From contig JACQPN010000011.1 of assembly GCA_016207515.1 (NCBI GenBank), positions 1 through 58,886 of the forward strand: 58,886 bases of DNA. The letters are read 5' to 3'. The stretch comes from Euryarchaeota archaeon (GTDB taxonomy: Archaea; Thermoplasmatota; SW-10-69-26; JACQPN01). Positions 1 to 58,886 of the stretch are shown here, in pieces. The notes under the pieces were generated by a model. That model searched no databases. It had not been told where the DNA came from and saw only the letters and a list, made by a program, of their open reading frames with translations. Every line of letters starts with the position of its first letter. Position 1 is the stretch's first letter. Made by a program: the position numbers and the translations under genes.

Positions 1-1
1 G

Positions 2-127
2 CGCAAGGGTGCGGAAGTCCGAGTGTATCTTCCCGGGAATCGGGAGAAGGTTTTCAAGGTCCGGCGGCGATACGGTCGCCGCCGGCCAGGGGGGTCGGTT
101 TTAGAGTTACAAGGCGGGTCGGATTAG
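2..127 (+). CDS. partial C-terminus of an unidentified basic protein
   Basis: An open frame enters from the left edge and stops at TAG 125-127, so only 41 codons are visible. The tail is strongly basic, with the run RRRYGRRRP around visible residues 22-30, which would suit a nucleic-acid-binding protein. No domain is recognisable. IS-like direct repeats overlap its end, so the C-terminus of a transposase or integrase is plausible but unproven. A 10-bp perfect inverted repeat lies inside it. Confidence 0.3.
   Translation, partial: RKGAEVRVYLPGNREKVFKVRRRYGRRRPGGSVLELQGGSD
61..85. repeat. perfect 10-bp hairpin
   Basis: Arms CCGGCGGCGA (61-70) and TCGCCGCCGG (76-85) are exact complements around a 5-nt loop. 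It lies inside the putative partial CDS, so it may be incidental to arginine codons or act as a terminator at the end of a mobile element. Confidence 0.5.
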
Positions 128-136
128 CGAGTTACA
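92..136. repeat. two imperfect direct repeats, IS-end-like
   Basis: Two about 20-nt units occur, at 92-111 and 116-136. Both begin GGGTCGG and end GAGTTACA, with a short variable A/T-rich core, and their starts are 24 nt apart. Multiple short terminal repeats of this sort are known at the ends of IS21-type elements. With only one end in view the assignment is an inference. Confidence 0.4.
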
Positions 137-358
137 CGACAACTTAAGATCTCACATGGTGCGTAAGGCGGCCACATGATAAAAGCCGCTTGCCGCATGT
201 GTCAGAGTTTCCATTTGAACGTGCAGGACCACGTCGGTGTCCTTAAGAGGCCTAGGGACGAAAGGTCTTCATTGCGTTACACGCCAGAGTCGGGTCGTGC
301 TTGGGGTGCAACTCCAATTGAAGGCATAGCGCGCGGCCGGCAATGTAACCAAAACGCC

Positions 359-369
359 CCGTATTTAAA
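359..369 (+). promoter_or_regulatory. TATA box of the cytoskeletal operon
   Basis: TATTTAAA at about 361-368 is a good archaeal TATA box. Transcription would begin near 390, leaving a leader of about 70 nt before the ATG at 463. An ATG at 391 opens only a five-codon frame (stop TGA 403-405). It is the only convincing promoter seen before the 463-11931 gene string. Confidence 0.5.
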
Positions 370-462
370 GCCCGTGGAAGCATATTTCACATGGACCGCG
401 TCTTGTGACGACGCGCTTGGCGGTCCCTCCACTCGCGGTCGGGCGGCGCCATCGGAGCTCTC

Positions 463-1467
463 ATGACCAACCCCTGCGGTCTGACTGAATGCCCAATTGA
501 GACAGACCTGTACCAGTTGGTCAAACGGGGCGAGCCTATTCCCGGAAGTATCGGGACCGGGATTCGCTCGGACCGCTTGGTGCCGTCGTGTTGCACCCAT
601 TGCGACCTGTGGCGCGGTGATTCGCGCATTCGGCGGCATTGCGCAGAATTCCATGTTCGAAGCCTTGCGGAACGAAACGACCCGCGGGGCCGCTTGCTTG
701 CCGATAAGCTCTATGAATTCCGGACATTACTTCGGTACCCGGAAAACCCTTCGGCCATGTGGCTAGCAAAAGTGTCGTTTCTCCTTCGCGATGTTCGAGA
801 TTTGATTTCGGCCTCGGCGGCCGATGCTTCAACCCTTGAACCGATTCTTGATCACTCGATGCGGGCGTTTACCGAGGCGCTGAGAGCCGATCCAGACAAC
901 CTTTTTGCGTTTGTGGGCCGCGACGGTCCGGGCCGCGTAACAGACACGGCGTGGGACGATTACATTTGCATTGTCCGCGACCGAGCGATTGTGGAAGGTG
1001 GATCATTGGAAGCACAGGGCGACTCGGCGATCGTGACGGCTCGTGATTCGAGAATCACACTGGAACGCGACGGCAACCCGGACCCGGGACCCAAAGGCGG
1101 TTATACGGGCATAGTTACGAGGAACGTTTTCCCTGGTTTTGTCGGCGCCATGGCTGAGACAATAAGCCCTGTGCTGATTCGCTTGAATTCCGTCAGCCCA
1201 AGTGTCTTTGCTTTTGGTCACATGCCGCTTTGGCTCTTACGATTGCTCGACCCTCGACCAGATGCGGCGGTTGCGACTGACCTAGAGAAGGCCCTAACCG
1301 ACGGCGATTTGCCGCCGCTGGTGACCGAACCCTTCATAATAGGACAAGAATATGAGGCCGACTGGCCCCGCGGAATCATCAACCGCGGGTTTGAGCGGGT
1401 TGCGGCGTCGGGGAAGGGACGAACCAGGCAGGTTCCCGGCGTCGGTTTGGTCCTGGTCATGGATTGA
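463..1467 (+). CDS. hypothetical protein, first gene of the ESCRT/tubulin operon
   Basis: A 334-residue protein that I do not recognise. A Cys/His-rich patch near residues 43-64 (CCTHC, then HC and H) could bind a metal. The middle is mostly helical and the C-terminal third mixed, without signal peptide or membrane span. The ATG follows a TATA box at about 361 and is the first usable start after it. The stop is 12 nt before the next gene, so it is probably co-transcribed with the ESCRT-like genes. The region before about 680 reads less convincingly as protein than the rest, so a later start is possible. Confidence 0.55.
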   Translation: MTNPCGLTECPIETDLYQLVKRGEPIPGSIGTGIRSDRLVPSCCTHCDLWRGDSRIRRHCAEFHVRSLAERNDPRGRLLADKLYEFRTLLRYPENPSAMWLAKVSFLLRDVRDLISASAADASTLEPILDHSMRAFTEALRADPDNLFAFVGRDGPGRVTDTAWDDYICIVRDRAIVEGGSLEAQGDSAIVTARDSRITLERDGNPDPGPKGGYTGIVTRNVFPGFVGAMAETISPVLIRLNSVSPSVFAFGHMPLWLLRLLDPRPDAAVATDLEKALTDGDLPPLVTEPFIIGQEYEADWPRGIINRGFERVAASGKGRTRQVPGVGLVLVMD

Positions 1468-1479
1468 GGGACGGTTAAC

Positions 1480-2115
1480 ATGGGAATATTTGAGGATTTG
1501 GGGCGGGCCTTCGGGGCATCTCGGGGACGCGATGATCCGGTCGCGAAATTGACCAGATTGAACGAGGGCGACCTGAAAGCTCTGCAGGCCCAACTTGACA
1601 CCGAGATTCCTGAGTTTTCGGTCGAGATCAAGTCAAAAAAGAGACGCCGAGACGAATTGGAAATCAAACTCAAAGCGACCACGGACCGTAACGACCACGC
1701 CATCATAGAGAGTGATTTGAAGGAGGCCAAGCAGGACATCGAACTACTCGGACGCGACCAAGATGCCCGGGTAAAAACCCGCGAGGTAACGAGATTCCTC
1801 CTAAAGGTGCGGAAAGGTCGGGGCACGCAAATCACCGATCTGGACAAGAAATTGGCCTCGATCATGAACATGAAGCCGGATCAGATTCAAACGGCGTTGG
1901 ACAAGCTTTCAGTGCAGAGCGGCATGGCGCTCGACAAGGTAAGCAACATCGGTCAAAGTATCGACGATTACGCGTCGCCGGCAGACCAAACGGTGGCAAC
2001 TCCGGAGGTCGGCGACATCCGACAGGACGAGGAGCGCACCGAGACGGATACTGCCGACAACGTCGAACTTGAAGAAGGGCCTAAGAAAAAGCGCGAAGTG
2101 TCTTTGGAGGAGTGA
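1480..2115 (+). CDS. coiled-coil protein with amphipathic N-terminus, possible divergent ESCRT-III-like subunit
   Basis: A 211-residue, mostly helical, highly charged protein. It opens with MGIFEDLGRAFG, a short amphipathic stretch like the membrane-inserting N-termini of ESCRT-III proteins. Long helices with heptad character follow (about 30-110), then a helical segment (about 115-165), then an acidic disordered tail ending in a basic patch and VSLEE. The order basic hairpin, then helices, then acidic tail matches ESCRT-III layout, but sequence similarity is weak, so an adaptor is equally possible. The next gene, a clearer Snf7-like protein, starts 6 nt after its stop. It is soluble and probably cytoplasmic, peripheral to the membrane. 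Confidence 0.7.
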   Translation: MGIFEDLGRAFGASRGRDDPVAKLTRLNEGDLKALQAQLDTEIPEFSVEIKSKKRRRDELEIKLKATTDRNDHAIIESDLKEAKQDIELLGRDQDARVKTREVTRFLLKVRKGRGTQITDLDKKLASIMNMKPDQIQTALDKLSVQSGMALDKVSNIGQSIDDYASPADQTVATPEVGDIRQDEERTETDTADNVELEEGPKKKREVSLEE

Positions 2116-2121
2116 TTCACA

Positions 2122-2709
2122 ATGGTAAATATCCCGTTCATTGGAAAGCGGTCGCTTGGCAAGAAGATTGAAGCTCTCGATGATTTGGAGGTCGATCTCA
2201 GGGTAGCGACCAATATCAGTGGAAAGCAAATCGAACGTGCTGAAGATGACATCCGAAAACTCGTCCGGAAGGGAATTGGCGCCAGCAAACAACAGCAGCG
2301 AATTCTAGCGGCGCAAGCCAAGGGGAAGGCGCAGAAGATTCGAATACTCCAAAGTAAACTTTTCCGCGATCTTGCGGTATATACGTTCGTCATCCAGGCC
2401 AAGGGATCGTACGAGGCAATGGAAATGAAGGACGAAGGGCCCTTGAAAAACCTTCAAAAAATCATGAAGGTCGCAACATTTCCCGAGCTTCAAAAAGTAG
2501 TCGCGCAATTGGCCAAGGAGGAGCAGAAGATTGACGTGAGCCTCCAGGCCATGCAACAGAAAATCGAGGAAATGCAGGAAGAGTATGCCTCGCCTGAATG
2601 GGGGGAGAACAGTTTCATGTCCATCATGGAATCTATGGAAGGCCTCCCGGAGGACCAGCGGGAAAAGACTATACAAGAAAAGATAAAATTCCCCGGAGAA
2701 CGCGCTTGA
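2122..2709 (+). CDS. ESCRT-III (Snf7/CdvB)-like protein
   Basis: A 195-residue helical protein. Residues about 39-70 (start IERAEDDIRKLVRKG) form the basic first half of a long hairpin. A Gln/Ala/Lys-rich second helix follows, then a segment GPLKNLQKIMKVATFPELQK leading into EEQKIDVSLQAMQQKIEEM. This matches the order seen in Snf7-family proteins: AE-x-IKKL-type helix 1, the return helix, then a KAM-type segment, an FP/LP-x-(I/L)QK turn and an acidic Met-rich helix. ESCRT-III proteins polymerise on membranes and are disassembled by Vps4. A Vps4-like ATPase is the next gene, 12 nt downstream, which strongly supports the call. No transmembrane span is present. Confidence 0.8.
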   Translation: MVNIPFIGKRSLGKKIEALDDLEVDLRVATNISGKQIERAEDDIRKLVRKGIGASKQQQRILAAQAKGKAQKIRILQSKLFRDLAVYTFVIQAKGSYEAMEMKDEGPLKNLQKIMKVATFPELQKVVAQLAKEEQKIDVSLQAMQQKIEEMQEEYASPEWGENSFMSIMESMEGLPEDQREKTIQEKIKFPGERA

Positions 2710-2721
2710 GCGAGGTCGCCA

Positions 2722-3936
2722 TTGACAGTAGGTGACGACATCGCGATTTCCATGCTGGACGATCGCCTTAGGACCGCCGTTAACAAGGGGAAGGAGACGG
2801 AGGCACGAGACCCGAAAGCGGCGGCTCCCCATTTCGAGGAGGCAGCGCGATGGGCGGATAAGATTGCGGGAATCGCGAAGGGGGACTCAAGGGTTCGAGC
2901 TATGGAGCAGGCAACCAAAATGCGCACTCATGCCGCGGACCTTCGGGAAGGGCGCGTGGCCTCCCCTCCAAAACCAAAAAAAACATCTGGTGAGGCGCCC
3001 AAGCACCAAGGCGCCAGGTCGGAACAACAAGAAAGTGACGACGATCCAGCTGCTCCATCCAAATTTCTGGAGAGGGCCGACACTACCTGGGACGACATCG
3101 TTGGCTTGACTGATGCAAAGAAACTCCTCAAGGGGGCGGTGCTCCTTGCCGTGGCAAAGCCACCGGTGGGCGTCAAACTGGACCCGCCTGCGGGAATTCT
3201 CCTTTATGGCCCCCCCGGCACCGGAAAAACGATGCTCGCCAAGGCCGCGTCAAACATGTTAGGGGCCTCATTCTTCAATCTCCCTGGCGGCGAAATCGAG
3301 AACAAGTGGTACGGAGAATCGTCAAAGATCGTTAAACGGGTCTTCGAAGAGGCTCGGGTCAAGAGTCCAAGCATAGTCTTCCTCGATGAGATTGACACTC
3401 TTGTCGGCAAGCGGGACGCGGGGTCGGAGCGAGACCCTTCCAAGTCCATCCTTGGCACCCTTCTTACGGAGATGGAGGGCGCGACAACGAGCAAGGGCAA
3501 AAATCCACCAATGGTGCTGGTTCTCGCCGGCACCAACCAACCGATGAACCTTGATCCGGCGTTTCTCACGCGGTTCAATCGTCGCGTCATGATTCCTCTT
3601 CCCGACGAGAACGCCAGATCGGCGATCCTTGCAAAACAAATAACGGCGCGCGGGTTGTCGTTGGAGGTTCCGTTGGAGTCGATTGTGGCCAGGACGGAAG
3701 GCTACTCAGGCCGTGAACTCCGAAACCTTGCGCAAGAAATGATCCGGTTAATGGTGGAAGAGTGCAACACCGACCTTTACGAACGTGTCGGAAAGGAAAA
3801 CCTCGCCGAGTCGTCCTACAAGGTCGGCCCGATAACACATGCGCATGTTGAGAGAGCGCTGCACGATGTGCGTGCGGTCACGAGCCACGAGGCGATTGTT
3901 CGGTTGGAGGAGTGGGCCCGTGGCGGAATTTCGTGA
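2722..3936 (+). CDS. Vps4/CdvC-like AAA ATPase with MIT-like N-terminus
   Basis: A 404-residue AAA ATPase starting at TTG 2722 behind a GAGGT ribosome site. Residues 1-77 are a three-helix, Ala/Lys-rich segment of MIT-domain size, and 78-118 a Pro/charged linker. The AAA core follows from WDDIVGL (about 123): Walker A GPPGTGKT (163-170), pore segment around KWYGES (195-200), Walker B IVFLDEID (218-225), sensor 1 LAGTN (268-272) and paired arginine fingers in TRFNRR (283-288) followed by IPLPD. These are meiotic-clade (Vps4/katanin/spastin) features. Vps4 remodels ESCRT-III polymers, and the gene directly follows an ESCRT-III-like gene. The tail lacks an obvious Vps4 beta domain, so CdvC-like is the safer comparison. 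Confidence 0.9.
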   Translation: MTVGDDIAISMLDDRLRTAVNKGKETEARDPKAAAPHFEEAARWADKIAGIAKGDSRVRAMEQATKMRTHAADLREGRVASPPKPKKTSGEAPKHQGARSEQQESDDDPAAPSKFLERADTTWDDIVGLTDAKKLLKGAVLLAVAKPPVGVKLDPPAGILLYGPPGTGKTMLAKAASNMLGASFFNLPGGEIENKWYGESSKIVKRVFEEARVKSPSIVFLDEIDTLVGKRDAGSERDPSKSILGTLLTEMEGATTSKGKNPPMVLVLAGTNQPMNLDPAFLTRFNRRVMIPLPDENARSAILAKQITARGLSLEVPLESIVARTEGYSGRELRNLAQEMIRLMVEECNTDLYERVGKENLAESSYKVGPITHAHVERALHDVRAVTSHEAIVRLEEWARGGIS

Positions 3937-4303
3937 TTGTTATCGCGAGGTCGTGGAGAGCTTGGCCGCGTGGCGCAAGGGTAAGAAACTCCCCGACAGG
4001 GACTTGATCATGGACGCCTACATTCAGCAGGAATTCAGGCGCCGGAAACTCCAGGTGCGCCGCGCGGCACTGATGCGGAAAACCGAAGGCGCGGGGCCCG
4101 AGATGGACGCATGGCAGCGAAATCTCGAAATCGTGAATAGGGAGTTGACTGATGTGGAAGCAAAGGTTTCCTGGCTGCATTCCGTGAGAAGCACGCCCGA
4201 CGAAATCGACGCCTTGGTGGTTGAGAAAGCAAAATCGGCGTTGAAGCAACTTAAAATAAAAGGACAGTTGTCAAGAAACGAGTTAGGGGACACGGGCGTC
4301 TGA
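3920..4303 (+). CDS. small helical coiled-coil protein of unknown function
   Basis: A 127-residue, Arg/Lys/Glu-rich, almost all-helical protein without membrane spans. The best start is GTG 3920, placed 8-10 nt after GGAGG inside the end of the AAA gene, which gives a 17-nt overlap and so translational coupling. An in-frame ATG at 3839 lies deep in the AAA gene and has no such site. It sits between the Vps4-like and the first tubulin-like gene, so a regulator or adaptor linking the two modules is reasonable. I do not recognise the family. Confidence 0.7.
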   Translation: MAEFRDCYREVVESLAAWRKGKKLPDRDLIMDAYIQQEFRRRKLQVRRAALMRKTEGAGPEMDAWQRNLEIVNRELTDVEAKVSWLHSVRSTPDEIDALVVEKAKSALKQLKIKGQLSRNELGDTGV

Positions 4304-4325
4304 TGCATGGGGAGGTTGTCGTTCA

Positions 4326-5507
4326 GTGACTCTGGTCATTGGAGTGGGCCAAGCAGGATCAAACCTCGCGGCGGAAATGACGCGCGTCACCAACGCCAAG
4401 GATTTCCTTAGTGTCTATCTCGTGAACAGCACAACAAGGGATCTGGTAACGGTCCGTGACGTTCCTCGATCGCGTTGGATCGGGGTCAGCGACACTGAAG
4501 GGTTGGTGTCACTCGCCAAGGGCGAGGACGCGGTTGAAAGCAAGTTGATCAAAGGTCTCGGAAAGGACCCTCGACGTGGCTTCACGACGCTAACCTCCGT
4601 CTTTGACAAAGTGGTCAACTATGTTGAAACACTCGGCATCAAGGATGAACGCTTTGCGGTAATTACTTTCTCGGGCGGCGGCGGAACCGGAGCCGGCGTC
4701 GCGCCCGTCCTCGCTCGTGCAATTCGCGAGGTGACGGAAGGAAAATGCCGTGTCATTGGTGTTCTGATCCTTCCTGCCATGACCCGCGGCGACGTTTCTG
4801 ACGACGGCTCCCTTGGGGAAGCATGGAACGCGTGGTACTCGTTCGAGCGCAGCCTCGACATTTTTGATGGAATCATTCTCGTCGACAATAATCGCCTCAG
4901 CCACATGGGCGACGTCGAGCGAGGGTTTCCGCGATTCAACAAATATGTGGCGCATTGCCTCACCGACATGATCCTGGGGAATCTCACTGAACTCGTGCTA
5001 CCGGGCGAGGACGAACTTATCATCCAACAATCCGATGTTCAGGATTTGGCAACGGCTCTCTCTGTAGGCGATCGCGGTGAACGAAAGCCAGGGGTCGCCG
5101 CAATTGGTCGGGCCGTGCAATTATTGCGAGGTCCAATGGGTTACATCGCTCCAATCCTTCCACCCAAGCAACCTGACCTCGTGAGCCTGAGCTTCTTGGC
5201 GAAGGAACGAATGACGTTTGAAGATGCGGAAACAATCGATTGTGAAAAGGCGTATGTCCTAGTCCGGGCCCCATTATCGATTCTGGGTCGGGCTGGTACT
5301 GGTCAGGATGTGTCCGAGGTACTCAGTCTCGCGGCCAAGAGTTCTGCGAGAGGCGACGTGATTTATGGAACCGCCTTGACCCGAAGGCCCTTGGCTTCCG
5401 TGACTTTGGGTCTCACGTTCCTACCGTCCGAGATCCCTCGCCTTAAGGAGCTGGAAACGGCCGCTTCAGAGTACGAGAGGCGATCAGGAGGAAAGGCACC
5501 TGACTGA
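4326..5507 (+). CDS. tubulin/FtsZ-superfamily GTPase 1
   Basis: 393 residues from GTG 4326 behind GGGGAGG. Residues 4-13 (VIGVGQAGSN) are the first strand and T1 loop, 115-124 (FSGGGGTGAG) the T4 nucleotide-binding signature, 183-190 (IILVDNNR) the T6 region, and 236-241 (SDVQDL) the T7 synergy loop, where both acidic positions of the FtsZ NxDxxD motif are kept (D237, D240). These show a GTP-binding, self-assembling GTPase. The rest diverges from canonical FtsZ and CetZ, so it belongs to a side family. It lies between the ESCRT-like module and membrane-protein genes, and is paired with a second, different superfamily member at 8868-10106. Confidence 0.9.
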   Translation: MTLVIGVGQAGSNLAAEMTRVTNAKDFLSVYLVNSTTRDLVTVRDVPRSRWIGVSDTEGLVSLAKGEDAVESKLIKGLGKDPRRGFTTLTSVFDKVVNYVETLGIKDERFAVITFSGGGGTGAGVAPVLARAIREVTEGKCRVIGVLILPAMTRGDVSDDGSLGEAWNAWYSFERSLDIFDGIILVDNNRLSHMGDVERGFPRFNKYVAHCLTDMILGNLTELVLPGEDELIIQQSDVQDLATALSVGDRGERKPGVAAIGRAVQLLRGPMGYIAPILPPKQPDLVSLSFLAKERMTFEDAETIDCEKAYVLVRAPLSILGRAGTGQDVSEVLSLAAKSSARGDVIYGTALTRRPLASVTLGLTFLPSEIPRLKELETAASEYERRSGGKAPD

Positions 5508-5523
5508 GCCATTCGCTGATTGG

Positions 5524-5634
5524 ATGGTGGCTGTCGCATCGCCGATGCAATGGGTTTTCCTACTTGCGTTAGGGCTCGGATTGGGACTCGTCCTGGGGGC
5601 CATCGGAGGCCTTCTTCTTGGTGGTTCCGAATGA
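5524..5634 (+). CDS. micro single-span membrane protein
   Basis: A 36-residue open frame from ATG 5524, made almost entirely of one hydrophobic helix (WVFLLALGLGLGLVLGAIGG) with Gly at regular spacing, ending GGSE. Its stop overlaps the next start as ATGA (5631-5634), so it is coupled to the large membrane protein after it. A strong AGGAGG at 5486-5491 lies too far from ATG 5524 but fits a CTG at 5500, which would add eight residues (LTEPFADW). A Gly-rich helix suggests helix packing with another membrane subunit. No function can be assigned. Confidence 0.55.
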   Translation: MVAVASPMQWVFLLALGLGLGLVLGAIGGLLLGGSE

Positions 5635-7469
5635 GGTTTCCAGGAATCGGCCCAGTAGTTGCAGCGATCCTAATTGGGCTGTTCGTGCAAACCCTGCCAG
5701 GAGTCGGCGCCCGCCAATTGGATTCGGCGCCAACCTCGTGTGGCAACCCCTCCATTATTGTTTTCTCGGGCGATGACCGACCGGATTTGCACGTGTTCTT
5801 CGAGTGGACCGTGGTAATGAACGATTCAGGCCCACTTCGAGGCACATTGTATGCAAATGTTTCTTTGCCGAATGGTTCCAAGCTAACTTCGAATATTTCT
5901 GTCGAAGCGCCCACCAACATTACAATTACCACGGCGGCCGCGCGAGACTCGCAGGGTGCACCAAGAAAAGTCTATTTCGAAGCCACCGATGACTTGGCTC
6001 ACCAAACGTTTTTGCTCAATCGCACGATTGATTGCGCAGCGGGGCTCGTGAGCGGCGAGACAACCCCCGCGCTTTCCGTGAGAATAATTTTTCCTAAGTA
6101 TTTCTTAGCTCCCATGGGAACGCCGTCGTGTTCGGACCGGCCGCTGGATTCGGGAAATGAAACAGAGCTTTGCGTCCGGCCCGTTTTGGATGGCGACGGT
6201 AGGATTGGCGCGGGAACCGCGATTGAGGCCCTTCTCGTTGGAAGCCCACTAAACCAATCGTGGATTGAAGACGCAACTTTGAAGGCGCTCCTTAACAGTG
6301 CAATTTACCCCGCGACCGCCACTCTTTCATACTCGAACCTTGGGAACCCAAACGTCGCGACGGGTGATCTGTTGGGCGCGCCAAGCCTTGAATTCAGCAT
6401 ATCCAACTCCCACGACGTAAAACAAATACAAGGTCTTCTCGTTGAATTGAAGAATCTTCGAGCCCGGCTTCAGGAGTTGGACGCTCTCGCTCGAGACGTC
6501 GGCGATCACGGGCCCGGCGCGACCTGGGCTGAGATAAATGAAACGTATGGCAGGGCATCGCTAGCGTTCGACGATTTGAACCACACGTTGAGTGTGATCG
6601 AGGCTCCGCTATTCGATTATTTGCTGGACGTTAAGAACCGAATGTTGGAAAACGGTTCCATCCTTGTTCGCGGAGGTGCCGTCCTAACCCCAAGCAGTGG
6701 GTGCGCCCCGGGGCCCCTAAGAATTGACGCTGGCGTTGATCTTTGTGTAACAATTGCAGAAATCTCGTATTCGGTTCCGCTCCTTGAAAAAAGAAGTGAT
6801 CTCTTGGTCGGCGAACCGGGCGCGTGGAGCACCGTGTCGGCATGGGATGGGTGGCCACACGGAGAAATCGTTCAAGGCACTAAGATTCTCCTGGGGACAC
6901 CTCTCCTCGACATGTCGCCTTTCGCCAATATTTCCCAACCGCTGCCCGTTGGACAACGGGTGAGCCACGCCCAGACAATCCAACTCATGACCGCCATGAA
7001 GGATCTGCACCAATCATGGAATCAGATTCGCCAAACCCGCCAAGGGCAGGAGATTCCCACCGTGGTTGTGACGTACCGCGAGTTTGAATCGAAGCGTATC
7101 GAGGCAAGAAAATTGGGCGACGCGGCCCTTGAGAATCTGCCGGCGCGGGAAGCGTTCTTTGAAACGGTTGAATCCGAAGCCAAAACCGCCGCGCTAGCCG
7201 CGGCGGGGCCGTCCCTTACGATGCCGCGCCTGCTCAGCGGTCTTGCGGTACTCGGCGGTCTCGCGGCAGGCGCGGTCCTGAGTTTCGTTGTCGTCCGCGG
7301 TCAAGCCGAGCATGGGTCAAAGAAGGGGCTGTTCACCAGCAGGGGCACCAGCGCAGCGAACCCTCTTGCCGGGTTGTTGGGGCTCGTTGGACTTGGGCTC
7401 GCGGGCGTGGCGTTCGCACTTGGTTACGCCGTCCGAGGCCTGGTATTCGTTTGGAGTGGGTTACCTTGA
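5631..7469 (+). CDS. secreted ectodomain protein with two C-terminal membrane spans
   Basis: 612 residues. The start is ATG 5631, which overlaps the upstream stop (ATGA) and opens directly into a signal peptide (about residues 1-27). A long extracellular part follows with several N-x-S/T sequons and a helical hairpin near residues 262-330. Two hydrophobic spans close the protein (about 533-552 and 575-600). It would present a large outer domain with its C-terminus anchored. The next gene starts inside its stop codon. No known family is recognised. Its place between two tubulin-like genes suggests a membrane partner of the filament system. Confidence 0.8.
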   Translation: MRFPGIGPVVAAILIGLFVQTLPGVGARQLDSAPTSCGNPSIIVFSGDDRPDLHVFFEWTVVMNDSGPLRGTLYANVSLPNGSKLTSNISVEAPTNITITTAAARDSQGAPRKVYFEATDDLAHQTFLLNRTIDCAAGLVSGETTPALSVRIIFPKYFLAPMGTPSCSDRPLDSGNETELCVRPVLDGDGRIGAGTAIEALLVGSPLNQSWIEDATLKALLNSAIYPATATLSYSNLGNPNVATGDLLGAPSLEFSISNSHDVKQIQGLLVELKNLRARLQELDALARDVGDHGPGATWAEINETYGRASLAFDDLNHTLSVIEAPLFDYLLDVKNRMLENGSILVRGGAVLTPSSGCAPGPLRIDAGVDLCVTIAEISYSVPLLEKRSDLLVGEPGAWSTVSAWDGWPHGEIVQGTKILLGTPLLDMSPFANISQPLPVGQRVSHAQTIQLMTAMKDLHQSWNQIRQTRQGQEIPTVVVTYREFESKRIEARKLGDAALENLPAREAFFETVESEAKTAALAAAGPSLTMPRLLSGLAVLGGLAAGAVLSFVVVRGQAEHGSKKGLFTSRGTSAANPLAGLLGLVGLGLAGVAFALGYAVRGLVFVWSGLP

Positions 7470-8875
7470 GCAAGGCATTGAACAACGCCGTCCTTGTCGG
7501 CTCCGTCTTGGCGTCAGTTGGGTTAGTAGGGGCGGGCGCGGCCATCGGAAGCACGCTCCTCGTTCTGGGCGGCGTCGTGGGGGTGCCGGTGTTGCTGGTG
7601 GGGGCCGCCGCAATCCATTATTTGAATGCCTCCCAGCGGGCCGGGGGCCTTGGCCAGGCTCAAGAGCGCCACTTTTCCGCGAAGTGCAAGGACTGGTCTC
7701 ACCGTTTGGATAAGGCCATGGCGCTGGCCAAGAGGGCGGGCGTGCCATCCGCTGACCTGGAGTTTCTGGTGGAGAGGGGAAAAGCCACGTTTGCGCCCCA
7801 CGCTATTCTTGGCGTGGATGAGAACGGCGCCAGTCTGTCAAAGACTTCAGCGCTTCCACGCGGACCCTGGATCCATCGGACGGACGCGGCATTGGATATT
7901 TTGTTGGAGGAGGCCGGAGAGGTCGCCGCTGCGGCGTTGAACGAGCGACTTCGCGACCTTGGAAACCGCATGCCGCCGGAGATTCCGCGTTTTGGGTCCC
8001 TGCCCCGGGGAGACTTGACCACCGTCTGCCAGGCATATCTGACAGAGTTCGAAAAGTCGGCGATCCACGTTCGAGGATTGATGCAAGGCGTTGAAAAAGA
8101 CATTGCCGACGCCGAAGCCGAGGGACATGATGTCGCGGATGCATGGAGTTCATTCAGGACCGCGAAGAAACTGTGGGACGAAGCGCAACCAGTGCTCGCG
8201 CTCAGATCCCTTGACGAAGCCAGGAAACACGTGACTGACAAAGTAGGTCCAGAGTTCGAGACCCGACGTCTCCAGCTTGCCTCCGCCCTGAGGCAAGTGG
8301 GAAGCATTGATTTGAAGGGTGTTGCAACGGGAACCGTAAACCTTGGCCTGGAACGCCTTGTCCGTGATGTGGACGCGGTCACGCTGGAGAGGGGAGGTTA
8401 TGCCTCGCTGGAAAAATCTGAACGAAGGCTCGCGGAAGTCTTGCAGGAATTAATGGAGGAGTCTCTAAACAAGGCGCGTCGTGCGCGGGACACCATCATA
8501 GAGTCCCGTGCACTTGGCGAGATTGAAGACCTAGACGGAAAGATCCAGATTCTGGAGACCGCCCCAAAGGTTACGCATCCGTACCAGGAATCGTTTCCTG
8601 GCTGGGTCGAGGCGGCACGTCAAGCCCTTCCTGCGATACAATACTATACCGACCGGGCCGCCTTGGCAAAGGCGTTGCCAAGCCTGTTTAAGGTCATTGA
8701 AGCAAAGCTAAAAACAAATGGAGCGGTGACGGCCGCGGACGTTCCGGTGCGCGACAGGGAAAAGGGCGCGGAGATTCTTGGTTTCTACGCGCAACAGCAC
8801 CCGAAGTCCGTGGTCATTGATGAAATGGGCAATCTAATAAAACTGAAGAAAACGGGGGGCGACGTCCCTGCCTGA
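7466..8875 (+). CDS. membrane-anchored helical protein (two N-terminal spans, long cytoplasmic coil)
   Basis: 469 residues from TTG 7466, which overlaps the previous stop (TTGA) and has GGAG nine nt upstream. Two hydrophobic segments (about residues 7-28 and 33-52) form a hairpin, and the remaining 410 residues are charged and helical, expected in the cytoplasm. The layout suits an anchor that ties cytoplasmic filaments to the membrane, and the second tubulin-like gene follows with a short overlap. That role is inferred from topology and context; no family is recognised. Confidence 0.75.
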   Translation: MSKALNNAVLVGSVLASVGLVGAGAAIGSTLLVLGGVVGVPVLLVGAAAIHYLNASQRAGGLGQAQERHFSAKCKDWSHRLDKAMALAKRAGVPSADLEFLVERGKATFAPHAILGVDENGASLSKTSALPRGPWIHRTDAALDILLEEAGEVAAAALNERLRDLGNRMPPEIPRFGSLPRGDLTTVCQAYLTEFEKSAIHVRGLMQGVEKDIADAEAEGHDVADAWSSFRTAKKLWDEAQPVLALRSLDEARKHVTDKVGPEFETRRLQLASALRQVGSIDLKGVATGTVNLGLERLVRDVDAVTLERGGYASLEKSERRLAEVLQELMEESLNKARRARDTIIESRALGEIEDLDGKIQILETAPKVTHPYQESFPGWVEAARQALPAIQYYTDRAALAKALPSLFKVIEAKLKTNGAVTAADVPVRDREKGAEILGFYAQQHPKSVVIDEMGNLIKLKKTGGDVPA

Positions 8876-10106
8876 AGCCGGCCGAAAGAAGAAAACCCTC
8901 TGGAGCATCGTGGGAGCCGGCGAGGCCGGTTGTCGCGTCGCCAGTCAATATTTTGCAACACATCCTAATCCGGCCGTCGGCGATCGCGTACTGTTGTTGA
9001 ACAGTGCAGAATCCGACATAAGTACACTTCACGAAGTTCTCGAAGCCGACTTGCGAGGTGAGCAAGGCAAGGAACGCTTGGACATTGTAATGCGTCAATC
9101 ACACCCCTTTGGTGACGCCTCGGGGACAGGAAACAATCCGCTAAAAGGCGAACAGTACTTGGACGAGGGCTGGGATGAGGTTTCGCGTTTCATCGAAGGA
9201 AGTTTGGGAGGGAGTGCGGATGTCATGGTACACGTCCTTGGGGTCGGCGGTGGCACAGGATGTGGAAGCGTACCACCTATGATCTACAAACTTCGCCACG
9301 GCCAAGCAAAGGCCGTCTCGAAGGACGTTTACCAATTCGCGATGGCGATGTGGCCCGCGAAGTACGAAGGCGAGCAGCGGCTCACCAATGCGGCTCTTGG
9401 GCTGTCAAGGTTGTTGCGGTTTGGACCTCGGGACGAACTTAACGCCAATTTTGTTTTGCTTCTCGGAAACCACGAACTTGAGGCCCTGGCCCGGAAGAAG
9501 GACATCCAACGCGGTGGGAATTTCCGTGAAATGAACAAGATTGCCGTTGAAACGTTGAACGCGCTAATCAGTCCAGGGCAGAAATCTTCCGAGATCATCG
9601 ACGCGAGTGATTACGCCCGCGAGTCCGTCTTCCATGAGATTCTTCATTTTACTGCCGGCGTTGCTTGGGAAGTCCCGTCAATCATAAACCTGGATCAGGG
9701 GATCAACGAAGCGCTCGAATCGATGCTTCTCCCAATCGATCCGAAGACGAGCCTCGCCGCCTACTTGATCGTGCAGGTGCCCCCTGACGAATATGATGCG
9801 CCGGAATTCAGTTCTGCCGAGGTTGGTAGCACCTTCGAGGCGTGGCTATCGACAAATGGATTCGACATCCCCGTACGGTACAACAGCGTGGTTCCGAATC
9901 CCTCGCTACGCGGAACATACCATGTGATCCTGGTTCTTGGAGGGTTCAACCTCGAGCCCCTCATCAAACCGGTCGAGCCGCTGATGAAGAAAGAGATCCG
10001 CCGCCTTAAGAAGGCCTTTAGGTCGGACGACGACACATCTACCCGCTACGAAAAGATTTGGAAAAACCTTCTCGAGTATTCGGAGGCGAGCAATGCGAAG
10101 AAATAG
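8868..10106 (+). CDS. tubulin/FtsZ-superfamily protein 2, probable CTG start
   Basis: 412 residues if read from CTG 8868. The T1 region is LWSIVGAGEAGCRVA and the T4 signature GVGGGTGCGS is at about 125-134. T7 is IINLDQGI near 272-279, where the first Asp of NxDxxD is kept but the second position is Ile. The only ordinary start, GTG 8910, would remove the first beta strand before the T1 loop, and an in-frame stop at 8844 leaves no other ATG, GTG or TTG. A G-rich site at 8854-8859 is well placed for CTG 8868. The lost T7 acid suggests a subunit that binds GTP but does not stimulate hydrolysis by its neighbour. Confidence 0.85.
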   Translation: MPEAGRKKKTLWSIVGAGEAGCRVASQYFATHPNPAVGDRVLLLNSAESDISTLHEVLEADLRGEQGKERLDIVMRQSHPFGDASGTGNNPLKGEQYLDEGWDEVSRFIEGSLGGSADVMVHVLGVGGGTGCGSVPPMIYKLRHGQAKAVSKDVYQFAMAMWPAKYEGEQRLTNAALGLSRLLRFGPRDELNANFVLLLGNHELEALARKKDIQRGGNFREMNKIAVETLNALISPGQKSSEIIDASDYARESVFHEILHFTAGVAWEVPSIINLDQGINEALESMLLPIDPKTSLAAYLIVQVPPDEYDAPEFSSAEVGSTFEAWLSTNGFDIPVRYNSVVPNPSLRGTYHVILVLGGFNLEPLIKPVEPLMKKEIRRLKKAFRSDDDTSTRYEKIWKNLLEYSEASNAKK

Positions 10107-11931
10107 GCACATTTCGTTCGTTATTGTCGTTCTGATAGTTTCGCCCCTCTGGATTGCCACGCCAATAAGTGCGGAGGAAACATGCCATGAGTTGAAGACG
10201 ACCTCAGCCCCAGCAACGCAGCCGCAAAAAACTGGAACGTGGCAGGAATGCAATCACGAATCGGGCCCGGGCGGGCGATTGAAAGTCGAGTGGGTGGATG
10301 GATTCGTTCCAATGAGGATCACCCTCGTCTCTTTGGACGGTCAAGTTCAGCTTACCCAACGGGTAGAACCTAATCTCACAGTTGCGTCAATTTCTTGGGA
10401 AGCCGTCAACGAGAAATTCCACCTTGAGGCGGAGAAGGCACGCAGCGCAAATGCGTCCAGGTTTGACGTCAGAATCCGCGTAGAGACGACCACGCCCGAA
10501 ATCGTTGGATTCCTACACTTGCGAACCGACTGGGTCCTTGCTCCAAATGTTGCTCTCGACCCGTTAGGCCAAGCAGTCGCTTGGTTTGAAAAACAATTCG
10601 GTCAGAATTGGGTCGTCGTAATCCTGGTTGCCGCCGCAATTGCGGTTGCATTAGGCGTACTTTTGTCTAAAAAATCACACAATGACCCGGTGGAACGACT
10701 TGGCTCCGGAAACGCTTCACATGGAGCGGCTCCTGCCTCCGAACGAACCGCCCCGAAAGTTGCAACCATCGCCGAGCAGGACCGGGCACCAGTGGTTCCG
10801 ACCGGACTTTCCGATTCCCCAGAATGGCACCAAGTGCACGTTGAGTTGGACCCGCCTACGAACAATCAGAGGCACGCAGAAGCCCTGCGCGGATTGAACA
10901 TTTTCTTTGATGATCGCAAACTGTCTAGAAGCCCAGAAGGCATATTCCAATTGACGGTGCCCGGCGACGGCACGTTTGCAAGGCTTGCTCGAGATGAATC
11001 GCTCGACGAGCGCTTCCAGACGGACAGCCAAGCGTTTGAGATTGGTAGAGCGAGGGTAGAGGACGGGGCCTTCTTTCTCACCCTGGTTCCACAGAAGCAC
11101 GCATTCGTTCTTTTGGCCCACGAACAGGGGACGTCCCGGCCCCTTGCGGATCTCAATTTCCGGATCCAGCCTGCCTATGGACAGAGCGTTACCAAATCGA
11201 CCGGTCGCGACGGAACGGCTGGGTTCCAGGCTACCGAAGGACACGTCTCCATCTCGTTGGTTGAGACTGGCGCGCTGCACATGGCCCCGGTTGAGATGGA
11301 GCTCGAATCGCCCAAGAACCAAATCATTGTAGTGGAAATCGGCATCAAGGCCAGCGGCATCAGGGCGCCCGCAGCGATCGAGATTCGGCCGCCGGCGAGC
11401 CTAGGCGGCAAACCGCTTTTGGCACAAGTAAGCACAATTGCGCTCCAGACTTATGCAGGGGCGTGGCACGATCTTTGGAACCGACCTGATTTCCATACGG
11501 GGAAATCGCCGGCGTCTACATCGACCCTGCCGAAGGATGTAAATGACGCAATTGAGGATATGTGCGACGCGATTGACGAACTCTTCCGGGAAAAGCAGGT
11601 GCAAGCACATCTCGCCGGCCCGATGAATGCGGCGTGGGCGCGGCCCTTCGCCTGGGCCCGGAATCCACTTCCCAATGAAATGCGCGAAGACGTCGCATTA
11701 GCCGAAGTCGAAGCGTTGCGCGCTTCCGTAGATGCTCGCTTGACACAACAAGCCAAGTCGCTTGTGATTCGTCCCGGGATTCGTCTCTTGAGCCTAAGCG
11801 ATCATTTGATTCGCCGCGTCAGGGAGGAACAGAAGGGATTACCTTTTGTTCTTGCGGCGGATCTCGTCCTGCGAATCACGGACTTATTCTTGACGGACCC
11901 GACCCTGGCAAAGGAATGGTCTAAAGGTTAG
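10093..11931 (+). CDS. receptor-like protein: signal peptide, short ectodomain, one span, large cytoplasmic part
   Basis: 612 residues from ATG 10093, overlapping tubulin 2 by 14 nt. There is a signal peptide (1-27), a Cys-containing ectodomain (about 28-170), a single span (about 173-191), a Pro/Ser/Ala linker and a cytoplasmic region that starts with beta-rich, carboxypeptidase-regulatory or Ig-like segments (about 250-440) and ends helical. This topology would carry a signal or force across the membrane to the tubulin-like proteins. It is the last gene of the operon, and its TAG overlaps the stop of the opposing operon. The family is not recognised. Confidence 0.75.
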   Translation: MRRNRHISFVIVVLIVSPLWIATPISAEETCHELKTTSAPATQPQKTGTWQECNHESGPGGRLKVEWVDGFVPMRITLVSLDGQVQLTQRVEPNLTVASISWEAVNEKFHLEAEKARSANASRFDVRIRVETTTPEIVGFLHLRTDWVLAPNVALDPLGQAVAWFEKQFGQNWVVVILVAAAIAVALGVLLSKKSHNDPVERLGSGNASHGAAPASERTAPKVATIAEQDRAPVVPTGLSDSPEWHQVHVELDPPTNNQRHAEALRGLNIFFDDRKLSRSPEGIFQLTVPGDGTFARLARDESLDERFQTDSQAFEIGRARVEDGAFFLTLVPQKHAFVLLAHEQGTSRPLADLNFRIQPAYGQSVTKSTGRDGTAGFQATEGHVSISLVETGALHMAPVEMELESPKNQIIVVEIGIKASGIRAPAAIEIRPPASLGGKPLLAQVSTIALQTYAGAWHDLWNRPDFHTGKSPASTSTLPKDVNDAIEDMCDAIDELFREKQVQAHLAGPMNAAWARPFAWARNPLPNEMREDVALAEVEALRASVDARLTQQAKSLVIRPGIRLLSLSDHLIRRVREEQKGLPFVLAADLVLRITDLFLTDPTLAKEWSKG

Positions 11932-14285
11932 CCAAGTACATCGGACCCAAGGTCGACGTCCGCAAGATCCCGCGCGTACGACCGGAGGGTCCGTGTCGCG
12001 AGTCCCACGAGTCCAAGGCCGACGAGAGCATCCACGGCCGCGCCCGCAACGAGAGCGTTTCTCGCGCTTGCAAGAGAGAGGTCTGCCTCGGTTGAACCTG
12101 CCTCGACTCGCTTGGCAAGGGGTCCAAGAGAAGCAAACGTTTCCTTAGAACGCGCGGCGTCATGTTTGGTTTCCGCTGCAAGGCGCTCCAATGTCACCCA
12201 GTGGAAGGGATTCGGATCCAGTCCAACCCGTGGACCTAGTTTGAACCCGATTTCCGTGCGTGTCGGTGTCGAAAAAAGGTTTGAGAGGGAGGCCAGACCG
12301 TCGCTGTATTTTCGCGAAATCGTCGCGTCCAACTCTTCGGTCTTGTTTGCAATTGAGGCTGACAGATCGGCGTCGCCCAAGATTTGTGCGCCAGAGCCTA
12401 AGCTTGAAAGACGGTCAAGGGTGTCAGGCGTTGCCCCCAACGCAAGGGTGGCGTTTGCTTCCTTGGAGAGCGCGTCAAGCAACCGGGCCCGGATTGTCAG
12501 GCTCGCGTTTCGGACCTCAAGCAAGGCAGAGTGATTCCCCTCGGTGAAGTCCCGTGCGGCCCTAAACTCGATGGCGGCGGTCAATAGCGTATCAGTACCG
12601 CCGACAACAGACCTCGATTCGACGTCAATCAGAGTTGGAACTGCTTGAATCAACTTTCGTGCTGCTTCCAAATCCTGACGGCTCAAAGAACAACCGTCGC
12701 TTGATAGTCTCTCAAGCAGGGAACCGGCCTCTCCGCTGGCTGGAAGCTTGAGCTCCACCAGTTGTCCAATGATGTTCTCCACGTTCGACAGTTTCATGGA
12801 GGCGTGCACGATGGTCGTCTGCGCGGACAGGCCGGACCGTTGCTTTCCGCCTGGAATCATTTGGATTTCCCACGCAAAATCACAGCCTGGCGTTGCGCCC
12901 GGCGATGTATCGAGATTTAGGCTGACGGATGTTGAACCTCCTGCGGGGACGGTTACCGTCGTGGGGACCGCCGCCATGGCGATACGGGTTGAGCTGAACT
13001 TGGGGGCAACTTGAACGGTCACTGGAACGTCGGCGTATCCCAAACTCTCTGAGATTTGGATCGACCGGACGGCGGACTCTCCGATTACGAGCTCACCGAA
13101 CGAGGGTTGGTCGTCCATTTGTAGGGATGCCGCGAATGATACGGCGTACGAAAGGGTTGTGGCCCTCAAGAGCGGGGGGCCCGCCGAAGTCGCAGGCGTG
13201 GGAACGAAGTTGAACGCGCCCTCGCCGTGACTCGCGGGGATCAATAGTCTGCCGGCAACCACATGGGGCCCCGTGTTCGCGTTCAGCGTCACGCCGCCGG
13301 CGTCCCCATTGATTCTAACGCCCGTGTCTGATGGATTCGTGAGGCTAACAAGGCCGCTCCAATCCTGCTCGCCCCAGTTGGTCATGGAAATCTCCACGGG
13401 GGTTTCGTACATTAGGTCTTCAGTTTTCTTCTTGTCGAACAGAAAACCCGTCTCTGAGGCATTTATTTCGAGCTCTACGCGCGGCGGGATGATGGGATCA
13501 AAAGTGATTGAAACCAGGCTGAAACCGCGCGCCGATTGGTCGAACGTGGCTGTGCATTCAATCAACACGCCGCGAAATTGTTTTGGGTCAATCTCCGGTG
13601 GCACGAAAACAGAAATCGCGCCAATGTTTTGAGTAGTTCCAGCGCCAACGGTGGTCCGAGTGATCTCAATGGTTGGCTTCCAGCTGATTCCCGTGGCTCG
13701 GCCGCCGCAATTGCTCGAACTTCCCCCGGTCACATTCACGCCCTTCCAGCTTTTGGTCTCCGTCGCCCTCAAGGTGTATGAATAGGTTGTTCCCAATTCC
13801 GCGTCTTTGATATTGATTCCGGCCGATGAACGTCCGGTCGAGTCAACCACCACCGTGACAAGCTCCGTAGGATGTATTACAGTGAGCGTTGTGCTCGCAG
13901 CCGCTCCAGAAAAGAATCGGACGCCGGTTGCGTTGGCGATGCTGTAGGTGGCGAAGACGGTGATCACCCTGTTCTCCGGCGCGGAATTCGATATGATGAT
14001 TCTAGGGGAGACCTGGGCCGTGGCCCCAGGCGTCAGGATTTGGTCAAATCGCGACGGACCCAAAGAGTTCACGTAGACGTCGCTCGTTGTTAGGTTGCCG
14101 TTCACGGTGATATTGAAAGCGTAATCGTTGCGCACCGAGAATTGGAGGGTGGAGTCGTAGTTAGATGATCTCGGCATGTCAAAAGGGCCGCTGCCGGAAA
14201 ACGACACGGCCGTTGATTGAGCGGATACGCCTTTGATCACGAGATAGATTATGATGACACCTGCTAACCAAGAGACGATTCTCAA
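11928..14285 (-). CDS. large secreted beta-rich protein with C-terminal anchor
   Basis: 785 residues with a signal peptide (about 1-22), several beta-sandwich-like repeats in the first 500 residues (Ser/Thr/Gly-rich, NEW3/CARDB-like in feel), a helical part (about 520-740) and one span near 742-765 before a short charged tail. It is the last of three genes in the kinase operon, overlapping the preceding gene by 4 nt (ATGA-type). Its stop (TAA, 11930-11928) overlaps the stop of the opposing operon. Probably a surface or adhesion component that pairs with the membrane kinase. Confidence 0.75.
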   Translation of the reverse strand: MRIVSWLAGVIIIYLVIKGVSAQSTAVSFSGSGPFDMPRSSNYDSTLQFSVRNDYAFNITVNGNLTTSDVYVNSLGPSRFDQILTPGATAQVSPRIIISNSAPENRVITVFATYSIANATGVRFFSGAAASTTLTVIHPTELVTVVVDSTGRSSAGINIKDAELGTTYSYTLRATETKSWKGVNVTGGSSSNCGGRATGISWKPTIEITRTTVGAGTTQNIGAISVFVPPEIDPKQFRGVLIECTATFDQSARGFSLVSITFDPIIPPRVELEINASETGFLFDKKKTEDLMYETPVEISMTNWGEQDWSGLVSLTNPSDTGVRINGDAGGVTLNANTGPHVVAGRLLIPASHGEGAFNFVPTPATSAGPPLLRATTLSYAVSFAASLQMDDQPSFGELVIGESAVRSIQISESLGYADVPVTVQVAPKFSSTRIAMAAVPTTVTVPAGGSTSVSLNLDTSPGATPGCDFAWEIQMIPGGKQRSGLSAQTTIVHASMKLSNVENIIGQLVELKLPASGEAGSLLERLSSDGCSLSRQDLEAARKLIQAVPTLIDVESRSVVGGTDTLLTAAIEFRAARDFTEGNHSALLEVRNASLTIRARLLDALSKEANATLALGATPDTLDRLSSLGSGAQILGDADLSASIANKTEELDATISRKYSDGLASLSNLFSTPTRTEIGFKLGPRVGLDPNPFHWVTLERLAAETKHDAARSKETFASLGPLAKRVEAGSTEADLSLASARNALVAGAAVDALVGLGLVGLATRTLRSYARDLADVDLGSDVLG

Positions 14286-15196
14286 AGATAGACGCCTCCG
14301 TTTGCGATCTCCACTTCCCGCACGTCGCGCTCTAACGCACGCAGCGGCAACCTAATAAGCCAAGCAAGCGACGCCGCCGCACTTGCCATGACGCCCGCGG
14401 CTTCGAGTACGGCCAGGGTTGCCCTTGATTGAGATACTCGCAGGCTCGCGCTTGCGTCATCGATGAGGCTGACACGCGCCTGGTCCCCGTGTGATTCCAT
14501 CAGGTTTCGATCGATATTCAGGGCCTGAGCGATTTCTTGCGTTTCGCCAAGGTAGAAGATCATGGCGACTGGGTCCAAAAGCCCGTCGCTGGTTTCCCTT
14601 GAACGTTCGAGATCTCTCGCGACCCTACCCGCGTCTGTTGACCACGCACTTTCTTCGGCGTCGAGCCACAATGTGATACGCGCCTCCCCGCCGGCCCGCC
14701 CAACGACATGATATAAGTCTCTGACTTCCCGCAAGATCGCGATTCTTGGAAGCGTTGCTTGGGTGTCCAGGGCTTTGGCTTCGAGAGCCTTCCCCACCGT
14801 GCCTGCGGACGCGAAAATCGTGGGTTGGGCCAGCCTCCCTGCGCCGCCCTCCAGCCGGACGGATTGGTTCATTGCCAGCGAAAGTCGGTCTGCGGCTTGG
14901 TGAGGATCTGACGTGTCTGACGAGATGACCAATTCCAGAAAATTACAGGTCTCGCGTAAGTCTGGCACCGCCTCAAGTTGCAATCGTGGAATTACGTTCG
15001 CCCAGAAGGTTTCAAGCGATCGTTCAGGATAGGATCGGACGCGGTCCCTCTGTCCCACCCACCACTCGAGCGCCTGCGTGGAGTCCGCGCAATCCGGTTC
15101 CGGCGCCTGCGCGCGGCTGGGAGAAACCCCGAAAAGGATGATCAGAAACGCCGCAGCGATCCAGACCCTGCGACCCGATCTTCGACGCGTGGTCAT
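14282..15196 (-). CDS. secreted helical protein with C-terminal membrane span
   Basis: 304 residues with a twin-Arg-rich N-terminus and signal peptide (about 1-29), a mainly helical ectodomain and a hydrophobic segment at about 262-285 followed by a charged tail. It overlaps both neighbours by 4 nt: the kinase gene upstream and the large surface protein downstream. No family is recognised. Similar topology to its downstream neighbour suggests that the two form a complex outside the membrane. Confidence 0.7.
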   Translation of the reverse strand: MTTRRRSGRRVWIAAAFLIILFGVSPSRAQAPEPDCADSTQALEWWVGQRDRVRSYPERSLETFWANVIPRLQLEAVPDLRETCNFLELVISSDTSDPHQAADRLSLAMNQSVRLEGGAGRLAQPTIFASAGTVGKALEAKALDTQATLPRIAILREVRDLYHVVGRAGGEARITLWLDAEESAWSTDAGRVARDLERSRETSDGLLDPVAMIFYLGETQEIAQALNIDRNLMESHGDQARVSLIDDASASLRVSQSRATLAVLEAAGVMASAAASLAWLIRLPLRALERDVREVEIANGGVYL

Positions 15197-17259
15197 GCCC
15201 CGATTCCCCTGTCATCGCGTTGTTCTTCGGCTTGCATCGACTCAAGAGAGATGTGGATTTCGTTTGAGTAGGCGTCGCTTTCGGTCCAGACGCTTTCCGT
15301 GATATTCAGGGCCATGAGCTTGGTTTCAAGCTGAGAAAGCGCAGCCCGTAGCTCGTCGACCGTTGGACGTTTCGACGGATCGGCGTGAAGGCACGACTGG
15401 ATGACAGCGCGCGCCGGTTCAGGCAAGAGTTCTATCTTGGGCGACAATTCGCCCCGTCGAATGAGATCCCGAAGGGCGCTTGGCCGCATTCCGCCGGGCT
15501 TTCCATCGTAGGGGTATTGCCCGGTCAGAAGTTCATGAAGCATAACTCCGACACTGTAGACGTCACTTTTCGGAGTGATGTCCGTTTCGCCGCGTGCTTG
15601 TTCGGGGGACATGTAGAGCAATGTCCCAAGCGGAGAGCCGCCCCGCACGGCGGTTGATTCCTCGATCAATTGTGGCACGTGGGCCAGGCCGAAATCGGTG
15701 ACTTTGACGTTTCCGTCGGCGTCCAAGAGGATGTTTTCTGGTTTTAGATCTCGGTGAACACCACCTGGGAAATGTTTCTGAAACGCGACGAGGACGTCTA
15801 CAACCTTAGAGACGATCCTTACGGCTTTGACGGGGTCGGGTCCCTTCGGAGTCCCGACGGTCCACTCTCTGATCTTGTCACGTAACGATCCACCACTCAC
15901 ATAATCCATGACTTTGAACGGTCTTCCCCCGACTTCCTTGAATCGCAAGATTGCCGGCACCCCCTCATGCTGGAACCGAGCCTCGGCAACTCCTTCCCGT
16001 TTGAACGCCTGTCGAACCGAAGCCGATCCCAGCCATTTGTCGTGAAGTGTCTTTATCACAACACGTCGATCCAGGTTGTCGATTGCCAGAAACGTCCGGC
16101 CGAATCCGCCGGCCTTCAACTCCTTTTCGACTTTCTTGATGTCAAAGACTTCCAGCACGTCGTCGCCCAAACTGAGGGCCGAGGTCGGTGTTCTTGTTGA
16201 AGTAGACGTGGAGGAAATCTCGGTGAAGCGCTTGGTCAAATCTTCAATGCGCTGCACTAATTCAAACCTCTTTGTCACTTCGCAAAGGGTTCTAAGGGCC
16301 ACAATCCTCGTCAGGATCTTATGGTCCTGTCCCGGGACCACCAGAGATGATTCCGGGTTTTGGAACGCGAGTCTTTGAACATCCCGCTCCAGCTGCGTAA
16401 GTTCCAACGAAAGCATATCTGGCCCCTCCTTGCGTGTTTGAATGAGCCGCGCGGCCTGGATGTATTGATTTCCACGACGGTGCATATCTGGGTCGCGCTC
16501 GGCGTCGATGATAGACAGCGCGTGCCTCGCGTACTCCTCGGCCCGCGTGGCGGCCTGGCGGGCGGCGCCGCGTTGAGCCTTCATTGCGAACTCAGCCGCC
16601 GATAGGCTTTTCGCGGCGCGCGTCAGAAACTCTCCCCCGATTCTTGCCCGAAACGTCAACAGAATATTCCTTGCTTCGACGGCCTGTGGATGGGTGGAAC
16701 GCGACGCAGCCTCCAAGGTCTTGAGTATTTCGCCCACTTCGGCCACTAGCGTATCCATATCGCGTGTCGGATTGTCAATCAGGGCGTACGCCTTCTTCAT
16801 GGTTTCAATGGGGTCTTTGAACACGGTGGTCGCTTGCAACGGACTCGTTGGGTTTCGTTTGGGTTGAAGGATTTCACCGGGGTTCGACGTGCCCAACGCG
16901 ACTGCGCTCCACCCGGCGACCGCAGCCAATGCCGTGATTGCGCCGAACGCGTCTTGCACTGCTTGCCGGACGTCCCGGTCGACTACCTTGCCCGGTAGTG
17001 TCGCGGCAATGGACAAACCGACGAGAAGAATTGCGACGCCCAAGATCCCCGCGATTGGTCCCCACTTCCACCCCTTGCGCCCCGCGTATTTTGCGACAAG
17101 GCCTGCACCGAATCCGCTTCCGCCAAAAAGCAAGAGCGGAATCGCGGGGATCGCGTCCGTTCCGTACGCCGAAAAAAGAATTCCGGCGAGCAAACTCCCG
17201 ATAAGGGCCCCTCCAACCGCACCGAAGCCGGACAGAAGGAGTCCCGTGTTTGGTTTCAA
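15193..17259 (-). CDS. membrane Hanks-type Ser/Thr protein kinase
   Basis: 688 residues from TTG 17259 behind GGAGG. Residues 5-125 hold about four hydrophobic spans and 150-350 a helical, TPR/MIT-like region. The kinase domain follows: glycine-rich loop KAGGFGRTF (382-390), VVIK with catalytic Lys at about 403, HRDLKPEN (502-509), DFG (522-524), GTLLYMSPEQ (545-554) and a SDVYSVGVML helix. All catalytic residues are present, so it should be an active kinase with its catalytic part in the cytoplasm. It heads an operon with two secreted anchored proteins and faces the ESCRT/tubulin operon, whose cytoplasmic proteins are candidate substrates by context. Confidence 0.93.
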   Translation of the reverse strand: MKPNTGLLLSGFGAVGGALIGSLLAGILFSAYGTDAIPAIPLLLFGGSGFGAGLVAKYAGRKGWKWGPIAGILGVAILLVGLSIAATLPGKVVDRDVRQAVQDAFGAITALAAVAGWSAVALGTSNPGEILQPKRNPTSPLQATTVFKDPIETMKKAYALIDNPTRDMDTLVAEVGEILKTLEAASRSTHPQAVEARNILLTFRARIGGEFLTRAAKSLSAAEFAMKAQRGAARQAATRAEEYARHALSIIDAERDPDMHRRGNQYIQAARLIQTRKEGPDMLSLELTQLERDVQRLAFQNPESSLVVPGQDHKILTRIVALRTLCEVTKRFELVQRIEDLTKRFTEISSTSTSTRTPTSALSLGDDVLEVFDIKKVEKELKAGGFGRTFLAIDNLDRRVVIKTLHDKWLGSASVRQAFKREGVAEARFQHEGVPAILRFKEVGGRPFKVMDYVSGGSLRDKIREWTVGTPKGPDPVKAVRIVSKVVDVLVAFQKHFPGGVHRDLKPENILLDADGNVKVTDFGLAHVPQLIEESTAVRGGSPLGTLLYMSPEQARGETDITPKSDVYSVGVMLHELLTGQYPYDGKPGGMRPSALRDLIRRGELSPKIELLPEPARAVIQSCLHADPSKRPTVDELRAALSQLETKLMALNITESVWTESDAYSNEIHISLESMQAEEQRDDRGIGA

Positions 17260-17430
17260 GCCTCCACTGACCCCGTGCCTAGCTGGATGGGCACCTCGTA
17301 CATTAATCCTACGGTCAAAAGGGCGTCCTACTCATCGGCAAGATCTAGGGATTTCCGCAGACTCTGTTCTTGGACCGCGACTCCGGGATTCAATCCGCAC
17401 GAGCCATCACCGCTAAGTAGCCCGCGCCGA

Positions 17431-18648
17431 ATGCAGGTTACGACTGTGGTCACGTTCTGTCCCTATTGCGCGTCAAGCAATCCCAAGTCCGCGTCAAACT
17501 GCAAAGCTTGCGGTCGGGCCCTTCCTGACATCGAGAGTATCTCACACCTCGGCACGGCGACACTAGTTAGTTGCCAAATTTGCAACGCGCCCAACCAGGC
17601 GTCATTTTCCTTCTGTGTTGTCTGCGCTCGCCGGTTGAAAAAGATCGCGGCTTCTGCCGCACCGTTGTTCAAAAACAATAGTCCAGAGGTCGCCACAGCC
17701 CGAACCACCGAACGACGTAAGCCGGGCAGACCAAAGGAAGCAAAACGTCCCGCTTTAGAGGAAAAAGCAGTCGAGAAAACTGCCCTCGCGGCCGAGTTTC
17801 GCCCGTCGTTCGCCGCAGAAACAGTTGGCACCAGCGCCGGTCCAGGATCCCGCGAGCAGACTTCGTATTCGGGCCCGTCCGATTCTTCCGGGCGCTATAC
17901 CACGCCGCCAAGCGAAAACCCACGACCTTTGTCGGACACGATAGCCAAAGAACGTGCGCCGTCCACCCTCGGGGTCCGTGACATTGGCACAAACGAGTCT
18001 TTTTGCCCTTTTTGCGCGGGAACGAACCCGTCTTCAACTCCGGTGTGCCGTCAATGCGGTCTGACGCTGCCACCCCCTGCGCGGCCGGTCCTGCCCGAAT
18101 CAGCGACGCCGCCGGCAACCCCTTCGACCAAGGCCTCGGCGACCGCGCCTCTTGCGCCGCCGGCAATACATCTGCGGGGGAAGGTCCGGTCGTTCTGGCG
18201 TGGGCTTGCGCTAATCGTCGTCACCCTTGGAATCTACGTCTGGTATTGGCACTTTGCCGCACGAAAAGAAATAACTGATCAGTTCAAGATGCGGGCGTTT
18301 CCAGCATTGGTTTATTGGGGCGCTTTGGCGTTCTATCTGCTGGGCGTCTTCTTCCTGGTGGCGGTGCCGTTGTTGGGGATTGTCGCCTACGTGTTCTGCA
18401 TCATCCCCAGTCTTATCTTGCAAGTCGTATACATGTCTGGTTTTATCGACGACGTGAATGGAGCTAGGAGGACCCTTGGTCTTCCAGTGACGTTTACCTT
18501 TGGGAGTTTCATACTCTGGTACGTTTTGGGCGCCTTGGTCATCGTCGGCCCGTTCGTGGCGTACTCCAAGCTTCAGGCGGCCCTGAACGAGGTCTGGTCC
18601 ATTGCACCAGGCAGGTTGTCAACACAAACGCCCGGCATCAGCCAGTAA
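17431..18648 (+). CDS. triple zinc-ribbon protein with DUF4234-like membrane domain
   Basis: 405 residues from ATG 17431; upstream codons in this frame do not read as conserved protein. Three short zinc ribbons of the CPYC...CKAC type occur at about residues 10-27, 45-63 and near 194-210, separated by low-complexity Ser/Pro/Thr linkers. The C-terminal 160 residues hold four or five hydrophobic spans beginning with TLGIYVWYW, typical of DUF4234. It is divergent from the kinase gene across a 171-nt gap in which I see no clear TATA box. Zinc-ribbon plus membrane fusions often accompany signalling or envelope systems. Its tie to the kinase is by position only. Confidence 0.75.
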   Translation: MQVTTVVTFCPYCASSNPKSASNCKACGRALPDIESISHLGTATLVSCQICNAPNQASFSFCVVCARRLKKIAASAAPLFKNNSPEVATARTTERRKPGRPKEAKRPALEEKAVEKTALAAEFRPSFAAETVGTSAGPGSREQTSYSGPSDSSGRYTTPPSENPRPLSDTIAKERAPSTLGVRDIGTNESFCPFCAGTNPSSTPVCRQCGLTLPPPARPVLPESATPPATPSTKASATAPLAPPAIHLRGKVRSFWRGLALIVVTLGIYVWYWHFAARKEITDQFKMRAFPALVYWGALAFYLLGVFFLVAVPLLGIVAYVFCIIPSLILQVVYMSGFIDDVNGARRTLGLPVTFTFGSFILWYVLGALVIVGPFVAYSKLQAALNEVWSIAPGRLSTQTPGISQ

Positions 18649-18679
18649 GGGTCGATGAAGATGCCTACGGTCGCCAAAG

Positions 18680-18692
18680 GAGGATTTATTAT
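18680..18692 (+). promoter_or_regulatory. TATA box for the solute-binding lipoprotein gene
   Basis: An A/T core TTTATTAT at about 18685-18692, preceded by purine-rich AAAGGAGG (BRE-like), lies about 35 nt before the ATG at 18725. A short GCTGAAGCGCAGC inverted repeat sits between box and start. Confidence 0.45.
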
Positions 18693-18724
18693 CCCCGTAC
18701 TGCGCTGAAGCGCAGCTGATCAAT

Positions 18725-19831
18725 ATGAAACGATTCCCGACCGCTGCGTTCCCTACACTGATTGCGACATGGTTGGTCATGACCGCGGGATGCACCAGTG
18801 GCCCGTCCCAAGCGCCCGCGGAAGCCGTCCAATTGGGCATTCTGATGGCACCTTTGCCGCCCGACGTCACCACGGGCGCTCCATTTGACGCGAATGTGAC
18901 GGTGACCGGGGTTGCAAAAGTCGTGGCAGCCGATATCGGCCTGCATTTTTCCAGTAACTCGACTAATGATCCAACACATGCCGCGTACGAAATGTCGTGC
19001 GAGGAGGCCGGTAACGATTCCAATCAAACGTTCTCTTTCACGTGCACAATTGACGAACCTGGAACTTGGTACTTCCGGGGCTACTTCCAGGGGCCCGCGG
19101 ACAAAGACCCGATTTGGACCAATGAGTCGACGGTACGTTCACATGGATGGACGGCCATGGGTGAGGTCGTAGTGGGTACGGATGCGGCGTTTCCGCCGTT
19201 CGAGCATATCGACTCGGAATCGGGCGCATTCGTTGGTTTCGACATCGACATGATCACGGAGATTGGAAACCGTTCGTCCTTCACGCCAAAATTGGAGAAC
19301 ATCGGATTTGACCCCTTGATTCCTGCCCTTCGTGGCGATAAGATCCGGCTTGCTGTAAGTGCCATTTCGATTCCTGAGACTTTGCCGGACGGGGTTGTAT
19401 TCTCAACCTCGTACCACGACGCGAAGCAGGCGATGGTGGTTCGTGAATCGGACAAGGACAAATATGATTCCATTTCAGACATGACTGGGAAGACCCTCAG
19501 AGTCGGAGTGCAGGCGGGCAGTGCTGGCGTCAGCGCCGCGGTCGCGAACTTCACTGAGGAAGGGACTGCACGTTACGATAGTTATGCTCTCGCCATTGAT
19601 GCACTAAGGCGGGGAAAAATCGACGCCGTGGTGATTGATGCCCCGCTCTACCAGACTGAAGTTGGTCAGGACTCCGGGTTGACCAAGATATTCGACTTCT
19701 CCGTTGGCGATCTCTACGGGATCGCAATGAAAGCGGACGATTTCGCTATTCAGGTACGAATCAACATGGCGCTGAAGGAGATGGAGGCGGACGGCACGCT
19801 AACCGCGTTTCGGATCAAGTGGGGTATATGA
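18725..19831 (+). CDS. family 3 solute-binding lipoprotein (amino-acid type)
   Basis: 368 residues. A lipoprotein signal ends in TAGC at Cys 23. An extra N-terminal beta domain of about 110 residues (Ig-like, with N-glycosylation sequons) precedes a bacterial family 3 binding domain starting at VVVGTDAAFPPFE and including GFDIDMITEIG and LRVGVQAGSAG. Such proteins capture amino acids outside the cell for an ABC importer. No permease or ATPase is adjacent, so it either shares a transporter encoded elsewhere or works as a sensor. It has its own promoter. Confidence 0.85.
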   Translation: MKRFPTAAFPTLIATWLVMTAGCTSGPSQAPAEAVQLGILMAPLPPDVTTGAPFDANVTVTGVAKVVAADIGLHFSSNSTNDPTHAAYEMSCEEAGNDSNQTFSFTCTIDEPGTWYFRGYFQGPADKDPIWTNESTVRSHGWTAMGEVVVGTDAAFPPFEHIDSESGAFVGFDIDMITEIGNRSSFTPKLENIGFDPLIPALRGDKIRLAVSAISIPETLPDGVVFSTSYHDAKQAMVVRESDKDKYDSISDMTGKTLRVGVQAGSAGVSAAVANFTEEGTARYDSYALAIDALRRGKIDAVVIDAPLYQTEVGQDSGLTKIFDFSVGDLYGIAMKADDFAIQVRINMALKEMEADGTLTAFRIKWGI

Positions 19832-19854
19832 ACGCAAAGGCGCCCGGGCGCATT

Positions 19855-20517
19855 CTAGGAACCACGTTTCTTACCTCGGAGATGTAGCCAGTTCCAAAGC
19901 GTCAACGCGGCGATGCTCGAGTAAGGTGACCACGCCGCCCCCAGTTTCACGATCCGTTTCGCTGCCCTTGTGCGCGAGACCTTGTAGGCCTTCGAGACGG
20001 CTATTTGAAGGCCAAGGTCCTCATGGGCGACGATGTCCTGCCTGCCTAGATGGAAGATGAGGTACATCTTCGCGGTCCAGACGCCGATGCCCTTGACGCG
20101 CGTCAGTTCCTCGATGACATCGTCGTCGGATTTTCTGGAAAGTCCGTCGAGCTGGATCTCCCCCGTCGCCGCCTTCGTCGCAAGATCCGTGAGGTACTTG
20201 AGCTTCTGCGGCGAGGTCCCGGCCGCCTTCAACCGTGTAGGGCCCGCGCGCAAAATGCCTTCTGGCGTGATCTTGCCGCCGCACGCATCGGCGACTCGGG
20301 CCCTGATGGTCCTACCGGCCGCGACACTCACCTGTTGATGTATGATTGAGGAGGCGAGGACGCCGAACGGGTCGTCAAGTTCGATGGCCCTGGCCGGCAG
20401 TGGATGCCTTTTCGAGATCGCGGCGAGGGTCTTGTCGGTCTTTCCAAAGTGACGGCGCGCCTTCGGATAGAGCGGCGCCAGCGGGTCCTCAGGGGACTTT
20501 GGGACGCGGCTAGCCAA
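19855..20517 (-). CDS. AlkA-like DNA-3-methyladenine glycosylase (HhH-GPD)
   Basis: 220 residues. The HhH-GPD fold is shown by the conserved Gln-rich LASSIIHQQVS segment near residue 55, the helix-hairpin-helix TRVKGIGVWTAKM (about 137-149) and the catalytic Asp within HEDLGLQ (about 164-170). It removes alkylated purines from DNA. The start overlaps the end of a small gene upstream by 8 nt, so the two form an operon on the minus strand. Without the four-Cys cluster of the Nth type, the AlkA branch is the better choice. Confidence 0.88.
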   Translation of the reverse strand: MASRVPKSPEDPLAPLYPKARRHFGKTDKTLAAISKRHPLPARAIELDDPFGVLASSIIHQQVSVAAGRTIRARVADACGGKITPEGILRAGPTRLKAAGTSPQKLKYLTDLATKAATGEIQLDGLSRKSDDDVIEELTRVKGIGVWTAKMYLIFHLGRQDIVAHEDLGLQIAVSKAYKVSRTRAAKRIVKLGAAWSPYSSIAALTLWNWLHLRGKKRGS

Positions 20518-20800
20518 AAATGAAACCCACGCCGGTCGCCGCGTCGTCTTCCTCGTCCTTGATCTTCTGCCTGATCTCGTCGGCCTTCGGGTGCTTTCGG
20601 CCGAACTTGAGGATGAGTTCCTCCGCGTGCTTGATGCCGGCGTCGCTTCCCTCGATAAGGACGAGCGTCGTGTCTTCCGTGAAGCCCATCGCTTTCGCCT
20701 CGCGCTCCACGATCGATTGACGGGAGACGGTGTCGTCCGCGAGGACGGCTTTGAGTTTGTCGATGTCGGGTTTTCCTATTTCGAAGACCGCGAAGGCCAT
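20510..20800 (-). CDS. small conserved-looking hypothetical protein
   Basis: A 96-residue alpha/beta protein, acidic and soluble, starting MAFAVFEIGKPD and ending FIFG. It has an ACT/KH-like pattern (a strand, LVLIEGSDAGIKHAEELI, a helix) but no certain family. It is the first gene of a two-gene operon with the AlkA-like glycosylase, overlapping by 8 nt, so a DNA-repair link is possible by context. Confidence 0.65.
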   Translation of the reverse strand: MAFAVFEIGKPDIDKLKAVLADDTVSRQSIVEREAKAMGFTEDTTLVLIEGSDAGIKHAEELILKFGRKHPKADEIRQKIKDEEDDAATGVGFIFG

Positions 20801-20841
20801 GCAATTACCAGCAGGCGGGACACTCTTCCTCCACTTAACTC

Positions 20842-21546
20842 TTAGCCTGGGAGCTTGCCGAGGATGAAGGGCGCGGCCATCATGGAAGGGGCCGAGAAGA
20901 TGCGTTCCGGTGGCCCATCATCGGCGACCTGGCCCATGGTGAGGACGATGACGCGCTCGGCCATCCGGCGCACCTGATGATGGTCATGGGACGAGGCGAT
21001 GATAGTCGCCCGGTGCGTCTTGGCGAACCCAAGCGCAGCTTTCTCAAGGATCGCCGCGTTCGGAGGGTCGAGGTTCGCCGTGAACTCGTCAAGCACTAGA
21101 AGGCGCGGGTCGTAGACGATTGCTCGCGCAAAGGCGACGCGCTGCCCCTCGCCGCCGGAAAGCGTCCGTGCCTTGCGGTCCTCGAATCCCGCGAGCCCGA
21201 CGAGCTCAAGCGCCCGCGCGACCCTTTGGCGTCTTTCATAACGGTCGATGCCTCGAAGCGCCAGGCCATATCCCACGTTGTCGGCCACGGTCCCCGAAAA
21301 GAGCGCGGGCCGCTGGAAGACGGCCGCCGCTTGAAGGCGGATCTCGTCGTCCATGCGGCCGTCGAGCCGGACGCTTCCGCGTTCGGCGGAAAGAAGCCCA
21401 AGGATGCCTTTGAGAAGCGTGGTCTTTCCCGCGCCCGATGGGCCGATGACGGAAACGACCTCGCCGGACGGGATCGCCAAGTCGACGTCGTTCACGCCGC
21501 CCGCTCCTTTGAACGTGCGCGTGAAGCCGTTGGTCTCGACCTTCAC
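20842..21546 (-). CDS. tupC: tungstate/molybdate ABC transporter, ATPase
   Basis: 234 residues with Walker A GPSGAGKTT (about 35-43), Q-loop at VFQRP, signature LSGGEGQR (Q kept) and Walker B LLVLDEFTANLDP, where the residue after Asp-Glu is Phe, and a switch His in SSHDHHQ. It powers import of the oxyanion with the permease and binding protein encoded just upstream, with overlapping ends. The third gene of a tight operon; tupC rather than a phosphate or sulfate importer is chosen from the TupA-type binding protein. Confidence 0.88.
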   Translation of the reverse strand: MKVETNGFTRTFKGAGGVNDVDLAIPSGEVVSVIGPSGAGKTTLLKGILGLLSAERGSVRLDGRMDDEIRLQAAAVFQRPALFSGTVADNVGYGLALRGIDRYERRQRVARALELVGLAGFEDRKARTLSGGEGQRVAFARAIVYDPRLLVLDEFTANLDPPNAAILEKAALGFAKTHRATIIASSHDHHQVRRMAERVIVLTMGQVADDGPPERIFSAPSMMAAPFILGKLPG

Positions 21547-22187
21547 CCTTCCGCCTCCGAGGCGAACGTGACGATTGCCGCGATGACGAGCGCCAGCCCC
21601 ATGAGGATGCCGCCCAAAAGAAGCGCGAGGTCGAAGTTACCGCGTTGCGTTTCGAGGACGATGGTCGTCGTGAGGTTACGTGTCTGGTGGCGGATGTTGC
21701 CGCCGACCATTATGACGGCACCGACCTCGGAGATGGATTGACCGAAAGCCACCATGATGGACGCGAGTATCCCATAGCGGGCTTCCCTGACGACCGTCAT
21801 AAGGTAGGCGTTGCCACGCGCGCCGAGACTCTTCGCCGTCTCAAGAAGCTCAGCGTCGACGGAGCGGACGGCGGACGCGGTTATCCCGACGACGAGTGGC
21901 ATTGCAAGGATGAATTGGGCGATGACCATCGCCGCCGGAGTGAAAAGCAGGCCAAACGCTCCGACCGGGCCATTGCGCGAGAGCGCAAGGTACACGATTA
22001 GGCCGATCGCGACGGGGGGAAGCGCATAGAGCGCGTTCGTGAACGCTTTGAGGACGCGCGCCGAGACCGACCGGTTGAGGCCGATCCAAAGGCCGAGCGG
22101 TACCCCGGCAAGGCCCGCGAGAAGGGTCGCGGTCCCCGAGACGCCAAGCGAGAGGAGGACGATATCGAGCGTCTCTGCGTCAAGCAA
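21543..22187 (-). CDS. tupB: tungstate ABC transporter, permease
   Basis: 214 residues with about five to six hydrophobic spans and the inner-membrane EAA-like loop ETAKSLGARGNAY (about 118-130), which contacts the ATPase. It overlaps tupA by 8 nt and tupC by 4 nt, so the three are co-translated. Its small size is normal for TupB, which works as a homodimer. Confidence 0.88.
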   Translation of the reverse strand: MLDAETLDIVLLSLGVSGTATLLAGLAGVPLGLWIGLNRSVSARVLKAFTNALYALPPVAIGLIVYLALSRNGPVGAFGLLFTPAAMVIAQFILAMPLVVGITASAVRSVDAELLETAKSLGARGNAYLMTVVREARYGILASIMVAFGQSISEVGAVIMVGGNIRHQTRNLTTTIVLETQRGNFDLALLLGGILMGLALVIAAIVTFASEAEG

Positions 22188-23037
22188 GGACTGCGCCCGC
22201 CTCGGGCGTGAAAAGCATTCGCCCCGCTACCTTGTACGCCCCGATGAGCGATTGCCCGCGTGAAGAGGTGAGCCATTCGGCGAACGCCCACGCCGCCTTC
22301 TCGTTGACGCCAGGGTGCTTCGTTTCGTTCACGGGCATCACCGAGTAGTGGTTGTCGAGCGGCGGGTCGTTTCTCACAAGGATCTCAAGCGCCAGGTCGC
22401 CTTGGTACGCGTAGAACGTCGCGTCGTCCGAGAGGACGTAGGCACCAACCTCGGCGGCGATCCTAAGCGTTGCCCCCATCCCTTGCCCCGTCGACCGGTA
22501 CCAAGTGTTCTCATCGACGTCCACATCGGTCGTGTAGTTGAAACCCGCGAGGCTCCAGAGAAGTTTCTCACGAGCGTGAGTTCCCGAGTCGTCGCCGCGC
22601 GAGGCAAAGGGCGCTTTCGCAGCGTGGATGCGCGCGAAGGCATCGGAGGCGTTCGTTGCGTGGGCGAGGCCGGCCGGATCGGCCTCGGGGCCTAGGACGA
22701 GGAATTCGTTACGCATCACGGCGAGCCTCGTAGAACCATGGCCATCCGCCACGAACCTCGCCTCGGCCGCAGGGTCGTGCACGAGGAGGACGTCTGCGTT
22801 TCCGAGTCTCCCATCTGCCACCGCCTGGCCCGAGCCCACTGCGTGCCAACGCATGAGAAGGCCGGTCTCGTCCACGACGAACGGGGACAGGTAGTCCAAG
22901 AGGCCGGTGTTGTCGACGCTCGTAGTCGTGGACATCCTGAGTTGCTCGGGCGCGGTCGCGTCGCCGGGCAGAGCGCCAAGGCAGCCCGGGAAGACGATGA
23001 CGCTTCCGAGGAGGATGGCCAGGGGGGCGCGATCCAT
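22180..23037 (-). CDS. tupA: tungstate-binding lipoprotein
   Basis: 285 residues with a lipoprotein signal ending FPGC (Cys 19). The mature part opens with MSTTTSVDNTGLLDYL, the TTTS-x-DNTGLL motif of TupA that binds the oxyanion, and continues with the VLLVHDPAAEARFV and NEFLVLGP segments of the family. It is the first gene of the tupABC operon and divergent from the ModE-like regulator, which probably controls it. Confidence 0.9.
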   Translation of the reverse strand: MDRAPLAILLGSVIVFPGCLGALPGDATAPEQLRMSTTTSVDNTGLLDYLSPFVVDETGLLMRWHAVGSGQAVADGRLGNADVLLVHDPAAEARFVADGHGSTRLAVMRNEFLVLGPEADPAGLAHATNASDAFARIHAAKAPFASRGDDSGTHAREKLLWSLAGFNYTTDVDVDENTWYRSTGQGMGATLRIAAEVGAYVLSDDATFYAYQGDLALEILVRNDPPLDNHYSVMPVNETKHPGVNEKAAWAFAEWLTSSRGQSLIGAYKVAGRMLFTPEAGAVLA

Positions 23038-23174
23038 GCACGACGATATGCTGCCCTGAGCATAACGGTTTCCGGCCCGGGGGAACGCAGTCCGAGGGAG
23101 GACCTCTTTGCGGCCCCGTCATCCACGCGAGCACGGGAAAACCCTTATCTCGCGGCCCGCTCTCCCGACGCCAT
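23038..23174. promoter_or_regulatory. divergent promoter region of tupABC and the ModE-like regulator
   Basis: 137 nt between two divergent starts. For the regulator, AACCCTTATCT at about 23140-23150 is a TATA box about 25-30 nt before its ATG, predicting a leaderless transcript. For tupA, the minus-strand GTTATGC around 23060 is a candidate box. No clear ModE palindrome could be defined by eye. Confidence 0.4.
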
Positions 23175-23795
23175 ATGACGATGCACGACCTTGGCGGGAA
23201 GTACTGGCTCTCGCAGGACACCGAGTTCAGTCTGGGCGACAAGCGAGCGCGGCTTCTCCTCGCGATCGAAGAGACGGGATCGCTTGCCAAGGCCGTGAAG
23301 AAGTTGAAGATGTCCTACCGGCACGCGTGGGGCATGCTCAAAGCGCTCGAGGACAGCCTTTCGTCGCCGCTCATACAATCATTGACCGGTGGCACGCGAG
23401 GCGGCCGCACCGCCCTGACCCCGTTCGGGAAGCGCCTTCTCAAGAACTACGTGATGAAGACGGAGGCCTTGAGGCAGGTCGCGAACGACGATTCGTATTG
23501 GGAGGACGTCGCGTTGAAGCTTTCGGCGAGGAATTCGCTCGCCGCCCGCGTCGAGACGATGGTCCTCGACGGTAACACTGCGAAGATCACGCTTTCGGTC
23601 TCTAGACCTACGCGGTTGACGAGTCTCATCACGCGTGAAGCGGCGGAGGAACTTGGTCTCAAGAAAGGAAGCCGCGTGAAGGCGATCGTCAAGTCGACCG
23701 AAGTGCTCATCGGTGTCGAAAAGTCGCGAGCGCGAAAGGCACGACGGCGCTCGACTACCGGATCGGCCGCGCGAGCAAAGGCGTCGAGGAACTAG
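23175..23795 (+). CDS. ModE-like molybdate/tungstate-responsive regulator
   Basis: 206 residues from ATG 23175. The N-terminal winged helix (about 20-100) contains the LAIEETGSLAKAVKKLKMSYR and AWGMLKALED segments typical of ModE, and GGxxGGRTALTPFG follows. A single Mop/TOBE-like oxyanion domain follows at about 118-178 (SARNSLAARVETMVLDG, ITREAAEELGLKKGS). Bacterial ModE usually has two such domains. The tail is very basic. Its 3' end overlaps the convergent surface-protein gene by 41 nt. Divergent placement next to tupABC supports control of that transporter. Confidence 0.88.
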   Translation: MTMHDLGGKYWLSQDTEFSLGDKRARLLLAIEETGSLAKAVKKLKMSYRHAWGMLKALEDSLSSPLIQSLTGGTRGGRTALTPFGKRLLKNYVMKTEALRQVANDDSYWEDVALKLSARNSLAARVETMVLDGNTAKITLSVSRPTRLTSLITREAAEELGLKKGSRVKAIVKSTEVLIGVEKSRARKARRRSTTGSAARAKASRN

Positions 23796-25812
23796 TCGGG
23801 ACCCCGCTCTGAGTGCTTGTTGCAGTCGACGTCGTAACCGTCGATGCCGTGCCCGTCGTCGCCGCAGATTTGACGGTTCCCGTCGCGTTCCCAGTCGCGT
23901 TTCCTGTTTGGTCGCCTGTGACGTTCCCCGCGGCGTTTTCCACAGAGTCGACACCGTCAAGCGCTATCTCCTCGGCCGTATCCACGAGGGCGAGTGTCGT
24001 CTCCAGTATCTGGTCGATCGGTGAGGGCGTGGAGTTTCCCGGTCCCGTTGTATCCGTCACATTCGACGTAGTGTCTTTCACGGGGTCAAGAGGTGGGGAC
24101 CCGGTCTCGTTGCCTACGTCCGTTTCGTTGATCGCGCCCGAGGTGTCTTCGACGGTATCCGCGGCGTCGTCGGCCGCGCCGGACGTGCCGTTCACGGCGG
24201 CGGTCCCGTTCCCAACGGTCGATGTCGCGTTGTCGATCGCGCCGGTCGCGTTGACGGGCACGACTGGTTGGTCCGTCTGGTTCGTGGTGTTCCCACCGGT
24301 CGTCGTGTTCCCGCCCGTCTGGTTGTTTGTCGCCTTTGACTGGTTTCCCTGTCCGCCGGTCGAGTCTTGTGGGCCCGTCTTGTTGGTGGTGGCGCCGCCC
24401 GTCCCGTTCGTCGGACCGGTCCCGCTTGTGGTGCCCGCGCTTTGAGCGGTCTTTGCGGTGACGTCCATGGTCTTGAGGAATACGGGGACGAAGACATAGC
24501 CGCCGGCAGACCCTGTGAGGGATCTCGCGAGGTCCAGGACGACGACCTTGGATTGGGCCTTTCCGGGTGAGGAGGCGATATCAACGGCTACCTGCGCGGG
24601 GGCGCCATCAACGGTGATCTTCGTGGTGATGCCGGCCTTGACGCCAGCGACGCCTGTGAAAGTTATCGAGAGGCTCGAGTATGCCTCCGCCGGGACCTGG
24701 GCGCTCGCGATGAGGGCGGCCGCATTCTTCTTATGGAGCGCAAGGAGGTCGGCGCTTCTTGCCCCCTTGAAGATGGTGATAGCCTCCCCGCCGTCTACCG
24801 GTTGGAGATCCAACCTGCCGATCGTCACAATCACGCCGTCGAACTGGTCCGTGATGTCGTCGGCGATGTAGAACTGGACCACTTGCCTTTCGCCCTCGCT
24901 CGGACCGGTTCCTGGGTCCTGCGAGCCGGATGTGTCGCTTGGATCCGAATCGAGCGCGCTCTGGGCCGGATGGGCGCCGTCCGCATCGGGTCCGTCCCCG
25001 TTCGGCGTCGCGTCGACCGTGTCGACGATGCCGTCGGCGTCGCTGTCGGCCGATGAGCTCAAGGCCTTGGCGATCACGGGTTCGAACGCGTACAGGCCAT
25101 CGCGTATCTTGATGGAGGCCGGAAGGTCGAAGCCGACGAGGATGTCGGCCCTGTATTCGGCGAGGGTCACGGCGATCGCGAATTCCACCGCCCGGTAAGG
25201 AAGGAGGAAGTCGATGACGCTTCCCGCGCGCGTGCCCTCGACGGAAGCGATACCGAGGATCATCGAAGAATATTCGGCTTTCTTAGCCTCGAATTCGCCG
25301 ACGAGGATCTTGGAGAGGCCGCCTTTCACGAAGGTTATCTCGTTCGGTGTCCCATCGAGCTTCACCTTTGTCACGCCGTCCGAGAGCCACGCTCCGGAAA
25401 GGCGCATCGTCACGGACTCGAAGTCCACCGTATCCGATGGAAGCATGTGGAGCTGCATCTTACCGGAATCGTCTGTAGCGCCCGCGCCGCCTGAGGATGA
25501 CGCGTCGCCTTTACCAGGACCCACTTTCTGAAGGACCATTACTCCGAGGGCGGCCACGCCGAGGAGGGAAACGACGCCGATCACCGCGAAGACCGCCACG
25601 TTCTCCCGAGAGCGCCGTGGAGACGGGGGCGTCGCAGGGCTTCGCGGTGGGGGATTCGAGGAAGCCGACCCGCCTCCGGTAGCGCCTTGGTCCACGGGGG
25701 CCTCTCCCTGCGGCGGAGGCGTCCACGTCGACGTGCCCCTCGCAAGGGCGAATGGATCTTTGCTCTTCGCGGCCCCGCCTGCATCCGGAGCGTCCGCGAC
25801 GTCAGTATCCAC
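23755..25812 (-). CDS. large membrane-anchored surface protein, DUF4382-like domains and Asn/Thr-rich tail
   Basis: 685 residues. A Pro-rich cytoplasmic start (1-70) leads to one span (about 73-93). Two similar beta domains follow (about 115-250 and 313-460), each beginning LHMLPSDTVDF or VQFYIADDITD and resembling DUF4382, separated by an acidic DSDADGIVDTVD thrombospondin-3-type calcium loop. The last 220 residues are low complexity, dominated by N-x-T/S sequons, Gly and Thr, so heavily glycosylated and wall-spanning in style. The 3' end overlaps the convergent regulator gene. Confidence 0.75.
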   Translation of the reverse strand: MDTDVADAPDAGGAAKSKDPFALARGTSTWTPPPQGEAPVDQGATGGGSASSNPPPRSPATPPSPRRSRENVAVFAVIGVVSLLGVAALGVMVLQKVGPGKGDASSSGGAGATDDSGKMQLHMLPSDTVDFESVTMRLSGAWLSDGVTKVKLDGTPNEITFVKGGLSKILVGEFEAKKAEYSSMILGIASVEGTRAGSVIDFLLPYRAVEFAIAVTLAEYRADILVGFDLPASIKIRDGLYAFEPVIAKALSSSADSDADGIVDTVDATPNGDGPDADGAHPAQSALDSDPSDTSGSQDPGTGPSEGERQVVQFYIADDITDQFDGVIVTIGRLDLQPVDGGEAITIFKGARSADLLALHKKNAAALIASAQVPAEAYSSLSITFTGVAGVKAGITTKITVDGAPAQVAVDIASSPGKAQSKVVVLDLARSLTGSAGGYVFVPVFLKTMDVTAKTAQSAGTTSGTGPTNGTGGATTNKTGPQDSTGGQGNQSKATNNQTGGNTTTGGNTTNQTDQPVVPVNATGAIDNATSTVGNGTAAVNGTSGAADDAADTVEDTSGAINETDVGNETGSPPLDPVKDTTSNVTDTTGPGNSTPSPIDQILETTLALVDTAEEIALDGVDSVENAAGNVTGDQTGNATGNATGTVKSAATTGTASTVTTSTATSTQSGVPTSSSTPLLARPIR

Positions 25813-25861
25813 GGTTACACCAGCCCGAGTTCTCCAGCGCCACTAACCTCTGCGGCAGGTT

Positions 25862-25875
25862 GGTTTAAACCCTTA
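25862..25875 (+). promoter_or_regulatory. TATA box of the endonuclease V gene
   Basis: GGTTTAAACCCTTATG at about 25861-25876 lies about 25 nt before ATG 25891, so the messenger is probably leaderless. AACCCTTAT also occurs before the ModE-like gene, suggesting the preferred box of this organism. Confidence 0.5.
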
Positions 25876-25890
25876 TGGGAACGCTTAACT

Positions 25891-26574
25891 ATGGGGCTTC
25901 GAGCGCACTTGACGGGGTTTACGGATTGCATGGGTCTTGACGAAAGCACACGTTTCCTCGCCAAGGTAGCGGAGCGCGTCGTTTACGAGGACCGGTTCCC
26001 GCGGATACGTAGAGTGGCCGGTTTCGACCTTGCCTTCGCTGGCGAACAAGCGATCGGCGCGTGCGTGGTCGTCGACGCCGGATTGCTGGACGTCGTCGAC
26101 ACCGCGACTTGTGTGGACCGAGTCGCCGCGCCGTACATCCCCGGTCACCTCTACCTTCGCGAATTGCCCGTGGTGAAGCGGCTCTACCGCTCGCTCAAAC
26201 GGAAACCGGATCTTCTGATGCTGGATGGACACGGCGTCCTCCATCCGGCCCGTGCCGGACTTGCAAGTTGCGCAGGCGTAGTGCTCCGGCGCCCCTCCGT
26301 CGGCGTGGCGAAGTCGCTTCTCGTCGGAACGCCCGATAAGAAGGATCTTGAACCGGGCGAATGGACGCCGGTGCGCGTCGGTGGCGAGACACTGGGAGCG
26401 GCGGTACGGTCGATGCGTCGGGCCAAGCGACCGGTCTATGTTTCGACGGGGCACAGGGTCTCGCTCCAAACCGCGATCCGCTTCGTGCGACGGTCGTCGG
26501 TCTATAGGGTGCCCGAGCCGACGCGACTCGCCGACATGCTCGCGGCCGAGGAAAAAGCGCGCCTCACGGCGTGA
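25891..26574 (+). CDS. nfi: endonuclease V
   Basis: 227 residues from ATG 25891, set by the TATA box about 25 nt upstream; earlier in-frame starts lie before the promoter. It carries the family motifs VAGFDLAF (catalytic Asp), YIPGHLYLRELP, LMLDGHGVLHPAR (second Asp and metal-binding His), PSVGVAKSLLVG and VYVSTGHRVSL. It cuts one phosphodiester 3' of deaminated bases such as hypoxanthine, starting repair. The length is normal. Confidence 0.92.
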   Translation: MGLRAHLTGFTDCMGLDESTRFLAKVAERVVYEDRFPRIRRVAGFDLAFAGEQAIGACVVVDAGLLDVVDTATCVDRVAAPYIPGHLYLRELPVVKRLYRSLKRKPDLLMLDGHGVLHPARAGLASCAGVVLRRPSVGVAKSLLVGTPDKKDLEPGEWTPVRVGGETLGAAVRSMRRAKRPVYVSTGHRVSLQTAIRFVRRSSVYRVPEPTRLADMLAAEEKARLTA

Positions 26575-26653
26575 GTCTTGTGCCCGGTCCAGATAAGATG
26601 CGCTGTGGTCCTGGTCTTTGCCAAGGCGATGATGACAGGTGTTTTCACCTTGG

Positions 26654-27214
26654 TCAAAGAAGATTCAGGAGATCCGACTTGGAGACGAGGCCGATGAGCC
26701 GTCCGCGCTCCACCACGAGCACCGCCGACGAATCCTCGAGCATCCCGTAGACCTCGTCGGCGGACGCGTCCGGGCCCACCATGGGAAACGGAGCGCCCAT
26801 GATGTCGCCGACGAGCGCTTTCGAGAGCTCCTCCGCGCTTTTGCGCTCCGAAAGAAGGTGCACGATGGTCCTCTCGCTCAAGGATCCCACGGGGAAGCCC
26901 TTCGAGACGACGGGAAGCTGCGAGAATCCCTTCTCGCGCATGAGTTGGATGGCGCCGTGCACGGTGTCCGTGGAGCGGACGCTATGCACCGGATGCGTCA
27001 TCACGTCCTTCAGTTTCACTTCACGCCGTTCCGCGTCCCGCAGCGCCTTGATGATGGACCTCATCGTCGAAAGGCGAGGGTCGACGCTCCCGCGCTCTAT
27101 CCTGGCTATCAGGGGTTGGCTCACGCCCGCGGCGCGCGCCACCTGTGCTTGCGTGAGGCCGAGGCGCAAGCGCCACCTTTTCAACTCTTCCAGGTCCGGA
27201 ATCTCAAGAGCCAA
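26654..27214 (-). CDS. XRE-type regulator with paired CBS domains
   Basis: 186 residues. A helix-turn-helix of the XRE/Cro type lies at about 12-62 (LGLTQAQVARAAGVSQPLIARIE) and two CBS motifs follow (about 70-125 and 132-186), expected to bind an adenine nucleotide. This fusion is common in archaea as a ligand-sensing transcription regulator. It is divergent from metG across 145 nt. A TTTTTAT box on the minus strand near 27240 fits its start. Confidence 0.88.
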   Translation of the reverse strand: MALEIPDLEELKRWRLRLGLTQAQVARAAGVSQPLIARIERGSVDPRLSTMRSIIKALRDAERREVKLKDVMTHPVHSVRSTDTVHGAIQLMREKGFSQLPVVSKGFPVGSLSERTIVHLLSERKSAEELSKALVGDIMGAPFPMVGPDASADEVYGMLEDSSAVLVVERGRLIGLVSKSDLLNLL

Positions 27215-27359
27215 CGAAATTACCAGGGGTTATTCGGATAAAAAGCTATGCCGGACGCAGCGGGCCCGATCCGCGAGCGCATTCTTGAAAACGGGAGAGT
27301 CGCGCATGCCCGCCGGAAAGCCATCAACTCTTAAATGCGAGTTGGACGTTTGACCGCCG

Positions 27360-29498
27360 TTGAGCTCCTCCGGACCACGCCAGAAATTTTTCGTCGGAGT
27401 GGCATGGCCGTACGCCAACGGGCCGTTGCACCTTGGCCACATCGCCGGAAGCCTCCTGCCGCCCGACATATTCGCGCGCTACCAACGATTGAGGGGTAAC
27501 GACGTCCTGATGGTGAGCGGCTCCGACATGCATGGGACCCCCATCACGGTCGCCGCCGAGAAAGCGGGCGTCGCGCCGGAGGCGCTCGCGGAGGAGAACC
27601 ACAAGAAGCATGTGGCGGCGTTGACGGCGCTCGACATCCATTTCGACCTCTTCACGAGCACTGCGACCGAAAACCATCGTGCCGTCGTGCACGAGCTCTT
27701 CAACACGCTGCGCTCCAATGGCCTCATCGAGCTCAAGCCAATGCGGGCGGCCTACGACCCCGTCGCGAAGCGTTTCCTCCCTGACCGCTACGTCGAGGGC
27801 GAGTGCCCCCATTGCCATTTCAAGGACGCCCGGGGCGACCAATGCGACAGCTGCGGCCGCACACTCGACCCCCAGGAACTCATCGAGCCGCGCTCCAAGA
27901 TATCGAAGGCCCAACCGGAGTATCGCGACACGGAACATTTCTTCCTAAGGCTCGACCTCCTGCAAGACGAGCTCAAGAAATGGGTAGGCTCAAGGGAGAA
28001 CGAGGCGGGTTGGCGACCTTCGGTGATCAATTTCACGGAGCAGTGGTTGAAGGAAGGGTTGAAGCCCCGTGCCATCACGCGTGACCTCACGTACGGCGTA
28101 CCCATCCCACTTGAGGCCGGGGCGTATCCAGAAAAACGGATCTACGTCTGGTTCGAGGCCGTGATAGGATACCTGAGCGCTGCGATCGAGTGGGCACGGT
28201 CTAGCGGCAGACCGGACGCGTGGAAGGACTTCTGGGCGGCGAACGATTCGAAAGCGTACTATTTCCTCGGGAAGGACAACATCCCGTTCCACACGATAAT
28301 CTGGCCCGGGATGCTCCTAGGATACAACCGTAAGCCCGGGAAGTTCGGAAGGCTGGACCTGCCGTGGGACGTGCCAGCCAACGAATTCCTCCAGTTCGCG
28401 GGCGCAAAGTTCTCAAAAAGCAGGGGGAACGCCTTCTACGTCCTCGACCTCCTCGGGCACTTCGACGCCGATGCCGTGCGCTACTACCTCATCGCAAACA
28501 TGCCGGAAAAAGGCGACACGGATTGGACATGGCCCGACTTCGTAGCGAAGGTGAATGACGAACTCGCCGACGTGCTGGGCAATTACGTGAATCGTGTGCT
28601 CACAATGAGCCAGGCGAACTTCGGCGGCGCGCCGAACATCGAAGACGAGTTTGACCCCAAGTCCGAAGACGAGGCATTCGTGAAGCTGCGCCTTGAGGCG
28701 GCCGCGGCGCGCGTGGAGCGCTGCGAGTTCAAGGACGGCCTGCGCGAGGTCCTCGCAATCGCCCGCTTCGGCAACCAGCGCATGAACGAGCAGGCACCGT
28801 GGGCCGCCATGAAACGCGGCGATGTCGGGAAGGAGGAGGCGGGCCGCACCCTGATGTGGCACTTGGGACTGATCAAGACCATCTCCCGCGCGGTCGCGCC
28901 GTTCTTGCCGCAGCTTAGCGAAGCCATTTGGCTCCAACTCGGGGAAGCTGTACCAGCGCCCCGGGGGGATTCTGCGGCGGGATTGGCAGAAGACGCAAGA
29001 TCGCGTCGCTGGCCCGGAGAGCGTCTACACGTGAAGGCCAGCCAAAGGTTCGGCCCCTTGAAGCCGCTCGTGAAAAAACTGGAGTTGAAGTCGGTCCTCG
29101 AAGAATTCGAGAACGTGGAGAAGGTGGAGAACAAGATGCAAGAACACACCGCGGCCGCGCCCGCTTTTCCGAAGGTGAAGCTTGAGGAATTCCAGAGGAT
29201 GGACCTACGCGTCGCGATCGTCAAGGACGTGCGAGACCACCCGAAAGCGGACAAGCTCTACCTAATCAAAGTGGAGATCGGCGGTGGCGAGGTCCGCCAA
29301 CTCGTCGCCGGACTACGCGGGCACGTGAAACCGGAGGAACTGCTCGGCAAGCAAGTCGTGATCATAGCGAATTTGGAGCATTCGAAGATCCGCGGCGAGG
29401 AATCACAAGGGATGATTCTCGCGGCCGAAGACGAGACCGGGCTCGTGGCCCCGTTGATGCCGGCCAAGCCCGTGAAACAAGGAGCAAAGATCCGATAA
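27360..29498 (+). CDS. metG: methionyl-tRNA synthetase with C-terminal tRNA-binding domain
   Basis: 712 residues. The start is TTG 27360, about 25-30 nt after a CTTAAAT box at 27330, so leaderless. Class I motifs are HLGHIAGS (HIGH, about 24-31) and KFSKS (KMSKS, with Phe for Met). The zinc knuckles CPHC and CDSC lie near 143-160. A typical anticodon-binding helical domain follows, and the last 110 residues are an EMAPII/Trbp111-like OB fold (MDLRVAIVKDVRDHPKADKLY) that binds tRNA and dimerises. Full length. Four 20-bp tandem repeats begin at its stop codon. Confidence 0.95.
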   Translation: MSSSGPRQKFFVGVAWPYANGPLHLGHIAGSLLPPDIFARYQRLRGNDVLMVSGSDMHGTPITVAAEKAGVAPEALAEENHKKHVAALTALDIHFDLFTSTATENHRAVVHELFNTLRSNGLIELKPMRAAYDPVAKRFLPDRYVEGECPHCHFKDARGDQCDSCGRTLDPQELIEPRSKISKAQPEYRDTEHFFLRLDLLQDELKKWVGSRENEAGWRPSVINFTEQWLKEGLKPRAITRDLTYGVPIPLEAGAYPEKRIYVWFEAVIGYLSAAIEWARSSGRPDAWKDFWAANDSKAYYFLGKDNIPFHTIIWPGMLLGYNRKPGKFGRLDLPWDVPANEFLQFAGAKFSKSRGNAFYVLDLLGHFDADAVRYYLIANMPEKGDTDWTWPDFVAKVNDELADVLGNYVNRVLTMSQANFGGAPNIEDEFDPKSEDEAFVKLRLEAAAARVERCEFKDGLREVLAIARFGNQRMNEQAPWAAMKRGDVGKEEAGRTLMWHLGLIKTISRAVAPFLPQLSEAIWLQLGEAVPAPRGDSAAGLAEDARSRRWPGERLHVKASQRFGPLKPLVKKLELKSVLEEFENVEKVENKMQEHTAAAPAFPKVKLEEFQRMDLRVAIVKDVRDHPKADKLYLIKVEIGGGEVRQLVAGLRGHVKPEELLGKQVVIIANLEHSKIRGEESQGMILAAEDETGLVAPLMPAKPVKQGAKIR

Positions 29499-29569
29499 CG
29501 TGACCGACTATTCGCTAACGTCGCGGGCGATTCACTAACGTAGCTCACGATTCGCCGACGTGCCGTTCG
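29490..29569. repeat. four tandem 20-bp repeats after metG
   Basis: Units starting at 29490, 29510, 29530 and 29550 share a 12-nt core: ATCCGATAACGT, ATTCGCTAACGT, ATTCACTAACGT and ATTCGCCGACGT, each followed by 8 variable nt. The period is exactly 20 nt. The first unit includes the metG stop codon. The region lies between convergent genes, so it is not a normal promoter. Arrays of this style occur at the ends of IS21-like elements, so an insertion scar is one explanation. Confidence 0.75.
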
Positions 29570-29631
29570 TCACATCCCGCGCCACAGGGGTCCCATTTTT
29601 CAGGCGCGCTTCCACAGGACACTGTGAGGAT

Positions 29632-30066
29632 TCAGGGGGACGTCGACACGTCCTCGATATTGGGGAGAGGCCGCCGTCCGGCAAATCCCCCGGTGAGGCT
29701 ATGCCACGTCGTTATCTCGTCTTCGCCGGCCTTCCAGCAGAGGTATGCGCCCTCACCGTCGACGAGCGTGTAGAAATCGATGAGGCCCTGACGGATGTCC
29801 TTGAGTTCGGCTCCCGTGAACGTGACCTGTTCGATCATGTCCTCGATCTCCGTCTCCAGTTCCTTGGAGCGCGACAGTGCCCTCCAGTACCTGTCGTGGT
29901 CAGGGTTCGCCGGCACCTCCAACTCGTCGGCACCGTGGCGATGGAGAAGCATCTTCGCAAGCTCATTGCATTCTTTGAGCTCGTCCACCTTGTCGCGCGC
30001 AGATTCAAGTAGCGGCTTGACCCGAGCCACCACTTGGTTCGCCTCGTCAAGAGTGAAGACCCGCAT
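29632..30066 (-). CDS. DUF2203 family protein
   Basis: 144 residues from ATG 30066; an upstream in-frame start adds a basic, unlikely extension. It begins MRVFTLDEANQVVARVKPLL, the usual opening of DUF2203, continues as a long helical region with a GAELKDIRQGLIDFYTLVDG segment, and ends in a conserved GEGAYLCWKAGEDEITTWHS stretch. The biochemical function of the family is unknown. A TATA-like AAGCTTATG lies on the minus strand near 30095. Convergent with metG. Confidence 0.85.
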   Translation of the reverse strand: MRVFTLDEANQVVARVKPLLESARDKVDELKECNELAKMLLHRHGADELEVPANPDHDRYWRALSRSKELETEIEDMIEQVTFTGAELKDIRQGLIDFYTLVDGEGAYLCWKAGEDEITTWHSLTGGFAGRRPLPNIEDVSTSP

Positions 30067-30198
30067 GGGGGGATGTTGGCGCAGCTCTCTCATAAGCTTT
30101 GTGCGACTGAGGCTGAACAAGGACGGGCGCGGCAAAAAAATGAAGGGCGAGCCCAAAGGAAAAAGGGAGGGGCGGAGAAAATGCCCCCCTCAAGGCGA

Positions 30199-30981
30199 TC
30201 AGTTGTGGGCGACCCTCGCCTCGCCACGGTGCTCATCGTCGTGGCGCGGCGGGAACCGTTCGCCCATCTGCTCATGGTACTCCATATGGCCTTGGTTCGA
30301 GTTCGGGAGGTGGAAGCCCATGACGGCGCCGCCTTGGTCGGGTAGTTCCAAGACCAGCTTGTCGCCGTTGATGGTGGCCTTCGCGTCCCTCGACAGCTTG
30401 ATGAGGCCTACGACGCCGTGGCCGCGGAGGTACACTCCCTCGCCCGTGACGCGCGCGTACACGCCGTCCGCGAGGTCGAGCGTCACGGTGGCAGTCGTCC
30501 CGTTGGTCCTGTACCCGAGAAGGTGCAGTGGACCGTCAATCGAGCCGATCGTGACCCCATCGTCCTCCGCCTTGAACGTGGCGTTCTTGATGGCCGGCGA
30601 ATACGGGCCGGAAACGTTCACTTCCATGGAGTCGAGAACCACCACTCCGCCCGTGCGGTTTGCGCGGCTGAAGTAGACCGTGTAGTCCGAGACCGTGCCC
30701 GTAGCTTCGTCGAACCCGAACGCGACGAACTTTCCTGATACGTCGCCGTTCACATAGGCGAAACTTCCCTTCGGCGCGTCCCTTGCAGCGTCAGGGTGAG
30801 CGCGTTCGACATCGAAGTCCATGCCACGGAGCTTCGACCGCCCGTTGGCGATCGGCAGCTCGATGCCGGTAGCACCCTCGAGGTCGATGTCCGCCGTGTC
30901 GGCGGCGACAAGGCCTACGGGCACCGCGACCCCGGTGGCTAGGGCCAACACAAGGAGTCGGTTCAACTTCCCGGCCTCCAT
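30199..30981 (-). CDS. secreted beta-rich hypothetical protein
   Basis: 260 residues with a signal peptide (about 1-27) and a soluble beta-rich body having three N-x-T/S sequons. The segment from VSGKFVAFGFDEATGTVSDY to the middle resembles in pattern a region of the surface protein at 38029-39525, so both may share an undescribed outer domain. The C-terminus is His/Glu/Arg-rich (HMEYHEQMG, RHDDEHRGE), possibly metal-binding. No span at the C-terminus, so it is probably released or attached non-covalently. Confidence 0.65.
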   Translation of the reverse strand: MEAGKLNRLLVLALATGVAVPVGLVAADTADIDLEGATGIELPIANGRSKLRGMDFDVERAHPDAARDAPKGSFAYVNGDVSGKFVAFGFDEATGTVSDYTVYFSRANRTGGVVVLDSMEVNVSGPYSPAIKNATFKAEDDGVTIGSIDGPLHLLGYRTNGTTATVTLDLADGVYARVTGEGVYLRGHGVVGLIKLSRDAKATINGDKLVLELPDQGGAVMGFHLPNSNQGHMEYHEQMGERFPPRHDDEHRGEARVAHN

Positions 30982-31222
30982 GGGCCTTGGGGCGTTCGCG
31001 GGTCATGCATTAGTGGACGCAAGTTCGTCATGTTTTTCACCGAGCACCCTGTTTGACGCCTGGTATCATTGCCGCGCGGAATGAAGCGTCCGGACCCATC
31101 GTTCACAACCCTTAAGTACGCGAGCCCGTCCCTTGGTGGAGGAAGCCACTTGAGGCGGTACTCGATGATGATCCTCGGTCGAGAAAGCTTGGTGAGCAGT
31201 TCGCCCGCAACGTCGTGAACCA
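30982..31222. other. divergent intergenic region
   Basis: 241 nt between the secreted protein and a membrane-protein gene, read on both strands. A CCCTTAAGTACG box at about 31109-31120 may serve the plus-strand gene, although the distance to 31223 would leave a leader of about 80 nt. No coding region was found. Confidence 0.35.
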
Positions 31223-31828
31223 ATGCCGATCGCCACCCTCCCGCTTGCAAACGCGTTGTTGAACCTGGCGTCGGCCGCCGTCGCTCTCCTGGTCGCCGCC
31301 TTCGCGCGCCGCGCTTTCTCGATGACCGGTGGACGGAACCTCTTCTACACGTCCCTTGGGTTCGGCCTCTTTGCCCTTGCCGAAGCGACGGCCGCCGTAG
31401 GCGCCCTGTACGTGCTGTTCAGCGGCGACCCGACTCCCGAGCGCGCCGCTCTTTTCGAACTCTCGCTCGGGACGTTCTACGTCGCGACCACCATTGGCTT
31501 TCTCGCTTTGGTGATCGCCCACCTCCCGGCCCGCCGAGAACCCGTCACGGCTACGATCGTGCCCGGTGCCGCGATCGTCATCTCGGGCTTTTTGAACTTC
31601 GTCCTCGCCTTCATCGTGGCGTCGTTCGCGTTCGTGAACTACGTGGAGAAGAAATCGCGGAATGCCCTCCTGATGGGCGTCGGGTTCGGCCTGATGCTCG
31701 CGGCACAATTGATCTTCCTCATCGACGGCCTGAGCCTCGGACCTCCAGATTTGGTCGCCGATGCAGCTCGCCTCTCGGGTTATGTCGTGATCGCCCTCGT
31801 GCTGCGGAGGGTGAAGGCACCGGGATGA
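31223..31828 (+). CDS. multi-span membrane protein, partner of the next winged-helix gene
   Basis: 201 residues with about six hydrophobic spans, short loops and no recognised motif. Its stop overlaps the next start as ATGA (31825-31828), so it is co-translated with the winged-helix regulator. Membrane protein plus small DNA-binding protein pairs recur in this window (36944-37858), suggesting a membrane-controlled regulator, although this is inference. Confidence 0.75.
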   Translation: MPIATLPLANALLNLASAAVALLVAAFARRAFSMTGGRNLFYTSLGFGLFALAEATAAVGALYVLFSGDPTPERAALFELSLGTFYVATTIGFLALVIAHLPARREPVTATIVPGAAIVISGFLNFVLAFIVASFAFVNYVEKKSRNALLMGVGFGLMLAAQLIFLIDGLSLGPPDLVADAARLSGYVVIALVLRRVKAPG

Positions 31829-32169
31829 GTGCGACATCACCGGAGGCGTCCTCGCCCGCCGAGCCACCGTCCGGTGGCCCGAAACGTCCTGTCGCGGGTC
31901 AGCAGCGCTCGAAGGTCCGAATCCTCGTCGACATCATGCGGGCGGTCGCCCAGGATGGCGAAGCGAGACCGACCAGAATCCTCTACGGCGCGAACCTCTC
32001 CTCGGACAGGCTGGGGAGATACCTCGACGAGTTGGTTGCGAAGAAGCTGTTGGACAGGAGAGACGGCGATGGGGGGACGCGCTACTCGCTGACGAAGGAG
32101 GGGCACGCATTCCTGGCGGAGTTTCGGAGGATCGAGGAGTTCTCAAGCGCGTTTGGGATTGAGTTCTGA
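31825..32169 (+). CDS. small winged-helix transcription regulator
   Basis: 114 residues. A Ser/Pro-rich N-terminus (1-30) precedes an archaeal winged helix of the HTH_45 kind (about 34-105), with SKVRILVDIMRAV, then ILYGANLSSDRLGRYLDELV as recognition region and RYSLTKEGHAFLAEFR as wing and last helix. Coupled to the upstream membrane-protein gene by a 4-nt overlap. Confidence 0.8.
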   Translation: MSATSPEASSPAEPPSGGPKRPVAGQQRSKVRILVDIMRAVAQDGEARPTRILYGANLSSDRLGRYLDELVAKKLLDRRDGDGGTRYSLTKEGHAFLAEFRRIEEFSSAFGIEF

Positions 32170-32258
32170 GGGTCACGGCCGAATCGGGGGAGTGCCCGCC
32201 GAGATTATCGCATGGATTTGCCCGCGAATCCGTCCCACACATTCCGCTCGCGTTCGAG

Positions 32259-32768
32259 CTACAATAGGCCTTGGAGGCCAAGCCCCGCCAGCTCGGATTG
32301 CGTAAACCTTCGTCCGTCCTCGAGGTGGATGTCGAGAATCAGCTTCTTCGCTCCGTTCGTGTCGAGGTCCCCCAATTCCACCAGCATCATTATTGCGTCT
32401 ACCACGTCGTATACTTCGATGCCGCGCTTCTCGGCCGCCCTAGAGAGGAGGTTCTCGTCCGTGAAAAGATCCAGCCTCTCCTCGGTGCAGATGACCAAGA
32501 GTTCCGCGTCGGTTGGACTTAGTCCGACAATCTCGTCCATGACGCGCGCGACGGGGGGCGCTAGAGCCGGACGGTGCAGCGTGATCCACCCGGACCGAAT
32601 TCCTTCGGCGAATTGGTGCCGGGCGTGGGCAGGTGCCGTGCGCCCCTGTTCACGGCTCACGCGGTCGGTGATCAGGACCGGTTTGAAGCGTTTGAGAAGC
32701 GGCAGCGCGCGGGCCGCGCCGAAGCATTGGAGGACATTGTTGTCGAAGAGAGGGATCGGGTTACCAGC
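32259..32768 (-). CDS. PIN-domain (DUF3368-like) toxin, start codon unresolved
   Basis: The open frame begins right after the antitoxin stop (TAG, 32771-32769) in the same frame and runs to 32259. It encodes a full PIN fold: first strand with Asp in PLFDNNVLQCFG, LSPTDAELLVICTE with the second acid, and LFTDENLLSRAAEKRGIEVYD with the third. PIN toxins are Mg-dependent ribonucleases. The only ordinary start in frame is GTG 32660, which would cut off the first catalytic strand. Either a non-standard start such as ATC 32756 is used, the stop is read through, or the gene is dead. Confidence 0.7.
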   Translation of the reverse strand, partial: AGNPIPLFDNNVLQCFGAARALPLLKRFKPVLITDRVSREQGRTAPAHARHQFAEGIRSGWITLHRPALAPPVARVMDEIVGLSPTDAELLVICTEERLDLFTDENLLSRAAEKRGIEVYDVVDAIMMLVELGDLDTNGAKKLILDIHLEDGRRFTQSELAGLGLQGLL

Positions 32769-33095
32769 CTAACGGAACTTGGAGGCACCTTTCTTGGCAC
32801 GCTCTCGGCGTTCCGCGGCGGGGGCATCGCGCCCGCTCGTCAAAAGCCCTTCCTCACGTAGGAGCGCGCGTGCTTCGTGCAGAGGAATGTTGGCCACTTC
32901 GGCGAATCTACTCACCGTGGCTTCCCCGTGCTTGTAGAGGTAGAGCGCGACCTCGCGCTTCCTCGCCGACGAAAGGCCCTGAAGGAAGGCGTCGAAGGCC
33001 GCGCGGCCGACCTCGCTCTGGTTGCCGTAGTAACCGCACGCGACCAGCGCGCGAGTGAGACTCTCCTGGGGGGGCGTGAGGTGGATCGTGGCCAT
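32769..33095 (-). CDS. antitoxin of the PIN toxin (UPF0175/RHH-like)
   Basis: 108 residues. The N-terminus MATIHLTPPQESLTRALVACG suits a ribbon-helix-helix start. A helical part and a small HTH (about 55-85, VSRFAEVANIPLHEARALLREEG) follow, as in UPF0175-type antitoxins next to DUF3368 toxins. It should bind and silence the PIN toxin encoded directly after it and repress the pair through repeats just upstream of its start. Confidence 0.75.
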   Translation of the reverse strand: MATIHLTPPQESLTRALVACGYYGNQSEVGRAAFDAFLQGLSSARKREVALYLYKHGEATVSRFAEVANIPLHEARALLREEGLLTSGRDAPAAERRERAKKGASKFR

Positions 33096-33099
33096 GATT

Positions 33100-33126
33100 C
33101 ACTATGAGGCATAGTGAGGCATAAAG
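33100..33126 (-). promoter_or_regulatory. operator repeats upstream of the PIN antitoxin
   Basis: TGAGGCATA occurs at 33105-33113 and again at 33115-33123, a 10-nt period that places both on one helix face. An inverted repeat CACTAT/ATAGTG (33100-33116) overlaps them, and the minus-strand TATA-like CTTTATG lies at about 33120-33126. The start codon is at 33095, so a repressor here would block TATA access. Confidence 0.5.
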
Positions 33127-33227
33127 GTTTCGGCCGGTGCGTCGGTGGGCAAGGACGAGTTCGAACCGAGGGCAATCGGGAAGTAGGCACCGTCGTGGAA
33201 AGCGAAGGTGGACTGACACGGATTCGT

Positions 33228-33277
33228 ACGCGCCCGCCGAGATTCGAACTCCGATCTGAAGGGCGGACGCGTTTTTT
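33228..33277 (+). terminator. terminator-like hairpin carrying a tRNA T-arm-like loop
   Basis: Arms ACGCGCCCGCC (33228-33238) and GGCGGACGCGT (33262-33272) pair over 11 positions with one wobble, and six T residues follow (33272-33277). On the minus strand the loop reads like a tRNA 3' half, with GGAGTTCGAATCTC before GGCGGGC. It could be a tRNA remnant reused as a terminator. No full cloverleaf could be built. Confidence 0.45.
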
Positions 33278-33365
33278 CTGGGCCATGGAAGTTGCCTGCC
33301 CGGGCCGTGGAACCTGGTAATTGCAGCGCCCGGCACCCGATCCCCGTTCCGAAACCATAATATTC

Positions 33366-33386
33366 CACCACTACTTTACAATGGTG
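33366..33386. promoter_or_regulatory. inverted repeat around the TATA region of the DUF4258-like operon
   Basis: CACCA (33366-33370) and TGGTG (33382-33386) flank the A/T stretch CTACTTTACAA, which ends 16 nt before the ATG at 33397. A second A/T box CATAATATTC lies about 40 nt before that ATG. Autoregulation by the zinc-finger/AbrB antitoxin is plausible. Confidence 0.4.
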
Positions 33387-33396
33387 AAGTATTATC

Positions 33397-33693
33397 ATGC
33401 CGCAAGGCCCAACTGTCACCGTTGAGAAGGTCCGAGGCCTTGCCCGAAGTGCCCGCGTCACCAGGGACCCGAACTACCATGCCCATCAGCATTTCGTCAA
33501 GTTCGAGACCATCTTGGACGTGCTCGCGTGGTGCTTTCGGGTCGAGAAAGACAAACGCCCCGAACACGCAAACGGGTTCGTCTCGTGGGGGCGCCTCGCG
33601 TCGGGGGCCACCTACCGAGTGGACTTCAACATCGGAACCGACGCGAAAGGCGAGACCATCCTCGTGGTGACCGCCATGGAAGTGACAAAGTGA
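33397..33693 (+). CDS. DUF4258-like putative toxin
   Basis: 98 residues. The order HAHQHFVKFETILDVLAWC, then a variable loop, then TYRVDFNIG and GETILVVTAMEV matches the small RelE/BECR-like fold of DUF4258 proteins, which often act as toxins. The next gene, overlapping by 4 nt (GTGA), encodes a zinc-finger protein of antitoxin type. Assignment is from pattern and context; catalytic residues of the family are not certain. Confidence 0.6.
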   Translation: MPQGPTVTVEKVRGLARSARVTRDPNYHAHQHFVKFETILDVLAWCFRVEKDKRPEHANGFVSWGRLASGATYRVDFNIGTDAKGETILVVTAMEVTK

Positions 33694-34220
33694 AAAAGGA
33701 GACGGTAAAGGACGCCGACTACGGCGAAATCGAATTGCCAGCGCCCCCGCGCCAGGCGGATTTCGACCGCGTATCGAGGGACATCCGCGAGAAGCTCGAA
33801 GCGACGCGCCTCTGGCCCATAGGAAGCGTCACCGCGTGCCCGAAGTGCGACCGGAAATCGTTCGTCGGTCGCGAGGATCTGTCGTACCTCGTATCTCGAC
33901 CGGGTCGCGTCCTTGTCTTTCGCCACCTTCAGGGGGCCCGATGCACGGCATGCGGGACTGAATGTCTCGAACCCAAGGAATGGGTCGCGATAGAAGGCGA
34001 AGCGGGACTACCCATGCTCGCCGACTACGAAGCTAAGGTATCAAGGATCGGCAGCGGAACGTTGGGCACCTACTGGCCGCGCGACGTAGTTCGACTGCTC
34101 GAACTCGACCCGTCGCTGAAGGCGTTCATACAGGTGCTCGACAAGAGGACGGCGCTTGTGAGATTCGGGGAGCCGGGAAACGAGGGAAAACCCAAGAGGA
34201 AGGTAAAGGCGGGAACGTGA
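33690..34220 (+). CDS. zinc-finger plus AbrB-like antitoxin
   Basis: 176 residues from GTG 33690, overlapping the toxin stop. A YgiT/MqsA-type zinc site is formed by CPKC (about 49-52) and CTAC (about 82-85). The C-terminal 70 residues read like a small strand-rich AbrB or DNA-binding domain (ADYEAKVSRIGSGTLGTYWP, FIQVLDKRTALVRFG), then a basic tail. It fits an antitoxin that binds its toxin through one half and the operator through the other. Confidence 0.6.
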   Translation: MKKETVKDADYGEIELPAPPRQADFDRVSRDIREKLEATRLWPIGSVTACPKCDRKSFVGREDLSYLVSRPGRVLVFRHLQGARCTACGTECLEPKEWVAIEGEAGLPMLADYEAKVSRIGSGTLGTYWPRDVVRLLELDPSLKAFIQVLDKRTALVRFGEPGNEGKPKRKVKAGT

Positions 34221-34825
34221 TGCGTGGAACGCACTTTGCGGTTTTCCAGGTCATGGTTGCGAGCAGTCTCCTCTTGGTCGGAGGGTGCACTTCTGACACT
34301 GGTCCCAGATACGTGCTTCACCTAGGTGATGTGGTTCACGAATTCGGGCCGGACAAGGAGTTGACGCTTAGGTGGATCTTCGCGACCATCGAAAACATCG
34401 ATGTGCGCGTGACGAGTCTAACCATTACTTATTGGTCTTTCTACCCAAGCATACCCCGCTCATTGCAGTACGCCCCCAAGGTGATCTCGATCTTCGAGGT
34501 GCTACCAGCGCACACTTGGAAGGCCATGAACTATACCGGCATGGTACCCCGTGAACACGGGGACAATGGGTTCCTTGTGAAGTACGAAATCCAATTTGAC
34601 TATGGTTGGGATGGCCACATAACGAGTGGAGGCACTCTGTTCGAGAGCACGTGTTTTGACGAGCATGGGAACGTCGTCGACCAGACCCCGCAGCCGGTCC
34701 AGATCAACTGCAGCGAAGTCTACTCCGTGGGGGGAAGTCACAAATATTGGCACCCGAGCGACGAGCGTTGGCAGCCCGTCCTACAAGAGTGCTGCAATTA
34801 CACTTCTACGAGCTCGCAGCCGTGA
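34217..34825 (+). CDS. hypothetical lipoprotein
   Basis: About 201 residues. GTG 34217 and ATG 34220 are both possible starts and overlap the stop of the antitoxin gene. A lipoprotein signal ends VGGC (Cys 24). The mature part is beta-rich, with Trp and several Cys near the end (TCFDEHGN, INCSE, QECCNY) that could form disulfides. No family recognised. The coupling to a toxin-antitoxin pair may be incidental. Confidence 0.65.
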   Translation: MMRGTHFAVFQVMVASSLLLVGGCTSDTGPRYVLHLGDVVHEFGPDKELTLRWIFATIENIDVRVTSLTITYWSFYPSIPRSLQYAPKVISIFEVLPAHTWKAMNYTGMVPREHGDNGFLVKYEIQFDYGWDGHITSGGTLFESTCFDEHGNVVDQTPQPVQINCSEVYSVGGSHKYWHPSDERWQPVLQECCNYTSTSSQP

Positions 34826-34915
34826 AGGATGACGGCCTTTGGATTTCCCGGGGGATGTGCTCCCGAGCGTGGTTCGGGCGCGTCCGCATACATGCAAACG
34901 CGCCGTAGGGAACAT

Positions 34916-34929
34916 ACGGGCTCGCCGCG
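34916..34929. repeat. 14-bp copy of the tRNA-Arg 3' end
   Basis: ACGGGCTCGCCGCG at 34916-34929 is identical to 35079-35092, the 3' acceptor and part of the T arm of tRNA-Arg on the minus strand. The copies are 163 nt apart. Integrating elements leave such duplications at tRNA genes, and here it may mark an old, emptied attachment site. Confidence 0.5.
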
Positions 34930-34936
34930 CTTCTTC

Positions 34937-34960
34937 GGGGACTCGCTGGCGCTCGTCCCC
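34937..34960 (-). repeat. tandem-G.A hairpin, copy 1
   Basis: On the minus strand the stem GGGGAC/GTCCCC encloses GAGC-loop-GCGA, giving tandem G.A mismatches between two helices, with a 4-nt loop GCCA. The same design recurs at 35008-35032 and 35234-35262. Confidence 0.55.
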
Positions 34961-35007
34961 TTGAATCCGGTCGGAAGAGATTATGGGGACCCGCCCGGAT
35001 TCGACAC

Positions 35008-35032
35008 GGATGACTCGCTGCGCTCGTCATCC
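35008..35032 (-). repeat. tandem-G.A hairpin, copy 2
   Basis: Minus-strand stem GGATGAC/GTCATCC with the same inner GAGC-loop-GCGA, loop GCA. The flanking stem differs from copy 1 but remains fully complementary, which is compensatory variation supporting a real RNA fold. Confidence 0.55.
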
Positions 35033-35048
35033 TATCTCATCGCGCCTC

Positions 35049-35084
35049 GCCCGTCCCTATTGGGACTGTTGGAGAGGGACGGGC
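35049..35084 (-). terminator. hairpin at the 3' end of tRNA-Arg
   Basis: Perfect 10-bp arms GCCCGTCCCT (35049-35058) and AGGGACGGGC (35075-35084). The right arm includes the last 5 nt of the tRNA, so this fold would compete with the acceptor stem. It may act in termination or 3' processing. Confidence 0.4.
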
Positions 35085-35153
35085 TCGCCGCGATTCGAAC
35101 GCGGGTCTCCGGGTTCGAAGCCCAGCAGGATATCCTGGCTACCCCACGAGCCC
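35080..35153 (-). tRNA. tRNA-Arg(TCG)
   Basis: Read on the minus strand: 7-bp acceptor stem GGGCTCG/CGAGCCC, D arm GGGTAGCC..., anticodon arm CTGGG-CTTCGAA-CCCGG with anticodon TCG (decodes CGA), variable region GGAGA-type, T arm CCGCG-TTCGAAT-CGCGG. Position 35080 gives discriminator G. CCA is not encoded. No intron. Confidence 0.9.
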
Positions 35154-35155
35154 AG

Positions 35156-35291
35156 CGACGGCGCAAGCCGTCGATGGCGCAGGCGGCCACCGTGGTGGCC
35201 GCCGCGCGGCGGAAACGTGTTTTCCGCCTGCGCAGGTGACGAGCCCGAAGGGCGAGTCACCTAGCGCCCGAGGCCACGCCGTCGCGTGGCC
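35156..35291 (+). ncRNA. array of strong hairpins, candidate structured RNA
   Basis: Within 136 nt there are: a 7-bp stem with a GCAA tetraloop (35156-35173); a long outer stem GCGCAGGCGG/CCGCCTGCGC (35177-35186 with 35224-35233) enclosing GGCGGCCACC/GGTGGCCGCC (35182-35203, alternative pairing); AGGTGAC/GTCACCT with tandem G.A pairs and CCC/GGG (35234-35262); and GGCCACGC/GCGTGGCC with 4-nt loop (35272-35291). No open frame fits. It may be a non-coding RNA or a repetitive-palindrome cluster beside the tRNA. Confidence 0.45.
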
Positions 35292-35383
35292 GAGGTTGGG
35301 ACGAAGTTTGTCTCATCCAGTACCGTAGCCTTCGTGATCGCGACGGCGAACAGCGGCGCTGATACCGCCGGTCAACCCACCTG

Positions 35384-35391
35384 CCGTTATA
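35384..35391 (+). promoter_or_regulatory. TATA box of dcd
   Basis: GTTATAAG at about 35384-35391 predicts transcription from about 35414. This excludes the upstream TTG 35404 and supports GTG 35449 as the dcd start. Confidence 0.5.
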
Positions 35392-35448
35392 AGTCCTTTC
35401 CAATTGGGAGCCGAAGGATTATCAGCGCCCGGGCAGTTGGGCGCCTTC

Positions 35449-35937
35449 GTGTCCGTCCTTTCCGATGCCGATATCCTTGAGGCGCTAAAGTCCGGCGAGT
35501 TGGCGATCGATCCTTGGAACGACAAGCACCTTACTCCGAATGGGATCGACCTCACGATCGCTGAGGTATTAGTCCCTGGCCACAATGGCGGGCTTCCCGT
35601 GAAAACCGGCGACGCCGTCGTCCCCGCCATGAAGCGTTTCCTCGTGGGCACGCGCGAGTACCTGAAGCACGGTCCAACCGTGTGTTCGCAACTTTGGATC
35701 CGGTCGAGTTACGCTCGTAAAGGGGTCCTCGCGTCGTTTGGCAAGGTGGAGGCAGGGTTCGAGGGCACGCTCACGATCGGGGCCTTCAATTCGGCCTCCG
35801 AGTCACTTCGCATCCCCATCGGCGACCGTTTCTGCCAGATCGCGTTCGAACGGCTCACGAGTCCGCCGTTGAAGATGTACAAGGAGCGCTCCGGGAACTA
35901 CCAGGGACAGCGCGGGATAACGCTTGCCAAAGAGTAA
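35449..35937 (+). CDS. dcd: dCTP deaminase
   Basis: 162 residues from GTG 35449. It opens VSVLSDADILEALKSGEL, as the family does, and has the RSSYARKGVLA segment, the catalytic region with Glu in GKVEAGFEGTLTIGAFN (about 90-106) and the C-terminal GNYQGQRGITLAKE that closes over the nucleotide. It converts dCTP to dUTP (or to dUMP in the bifunctional archaeal form) for thymidylate synthesis; which form cannot be settled by eye. The next gene starts inside its last codons. Confidence 0.9.
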   Translation: MSVLSDADILEALKSGELAIDPWNDKHLTPNGIDLTIAEVLVPGHNGGLPVKTGDAVVPAMKRFLVGTREYLKHGPTVCSQLWIRSSYARKGVLASFGKVEAGFEGTLTIGAFNSASESLRIPIGDRFCQIAFERLTSPPLKMYKERSGNYQGQRGITLAKE

Positions 35938-36313
35938 CCCCTGCCTCTCGCACGGTTGTTCGAAGTGTTGTTACGACACGGAGATGCCGCTCCTTGAATT
36001 GGACGTCGCGCGTCTCCATGCGGCGGGGCATGCGCCTGAGACCTTCGTCGAACGCGTAGGAAACGCGATCCAACTCCGGAACACCGACGGCCATTGCGTC
36101 TTCCTCGTAGGCGGCCGTTGTTCGGTCTACGAGATCAGGCCTGAGGGGTGCCGGCTCTATCCGCTCGTGATGATCGACGGGGAGCCTGGCCTTGACGATT
36201 GCTGCCCATACTGGAACGAGTTCGGGGATTTCCTTCGCCGGGCCCCGGAATTGATGCGAGTGGTAGAGACTCTCAACCTTGAGGCGTCGCGGCGCTCGAA
36301 CGGGAAAACCTAG
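35924..36313 (+). CDS. YkgJ-like cysteine-cluster protein
   Basis: 129 residues from TTG 35924, overlapping dcd by 14 nt. Cysteines in CLSHGCSKCC near the start, C in GHCVFL, C in GGRCSVYEIRP and C in EGCRLYP form the YkgJ (zinc- or iron-chelating) pattern, and DDCCPY follows. The function of the family is not settled. Its 3' end overlaps the convergent PAP2 gene by 41 nt. Confidence 0.85.
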   Translation: MPKSNPCLSHGCSKCCYDTEMPLLELDVARLHAAGHAPETFVERVGNAIQLRNTDGHCVFLVGGRCSVYEIRPEGCRLYPLVMIDGEPGLDDCCPYWNEFGDFLRRAPELMRVVETLNLEASRRSNGKT

Positions 36314-36833
36314 CGATCAACCGCGCTCCGGCGTCTGTCTTCGCATACTTCAGGCTCACCCAGGCGCAGACGACGCCCCAGATGGCGCCTCCAATCACGT
36401 CGGTCGGGTAGTGGGCTCCCGCGTAGATGCGGGAAAGCGATATCACCGTGGCAAAGGCTGCCGCACCGATGACCCATTTCCGGTCTACTTTCTCGAGGGC
36501 GAGGATGGTCGCAAACGCGAACGCACGGACAGCATGGCCCGAGGGGAAAGACGGGAGACCATCCGTCGGAGCGACGAGACGGACGTCCATGATGTCGGGC
36601 GGTCGGGGCCGGTTCACCATGAATTTCATTGCGACGGTCGAGAGGTCCGCAAGGACGAGAGACAGGGCGAGGAGCAGCGCGAGCCGCTTGTGGCCGCGCC
36701 AATAGAGTATCCCGGCGGCGGCGTAGTACGTGAAAGGGAACCCGGCGTAGTTGAGGAAGACCGCGAGGCCGTCGAGCACGGGATTCGCCAGCCCTTGGTT
36801 GAAAAGGACGATGATGTCTTCCTCGATGCCCAC
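36273..36833 (-). CDS. PAP2-type membrane phosphatase
   Basis: 186 residues with about five spans and the three phosphatase motifs: KFMVNRPRP (about 69-77), PSGH (about 97-100) and SRIYAGAHYPTD (about 133-144). The family removes phosphate from lipid diphosphates or phosphatidates; an undecaprenyl or polyprenyl diphosphate role in glycan lipid recycling is usual, but the substrate cannot be read from sequence. Convergent overlap with the YkgJ-like gene. Confidence 0.9.
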   Translation of the reverse strand: MGIEEDIIVLFNQGLANPVLDGLAVFLNYAGFPFTYYAAAGILYWRGHKRLALLLALSLVLADLSTVAMKFMVNRPRPPDIMDVRLVAPTDGLPSFPSGHAVRAFAFATILALEKVDRKWVIGAAAFATVISLSRIYAGAHYPTDVIGGAIWGVVCAWVSLKYAKTDAGARLIARFSRSSAATPQG

Positions 36834-36943
36834 GATGCCGCGCTACTCGCTCATCGGAGTTATATTTGCCGCAAGATTCTAGGCGTTCTCGCTGCACGAA
36901 GCCTTCCCTTTTAATAACATGGGCTCCTAGGAAGGATGGGGAC

Positions 36944-37216
36944 GTGTCGATGGACGAGGTCACGGCAAACGTTTCAGTTTTCCTGGCGGTCCTGACGTTG
37001 GCCTTGGCCGGGCTTCTATGCGTCGTCTCGGCCATCTCGTACCGGCGACTCGCATCCCCGAGACTGCTCTATGTGACCGCCGCGTTCCTGGTGCTCGTGG
37101 TGAAGGGAGGCTACGCCCTGTACCAGGTGGCCGTCCTGCAAGTGGCGGACGTGCCGGGAAGTGTCCTTGACCTTGCGGTCATCGCGCTTCTCTACCTATC
37201 AGTCGCAAAGAGGTGA
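36944..37216 (+). CDS. small three-span membrane protein (DUF7521-like)
   Basis: About 90 residues from GTG 36944 (or ATG 36950) after a GAAGG site and a TTTTAATAA box at about 36909-36917. Three hydrophobic spans with a YRR turn after the first, as in the DUF7521 proteins that sit beside archaeal helix-turn-helix genes. The next gene, a two-winged-helix regulator, starts within 25 nt. Confidence 0.75.
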   Translation: MSMDEVTANVSVFLAVLTLALAGLLCVVSAISYRRLASPRLLYVTAAFLVLVVKGGYALYQVAVLQVADVPGSVLDLAVIALLYLSVAKR

Positions 37217-37240
37217 AGTCTGCCCGAACCACCGGCAGAG

Positions 37241-37858
37241 GTGCTGGAACTCGAGACGCGCCGTCGCATATACGAGCACGTCACTAAGTTCCCGGGCACC
37301 CATATGCGGGAGATCCAACGGGCGCTCGCTTTGCCCGTCGGCACCCTCGAATACCATTTGCATTACATGACGAAGCTCGAAATACTGGTGGCCCGGGCGG
37401 ACGAGAGGTACACGCGTTATTTCGTCGCGGGTGCCCAAGGGAGGCGCGAGAAGGACATCCTGTCGGTGCTTCGCCAGAAGATCCCGCGGCAGGTCGCAAC
37501 GCATCTTCTGCTCAACCCCGATTCGACCCATGGGAGCATTTTGAAAGTGGTTGGCGTGAGCCCCTCGACGCTGTCTTTTCATCTGAAGAAAATGATGACC
37601 GCGGGCATCATCTCGCGGCGGGAGGATGGGCGCGAGAACCGCTACACCGTCGCTGAAGCCGACCTCGTGGCAAAGACACTGATCGTCTATCGAGAGAGTT
37701 TTGTCGACGACGTCGTGGATCGCTTCGCCGAAGCCTGGCTGTCCCTTGAACCGAATCCACCGGTCGCGGTTGCCGAAGCGCCGGAGACGGACGGGGTCCC
37801 GGAGCCAAGGGACGTCTCGGACACCAGGGAATCGCCCACCGGTAGGGAGGTTCACTGA
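37241..37858 (+). CDS. regulator with two winged-helix domains
   Basis: 205 residues from GTG 37241. The first winged helix (about 4-60: THMREIQRALALPVGTLEYHLHYM) and the second (about 66-125: DSTHGSILKVVGVSPSTLSFHLKKM) are of the archaeal ArsR/MarR-like tandem kind; a helical C-terminal part and a Pro/Glu-rich tail follow. An AGGTGAAG site directly precedes CTG 37220, which would add seven residues. Probably co-transcribed with the small membrane protein upstream, which may control it. Confidence 0.82.
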   Translation: MLELETRRRIYEHVTKFPGTHMREIQRALALPVGTLEYHLHYMTKLEILVARADERYTRYFVAGAQGRREKDILSVLRQKIPRQVATHLLLNPDSTHGSILKVVGVSPSTLSFHLKKMMTAGIISRREDGRENRYTVAEADLVAKTLIVYRESFVDDVVDRFAEAWLSLEPNPPVAVAEAPETDGVPEPRDVSDTRESPTGREVH

Positions 37859-37988
37859 TCCGTGGTTTCGAAGATCGGCGTCGACGCCAGGGGGCGACGA
37901 CGGAGCCACCGTCTCCTATTCGCCGCACCCCGGGCGACCCGGTGGCGAACGGTCAAAGCTTAACAAGGTTTCGATGCGTGTACCGCAT

Positions 37989-37997
37989 TGTATTTAA
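37989..37997 (+). promoter_or_regulatory. TATA box of a surface-protein gene
   Basis: TATTTAAG at about 37990-37997 lies about 33 nt before ATG 38029, a typical distance for a nearly leaderless transcript, and fixes the start of the following gene. Confidence 0.5.
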
Positions 37998-38028
37998 GTG
38001 CAGGTATGCGAACAGGAGTCCCGAGAGT

Positions 38029-39525
38029 ATGCCCCTGTCCCCCGTTAAGCGATGGTTCTTGGTTAGTCTGATTTTCGCGATGTTGACCGTTCCTTTCCTG
38101 CAGCCCGTCCTTGCGGATGGTGAAAAATCCGGGGACGACGATTCTTCCGGTTCGGGTTCTTCCGGCCGGGATGAAGGGGAATCCAGGTCGTCCGAAGGGC
38201 GCGCCGACGGCCGCTCCGAGGAGGACGAGGAGACGGATCGCGAGATCGCCGAGGCCGCCCGCGATCACGCCGAGGAACGGAAGAACTTCACCGAGGAGCA
38301 GCGTCTCGAGCGCCAGAACGTATCGGCAGAGTTGAACGCGAGCCGCGACGCATGTAAGGACGAGGGGGCTTCCGACGAGGAGATTCGGACGTGCGAAGAG
38401 CTCAATCGCGAGGCCAGGGAGACGTTTCTGCGGGCACAGCGGGACGAGCGCCGCGCGTTCGAAGAACAACTTCGGGAAGAGTTCAAGGAGATTCTCGAAC
38501 GCGTCGCCGACCAGCCTCATGAACGCGTCGGTCATTTCAATTTCTCCGGCAACGAGGTCACGGGGCGATACATCACTTTCTCCATGGATCTGCAGAATGC
38601 GACCATCTCGACACTCACGGTCTCGAGTCAACTCCTGCTCGATGGGGTCGCGGTGAGCCGCGCCGGCGAGTTCGAGGGTATCAAGGTCGAAGGCGCGGAT
38701 TTCAGGCTTGAATGGGAAAACGCCGCGATAAGGGTCCACGACAACCCGGCGATCGCTTTGAGAGTGGACCTCGAGGACGACGCGCAAGGCATTATCGACT
38801 TCGCGGACTATCTCAACGTGACGAGAGACGAGGGTGCCTTCCGGGCGACGGACGGCGAGAACCTGACCGCGACGTTACGCGCCGCCGGGAACGTCTCGGC
38901 GGACGGCGCAGTGTATTTCGACGACGGCGCCAAGCTCGTCGCACACTCCGACCAGCAGCTTCTCAAGGGCGCAGGCGAGGCGAACCGTCCCGATATCGAG
39001 GACGCGAAGACCAAGGGCAGGGTCGGCGCCGAGATCACCATCCTCAAGGCGCGTGGCATCGTGGTGGATTCCGTCGTCCTCGACGACGTGACCATCAATT
39101 TCTCAAGCGCCAACGACACGTTGAGGTTCGTGACCGCTGCGCAAGGCATCTCGGGAAAGGTCTTCGTCATAAACGTCGACCGGGCGCTTCTACGCGCAGA
39201 CGAACTCGTCCTCCGCTTCTACGACGAGGTCGGGGGGACGTGGAGCGAGGTTCCCATAATAGAAGCGCAGGGGGGCCTCGTGGACGTCCTCGACGCGACG
39301 GACGACAGCACGCCCGAGTATTGGATCGTCAAGGGCGACGACGGTTGGCAAGTCCTCGTGAGCGTCAACCATTGGAGCGTCCACGCGTTCACCATCGAAT
39401 CCATGTCCGTCCAGTCCGTGGTCGAGGTCGTCGCGACGAACCCGAGCATCGTCGTGGGGCTTGCCGCCGGCGTCTTGGTGTCGGCCGCGGCAGCGTTCAA
39501 CCTCTTCAGGCCGCGGCGCCCGTAA
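38029..39525 (+). CDS. secreted surface protein with acidic coiled coil and C-terminal anchor
   Basis: 498 residues from ATG 38029. There is a signal peptide (about 1-27), a highly acidic Ser/Asp/Glu segment (about 28-70), a charged coiled coil (about 70-165) with two Cys, then a beta-rich region with about six N-x-T/S sequons, and a final span (about 468-490) before RPRRP. The beta region resembles that of the secreted protein at 30199-30981. Probably an envelope protein anchored by its C-terminus with the coil projecting outward. Confidence 0.75.
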   Translation: MPLSPVKRWFLVSLIFAMLTVPFLQPVLADGEKSGDDDSSGSGSSGRDEGESRSSEGRADGRSEEDEETDREIAEAARDHAEERKNFTEEQRLERQNVSAELNASRDACKDEGASDEEIRTCEELNREARETFLRAQRDERRAFEEQLREEFKEILERVADQPHERVGHFNFSGNEVTGRYITFSMDLQNATISTLTVSSQLLLDGVAVSRAGEFEGIKVEGADFRLEWENAAIRVHDNPAIALRVDLEDDAQGIIDFADYLNVTRDEGAFRATDGENLTATLRAAGNVSADGAVYFDDGAKLVAHSDQQLLKGAGEANRPDIEDAKTKGRVGAEITILKARGIVVDSVVLDDVTINFSSANDTLRFVTAAQGISGKVFVINVDRALLRADELVLRFYDEVGGTWSEVPIIEAQGGLVDVLDATDDSTPEYWIVKGDDGWQVLVSVNHWSVHAFTIESMSVQSVVEVVATNPSIVVGLAAGVLVSAAAAFNLFRPRRP

Positions 39526-39548
39526 AGACCGTTTTGGGCGACGTACAA

Positions 39549-39572
39549 GGAAGCGGCCCCTTCGGCCCTTCC
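39549..39572 (+). terminator. hairpin after the surface-protein gene
   Basis: GGAAGCGGCC and GGCCCTTCC pair around CCTTC about 25 nt after the stop codon, with one unpaired C. No long T tract follows, so its termination role is uncertain. Confidence 0.35.
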
Positions 39573-39735
39573 CGGGGTTATCAGCTTCGGGACGACGTGT
39601 CTCTCAAGATGACGGGTTTTGGTGTTTTGCCCCTCATATCCACTTGTAGCGCGCGGATCGACCCCTCGGGCATCCTTCGACGTTTGCCACACAACGCACG
39701 AATAGTCTCCGGGCGTCGTCTCGTGCGGTGATGAC

Positions 39736-40200
39736 ATGTCGGCAAAGAGGGGAATCGTCGTTGGCATGGTGATCGTGGTCTTCGCGGCCGGGGCCGCCGC
39801 GGCGCCCGCGGGCGTCGGAGTTCCGACTAGCGACCTTACGCCCCGCGTGGAACCGGCAGAAGACCCGGGCCTGCTGCCGCGTAACGACGGCCTGCCGTCG
39901 GCCATCGAAGAGGCGGTCCTTCCCGAGGGGCCCGCTGCGGACACCCATCCCGCGTCGACCACGCCGGTGTCGCCGCCTGACACGGACACCCGGCCGATCG
40001 ACGACGTTTCGACCGCATCGCAGGCCAAGCCGTCGAAGGACATCGGGCGCCAATTGGTGCGCGTGCCTTCGGTGATAGCGTTGATCGTCGAAAAGGTGGA
40101 GGCGGCGCTTCTCGCGCCGTTCGTGGCCCTCGCGGACTCCGTCGCCGTCGTCGTTGACAGCCCGTCGCAGATGGCGGCGGCGCTTCGCTTCACCGCTTAG
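39736..40200 (+). CDS. small secreted or anchored hypothetical protein
   Basis: 154 residues with a signal sequence or N-terminal anchor (about 5-24), a Pro/Asp/Thr-rich middle and an amphipathic, hydrophobic C-terminal helix (about 112-140). No family recognised. Coding is supported by length, the hydrophobic start and GC-rich third positions, but the composition is low complexity, so the call is moderate. Confidence 0.5.
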   Translation: MSAKRGIVVGMVIVVFAAGAAAAPAGVGVPTSDLTPRVEPAEDPGLLPRNDGLPSAIEEAVLPEGPAADTHPASTTPVSPPDTDTRPIDDVSTASQAKPSKDIGRQLVRVPSVIALIVEKVEAALLAPFVALADSVAVVVDSPSQMAAALRFTA

Positions 40201-40207
40201 GATGATC

Positions 40208-40281
40208 GGGGAGCTGGCCCCTGCCCGACCCGGCCCCAGCCAGAAGCCTCACTCCCGATGGGAGTCCCCAGCCAGCTCCCC
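40208..40281. terminator. long inverted repeat between convergent genes
   Basis: Exact 11-bp arms GGGGAGCTGGC (40208-40218) and GCCAGCTCCCC (40271-40281) with an inner hairpin ACTCCC/GGGAGT (40251-40265) between them, followed by CTTGCTTTTCC. It lies between the end of the plus-strand gene (40200) and the end of nadC (40292), so it could stop transcription from both sides. Confidence 0.55.
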
Positions 40282-40291
40282 TTGCTTTTCC

Positions 40292-41209
40292 TTACCCAGG
40301 TTTTGCAGCCCGTTTGCGTCTTTCGCCGCGATGTGTCCGGCCCCCCCGGTCGCGGGCGCTCCCCTCTACCGGTCGGACGTCCATGGAGAAGTCGCACGCG
40401 CGGACACTATGCGTCAAGGCGCCAAGCGAGACGCGATCCGCGTACCGTGCCCTCGTTGCGACATTTTGAAGGGTGATCCCGCCCGAGACCTCGATTCTCA
40501 CCTTCGGGAATGCTTTCTTCAGTCGTCGGGCAACGGAGGCGCCCATGGCCGGTCCCATGTTGTCGAGCAGGATCCACTCCGCGCCCGCGCCGGCCGCCTC
40601 CATCGCCTCGTCGAGGTCACGCGCCTCCGCTTCAACGTTCGATCCAGGGTGGCGCCTTTTGGCGCGTCGCACGGCCACCCCTATGCCGCCAGCGATGTCC
40701 GCGTGGTTCTCCTTGACGAGTATCGCGGCGGAAAGGTCGAAGCGATGGCTTTTTCCGCCGCCCAGTTCGACGGCCCTTTTCTCGAACCACCGAAAGCCCG
40801 GCGTGGTCTTACGTGTGGCCGCGACCTCCACATGCGGGTTCGCGGCGCGCACCTTCGCGACCGCTTTCCTCGTCGCAGTTGCTATCCCGCTCATCCGCAT
40901 CACGATGTTGAGGGCCAGTCGTTCGCATAGGAGGAGTGCTGCCGCGTCTCCCGTCGCTTCGAGCACCTTCGTGCCTGGGGACACGCGGCTACCGTCACGG
41001 ACCGTCCTTTTGACGCGGCATCGGCGCAGCCGGAAAAGCGCCGCGGCCTCTTCCAGGCCGGCCACGACACACGCTTCGTTCGCCCGTAGGGCGGCCTGCG
41101 CGGCTGTACGCCCCAAGACGGCCTTGGTCGTGACGTCCCCGCGGGGGGCGTCTTCCTCAAGGAAACGTCGGAGGTCCCGTAAGACGCGGCTCCCGTCGCG
41201 TTTCGTCAC
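40292..41209 (-). CDS. nadC: nicotinate-nucleotide diphosphorylase (carboxylating), NadC
   Basis: 305 residues. The quinolinate phosphoribosyltransferase signature is clear: ATRKTTPGFRWFEKRAVELG and GGGKSHRFDLS (about 130-160), then LVKENH and the glycine-rich IEVSGGI near the end. The last 30 residues are a basic extension beyond the usual fold. The enzyme joins quinolinate and PRPP to give nicotinate mononucleotide, the third step of NAD synthesis, downstream of aspartate dehydrogenase and NadA encoded within 4 kb. Confidence 0.93.
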   Translation of the reverse strand: MTKRDGSRVLRDLRRFLEEDAPRGDVTTKAVLGRTAAQAALRANEACVVAGLEEAAALFRLRRCRVKRTVRDGSRVSPGTKVLEATGDAAALLLCERLALNIVMRMSGIATATRKAVAKVRAANPHVEVAATRKTTPGFRWFEKRAVELGGGKSHRFDLSAAILVKENHADIAGGIGVAVRRAKRRHPGSNVEAEARDLDEAMEAAGAGAEWILLDNMGPAMGASVARRLKKAFPKVRIEVSGGITLQNVATRARYADRVSLGALTHSVRACDFSMDVRPVEGSARDRGGRTHRGERRKRAAKPG

Positions 41210-41359
41210 GATTGGCCAAAGCGGGGCGCCGATATCAAGTATCCCAAGCCGCGCCCGCGGTGCGTGAGGAGGGGTTTTCCGTCATCCCTTCGGCCACATT
41301 TCGAGGTACGTCCGAGAAGCCTCATAACCGGCGAGAGGGGCTGTAGCGGCGGGATACGG

Positions 41360-42385
41360 ATGAAAATACTGAGCGCGATGCTAATGACGCTTTTGATGGC
41401 GCTGGCGGCCTTTGCCCCGTTGGGCGCCCCCAAGCCATCGGCGAGCGAGGCGACCGACAAGTTGGTCCTCTCCAACGAATCCATCACGGTCCACTTCCAG
41501 GGCAAGAAGCCCATGATGGACGTGTATGCGACGGGAAACGAGTCGCGCGGGTTCAAGATCTTCCTCCAACGATTGGTGGAACTCGCACCGGGCGACACGC
41601 AAGGCGGCCAGGACGTCGCTTCCTTGAACCTTGTCGCTGCCCGTAACTGGACAATCACGGACACGGAGGACGCCGACGGGGTGCACGTGACCTTCAAGAT
41701 CGTTGCACCTGTGGAGACGAAGGCCGCCGGTCGGGACCAGATCCCGATGCCGCCGGAGGCCGACAACCTGACGGGAAACCTCACGGGGAACGTTTCCGTC
41801 CAATCCGGCGAGAACGCGTCGGTATCCATCGTGTTCCACATCTACACGGTCCCGAAGACCGTTGTGCTCGGCAACGAGACGTTCGAGGTGCAGACCCACG
41901 AAGTCAAGTTCGACCTCCTAGTGGAGAAATGGCCGTGGAGCGTCAGGACGGACGTTTTGGGGCTCGAATTCATCGTCGCCCAACGCGGCGGTGGAAATGC
42001 CTCAAGCGGAACGAATGCGAGCCTCGGCGATTCCCACGTGAACGTCACGGAATCGAACGCCACAGGCAACGCCACAACGATCGGGTGGCTCCGCTGGGCG
42101 GACACCGCAAGCGCCTCCACCGGCGGCAACGTCACGAACGTCACCGTAAGGGCCGTGAAGCCGGGCGGAATGCAGGGCGGCGCCCAAAGCGGCTCCAAGT
42201 ACTGGCTCGTGTACGAAGCGCCCGGATTCGACAACCTCACGCACGACCCCTCCATAGGCGTCGTCCCAGAATCGGTCGCGGGCTCGCTTCCCCCATTGGG
42301 GACGCCAGGCCCGGGCCTCATCCCACTCGTGACCGTCGGGGCCTTGGCCGCCATAGCCGTGCGCCATCGGCAAAGGAGACCATAG
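41360..42385 (+). CDS. secreted N-glycosylated hypothetical protein with C-terminal span
   Basis: 341 residues from ATG 41360; a CTCATAACC box at about 41317-41325 places transcription just before it. Signal peptide (about 1-25), beta-rich body with about ten N-x-S/T sequons, then a Pro-rich stretch and a span (about 318-335) ending RHRQRRP. The PGxGLIP plus span plus Arg tail is an archaeal surface-anchor style (PGF-CTERM-like, but the exact motif is absent). Function unknown. Confidence 0.72.
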   Translation: MKILSAMLMTLLMALAAFAPLGAPKPSASEATDKLVLSNESITVHFQGKKPMMDVYATGNESRGFKIFLQRLVELAPGDTQGGQDVASLNLVAARNWTITDTEDADGVHVTFKIVAPVETKAAGRDQIPMPPEADNLTGNLTGNVSVQSGENASVSIVFHIYTVPKTVVLGNETFEVQTHEVKFDLLVEKWPWSVRTDVLGLEFIVAQRGGGNASSGTNASLGDSHVNVTESNATGNATTIGWLRWADTASASTGGNVTNVTVRAVKPGGMQGGAQSGSKYWLVYEAPGFDNLTHDPSIGVVPESVAGSLPPLGTPGPGLIPLVTVGALAAIAVRHRQRRP

Positions 42386-42409
42386 GCCCTGACGTCACGA
42401 AACAAGCGC

Positions 42410-42461
42410 GCGCCGGCGGCAGCGGCCTCGTTGGAGCCTCCTCTCCTTCTGCCGCCGGCGC
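42410..42461 (+). terminator. 13-bp inverted repeat terminator
   Basis: GCGCCGGCGGCAG (42410-42422) and CTGCCGCCGGCGC (42449-42461) are exact complements over a 26-nt loop, followed by CTCTTTGTCC. It lies 24 nt after the surface-protein stop codon and fits a transcription terminator. Confidence 0.6.
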
Positions 42462-42612
42462 CTCTTTGTCCTCCCATCCGAGATGGTCGCGCCGTAGGAC
42501 GGGGCGCAAAGCGAAGGAAGTGGGATAGGCCCGCTTGCGTCTTGCGCCTTCAAGGGCGCCTCGCCAATCCACGGGCAAACGGTTAAGGAGAACCTTCCAC
42601 CTCACAAGGCCC

Positions 42613-43386
42613 GTGCGCATACTCGTGCTCGGATGCGGTGCCATAGGGGCGATGCTCGCCCGGGAAGCATCGAAGCTTCCCGCCATCCAGGCCATTTGGC
42701 TGTTCGATCAAGAACCGAAGCGGGCCGGCGGACTTGCCGAGACGCTTCCCAAGACGCGAGAGGCGAAGATATTCAAGGAGGCCCTGCGCGAGGTCGACCT
42801 CGTCGTGGAAGCTGCCTCGCAGGAGGCCGTCGCCGCCTACGGGCCGACGGTCATCGGTTCCGGCAAGGACATGATGATCCTTTCCGTCGGCGCCCTTGCC
42901 GACGCGAAACTGGAATCGACCCTCAACGCCCTGTCCGCGACATGCGGTGGTCGCCTTTACATCCCGTCCGGGGCCCTCGCTGGGCTCGATGCTCTGAAAT
43001 CCGCAAGTGTCGGCGAGCTGCGGGAGGTGCATCTTCGGACGCGCAAACCGCCCGCTTCGTTAGGCCTGACCGGCGTCGAAGCCGCCAAAGTGATCTATAC
43101 AGGGACCGCGCGGGAGGCCGTCAAGAAGTACCCGAAGAACGTGAACGTCGCAGCGGCGCTATCCCTCGCCGGCATCGGCTTCGACCGGACACAGGTCTCC
43201 ATCATCGCCGACCCAGCGGTGCGGCGAAACACGCACGTGATTACCGTCGAGGGCGATTTTGGGAGGATGGAACTCACAATAGAGAACGAGCCGCACCCCG
43301 GCAACCCCAGGACGAGCAAGTTGGCCGCGTACAGCGCCATCGCCCTGTTGAGGCAGCTTGCCGGGGGAAAGCGCGTCGGGACGTGA
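42613..43386 (+). CDS. nadX: L-aspartate dehydrogenase
   Basis: 257 residues from GTG 42613, about 30 nt after a GGTTAAGG box, so leaderless. Rossmann motif LGCGAIGAML (about 6-15), the LVVEAASQEAV and LSVGALAD segments, YIPSGALAGLDAL, and the catalytic His region with NVNVAAALSLAGIGFD and ENEPHPGNPRTSKLAAYSA, all as in archaeal aspartate dehydrogenase. It oxidises L-aspartate to iminoaspartate, which NadA uses; it replaces NadB. Confidence 0.92.
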   Translation: MRILVLGCGAIGAMLAREASKLPAIQAIWLFDQEPKRAGGLAETLPKTREAKIFKEALREVDLVVEAASQEAVAAYGPTVIGSGKDMMILSVGALADAKLESTLNALSATCGGRLYIPSGALAGLDALKSASVGELREVHLRTRKPPASLGLTGVEAAKVIYTGTAREAVKKYPKNVNVAAALSLAGIGFDRTQVSIIADPAVRRNTHVITVEGDFGRMELTIENEPHPGNPRTSKLAAYSAIALLRQLAGGKRVGT

Positions 43387-43480
43387 GGCGCGCAATTTTC
43401 ATCGCGTAGGGACGAGCGTCGCAAGAGCGCTTCAAAGGCAAGATGGGCGCGGGGGGGACGGGTCCGCCGCTGGCCTCCGT

Positions 43481-44491
43481 TCAGGCGCTCAATTCCAACA
43501 TCCTGTCGATGCACCGCTTTGCCCTTACGCGCACGTCGTCTGCGACCTCGATCGTCTGCTCCGGTTCCGGCGCTTCGAGCGCCTTCGCCACAGCCCGGAG
43601 ATCCGTCATCTTCATGTACGGGCAGAGTCCGCACCCTCCGATGAACTCCTTCTCCGGGACCTCGACTCGCATGCGGTCCGAGAGGCCGCATTCGGTGACC
43701 AAGAGAAACTCCTGTGCCGCACTCTCTTTCACGTAGCGTATCATGTCGCCCGTGCCGCCGGTCATGTCGGCGTTGGCGACGACATCGGGCGGCGACTCGG
43801 TGTGGACGAGGATTTTCACGTCGGGGTGGGCCTCACGGTGCGCCTTCATCGCCTCGCCGGTGAAGCGTTCGTGGACGATGCACGTGCCGTTCCAGGGGAT
43901 TATCTCCTTGCCGGTGTCTGGCGCGAGGTTCGCGGCCATGTACTTGTCGGGGAGGAAAACGATTCTTCTCTGCGGCAGGCGTGTGATCACCTTGACGGCG
44001 TTCGCCGACGTGACGCACGCGTCGCACTCCGCCTTGACTTCGGCCGTGGTGTTGATGTAGCAGACGAAGGCCGCGTCGGGGTATTGCTGGCGCAGCGCCC
44101 GCACGTCGGCCCCCGTGATCGAATCGGCGAGCGAGCAGCCGGCGCCAGGCGCAGGAAGGAGCACCGTCTTCGTGGGGTTGAGTATCTTCGCTGTCTCAGC
44201 CATGAACCGCACGCCGCAGAAGACGATGATGTCCGCGTCCGTCTTCGCGGCGTACTTCGAAAGGCCGAGCGAATCGTCGGTGTAGTCCGCCACACCATAG
44301 ATGATGTCCGGGGTCTGATATGAGTGCGCGACTATCACGGCGTTCTTCTCGCGCTTCAAGGCATTGATCCTTAGCGTGAGCGGCGCGATCATCCGGCACT
44401 CCGGCTCGCCCCAGCCGACGTTGCCCATCTTCGCGTATAGGCGGCCCGCCTCGGCGGCGACCTGTTCGCTTGTGGCTGCGGTCATCTCCAC
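43481..44491 (-). CDS. nadA: quinolinate synthase A
   Basis: 336 residues. NadA has threefold pseudo-symmetry; seen here are IVAHSYQTPDI, FCGVRFMAETAKIL, the cluster ligands in GAGCSLAD, TECGLSD and GGCGLCPYMKM, and MTGGTGDMIRYV. The three Cys hold a [4Fe-4S] cluster. The enzyme condenses iminoaspartate with dihydroxyacetone phosphate to quinolinate, the substrate of NadC. It is divergent from tgtA across 120 nt. Confidence 0.95.
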   Translation of the reverse strand: MEMTAATSEQVAAEAGRLYAKMGNVGWGEPECRMIAPLTLRINALKREKNAVIVAHSYQTPDIIYGVADYTDDSLGLSKYAAKTDADIIVFCGVRFMAETAKILNPTKTVLLPAPGAGCSLADSITGADVRALRQQYPDAAFVCYINTTAEVKAECDACVTSANAVKVITRLPQRRIVFLPDKYMAANLAPDTGKEIIPWNGTCIVHERFTGEAMKAHREAHPDVKILVHTESPPDVVANADMTGGTGDMIRYVKESAAQEFLLVTECGLSDRMRVEVPEKEFIGGCGLCPYMKMTDLRAVAKALEAPEPEQTIEVADDVRVRAKRCIDRMLELSA

Positions 44492-44611
44492 TGAATATTC
44501 AATGCCGTCGCGTATTTAACCGTTCATCTGTGGAAGTACCGATTCAGCGCCTTGCCATCGTCCGTTTCCACCTTCCGGTTTATTAGGCAGCCTCGCTTTC
44601 CCACGCCACCC

Positions 44612-46579
44612 ATGTTCGACATCATGAAGCGAGACGTCTTGGGCCGCCTCGGCCGCATGAAGACGGCGCGCGGGACGGTCACCACACCGACGCTTCTCCC
44701 GGTCATCAATCCGAACAAGCCCACGATCCCCGTTTCGGAGATGAAGCGCCGCTTCGGCGTCGAGATGGTGATCACGAATTCATACATCATCAGGAAATCG
44801 CACCCTCTCACGGAGGCCGCGTTGAAACGCGGAGTCGCGGCAGCGATCGGTTTCGACGGCCCGGTGATGACTGATAGCGGCACGTTCCAAAGCTACATCT
44901 ACGGCGACGTCGAGGTGGACAACAGGACCATCGTGGGTTTCCAGCGCGACATCCGAAGCGACATCGGCACGACGCTCGACATCTTCACGCTGCCAGATAC
45001 GCCGCTCGACGAGGCGCGGCGGCAGATGGAGGAGACGTTGAAGAGGGCGGAGGAGGGCGCTTCCCTCAAGGGCGAGATGCTTCTCGCGGCGACCGTCCAA
45101 GGCGGCACCCACCCGGAGCTACGCGCCGAATGCGCGCGGCGGCTTCAAACGATCGTGGCGGACGTACACCCGATCGGCGGCGTCGTGCCCATGATGGAGG
45201 CCCAACGCTATCGGGAACTCGTCCAGGCGATAATCGCGTCAAAGCGCGAACTCGACCCGTCCCGCCCGGTGCATCTATTCGGCGCGGGCCACCCGATGAT
45301 GCTTCCCATGGCCGTGCTTCTTGGGTGCGACCTCTTCGATTCCGCGGCTTACGCGAAATACGCGGAGGACGACCGCCTCATATTCTCCGACGGGACCCAT
45401 CATCTGGAGGATCTCGAGGAGTTGGCTTGCAGTTGCACTACTTGTGCCTCGACGACGCCGGCAGCGTTGAAGCGCATGCCCAAAGACGAGCGCACTCGTC
45501 TCCTCGCGGAGCACAACCTGCACGTCACGATGAGTGAGGTGCGCGGTGTCCGCCAAGCGATACGGGAGGGGCGCCTCTGGGAGCTCGCGGAGGAACGCGC
45601 CCGTGTCCACCCGTCGCTTCTGTCAGGATTTCGCGAGATACGCAAGCACGCCGATTGGCTTGCCGACGAATCGCCGCGCCGCTGGAAGGGGTCGTTCCTT
45701 TACGTGGGCCCCGATTCGCTCCACCGGCCGGAAGCGAGACTCTACCGTCGACGCCTCATGGAGGAATTCGATACCCGAGGCCGGACCGAGATGCTTCTCC
45801 TTCCCCGGCGCACGACCCCGTACACAAAGCATTTCGGAGGTCTTGTCGCCAATCTCGATTGGACCAAGACCATCCCCGCCGTACAGACGATGTTCGGCCC
45901 CGTCCCGCTCGAACTCGACGAGACCTTCCCCCTCGCCCAATGCGCCGAGCCAGACGAGCTCGAATACGAGGCGGCGGAAGGCGCATGGAACGTCCTCACG
46001 GAATTCTCGCCGAAGCGCGGCGTGGCCGTGGGACGCTACGATGAGGAACGCGATGGTCATCTCCTATCAGGCACATACGCGGAAAGCGACGCCTTCGACA
46101 CGTTGAGGCTCAAAGCCGTCGCCGACATGCAGTTGGGGCGAGGCGCGGGCGAGGCGATGTTCGCGGGGGCCCTTCGGATCGTGCGCTCCAAGAACACAGG
46201 GAAGATCAGGAACGTCTACGACGGGGCGGAATTCATCGCATCGGTACGCGCGGCCGACGGGTTCCTGAACCTCCACCTCGCGGGAGCGCAACGCCTCATC
46301 AAGCGTTTTCCCCCGTCCGCGAATCGGATCATGGTGAACGCGGACAGCGTGGAGTTCAACGAGAAGGGGAAGAGCGTCTTCGCGCATTTCGTGACGGGCA
46401 TAGACCCGGGCCTTGCGCCGGGCGATGAGGTCATCGTCGTCGGACCCGGGGATCGGCTTGTCGCGGTGGGCGAGTTGACGTTGAGCCCGCGCGAATTAAG
46501 GTTTTTCAAGAAAGGCATGGCGGTGAAGGTGCGAGAGGGCGCTGCCCAATCGAACCCCGGCGCCGAGGAAGACGTGTGA
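44612..46579 (+). CDS. tgtA: archaeosine tRNA-guanine transglycosylase with PUA domain
   Basis: 655 residues from ATG 44612, about 30 nt after a TTTATTAGG box. Catalytic core: MTDSGTFQSY (nucleophile Asp region), GGVVPMMEAQRYREL, the second Asp in LFDSAAYAKYAEDDR and zinc ligands CSCTTC (about 289-294) with a downstream His. Long C-terminal domains and a PUA domain (about 570-650, SVFAHFVTGIDPGLAPGDEVIVVGPGDRLVAVG) follow. It exchanges G15 of archaeal tRNA for preQ0, the step before archaeosine. mptA/folE2, queD and queC, which make preQ0, lie 2-4 kb downstream. Confidence 0.95.
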   Translation: MFDIMKRDVLGRLGRMKTARGTVTTPTLLPVINPNKPTIPVSEMKRRFGVEMVITNSYIIRKSHPLTEAALKRGVAAAIGFDGPVMTDSGTFQSYIYGDVEVDNRTIVGFQRDIRSDIGTTLDIFTLPDTPLDEARRQMEETLKRAEEGASLKGEMLLAATVQGGTHPELRAECARRLQTIVADVHPIGGVVPMMEAQRYRELVQAIIASKRELDPSRPVHLFGAGHPMMLPMAVLLGCDLFDSAAYAKYAEDDRLIFSDGTHHLEDLEELACSCTTCASTTPAALKRMPKDERTRLLAEHNLHVTMSEVRGVRQAIREGRLWELAEERARVHPSLLSGFREIRKHADWLADESPRRWKGSFLYVGPDSLHRPEARLYRRRLMEEFDTRGRTEMLLLPRRTTPYTKHFGGLVANLDWTKTIPAVQTMFGPVPLELDETFPLAQCAEPDELEYEAAEGAWNVLTEFSPKRGVAVGRYDEERDGHLLSGTYAESDAFDTLRLKAVADMQLGRGAGEAMFAGALRIVRSKNTGKIRNVYDGAEFIASVRAADGFLNLHLAGAQRLIKRFPPSANRIMVNADSVEFNEKGKSVFAHFVTGIDPGLAPGDEVIVVGPGDRLVAVGELTLSPRELRFFKKGMAVKVREGAAQSNPGAEEDV

Positions 46580-46683
46580 TCGCGACGGGACCCGCCGACG
46601 ATTGCAGCGTCATTGGGTTTCCCAGCCGACAGGTCGACACCCGGATCCACAAGGCCTTTTGCAGACAATCTCGGGACCGTGTT

Positions 46684-47079
46684 TCAGGCCGAGCGCACGA
46701 TCGCGTCAGCCCAATCAAGTATCCGCCTCGCACGCTTCCGCGCGATCTCTGCGTCCGGGCGGTCGATGAGCCTCGCATCGTACGCGACGATGTTCTTCAT
46801 CTCAAGGACGCGAGCGGCCGCCTTGATGGTCGCGGTAAGGCCGTCTACCTTCGTCTGTCGCACAAGGTCCAAGACGTCGCGATGATCCTCGCCGCGCGAC
46901 CGCAATCCGAGCCGTGCGGTCGTGACCGCGTCGAAGGCCGAGATGACGCAATGCTCGGCCCCGAGCCCAACGCCGTCCCAGTCGCCCGCTTCCCAAGCGA
47001 AGTCCATGAGCCGGGCGAATTCATGGGCCTTCTTTAGATACCCGCCGGCAACGGCCGGAGAGACGGTCTCTGTCCTCAT
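46684..47079 (-). CDS. HEPN-domain protein (toxin of MNT/HEPN pair)
   Basis: 131 residues, helical, with the SAFDAVTTARLGLRSRGEDHRDV region where HEPN proteins carry the Arg-x4-6-His motif (R60/R62 ... H66). The upstream MNT gene overlaps it by 4 nt. In such pairs HEPN is a ribonuclease toxin or a binding partner, and the MNT protein modifies it by AMP transfer to neutralise it. Confidence 0.8.
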   Translation of the reverse strand: MRTETVSPAVAGGYLKKAHEFARLMDFAWEAGDWDGVGLGAEHCVISAFDAVTTARLGLRSRGEDHRDVLDLVRQTKVDGLTATIKAAARVLEMKNIVAYDARLIDRPDAEIARKRARRILDWADAIVRSA

Positions 47080-47693
47080 TTCGTCCGGTCAAGTAACACC
47101 ACTCCTTCCCTTTCGACATTGACCAATAGGGTTGGCCGATTCTTTCGGCGCGCCTCCTCGGCGGAATAGACGATGGGCGCGAGGCTGTTCCCGAAAGAAC
47201 GCGACACGCGCTCGAGCAGGCGATCAAGCCTTTGGCGAACGGCCTCGACCGATCGCTCGTCCCGGGCGATGACGAGGAGATCGATGTCGCTTCCGGCCCG
47301 CTCGTCCCCTCGTGCCACGGACCCAAAAAGCACGGCCTTGATGACGCGCTCGTCGGGCCCCAGCTCCCTTACGATCTCGGTGCAGAGCGCCTTCAAGGTG
47401 CCTTCCTCTGCCAAGAAGGCGGCCCGCAGCGGCTTCGTGAGATAATGCGCGCCCTTCCACTTCCAGACCTGGGCCCGGCCCACGACGCGCCTCTCCACGA
47501 GTCCATTGTCCTCGAAGCGGCGCAACTCCCGGATCGCGTTCGCGGGCGACGTCTTGGATCTAATGGCGACCTCCCGGCCCGTGAATTCGCTTCCCACGTT
47601 GCCGACGAGGAGGCGCGCGACGCGTAGCGCCGTGCGGTTCACGAGTATGCCGTCAAGCGAGGAATGGAAACGCATGTTTCGAAATCGAAACAT
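47076..47693 (-). CDS. winged-helix fused to MNT nucleotidyltransferase (antitoxin)
   Basis: About 205 residues from ATG 47693 (or ATG 47675). The N-terminal winged helix (about 18-85) contains VGSEFTGREVAIRSKTSPANAIRELRRF. The MNT domain follows, with VLFGSVARGDERAGSDIDLLVI holding the GSxxRG and DxD motifs. MNT proteins neutralise HEPN partners. The winged helix plus a strong palindrome over the start codon point to autoregulation. This pair splits the archaeosine gene neighbourhood. Confidence 0.85.
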   Translation of the reverse strand: MFRFRNMRFHSSLDGILVNRTALRVARLLVGNVGSEFTGREVAIRSKTSPANAIRELRRFEDNGLVERRVVGRAQVWKWKGAHYLTKPLRAAFLAEEGTLKALCTEIVRELGPDERVIKAVLFGSVARGDERAGSDIDLLVIARDERSVEAVRQRLDRLLERVSRSFGNSLAPIVYSAEEARRKNRPTLLVNVEREGVVLLDRTK

Positions 47694-47713
47694 ATAGGAA
47701 GGAATCGGAACAT
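47674..47713 (-). promoter_or_regulatory. double operator at the MNT/HEPN promoter
   Basis: A palindrome ATGTTTCGA-AA-TCGAAACAT spans 47674-47693 and includes the start codon. Read on the minus strand, ATGTTTCGATTTCG is preceded exactly 20 nt upstream by ATGTTCCGATTCC (47713-47701), and A/T boxes (CTTATG at about 47715, CTATAT at about 47697) overlap both. Two operators two helix turns apart fit a repressor bound on one face. Confidence 0.6.
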
Positions 47714-47872
47714 AAGCTTTTCTCCGCCCCGGCGCGTAGCGGGCGCTCACAGGCTCGACATGTCGACCCCCTCGCCTACGCCCGCAATCCACGGTCGAGG
47801 TAGATCACGCTAGGCGGCACCGGGATCGTCCGGAGCACGTCTCGACACGTCCTGACCGGGGATGATCTCCTA

Positions 47873-48037
47873 GTGGAAGAAACAGTCTCGAACGACCACC
47901 TTGGAAAGATACGCAGCGGTTTCCTTGAGATGGGGACCATCCCCAAGCACGGGGATCCCGAGCGGGTAAAGCGCGTCCTCGCAGGGCTCGAAAGGGCGAA
48001 GCGGGACGAAGGTTGGTTGTCTGAGGCCGGGAATTAG
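47873..48037 (+). CDS. possible small protein, unassigned
   Basis: A 54-residue open frame from GTG 47873, charged and helical toward the end (RVKRVLAGLERAKRDEGWL). The frame is open from 47804 without an earlier ATG, GTG or TTG, which could mean a decayed longer gene. No ribosome site or promoter stands out. The region 47794-48073 has no other candidate. Confidence 0.25.
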   Translation: MEETVSNDHLGKIRSGFLEMGTIPKHGDPERVKRVLAGLERAKRDEGWLSEAGN

Positions 48038-48073
48038 GGCGTTTCGCCACCAGACAGGCTACAACGCCACGCC

Positions 48074-48349
48074 CTAGGGGTTTCCGCCTTCTTTCAACGC
48101 CTTCTCGACCCGCTCCGCCATCTTCGGCCGGAGGCTTACGAAGATCCCGCCTTCGGCCGAACCTGCGAACGAGTGTTCTCCTTTGAGAATTATCTTGCCA
48201 AGCACCGGGTGCGCGATGTCGAGGTGCATCTCGGCGCTTTTGCCATCCGTGTCAGGGTAGTGGATCGACACTTCGGCCCCCTTGAGGACCTCGCGCCGAC
48301 CGGTCGCCTCGACTCCCTCCTTCTTGCCGGCGGGTGCGGCGTCTCCCAT
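48074..48349 (-). CDS. small hypothetical protein downstream of mptA
   Basis: 91 residues starting one nt after the mptA stop codon, so co-transcribed. A Lys/Glu-rich start, then strands (VSIHYPDTDGK, MHLDIAHPVLGKIILKG) and a final helix (KMAERVEKALKEG). No family recognised; possibly a small accessory factor. Confidence 0.6.
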   Translation of the reverse strand: MGDAAPAGKKEGVEATGRREVLKGAEVSIHYPDTDGKSAEMHLDIAHPVLGKIILKGEHSFAGSAEGGIFVSLRPKMAERVEKALKEGGNP

Positions 48350-48350
48350 A

Positions 48351-49253
48351 CTAGGCGGCCCCGTTCTTCAAGTCGCCGAGTGTCACGCTTCTCTCGGCAA
48401 ACGCATTGTGCTTGTGGATCGATTCCTCGCTCTCGCAGCGTGCCACAAGGATCGTGTCGTCGGGAAGGTGACCGTGTTTCTTCGCGAACTCCGTGAGCAC
48501 CTCACGGACGATGTCCTCGACGAACAGGGGTCTCCCGTGGGCCTGAAGGACAAGCTTAGCTTCGTCCCCGCGCTTCAACACTTCGAACGTGGGCGCCGAT
48601 TGGCAGCTTTCCACAAGTTCGATGAGTTCGTCCGCATCAATCGCGTCCAACTGATGCGTCTCCACTTCGAGTGTCGTGCGGTTGCGCTGATTATGCGTCG
48701 GACCCGGCGCTTCCTTCGGCATCTTGCGCGTCTCGGGCCACGCCTCGCCCATGAGCTCACGCACCGTCTGCATGGCGCATGGGCACGCGTTCATCCCCAC
48801 GACCTCCACGCCGATGGTTCTCCACGTCTTTTTTCCGCGGATAGCCACCGCCCGGGCGCCAAGGGCGTAGGGTTCGTAGAGCGAGAGGCCGGAGGGGTTG
48901 CGGCGTTTCATGAAATAATCCGTGAGCATCCGTACTTCGGCGACCGTCGCGTAGCCGTGTTTCTGGAGAAGGTCTTCGGCGATCGCACCCGCGAGGCCTT
49001 CGAGGCTCTGCGAGGGGTCGCGAACGAGTTTTTCGAGGGTCTCGTTCACCGCCTCGAGGTTACGCGACATGTGTATGCCGCGTTGGGTCCCCGGAAGGTC
49101 CACGAAGGCGTCGATGGTCGGCGTGAAGACCGTGTAGTCGCGTTTTCCCGGCCGAAGCACCCGCACGAGTTTCTTGACCCCTGTGACGCCGACACGGGTC
49201 AGTTTCAACTCGTGGTTCGCTCGTAGCGCTTGGACGTCCGGAAGGAGGACCAT
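48351..49253 (-). CDS. mptA: GTP cyclohydrolase MptA/FolE2
   Basis: 300 residues of the FolE2/MptA (GTP cyclohydrolase IB/IV) family, shown by GMNACPCAMQTVRE (metal/active-site Cys, about 153-166), PTHNQRNRTTLEVET and ARCESEESIHKHNAFAE near the end. The family opens GTP to dihydroneopterin triphosphate (FolE2) or its cyclic phosphate (MptA). Position beside queD and queC favours supply of preQ0, but an archaeal pterin role is also possible. Divergent from queD across about 150 nt. Confidence 0.9.
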   Translation of the reverse strand: MVLLPDVQALRANHELKLTRVGVTGVKKLVRVLRPGKRDYTVFTPTIDAFVDLPGTQRGIHMSRNLEAVNETLEKLVRDPSQSLEGLAGAIAEDLLQKHGYATVAEVRMLTDYFMKRRNPSGLSLYEPYALGARAVAIRGKKTWRTIGVEVVGMNACPCAMQTVRELMGEAWPETRKMPKEAPGPTHNQRNRTTLEVETHQLDAIDADELIELVESCQSAPTFEVLKRGDEAKLVLQAHGRPLFVEDIVREVLTEFAKKHGHLPDDTILVARCESEESIHKHNAFAERSVTLGDLKNGAA

Positions 49254-49400
49254 GGGGACAGGCCTCTATTAGCGACGTCTCCTTTAGACTTTCGGGGGGA
49301 AGTCACCCCGAAACAACCGCGACGACCCGTGCCCCGACGGGTGGCCGACCCCGACGGACCGGGCACAAACCCTATAAACCGCGTCCCTTGTTGGCGACTC

Positions 49401-49877
49401 GTGCAACTTCGGATCGACGGTTGGCGTAGCGGCGTGCGCTTCGCTGCGTCCCACATCATCCCCCGGCACGAGACGTGCGGGCGACTCCACGGGCACACAT
49501 ACGCGCTCCACGTGATGCTCGAAGGCGAGCCGGGGCCCGACGGCTTCATCATGGACTTCAACATCGTGAAGGCGGCGCTACGGCGCGTCGCCGATTCCCT
49601 CGACCACAAACTCCTCCTACCGGCCCTCGACAGGACGATGCCGGTGACGAAGGCGGGCGGATCCCTAAGTTTCGAGATAGGGGAGAAGAAGTACATGGTC
49701 CCGGCCGCCGACGTGGAACTGCTTCCGATCCCGCGCTCGTCGGCCGAGAACCTCTCCGGCTTCGTGCTTGAGTCGCTGCTCAAGGAAGTCGACTTCCCCT
49801 CGAATGTGAAGCGCGTCGAGGTGGGTGTCGACGAGGGTTACGGAAAAGGGGCTTTCTCGGGTCGGTCGCTCCATTGA
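49401..49877 (+). CDS. queD: 6-carboxytetrahydropterin synthase QueD
   Basis: 158 residues from GTG 49401, about 25-30 nt after CCCTATAAACC, so leaderless. Zinc and catalytic residues are in FAASHIIPRHETCGRLHGHTY (His, Cys and the His pair, about 14-34), then MDFNIVKAALRRVADSLDHKLL. The family turns dihydroneopterin triphosphate into carboxytetrahydropterin, the second step to preQ0. Overlaps queC by 4 nt. Confidence 0.9.
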   Translation: MQLRIDGWRSGVRFAASHIIPRHETCGRLHGHTYALHVMLEGEPGPDGFIMDFNIVKAALRRVADSLDHKLLLPALDRTMPVTKAGGSLSFEIGEKKYMVPAADVELLPIPRSSAENLSGFVLESLLKEVDFPSNVKRVEVGVDEGYGKGAFSGRSLH

Positions 49878-50653
49878 GTGTTGCGGTCTGTCTCGTTTCC
49901 GGCGGCCTCGATTCCACGGTGGCTGCGGCGATCGCCAAGGCCGAAGGCTTCACACTCCACGGGCTCACGATCGATTATGGTCAGCGCCATCGAAGGGAGA
50001 TCGAGGCGGCGCGGCAAGTCGCGAAGAAGCTGGGTTTCCTCGGACACATCACGGTAAGGGTCGACCTTTCGGCATTCGGCGGCTCGGCGCTCACTGACCG
50101 GAAGATGAAGGTCCCAAGAGGGCGCTCGGCCCGCGAAATGTCCTCCGACATCCCCGTCACGTACGTCCCGGCGAGGAACACGGTGATGCTCTCGATCGCG
50201 CTTGCGTATGCCGAGGTGATCGAGGCGGAGGCCATTTTCATCGGCGCCAACGCGATAGATTACTCTGGGTACCCGGATTGCCGCCCCGAGTACATGGAAA
50301 GTTTCGAACGGATGGCCGGCCTCGCGACCAAACGCGGGGTGGGCGGAGAAGCGACGAAGATCCGCGCGCCGCTCATACACTTGACTAAGGCCGCGATCGT
50401 GGAGTTGGGGACAAAACTCGGGGCGCCGCTCGACCTGACGTGGAGTTGTTACCTGGGGGGGAAACGGCCGTGCGGGACCTGCGATTCCTGCATTCTCCGC
50501 GCGAAAGGGTTCGAGGAGGCGGAACTCGCGGACCCGGCGTTGAAGAGCACAGCGCGGGGAAAAAAAGGCGGACGAGCCGGCTCAAGCAATAAGGAAAGGG
50601 GGCGCCTGCCCGGACGTAGGCTTGGCGGAGCGCGAAGGCCAGGAGGGCGCTGA
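49874..50653 (+). CDS. queC: 7-cyano-7-deazaguanine synthase QueC
   Basis: 259 residues from TTG 49874, overlapping the queD stop. PP-loop SGGLDST (about 9-15), [25 protein letters not shown] and the zinc site with Cys in [16 protein letters not shown] (about 195-210). It makes preQ0 from carboxydeazaguanine, ATP and ammonia, giving the substrate of TgtA. The last 40 residues are a Gly/Arg-rich extension. QueE, the step between QueD and QueC, is not in this window. Confidence 0.93.
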
Positions 50654-50654
50654 C

Positions 50655-51347
50655 GTGGACACCATCATCGCGGCCCAAGGCCTCGGTAAGCGCTACAGGT
50701 CCGGCGAACTTTCGGTAAGCGCCCTCGACGAAGTGAATCTCAAGGTCGAGAAGGGCGAGATGGTCGCTATCATGGGGCCGTCCGGCTGTGGCAAGACCAC
50801 GTTACTGAACTGCCTTGCCGGCCTCGATGACCCAACAAGCGGCAGAGTCGAGCTTGAAGGACGGGACCTGTCCAAGATGAGCGACGACGAGCGCACGGGT
50901 TATCGCGCGAGGCGCATCGGCTTCGTCTTCCAGGCGTTCAACCTTCTCCCCGTCCTTACGGCCGTCGAGAACGTGGAGCTGCCGCTTCTCGTCACCGGCA
51001 CGGCCGCGCGCGATTCGCGCCGTCGTGCAGAGGAGGCGTTGGCGCTCGTCGGCCTCGCCGCGCGTGTCAACAACCGCCCCAAGGAGCTTTCCGGCGGTGA
51101 GCAGCAGCGGGTGGCGATCGCAAGGAGCATCGTGAACAGGCCCGCCATGGTCTTTGCCGACGAACCCACAGGAAACCTCGACGGGAAGACGGGGGCCGAG
51201 GTCCTCGATATACTCAGGCGTTTCCACCGGGAGAACGGGGAGACGTTCGTCGTGGTGACGCACGATCCAGGGATCGCACGGATGGCGGATCGCGTCGTCC
51301 AGATGGACTCGGGCCGTGTCGTCGGCGAGGAAAGGAACGGTAGATAG
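50655..51347 (+). CDS. MacB/LolD-type ABC transporter ATPase
   Basis: 230 residues from GTG 50655, eight nt after AGGAGGG. Walker [10 protein letters not shown] (about 36-44), signature [10 protein letters not shown], Walker [13 protein letters not shown] and switch His in VVVTHDP are complete. The [10 protein letters not shown] form marks the MacB/LolD/FtsE branch that works with FtsX-like permeases, and such a permease is the next gene. Typical jobs are lipoprotein release, peptide export or mechanical signalling. Confidence 0.92.
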
Positions 51348-51375
51348 GGGTGGCGCCGCCCGCCTTCGAAGAGGG

Positions 51376-54300
51376 GTGAGCGTGGCAGGCGAAGACACCG
51401 TGCTTCTCATCGCGGCCCTCGCAGGCGTCGGCGCGACACTTCTCATGGCGTTGAGGCGCCCCGTCCTTACCCGCCTCGGCTTGAGGAACTTCGGTCGGCG
51501 TCGCGGCGAGACGGTAATCGTGATCCTCGGGCTCATGATAGGGACGGCCATCATCAGCAGTTCGCTTGTGACGGGCGACTCGACTAGTCACGGGATACGG
51601 AAGAACGTCTACGACGGCCTCGGCGAGATCGACGAGGTCGTGGCCATCAGCGGGAATTTCTACTTCCCTCAATCGGCGTTCTCGGCGCTGGCAGCGGACC
51701 CGGCCCTCCAAGGGAAGATCGATGCCGCATCGCCGATGATACTGCAATCCGTCGCCGTCACGTTGGACCGGACGGGCCAATCCGAATCCGTGGTCGACCT
51801 GCAGGCGTTCGACCCCGTCCTCGACCGGCCCTTCGGAGGCTTCGAGGCGCAAGGCACTACGAGATACGGGGACGAGTTGGCAACCGGCGGAGTCTACATC
51901 AACGAGCGCCTCGCAAACGCGCTCGACGCCCAAGAGGGCGACACGCTGTCCGTCTCGTACGGGCGGGCCTCCTCGCCGCTCATCCCCGTGCTTTTCAACT
52001 TCAGCGGAAACCTCGTGTTGGCGACAGGGACCACGGGCCCCGACGGGAATCCGTCGTACACGCACGCCCCGAACGACGAGTACACCTTCGGTTTCGACGT
52101 TGGACGCGACGCAGCCGCGATCTCCGTCATCCTCGCTTGGCCCCCGCAAGCGGCCACCGACCTCGACCTCGAACTCCTCGCCCCGGGCGGGTCAAGGGTC
52201 ATCAATGGAAACGGGACGGCCACGGCGCCAGACCTTCCCGTGGTCCTCAACGTCTCCGGGCCCGTGAGGCAGGGGGACTGGTCTGCGAACGTCCACGCGA
52301 AGTCGGCGCGTAACCAACCCTTCGTCCTGCGCGTCCTCGTCTTCTACGAGGTCTACGATTTCGAGACGGCCAAACGCATGGTCGACGACCTTCGCCGCGA
52401 AGCCGGAGGGGAGGCGGAGCGCGTCGAGGAGGCGCTTAGACAGGGACCGACGAGCGAGAAGAGGAACGTAACCATCACACGGATCGTGGAGGACAAGGGC
52501 AAGGGGAACCAGTTCATCTCGCCGAGCGTCTTCATGCGCCTCGACGACGCGCAGACGATGCTTTTGCAGGCGGGGAGGATCAACCTCATCAAGGTGACCA
52601 ACCCCGGAGGCGTCGAGGAAGGCGCGACCACCTCGACTGCGGCCGCTTCGGCGCTGAACGCGAGTCTCGAAACCATGAAGGCCGCCGACGCGTCGCCCGC
52701 CGTGAAGAGCCTGCGTGTCGTGACCCTCAAGGCCAATTACCTGGCCGCGGCCGATCGTGCCGGAGAACTCTTCTCACAGCTGCTCACGCTGCTCGGCTCC
52801 TTCACCATCCTCGCCGGCCTCATGCTCATAGTGAACATCTTCGTGATGCTGTCCGAGGAGAGGAAGACCGAGCTCGGCATCTCGCGCGCTATCGGCCTCA
52901 AACAAGGCGACCTCGTCCTCATGCTCCTTACCGAAGGGCTCGTCTACGCGGTCGCGGCGGCCGCGGTCGGCACCATCGTAGGCCTCGGCCTCTCTTACGC
53001 GCTTCTCCAGGCGTTCAATGGCATATGGGCGTCGAACATCTCGCTTACTATCCCCTTCCACCCCCGTCTCGAAAGCATGGTCCTTGCGTTCGCCGCGGGC
53101 ATCCTGATGAGCATCGCAGCAATACTCTTCACCGCGACCAGGGTTTCGCGGTTGAACGTCGTCAGGGCGATCCGCCAACTCGACGATCCGCCCGGGAAAA
53201 GCGGCCCGAACACGTTCCTCCTCGGAGTCACGCTTGCGGCGTGCGGCGCGGGCGTGACCGTGTACGGCGTCGTAGCGAACGCGTTCTCGTCCAAGGTCAT
53301 CGGTCCGCCGGTGGCGTTATTCGGTCTCCTTCTTTCGGCGGGGCGTTTCACTGCGGACAAGCGCGCCGTCCCTTTGATGGCGGCCGCCATCTTCGCCTAC
53401 ACCCTTTGGACCGTCTTTTCCGTTCCGCCGGCCGGCGGCGTCGAGGGCATCGCCATGGGGCCGGCCCGCGGGCTGGTTCTCGTTCTCTCCGCGACGGCCC
53501 TCATAGTCTCGGGACGTACGCCTTTGGAGGCTCTTGCAAGGCCGCTTCTTCGAAGCCGCCGCGATCTTCCCGTGGTCAGGGTCGCTTCATCCTACCCCCT
53601 CCAGAAACGCTTCCGGACGGGGCTCACGGTCGCGATGTTCGCGCTCGTCATCCTCGTCGTCATGCTCTTCTCGATCCTCTTCTCGGTCCTGACGCCGGAT
53701 CTCAAGGAGCAGTCAGGGGGGTACGACGTCCTAGCGACCTCCACCGTCCCCACCGACGACCTGGCGGCGCATCTACGGGGCGCGGGCGGCGACGCGACGG
53801 TGTTTCAAGGCGTGTCGAGTGTGACGAACACTCTCTACGCGGACGTCCCCGGTGGCACCCTCATCACCATTTCCGGAAAGCCGGTCCGTTATCGCGGCCC
53901 CCCCGAGGACCGCGTCTACGGTGTGGACGCAGCGTTTCGCGACACCGCCGATTTCTCGTACGAGGAGATCCTCCCCGGCTACGCCTCGCAGCGTGAAGTG
54001 CACGACGCCTTGGTATCGCGAATGGATGTCATCGTCATCTCCCGCATCTACACGTTCGATGAGAACAACCAACCGGGCGGCCACCACGTCGGGGAGATCT
54101 TGACGATGGACCTTCCCGGCGGGGCCCGCAATTTCACCGTCATCGGCATACAGTCCCAGGTCTACTACCAAGGCGTCTTCGTCGGCAAGGACGCGTTGAA
54201 ACGTGATTTCAACCAACTCCACGGCCAGTACCTGATGAAGGTGGCCTCCGGAGTGGACGCGAAGGCGAAGGCAAAGGACCTCGAAGCCGCCTTCAAGGAC

Positions 54301-54762
54301 ATCGGCCTCGACGCCGTCTCGATCGACGAGGACGTGGCAAACTACATCGCAGAGACGCGCCAACTCTACACGCTCTTCCAGGTCTACTTGGGGCTCGGCC
54401 TCGTCGTCGGGGTCGCAAGCCTCGGAGTCGTCACGGCCCGCGCCGTCATCGAACGACGGCAGGAGATGGGGATGCTGCGCGCGATCGGCTTCACCCGCAA
54501 GATGATCCAGAAGGCGTTCGTGATGGAGGCCGTCCTCTCGACGTCGCTCGGGATATTCGCCGGCCTTCTCATCGGGATCGTGGTCGCTTACGGCGTCTAC
54601 GAGCAGAGCCTGAAGCAATTGGGTATCGCGTTCTCACTACCAGTCGTAGACATGGCGTTCATCCTCGTCGTCGCATACGTCGCGACGTTCATCACCACGT
54701 ACTGGCCGGCGCGTGGAGCATCGAGGATAAGCCCCGCAGAGGCCATCAGGTACATCGAATAG
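51376..54762 (+). CDS. giant FtsX/MacB-type ABC permease
   Basis: 1128 residues from GTG 51376 (GTG 51382 also possible). One N-terminal span pair, a long outer domain, three spans with an FtsX repeat (about 480-600), further spans (about 620-710), a second outer domain and a final FtsX repeat with three spans (about 1000-1125) ending PARGASRISPAEAIRYIE. The first outer domain includes an inserted beta module (about 205-325, ATDLDLELLAPGGSRV) like a pre-peptidase C-terminal or P-type domain. It forms a transporter with the preceding ATPase. The substrate is unknown. Confidence 0.88.
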   Translation: MSVAGEDTVLLIAALAGVGATLLMALRRPVLTRLGLRNFGRRRGETVIVILGLMIGTAIISSSLVTGDSTSHGIRKNVYDGLGEIDEVVAISGNFYFPQSAFSALAADPALQGKIDAASPMILQSVAVTLDRTGQSESVVDLQAFDPVLDRPFGGFEAQGTTRYGDELATGGVYINERLANALDAQEGDTLSVSYGRASSPLIPVLFNFSGNLVLATGTTGPDGNPSYTHAPNDEYTFGFDVGRDAAAISVILAWPPQAATDLDLELLAPGGSRVINGNGTATAPDLPVVLNVSGPVRQGDWSANVHAKSARNQPFVLRVLVFYEVYDFETAKRMVDDLRREAGGEAERVEEALRQGPTSEKRNVTITRIVEDKGKGNQFISPSVFMRLDDAQTMLLQAGRINLIKVTNPGGVEEGATTSTAAASALNASLETMKAADASPAVKSLRVVTLKANYLAAADRAGELFSQLLTLLGSFTILAGLMLIVNIFVMLSEERKTELGISRAIGLKQGDLVLMLLTEGLVYAVAAAAVGTIVGLGLSYALLQAFNGIWASNISLTIPFHPRLESMVLAFAAGILMSIAAILFTATRVSRLNVVRAIRQLDDPPGKSGPNTFLLGVTLAACGAGVTVYGVVANAFSSKVIGPPVALFGLLLSAGRFTADKRAVPLMAAAIFAYTLWTVFSVPPAGGVEGIAMGPARGLVLVLSATALIVSGRTPLEALARPLLRSRRDLPVVRVASSYPLQKRFRTGLTVAMFALVILVVMLFSILFSVLTPDLKEQSGGYDVLATSTVPTDDLAAHLRGAGGDATVFQGVSSVTNTLYADVPGGTLITISGKPVRYRGPPEDRVYGVDAAFRDTADFSYEEILPGYASQREVHDALVSRMDVIVISRIYTFDENNQPGGHHVGEILTMDLPGGARNFTVIGIQSQVYYQGVFVGKDALKRDFNQLHGQYLMKVASGVDAKAKAKDLEAAFKDIGLDAVSIDEDVANYIAETRQLYTLFQVYLGLGLVVGVASLGVVTARAVIERRQEMGMLRAIGFTRKMIQKAFVMEAVLSTSLGIFAGLLIGIVVAYGVYEQSLKQLGIAFSLPVVDMAFILVVAYVATFITTYWPARGASRISPAEAIRYIE

Positions 54763-54842
54763 GGCACGCCCGCTTTCCGCGACGCGACGGCGCGGCAGAC
54801 GAACTGCGTCAACGGACGGCGTGTCCAAAGAAGAGAGGCAGA

Positions 54843-54866
54843 GGGCCGGACACGAGTGCCCGGCCC
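54843..54866. terminator. hairpin between convergent genes
   Basis: GGGCCGG (54843-54849) and CCGGCCC (54860-54866) are exact complements with a 10-nt loop, between the permease stop (54762) and the stop of the convergent regulator gene (54904). Confidence 0.45.
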
Positions 54867-54903
54867 GGATGGGTCCTTTGGTTGTAGGTGCCTTGAGACC
54901 CGC

Positions 54904-56121
54904 TCAAGCCGTTACTATCGTTGATTTGACGGCCACGACGGTCGCCGTGGGGGACATCGCGCCTTCGTCCTTGTGCATCATCTGGAGGAGAACGCCCATC
55001 TTCTCGCGGCACGGGCAGAGGAACGCGTTCTTCCCGTCGCGCTCTTCGACGATGAGCCCGGACTTCACGAGTTTCTTCAGATGCCAGTTGATGGTCGTCG
55101 TCGAGACGCCCATGGCGTTCGCGATCTCGGCCCGGTACGACCACGGGTGCTCGCTGATGAAGTTCAGTAGACGCATCGCCTGCGGGTCGCGTCCGATCGC
55201 CACCAGGTCGCGTTCGTCGCGCGACACCTCGCCGCCGTTCTGGTAATAGAGACGGTTGTGGCCGTCGCCCGATTCGACGACCATGCCCTCGGTCATCAGG
55301 CGGCGCAGGTGGTACATCACGGTCGTGTAACCGATGCCGGCTAGGGCGCTTATCCCGTTCGCGGTGATGCCCGTGCGTCCGGTCACGATGTCGAAGACGG
55401 CCTTGCGCGTCTTGTTCTCGAGGCTCGCAGCCCCCCGCATCCGATGGTATAGGACGAAAACGGGCGCGAAGACGAGTACGCCTACGGCGGCGACCATCGC
55501 GAGGTCGGCGCGCTGCTCGGTCGAACGGATCGTCGGCGCTACGTTCGATTGGGTGCGCCGGATGGAATTGGAGGCGATCGGTCGATCGACCTCGCCGGCC
55601 TCGAACCTGCTCTTTGGTTTGGTGGGAGTCGACTCCGACGAGACGGAGGTCGGGGCTTGGGAGGTGTACCCCGCGGTGTCGTCGACGTTCGCGAGGCTCA
55701 TCAGGCGATCCATGCCCGCGCCGGACGTGTCGTCGAACGTGATGAGGTTCCAGTCCTCGGCGCCCGCCATGGAGAAGTCCCTCGGTTGCATGTAGATCGA
55801 CGCTATTGCCCTCGGAGTCTCGGGGTCGAACCCGGTCGCGGGCCCGGAATCGACGATCACCGCATGGTACATCGGCTCGAAGACGACTGCATCTTCGACC
55901 GCCTCGTCGTTCGCTTCGACGATCGTGTCCACTTCTTCGCCCGGGACCATCTCGGGCATGATGACGAATCCGAGGAGGCGGTCGTCGCCGATCGTGGTGC
56001 CGTCACGTGTTCCCACCTCGGCCCCTAGAACGAGTTCCGGGTCGCCTGCCGTAGCTCCTGCCGCGATGAACGTGATGACGAAAGCCCCGAAGAGGGCGAG
56101 GAAGTTCGTGCTGACCTTCAT
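54904..56121 (-). CDS. membrane-anchored regulator with two winged helices
   Basis: 405 residues from ATG 56121, which overlaps the stop of the preceding gene. A signal sequence (about 1-24), an extracellular region (about 25-205), one span (about 210-230) and then, on the cytoplasmic side, two winged helices (about 237-300, GITANGISALAGIGYTTVMYH, and 305-375, EIANAMGVSTTTINWHLKKL). This would carry an outside signal directly to DNA, like one-component membrane regulators. The outer part may sense the secreted protein encoded just upstream in the same operon. Confidence 0.82.
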   Translation of the reverse strand: MKVSTNFLALFGAFVITFIAAGATAGDPELVLGAEVGTRDGTTIGDDRLLGFVIMPEMVPGEEVDTIVEANDEAVEDAVVFEPMYHAVIVDSGPATGFDPETPRAIASIYMQPRDFSMAGAEDWNLITFDDTSGAGMDRLMSLANVDDTAGYTSQAPTSVSSESTPTKPKSRFEAGEVDRPIASNSIRRTQSNVAPTIRSTEQRADLAMVAAVGVLVFAPVFVLYHRMRGAASLENKTRKAVFDIVTGRTGITANGISALAGIGYTTVMYHLRRLMTEGMVVESGDGHNRLYYQNGGEVSRDERDLVAIGRDPQAMRLLNFISEHPWSYRAEIANAMGVSTTTINWHLKKLVKSGLIVEERDGKNAFLCPCREKMGVLLQMMHKDEGAMSPTATVVAVKSTIVTA

Positions 56122-56600
56122 CAGCTCACTCTCCCGTCGATGGTCCATTCGCCGACCGAAGGGGTCGCCGCCGAACCGGTCACGCGGACCGATCCGGTGA
56201 AAGCGCCAGTGGCACGCGCGGAACAACCGAGAACGGGCGCCGTAGTGGCGCCGATGAGGACTGTACACGTCTGCGAGGACGTTCCATCAATCGTGACCGT
56301 AAGTTTGCCGGTAAAACCCATTCGATAGACGGCCCACACACGAACGCTCGCCTCTAGGTCCTCGCCCGGCCCTTGGAAATACCGTTCGCATGAGGTCTCC
56401 GTGGGCGCCAGCTGGTATTCGCCGGTCTCCGGATCGCCGCAGGGGTTGCTTGCGGGCGGGAAACCGCTTGTCCCATTGATCGTCCCGTCGTAGACGAGGA
56501 CCGAGACGTAATCGCCGGCTGCGACCGCCGGAGTCGAGGGGACGAGCGCGGCTGCGACCAGCACGTTCAGCAACAGGATCTTCGAGACGTTGATCGGCAT
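56121..56600 (-). CDS. small secreted protein, partner of the membrane-anchored regulator
   Basis: 159 residues from ATG 56600, since upstream codons are basic and unlike a signal peptide. Signal peptide (about 1-27), then a beta-rich domain with four Cys that could form two disulfides. Its TGA overlaps the next ATG (TGATG-type), so it is co-translated with the membrane regulator. A ligand, cofactor or sensed substrate of that regulator is an inference from the operon. Confidence 0.7.
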   Translation of the reverse strand: MPINVSKILLLNVLVAAALVPSTPAVAAGDYVSVLVYDGTINGTSGFPPASNPCGDPETGEYQLAPTETSCERYFQGPGEDLEASVRVWAVYRMGFTGKLTVTIDGTSSQTCTVLIGATTAPVLGCSARATGAFTGSVRVTGSAATPSVGEWTIDGRVS

Positions 56601-56905
56601 GCAAGGCCGCGAACCGGCCCCGCGGGCCACGACGGAACGGTGTGATGTCATTGGCAGCACCTACGCCCATGCCTCTCCGGGGAACGGTATTTGAGCGTTC
56701 TTGAACGGCGAATCGTCGGGCAGGGGTGTGTTGTAGAACACCTCTGGCCCATGACAAGGCGTGCGCGCCCATGGGGGGCGCAAGGTGCCCGGTCGCGGGG
56801 AAAACGGCCCGTCACCGCCGGGAGAGGCGCCCCGCCACCCCCGGTTCTGTCTCTTTTCGGGGGTTGGCAGACGGTCTTTCAAGGTTGTCACAATTCGGGG
56901 GGCGT
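56601..56905. other. intergenic region between chromosomal operon and mobile element
   Basis: 305 nt. It contains an imperfect palindrome AGGTGTTCTACAACACACC-like around 56727-56745 and many G/C runs, but no convincing gene. It probably contains the left end of the SWIM/IS6-like element; no terminal inverted repeat could be matched with confidence. Confidence 0.3.
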
Positions 56906-57097
56906 CTATTTGCGACTGGGGGCCCCCATGTTGGTTTTGAGCCATAGTTGGACGGCTTCGGTGAAGGCTTCGCTGATGTTGCCTTTCTTCATGCCTTTCC
57001 GCTTGTAGATTGCCTCTCGAAACTCGGTTTCCAAGTCCGAAGGCAGCACGATGTTCATTCGCACGGTACCCGGCTCCTGTTTCTCTTTCCCCATCAA
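56906..57097 (-). CDS. ribbon-helix-helix protein
   Basis: 63 residues. TVRMNIVLPSDLETEFREAIYKRKGMKKGNISEAFTEAV fits a ribbon-helix-helix fold with a strand, two helices and the KGxxSEA turn. It is divergent from the transposase gene by 94 nt that contain repeats, so it may control transposase expression. It could also be an antitoxin without its toxin. Confidence 0.72.
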   Translation of the reverse strand: MMGKEKQEPGTVRMNIVLPSDLETEFREAIYKRKGMKKGNISEAFTEAVQLWLKTNMGAPSRK

Positions 57098-57191
57098 CCA
57101 GTAAGAAGCAACTCCCCGAATATAAAGTTATACACACATGCACAAAACTCAAGTATGTGGGTGTATATGCAGACATGCACGGAAGTAGCGC
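57098..57191. promoter_or_regulatory. divergent regulatory region with direct and inverted repeats
   Basis: ACATGCAC occurs at 57136-57143 and 57173-57180. TATACACACAT (57130-57140) and ATGTGGGTGTATA (57155-57167) form an imperfect inverted repeat. AATATAAAGTTATA at about 57118-57131 supplies A/T boxes for one or both genes. It is a likely operator for the ribbon-helix-helix protein. Confidence 0.5.
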
Positions 57192-58322
57192 ATGACTGAG
57201 AATGCGACTCTTGACCGATGGCTGGATCAGCGAACCCCGGCACTCGCGATTGTGGCCCGAGGGGACCAAGTACGCAAACTCCGGCAAAACTTGTTCCTCG
57301 TGAAGAGCCAGAGCACGCCCGATAAGACCTATGTGGTTCAACTCCAAGCCGACAAGTGGGCCTGTGAATGCGCCCACCACATGGACACCGGACGAGACTG
57401 CATCCACATTCTCGCTGTCCAATTCAAACAGAATATCCGCGAAGCTTTGGAACCCATCGCCACGAGACCAGCCTGTGACCGTTGCGTGGTCATCAATGTA
57501 GTAGCTGATGGATGGCGGCACAACAAGACGGGGAGCGTCAAGCGGTGGCTCTGTAAGACTTGCGGCCACAAATTCACAGGCATGGAGGGGTTTCACAAGC
57601 GCCGCGCTGACCCAGAGAAGATCGCCCTCGCCTTGGACCTCTATTTCCGCGGCTTGTCCTTGCGGAAGATCGCCGACCACATCAGGCAAGTCCATGGCCT
57701 CAAACTCAGCCCCATGACGATCTACCGGTGGATTATCCACTACGCCAACCTCGCTGCCCGGTGGATGGATGAGCAGGGAGCCACCACGGGCCAGCGGTGG
57801 CACATGGATGAAACCATGGTGAACGTAGACGGAAAACTCCACTACCTGTGGAACGTCATGGATAGTGACAGCCGCTTCCTTCTTGCCACGCACATCAGCA
57901 AGAATCGTAGCATGGCCAACACTCGCGCTCCACTCAAGAAGGCAAAGGCCGCGACTCCCGACCGCCCCCAAGAAGTCTACACGGACGGCATGAACGCCTA
58001 CCCCCACGCGGTCACGCGCGAACTCGGATACGGGAAGCACCATCGAGTCCCAAGCATCAAGGCCCGCGAGAGTAACAATCGCATCGAACGATTCCATGGG
58101 ACCGAGAAAGAACGCGCGAAGGTCATGCGCGCCTTCGACAACAGCAAAGGCGCAGCCCACATCGCCGAGGGTTTCCGAGTTCACTACAACATGGTCCGAA
58201 GCCACCAAACCCTCGGCAAGACGCCCGCAGAAGCCGCCGGAATGGAGCCCATGGATGGCTTCAAATGGAGACGAATACTCGATGCGGCTCTCCATACCAC
58301 AAGTGGCAAGGTTTCCAAATAG
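57192..58322 (+). CDS. IS6-like transposase with N-terminal SWIM zinc finger
   Basis: 376 residues. A SWIM motif (C58-x-C60 ... C70-x-H72, around WACECAHHMDTGRDCIHI) comes first, then a zinc ribbon (C95, C98, C121, C124), a helix-turn-helix (about 140-185) and a DDE core of IS6/IS240 type: D206 in WHMDETMVNVDG, D265 in VYTDGMNAYP and E299 in NNRIERFHGTEKE. All catalytic acids are present. Length exceeds the usual 210-240 residues of IS6 transposases because of the zinc modules. Whether the element is intact is unclear, as its ends were not found. Confidence 0.88.
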   Translation: MTENATLDRWLDQRTPALAIVARGDQVRKLRQNLFLVKSQSTPDKTYVVQLQADKWACECAHHMDTGRDCIHILAVQFKQNIREALEPIATRPACDRCVVINVVADGWRHNKTGSVKRWLCKTCGHKFTGMEGFHKRRADPEKIALALDLYFRGLSLRKIADHIRQVHGLKLSPMTIYRWIIHYANLAARWMDEQGATTGQRWHMDETMVNVDGKLHYLWNVMDSDSRFLLATHISKNRSMANTRAPLKKAKAATPDRPQEVYTDGMNAYPHAVTRELGYGKHHRVPSIKARESNNRIERFHGTEKERAKVMRAFDNSKGAAHIAEGFRVHYNMVRSHQTLGKTPAEAAGMEPMDGFKWRRILDAALHTTSGKVSK

Positions 58323-58330
58323 GTGTGCGC

Positions 58331-58723
58331 TCATCGACGGCCCTCACATCTTTGGAAGCGACGCCAAAGGCGGTGGCTAAAGATGCTCCAAATCTTCATA
58401 GGCTCCGTGTTCCTATTCTTCGCAGGGGCGTAGAAAAATTGGCGAATACGGAAGCCGTTGATTTGTAAGCGCAGTACGATGTACAATTCGCCATCACCCA
58501 AGACCTCAATCTGCCCATGGGGTAACGTTTTTGGATTCTCGCGTTCGCTGTGGATAGACCACAACGCCGCTTGGTTACCGATGTTCTTGGCGATTCGTAG
58601 ATCCCAATCCAGCCGGTCCCAGACGGAAACCACGTGCTGCCTTCCATCATTGGTCAGCAACTTGGCACTGATGTGCTGAATATCGAGTGGTTGCTGATTC
58701 TCGACATTCTCAGTAATGGACAC
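58331..58723 (-). CDS. hypothetical protein next to the transposase
   Basis: 130 residues from GTG 58723, acidic and Asn/Gln-rich at the start, with strands (RQHVVSVWDRLDWDLRI, GELYIVLRLQINGFRI) suggesting a small alpha/beta or beta-barrel fold. It ends 8 nt after the transposase stop on the other strand. No family is recognised. AT-richer than its chromosomal neighbours, so probably acquired. Confidence 0.45.
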   Translation of the reverse strand: MSITENVENQQPLDIQHISAKLLTNDGRQHVVSVWDRLDWDLRIAKNIGNQAALWSIHSERENPKTLPHGQIEVLGDGELYIVLRLQINGFRIRQFFYAPAKNRNTEPMKIWSIFSHRLWRRFQRCEGRR

Positions 58724-58814
58724 AAGATGAGATGTTTCAACGAATCTGGGACAAAAAGGTCTTCTGATTTCTGAACGGTTCCCACCCCGCTGACCAAGCG
58801 GGAAGGGAACACGA

Positions 58815-58886
58815 ATGGAAAACGAACAGAAGCGGAAATGGACAGCGCGCGAGAAGATGGAGATCGTCCTCGAAGGCCTCCAAAAC
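58815..58886 (+). CDS. transposase OrfA-type protein, N-terminus only
   Basis: 24 codons are visible before the window ends. The start is ATG 58815 behind GGAAGGGAAC. The peptide KRKWTAREKMEIVLEGLQ is the usual opening helix of HTH_Tnp_1/IS3-type OrfA proteins, which bind the ends of their element. The partner OrfB would lie beyond the window. Confidence 0.7.
   Translation, partial: MENEQKRKWTAREKMEIVLEGLQN

Follow-up and report, generated by a model that had tools for sequence, protein, structure and literature searches.

In eukaryotic cytokinesis two filament systems meet, with ESCRT-III completing the cut on a bridge packed with microtubules. A small helical protein encoded near one end of a contig from a Euryarchaeota archaeon, followed by an ATPase and close to tubulin-like genes, raises the question of whether the two systems also keep company in this corner of the Archaea. 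A preliminary description of the locus took the protein for Snf7-like and its owner for a probable euryarchaeote; the latter fits a member of the Thermoplasmatota, to judge from the Thermoplasmata-type pair of Vps4 and ESCRT-III carried by relatives at the level of the phylum. Here we analyse the whole contig (JACQPN010000011.1, 58,886 nucleotides; hereafter the window), and argue, with a probability of roughly two in three, that the 195-aa protein is a subunit of ESCRT-III, of the kind found in euryarchaea rather than in TACK or Asgard archaea, working within a tubulin-coupled membrane-remodelling module.

The reading frame for this protein opens with ATG and has exactly the boundaries first described, and no support was obtained for the opposite-strand reading frames that overlap it. 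It encodes the second of two small helical proteins directly 5' of an AAA ATPase gene (Table 1). Same-strand neighbours abut it, the ATPase gene, as had been claimed, following at once (12 bases past the stop codon), and its relatives adjoin Vps4-like ATPases in other lineages. An AlphaFold2 model made from the one sequence, with a low-confidence mean pLDDT of 61, places helices at residues 9-51, 56-102, 107-117, 121-155, 158-172 and 177-187, the first two forming a predicted hairpin around a 4-residue turn. A hairpin of alpha1 and alpha2 followed by a short alpha3, alpha4 and alpha5 is the layout of ESCRT-III, and the low-confidence model reproduces it. The other features on which the first reading was founded are present as well: the FP-x-LQK turn reads FPELQK (residues 119-124), and the helix at 121-155 after it is rich in Met, Gln and Glu with a net charge of -4. 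Over the whole protein, charge is divided between a basic N-terminal core (net +11 over alpha1-3) and an acidic C-terminal part (-7 over alpha4-5), while the C-terminal tail, EKTIQEKIKF, resembles a MIM1 motif by eye only.

Table 1. Genes of the ESCRT-like module and the tubulin cassette, with the basis of each assignment (positions in the window)
Feature	Position	Strand	Basis
334-aa protein, Cys/His-rich N-terminus, first operon gene	463..1467	+	position; neither family nor relative found
Second ESCRT-III-like small helical protein, 211 aa, short N-terminal amphipathic helix	1480..2115	+	profile, AF2 hairpin layout
ESCRT-III-like protein, 195 aa	2122..2709	+	AF2 helices, Foldseek ranks 1-8, hhalign profile match
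Vps4-type AAA ATPase, 404 aa, MIT-like helical N-terminus	2722..3936	+	Pfam AAA 5.2e-36; AAA tree
127-aa helical protein, GTG start, overlaps ATPase end	3920..4303	+	position; no family match
TubB, tubulin/FtsZ-like GTPase, GGGTG loop, invariant D..D of T7 loop	4326..5507	+	Pfam Tubulin 1.6e-13
36-aa hydrophobic peptide ORF	5524..5634	+	read from sequence; positional counterpart of haloarchaeal small membrane protein after TubB (cf. L050 17152-17439)
Secreted/membrane protein, signal-like N-terminus, C-terminal TM helices	5631..7469	+	hydropathy; position = cassette group 9, sequence match not significant
Membrane-anchored coiled-coil protein of cassette	7451..8875	+	group 2 profile (37 relatives) E 1e-19
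TubC, second tubulin-like GTPase	8871..10106	+	Pfam Tubulin 9e-7; blastp
Cassette membrane protein, 612 aa	10093..11931	+	position; C-terminus of group 1 protein matched weakly, E 0.001
Secreted/TM protein of cassette, 785 aa	11928..14285	-	group 3 profile (30 relatives) E 5.7e-17
Membrane protein, 304 aa	14282..15196	-	group 4 by position (adjoins group 3 as in other loci); weak sequence match E 0.04
Membrane-anchored Ser/Thr protein kinase	15193..17259	-	Pfam Pkinase 1.1e-35; four hydrophobic segments

The ATPase has a single AAA domain and carries Walker A and B motifs, a KWYGE pore loop and an arginine region reading RFNR. Pfam searches of it gave no match to MIT or to Vps4_C, the latter being present in related ATPases of Thermococcus (L122, 7.7e-9) and Thermoplasmatales (L014, 7.2e-5). 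Residues 1-95 show similarity (p 2e-4 to 4e-4) to the MIT domain of one Thermoplasmata Vps4, a domain that Pfam recognises at 30.7 bits, and the N-terminus also resembles those of relatives (p 5e-4 to 2e-3); its PDB matches to cytochrome b562 were judged helical-bundle noise. A plasmid search with the ATPase gave access to sequence relatives, in loci of Thermococcus peptonophilus, Halarchaeum, Halomicrobium and a bacterium, Candidatus Chlorohelix allophototropha. All four place one or more helical proteins of ~190-225 aa beside a Vps4-like ATPase, and Ser/Thr kinase genes occur in each locus except that of Halomicrobium. In a tree of AAA domains the window ATPase falls in a clade (100/98) with the ATPases of these four loci and the F2 family of Thermoplasmatales, separate from Cdc48 and from the VAT-type ATPases of haloarchaea. 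The 211-aa protein matches the gene 5' of the related ATPase in Thermoplasmatales and, against the profile of relatives described below, yields an hhalign E of 2.1e-4 at 17.3 bits, a score that one plain shuffle of 2,000 equals; it appears to belong to the same set of small proteins as its 195-aa neighbour. The two small genes and the ATPase gene are thus most likely an ESCRT-III/Vps4 module like those that Makarova et al. 2024 (PMC10936438) describe from euryarchaea.

The relatives' loci hold observations of their own. Plasmid NZ_CP128401.1 of Candidatus Chlorohelix allophototropha, a member of the Chloroflexota, carries two ESCRT-III-like small genes with a Vps4-like ATPase (L124 1-4655, L125) that matches the Thermococcus one at 38% (E 1e-67), and four kinase genes surround the module. 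Makarova et al. 2024 (PMC10936438) state that no ESCRT components are identified in bacteria, so an ESCRT module of archaeal type may have been transferred to this plasmid. In Thermoplasmatales (L014-L017), Vps4-like ATPases of two kinds (F2, F5) occur with several small helical proteins, where the Thermoplasmata system of the literature is minimal and poorer. A strong Snf7 match of 62.9 bits beside odd genes (L018, G314:C59), in a genome of 3% contamination, was set aside as a probable eukaryotic contaminant.

Downstream of the module, the tubulin-like neighbours reported at the outset are confirmed by Pfam Tubulin matches (at 4326 and ~8871-8910) and by haloarchaeal relatives. TubB shares 35% identity over 97% with haloarchaeal plasmid genes, and TubC shares 32% (blastp E 1.4e-56) with a haloarchaeal gene of L051, which lies in the same clusters as the relatives of TubB. 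The GGGTG nucleotide loop is invariant in both, as is the acidic pair of the T7 loop (D237/D240 in TubB, D231/D234 in TubC), so that both GTPases look catalytically able. The true start of TubC lies 5' of the GTG listed at 8910, the profile match beginning at 8892. Its alignment passes 8910, the first ATG, GTG or TTG, and the open stretch there (window 8850-8912) offers no standard start codon, so TubC likely begins with a CTG (8871) or another start. Among the surrounding genes, those at 7451 and 11928 are assigned to the cassette by profile, and those at 5631, 10093 and 14282 by position. A genome-wide scan for TubC recovers 57 archaeal loci (L057-L113), mostly among uncharacterised genes, which span Methanosarcinales/ANME-2, Methanoperedens, Halobacteria, Hydrothermarchaeota, Pyrohabitans, Altarchaeum and others. 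A recurrent order among them is TubB, coiled-coil TM protein and TubC, with a secreted protein and a partner encoded on the other strand. An origin from viruses found no support, a single viral contig (L120, IMGVR_UViG_3300012202_000039) holding a distant TubC relative at 23%.

Even with the ESCRT-III identity correct, module and cassette could be two independent systems that share an island by chance. The ESCRT loci of Thermoplasmatales, Thermococcus and Chlorohelix are devoid of tubulins, many tubulin cassettes have no AAA genes nearby, and many TubC loci hold no ESCRT-like gene within 10 kb. Set against this are the contiguity of the plus-strand genes, which between 463 and 11931 either overlap or leave short gaps, and the recurrence of the arrangement: the cassette also lies next to AAA and coiled-coil or helical genes in a Methanomicrobia MAG (L087) and in haloarchaea, where the adjoining AAA operon corresponds to the ESCRT-like system that Makarova et al. 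2024 call Halo_adaptin. A chance meeting is, on this balance, a reading to be kept in mind but somewhat unlikely.

The 195-aa protein could, alternatively, be a coiled-coil adaptor of a generic sort, serving the AAA ATPase or the tubulin filament and resembling ESCRT-III only in the layout of its helices. Pfam, NCBIfam and PADLOC make no ESCRT-III assignment for it, Pfam Snf7 does not match it, its best Pfam matches are OmpH and other coiled-coil families (E of at least 7e-4), and its PDB sequence-profile matches are mostly keratin and kinesin coiled coils, with CdvB (E 0.029) the best from an ESCRT protein; the low confidence of the model points the same way. The missing Snf7 match does not exclude ESCRT-III, as accepted archaeal members also fall under the Pfam cut-off: in the same search Sulfolobus acidocaldarius responds only beneath the curated threshold, and one ESCRT-III of Thermoplasmatales (L015 10582-11157) reaches 19.3 bits against the required 27.3. 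Compared by Foldseek with 350,542 PDB chains, moreover, the model finds ESCRT-III at all of ranks 1-8 (CHMP1B/IST1 at E 0.015-0.072 and CHMP2A/CHMP3 at E 0.21-0.30), with no E below 0.001 and low TM-scores of 0.26-0.40 among these eight. The same procedure applied to the 211-aa neighbour, also a coiled coil, gives a mixed list in which MukB/SMC coiled coils come first and CHMP2A and CdvB2 also appear, which argues that the ESCRT-III list of the 195-aa protein is not what any coiled coil would produce.

Comparison by profile leads to the same family by a longer road. Direct searches with the 195-aa protein gave no clear relative in plasmids, in viral contigs or in 380 genomes from the phylum, and profile comparison with the Thermoplasmata ESCRT-III set alone was negative. 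A profile of six small helical proteins from Vps4-like loci and four Thermoplasmatales proteins (family F1) matches it over 148 columns and residues 18-175 (hhalign probability 82, E 1.1e-5, this and other pairwise profile E-values being those of a single comparison). With hmmsearch the score is 22.0 bits, the best of 4,000 shuffles of the protein, half of which keep its heptad classes, reaching 14.2. The six-protein profile without F1 meets the Thermoplasmata ESCRT-III set at E 1.1e-3, and a further small protein of the Thermococcus locus (L122 6663-7229) matches Pfam Snf7 at 4.2e-4 and, when a small set was searched, its own paralogue at 4e-7. Such steps, each of them remote, link the 195-aa protein to the Snf7 proteins. 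The profile search against ESCRT-III families proposed in the preliminary description gives no match with Pfam Snf7 or with the Thermoplasmata set; the match obtained is to the proteins of Vps4 loci. Survival of the match through heptad-class-keeping shuffles, together with the ESCRT-III-specific structural list and the repeated pairing with Vps4-type ATPases in other lineages, makes a generic adaptor improbable.

A closer relation has also to be weighed, namely that the protein is of the PspA/Vipp1 type and not ESCRT-III proper. The two belong to one superfamily, Vipp1 stands next below the top eight Foldseek chains (then come CdvB, CdvB2, Snf7, CHMP3, an Asgard ESCRT-III and PspA), and Makarova et al. 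2024 (PMC10936438) report that Halo_adaptin loci encode a PspA-like protein 5' of the AAA gene. Yet Vipp1 and PspA, at ranks 9 and lower, come behind the CHMP chains, an ATPase with an MIT-like N-terminus adjoins the gene, and the haloarchaeal helical proteins found 5' of the AAA gene (L054 4738, L055 12590) were rejected as relatives, having no similarity to the 195-aa protein. To our knowledge, PspA systems have no MIT-type ATPase, and we consider this assignment very unlikely. The ESCRT-III identity first proposed is supported by structural matches ahead of PspA/Vipp1, remote profile homology, the adjoining Vps4-type ATPase and the tubulin-like neighbours, and it falls short in the direct match to Pfam Snf7.

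Composition sets this part of the window apart. GC content is 56.6% over bases 1-19840 (third-position GC near 0.6) and 63.0% over bases 19841-56000 (near 0.78), and tetranucleotide usage shifts at ~19.84 kb, where GC changes. TubC occurs in one of 380 sampled genomes of the phylum, the source genome itself, and TubB in one of seven genomes of the class. Deviant composition and the rarity of TubC in the phylum indicate that the 1-19.8 kb block was probably gained by horizontal transfer as an island, and the hope that the gene might inform the distribution of these systems in early archaea is not borne out. That the block is an assembly or binning artefact foreign to the genome, as its GC, its tetranucleotide shift and its place at a contig end might suggest, is very unlikely, for beyond 20 kb the contig holds an order-typical gene (5/5 genomes) and housekeeping genes, and the 2.67 Mb genome is 98.4% complete and 1.8% contaminated; a chimeric join keeps a small probability. 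A second low-GC stretch occupies 56-58.9 kb. At the inner edge of the first (17275-19831) lie genes for a membrane protein with a double zinc ribbon and for a lipoprotein that binds solutes (SBP_bac_3); a solute-binding protein, ProX, is likewise part of the Meth_adaptin system.

ESCRT-III genes were at first described as sparsely noted outside the TACK and Asgard archaea, a statement overtaken by Makarova et al. 2024 (PMC10936438), who describe several euryarchaeal clades, one of them with a CetZ-like gene. With the 'Main' clade, to which by our own reading of its kinase, Vps4 and phosphatase genes the Thermococcus peptonophilus plasmid locus (L122) belongs, the window shares the ATPase clade, profile-matched small proteins and a nearby membrane Ser/Thr kinase; L122 differs in lacking tubulin genes, and its protein phosphatase was not found in the window. 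With Halo_adaptin of haloarchaea (Halobaculum and Halobacterium plasmid loci, L050-L056) it shares homologous TubB, TubC, coiled-coil TM and secreted proteins in conserved order, and a nearby AAA ATPase with helical genes. The Halo_adaptin ATPase, however, has a VAT-type N-domain in place of the MIT-like one and lies elsewhere in the AAA tree, and the PQQ/IG and winged-helix genes and a third tubulin, TubA, are lacking in the window, which holds no group 6 protein (the PQQ/IG adaptin-like feature). Makarova et al. link Halo_adaptin to one CetZ-like protein, whereas the loci examined here carry three tubulin-family genes (L050, L051, L053, L074 and L077, including Halobacterium salinarum pHS2), TubA with its Cys/His-rich N-terminus accompanying TubB and TubC. 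In the two-ATPase clusters of Thermoplasmatales (L014-L017) families F1, F3 and F2 resemble the 211-aa protein, the 195-aa protein and the ATPase, respectively; these clusters lack tubulins, a further ESCRT-III (F4) follows, and 3/4 have the second ATPase (F5). The CHMP1B/IST1 and CdvB filaments supply the best structural matches and, in CdvB, the best ESCRT sequence match in the PDB; identity to the 195-aa protein is 16-18%, and the window differs in having neither CdvA nor a wH domain. Euryarchaeal ESCRT-III/Vps4 systems and one CetZ link have thus been described already; new are the union of an ESCRT-III/Vps4 module whose ATPase is MIT-like with a two-tubulin cassette, and the breadth of that cassette.

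If the 195-aa protein is ESCRT-III, it and the 211-aa protein would form or co-form membrane-bound filaments, which the Vps4-type ATPase would remodel or disassemble through its MIT-like N-terminus. TubB and TubC would build a cytoplasmic filament, with the coiled-coil and TM proteins as its membrane anchors, the membrane-bound Ser/Thr kinase may act as the switch controlling the cassette, and gene order suggests that the ESCRT-III filament is coupled to the tubulin-family one. Two canonical FtsZ genes lie elsewhere in the genome (157.7 and 156.4 bits), so division is an unlikely role for the module. The likeliest is local membrane remodelling of another kind, perhaps vesicle or protein sorting or the making of a surface structure; Makarova et al. 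2024 (PMC10936438) likewise argue for a non-division role of the complex ESCRT systems in euryarchaea. It is possible, and we put it forward tentatively, that all this forms one machine, its pair of tubulin-like GTPases positioning or tensioning an ESCRT-III filament that Vps4 remodels, and that the cassette has come together with AAA/ESCRT modules on more than one occasion (with VAT-type ones in haloarchaea and Methanomicrobia, with an MIT-like one in the window), in an ancient non-division partnership of two archaeal cytoskeletons.

The two-tubulin membrane cassette is widespread in archaea, and the literature found describes just the CetZ-like gene of one haloarchaeal system. A compact archaeal cluster with both filament systems, a motor, a kinase and membrane proteins would allow a test of whether the two work jointly outside the Asgard archaea, and for what purpose. 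The combination of ESCRT and tubulin genes suggests that two kinds of cell skeleton cooperate in reshaping membranes.
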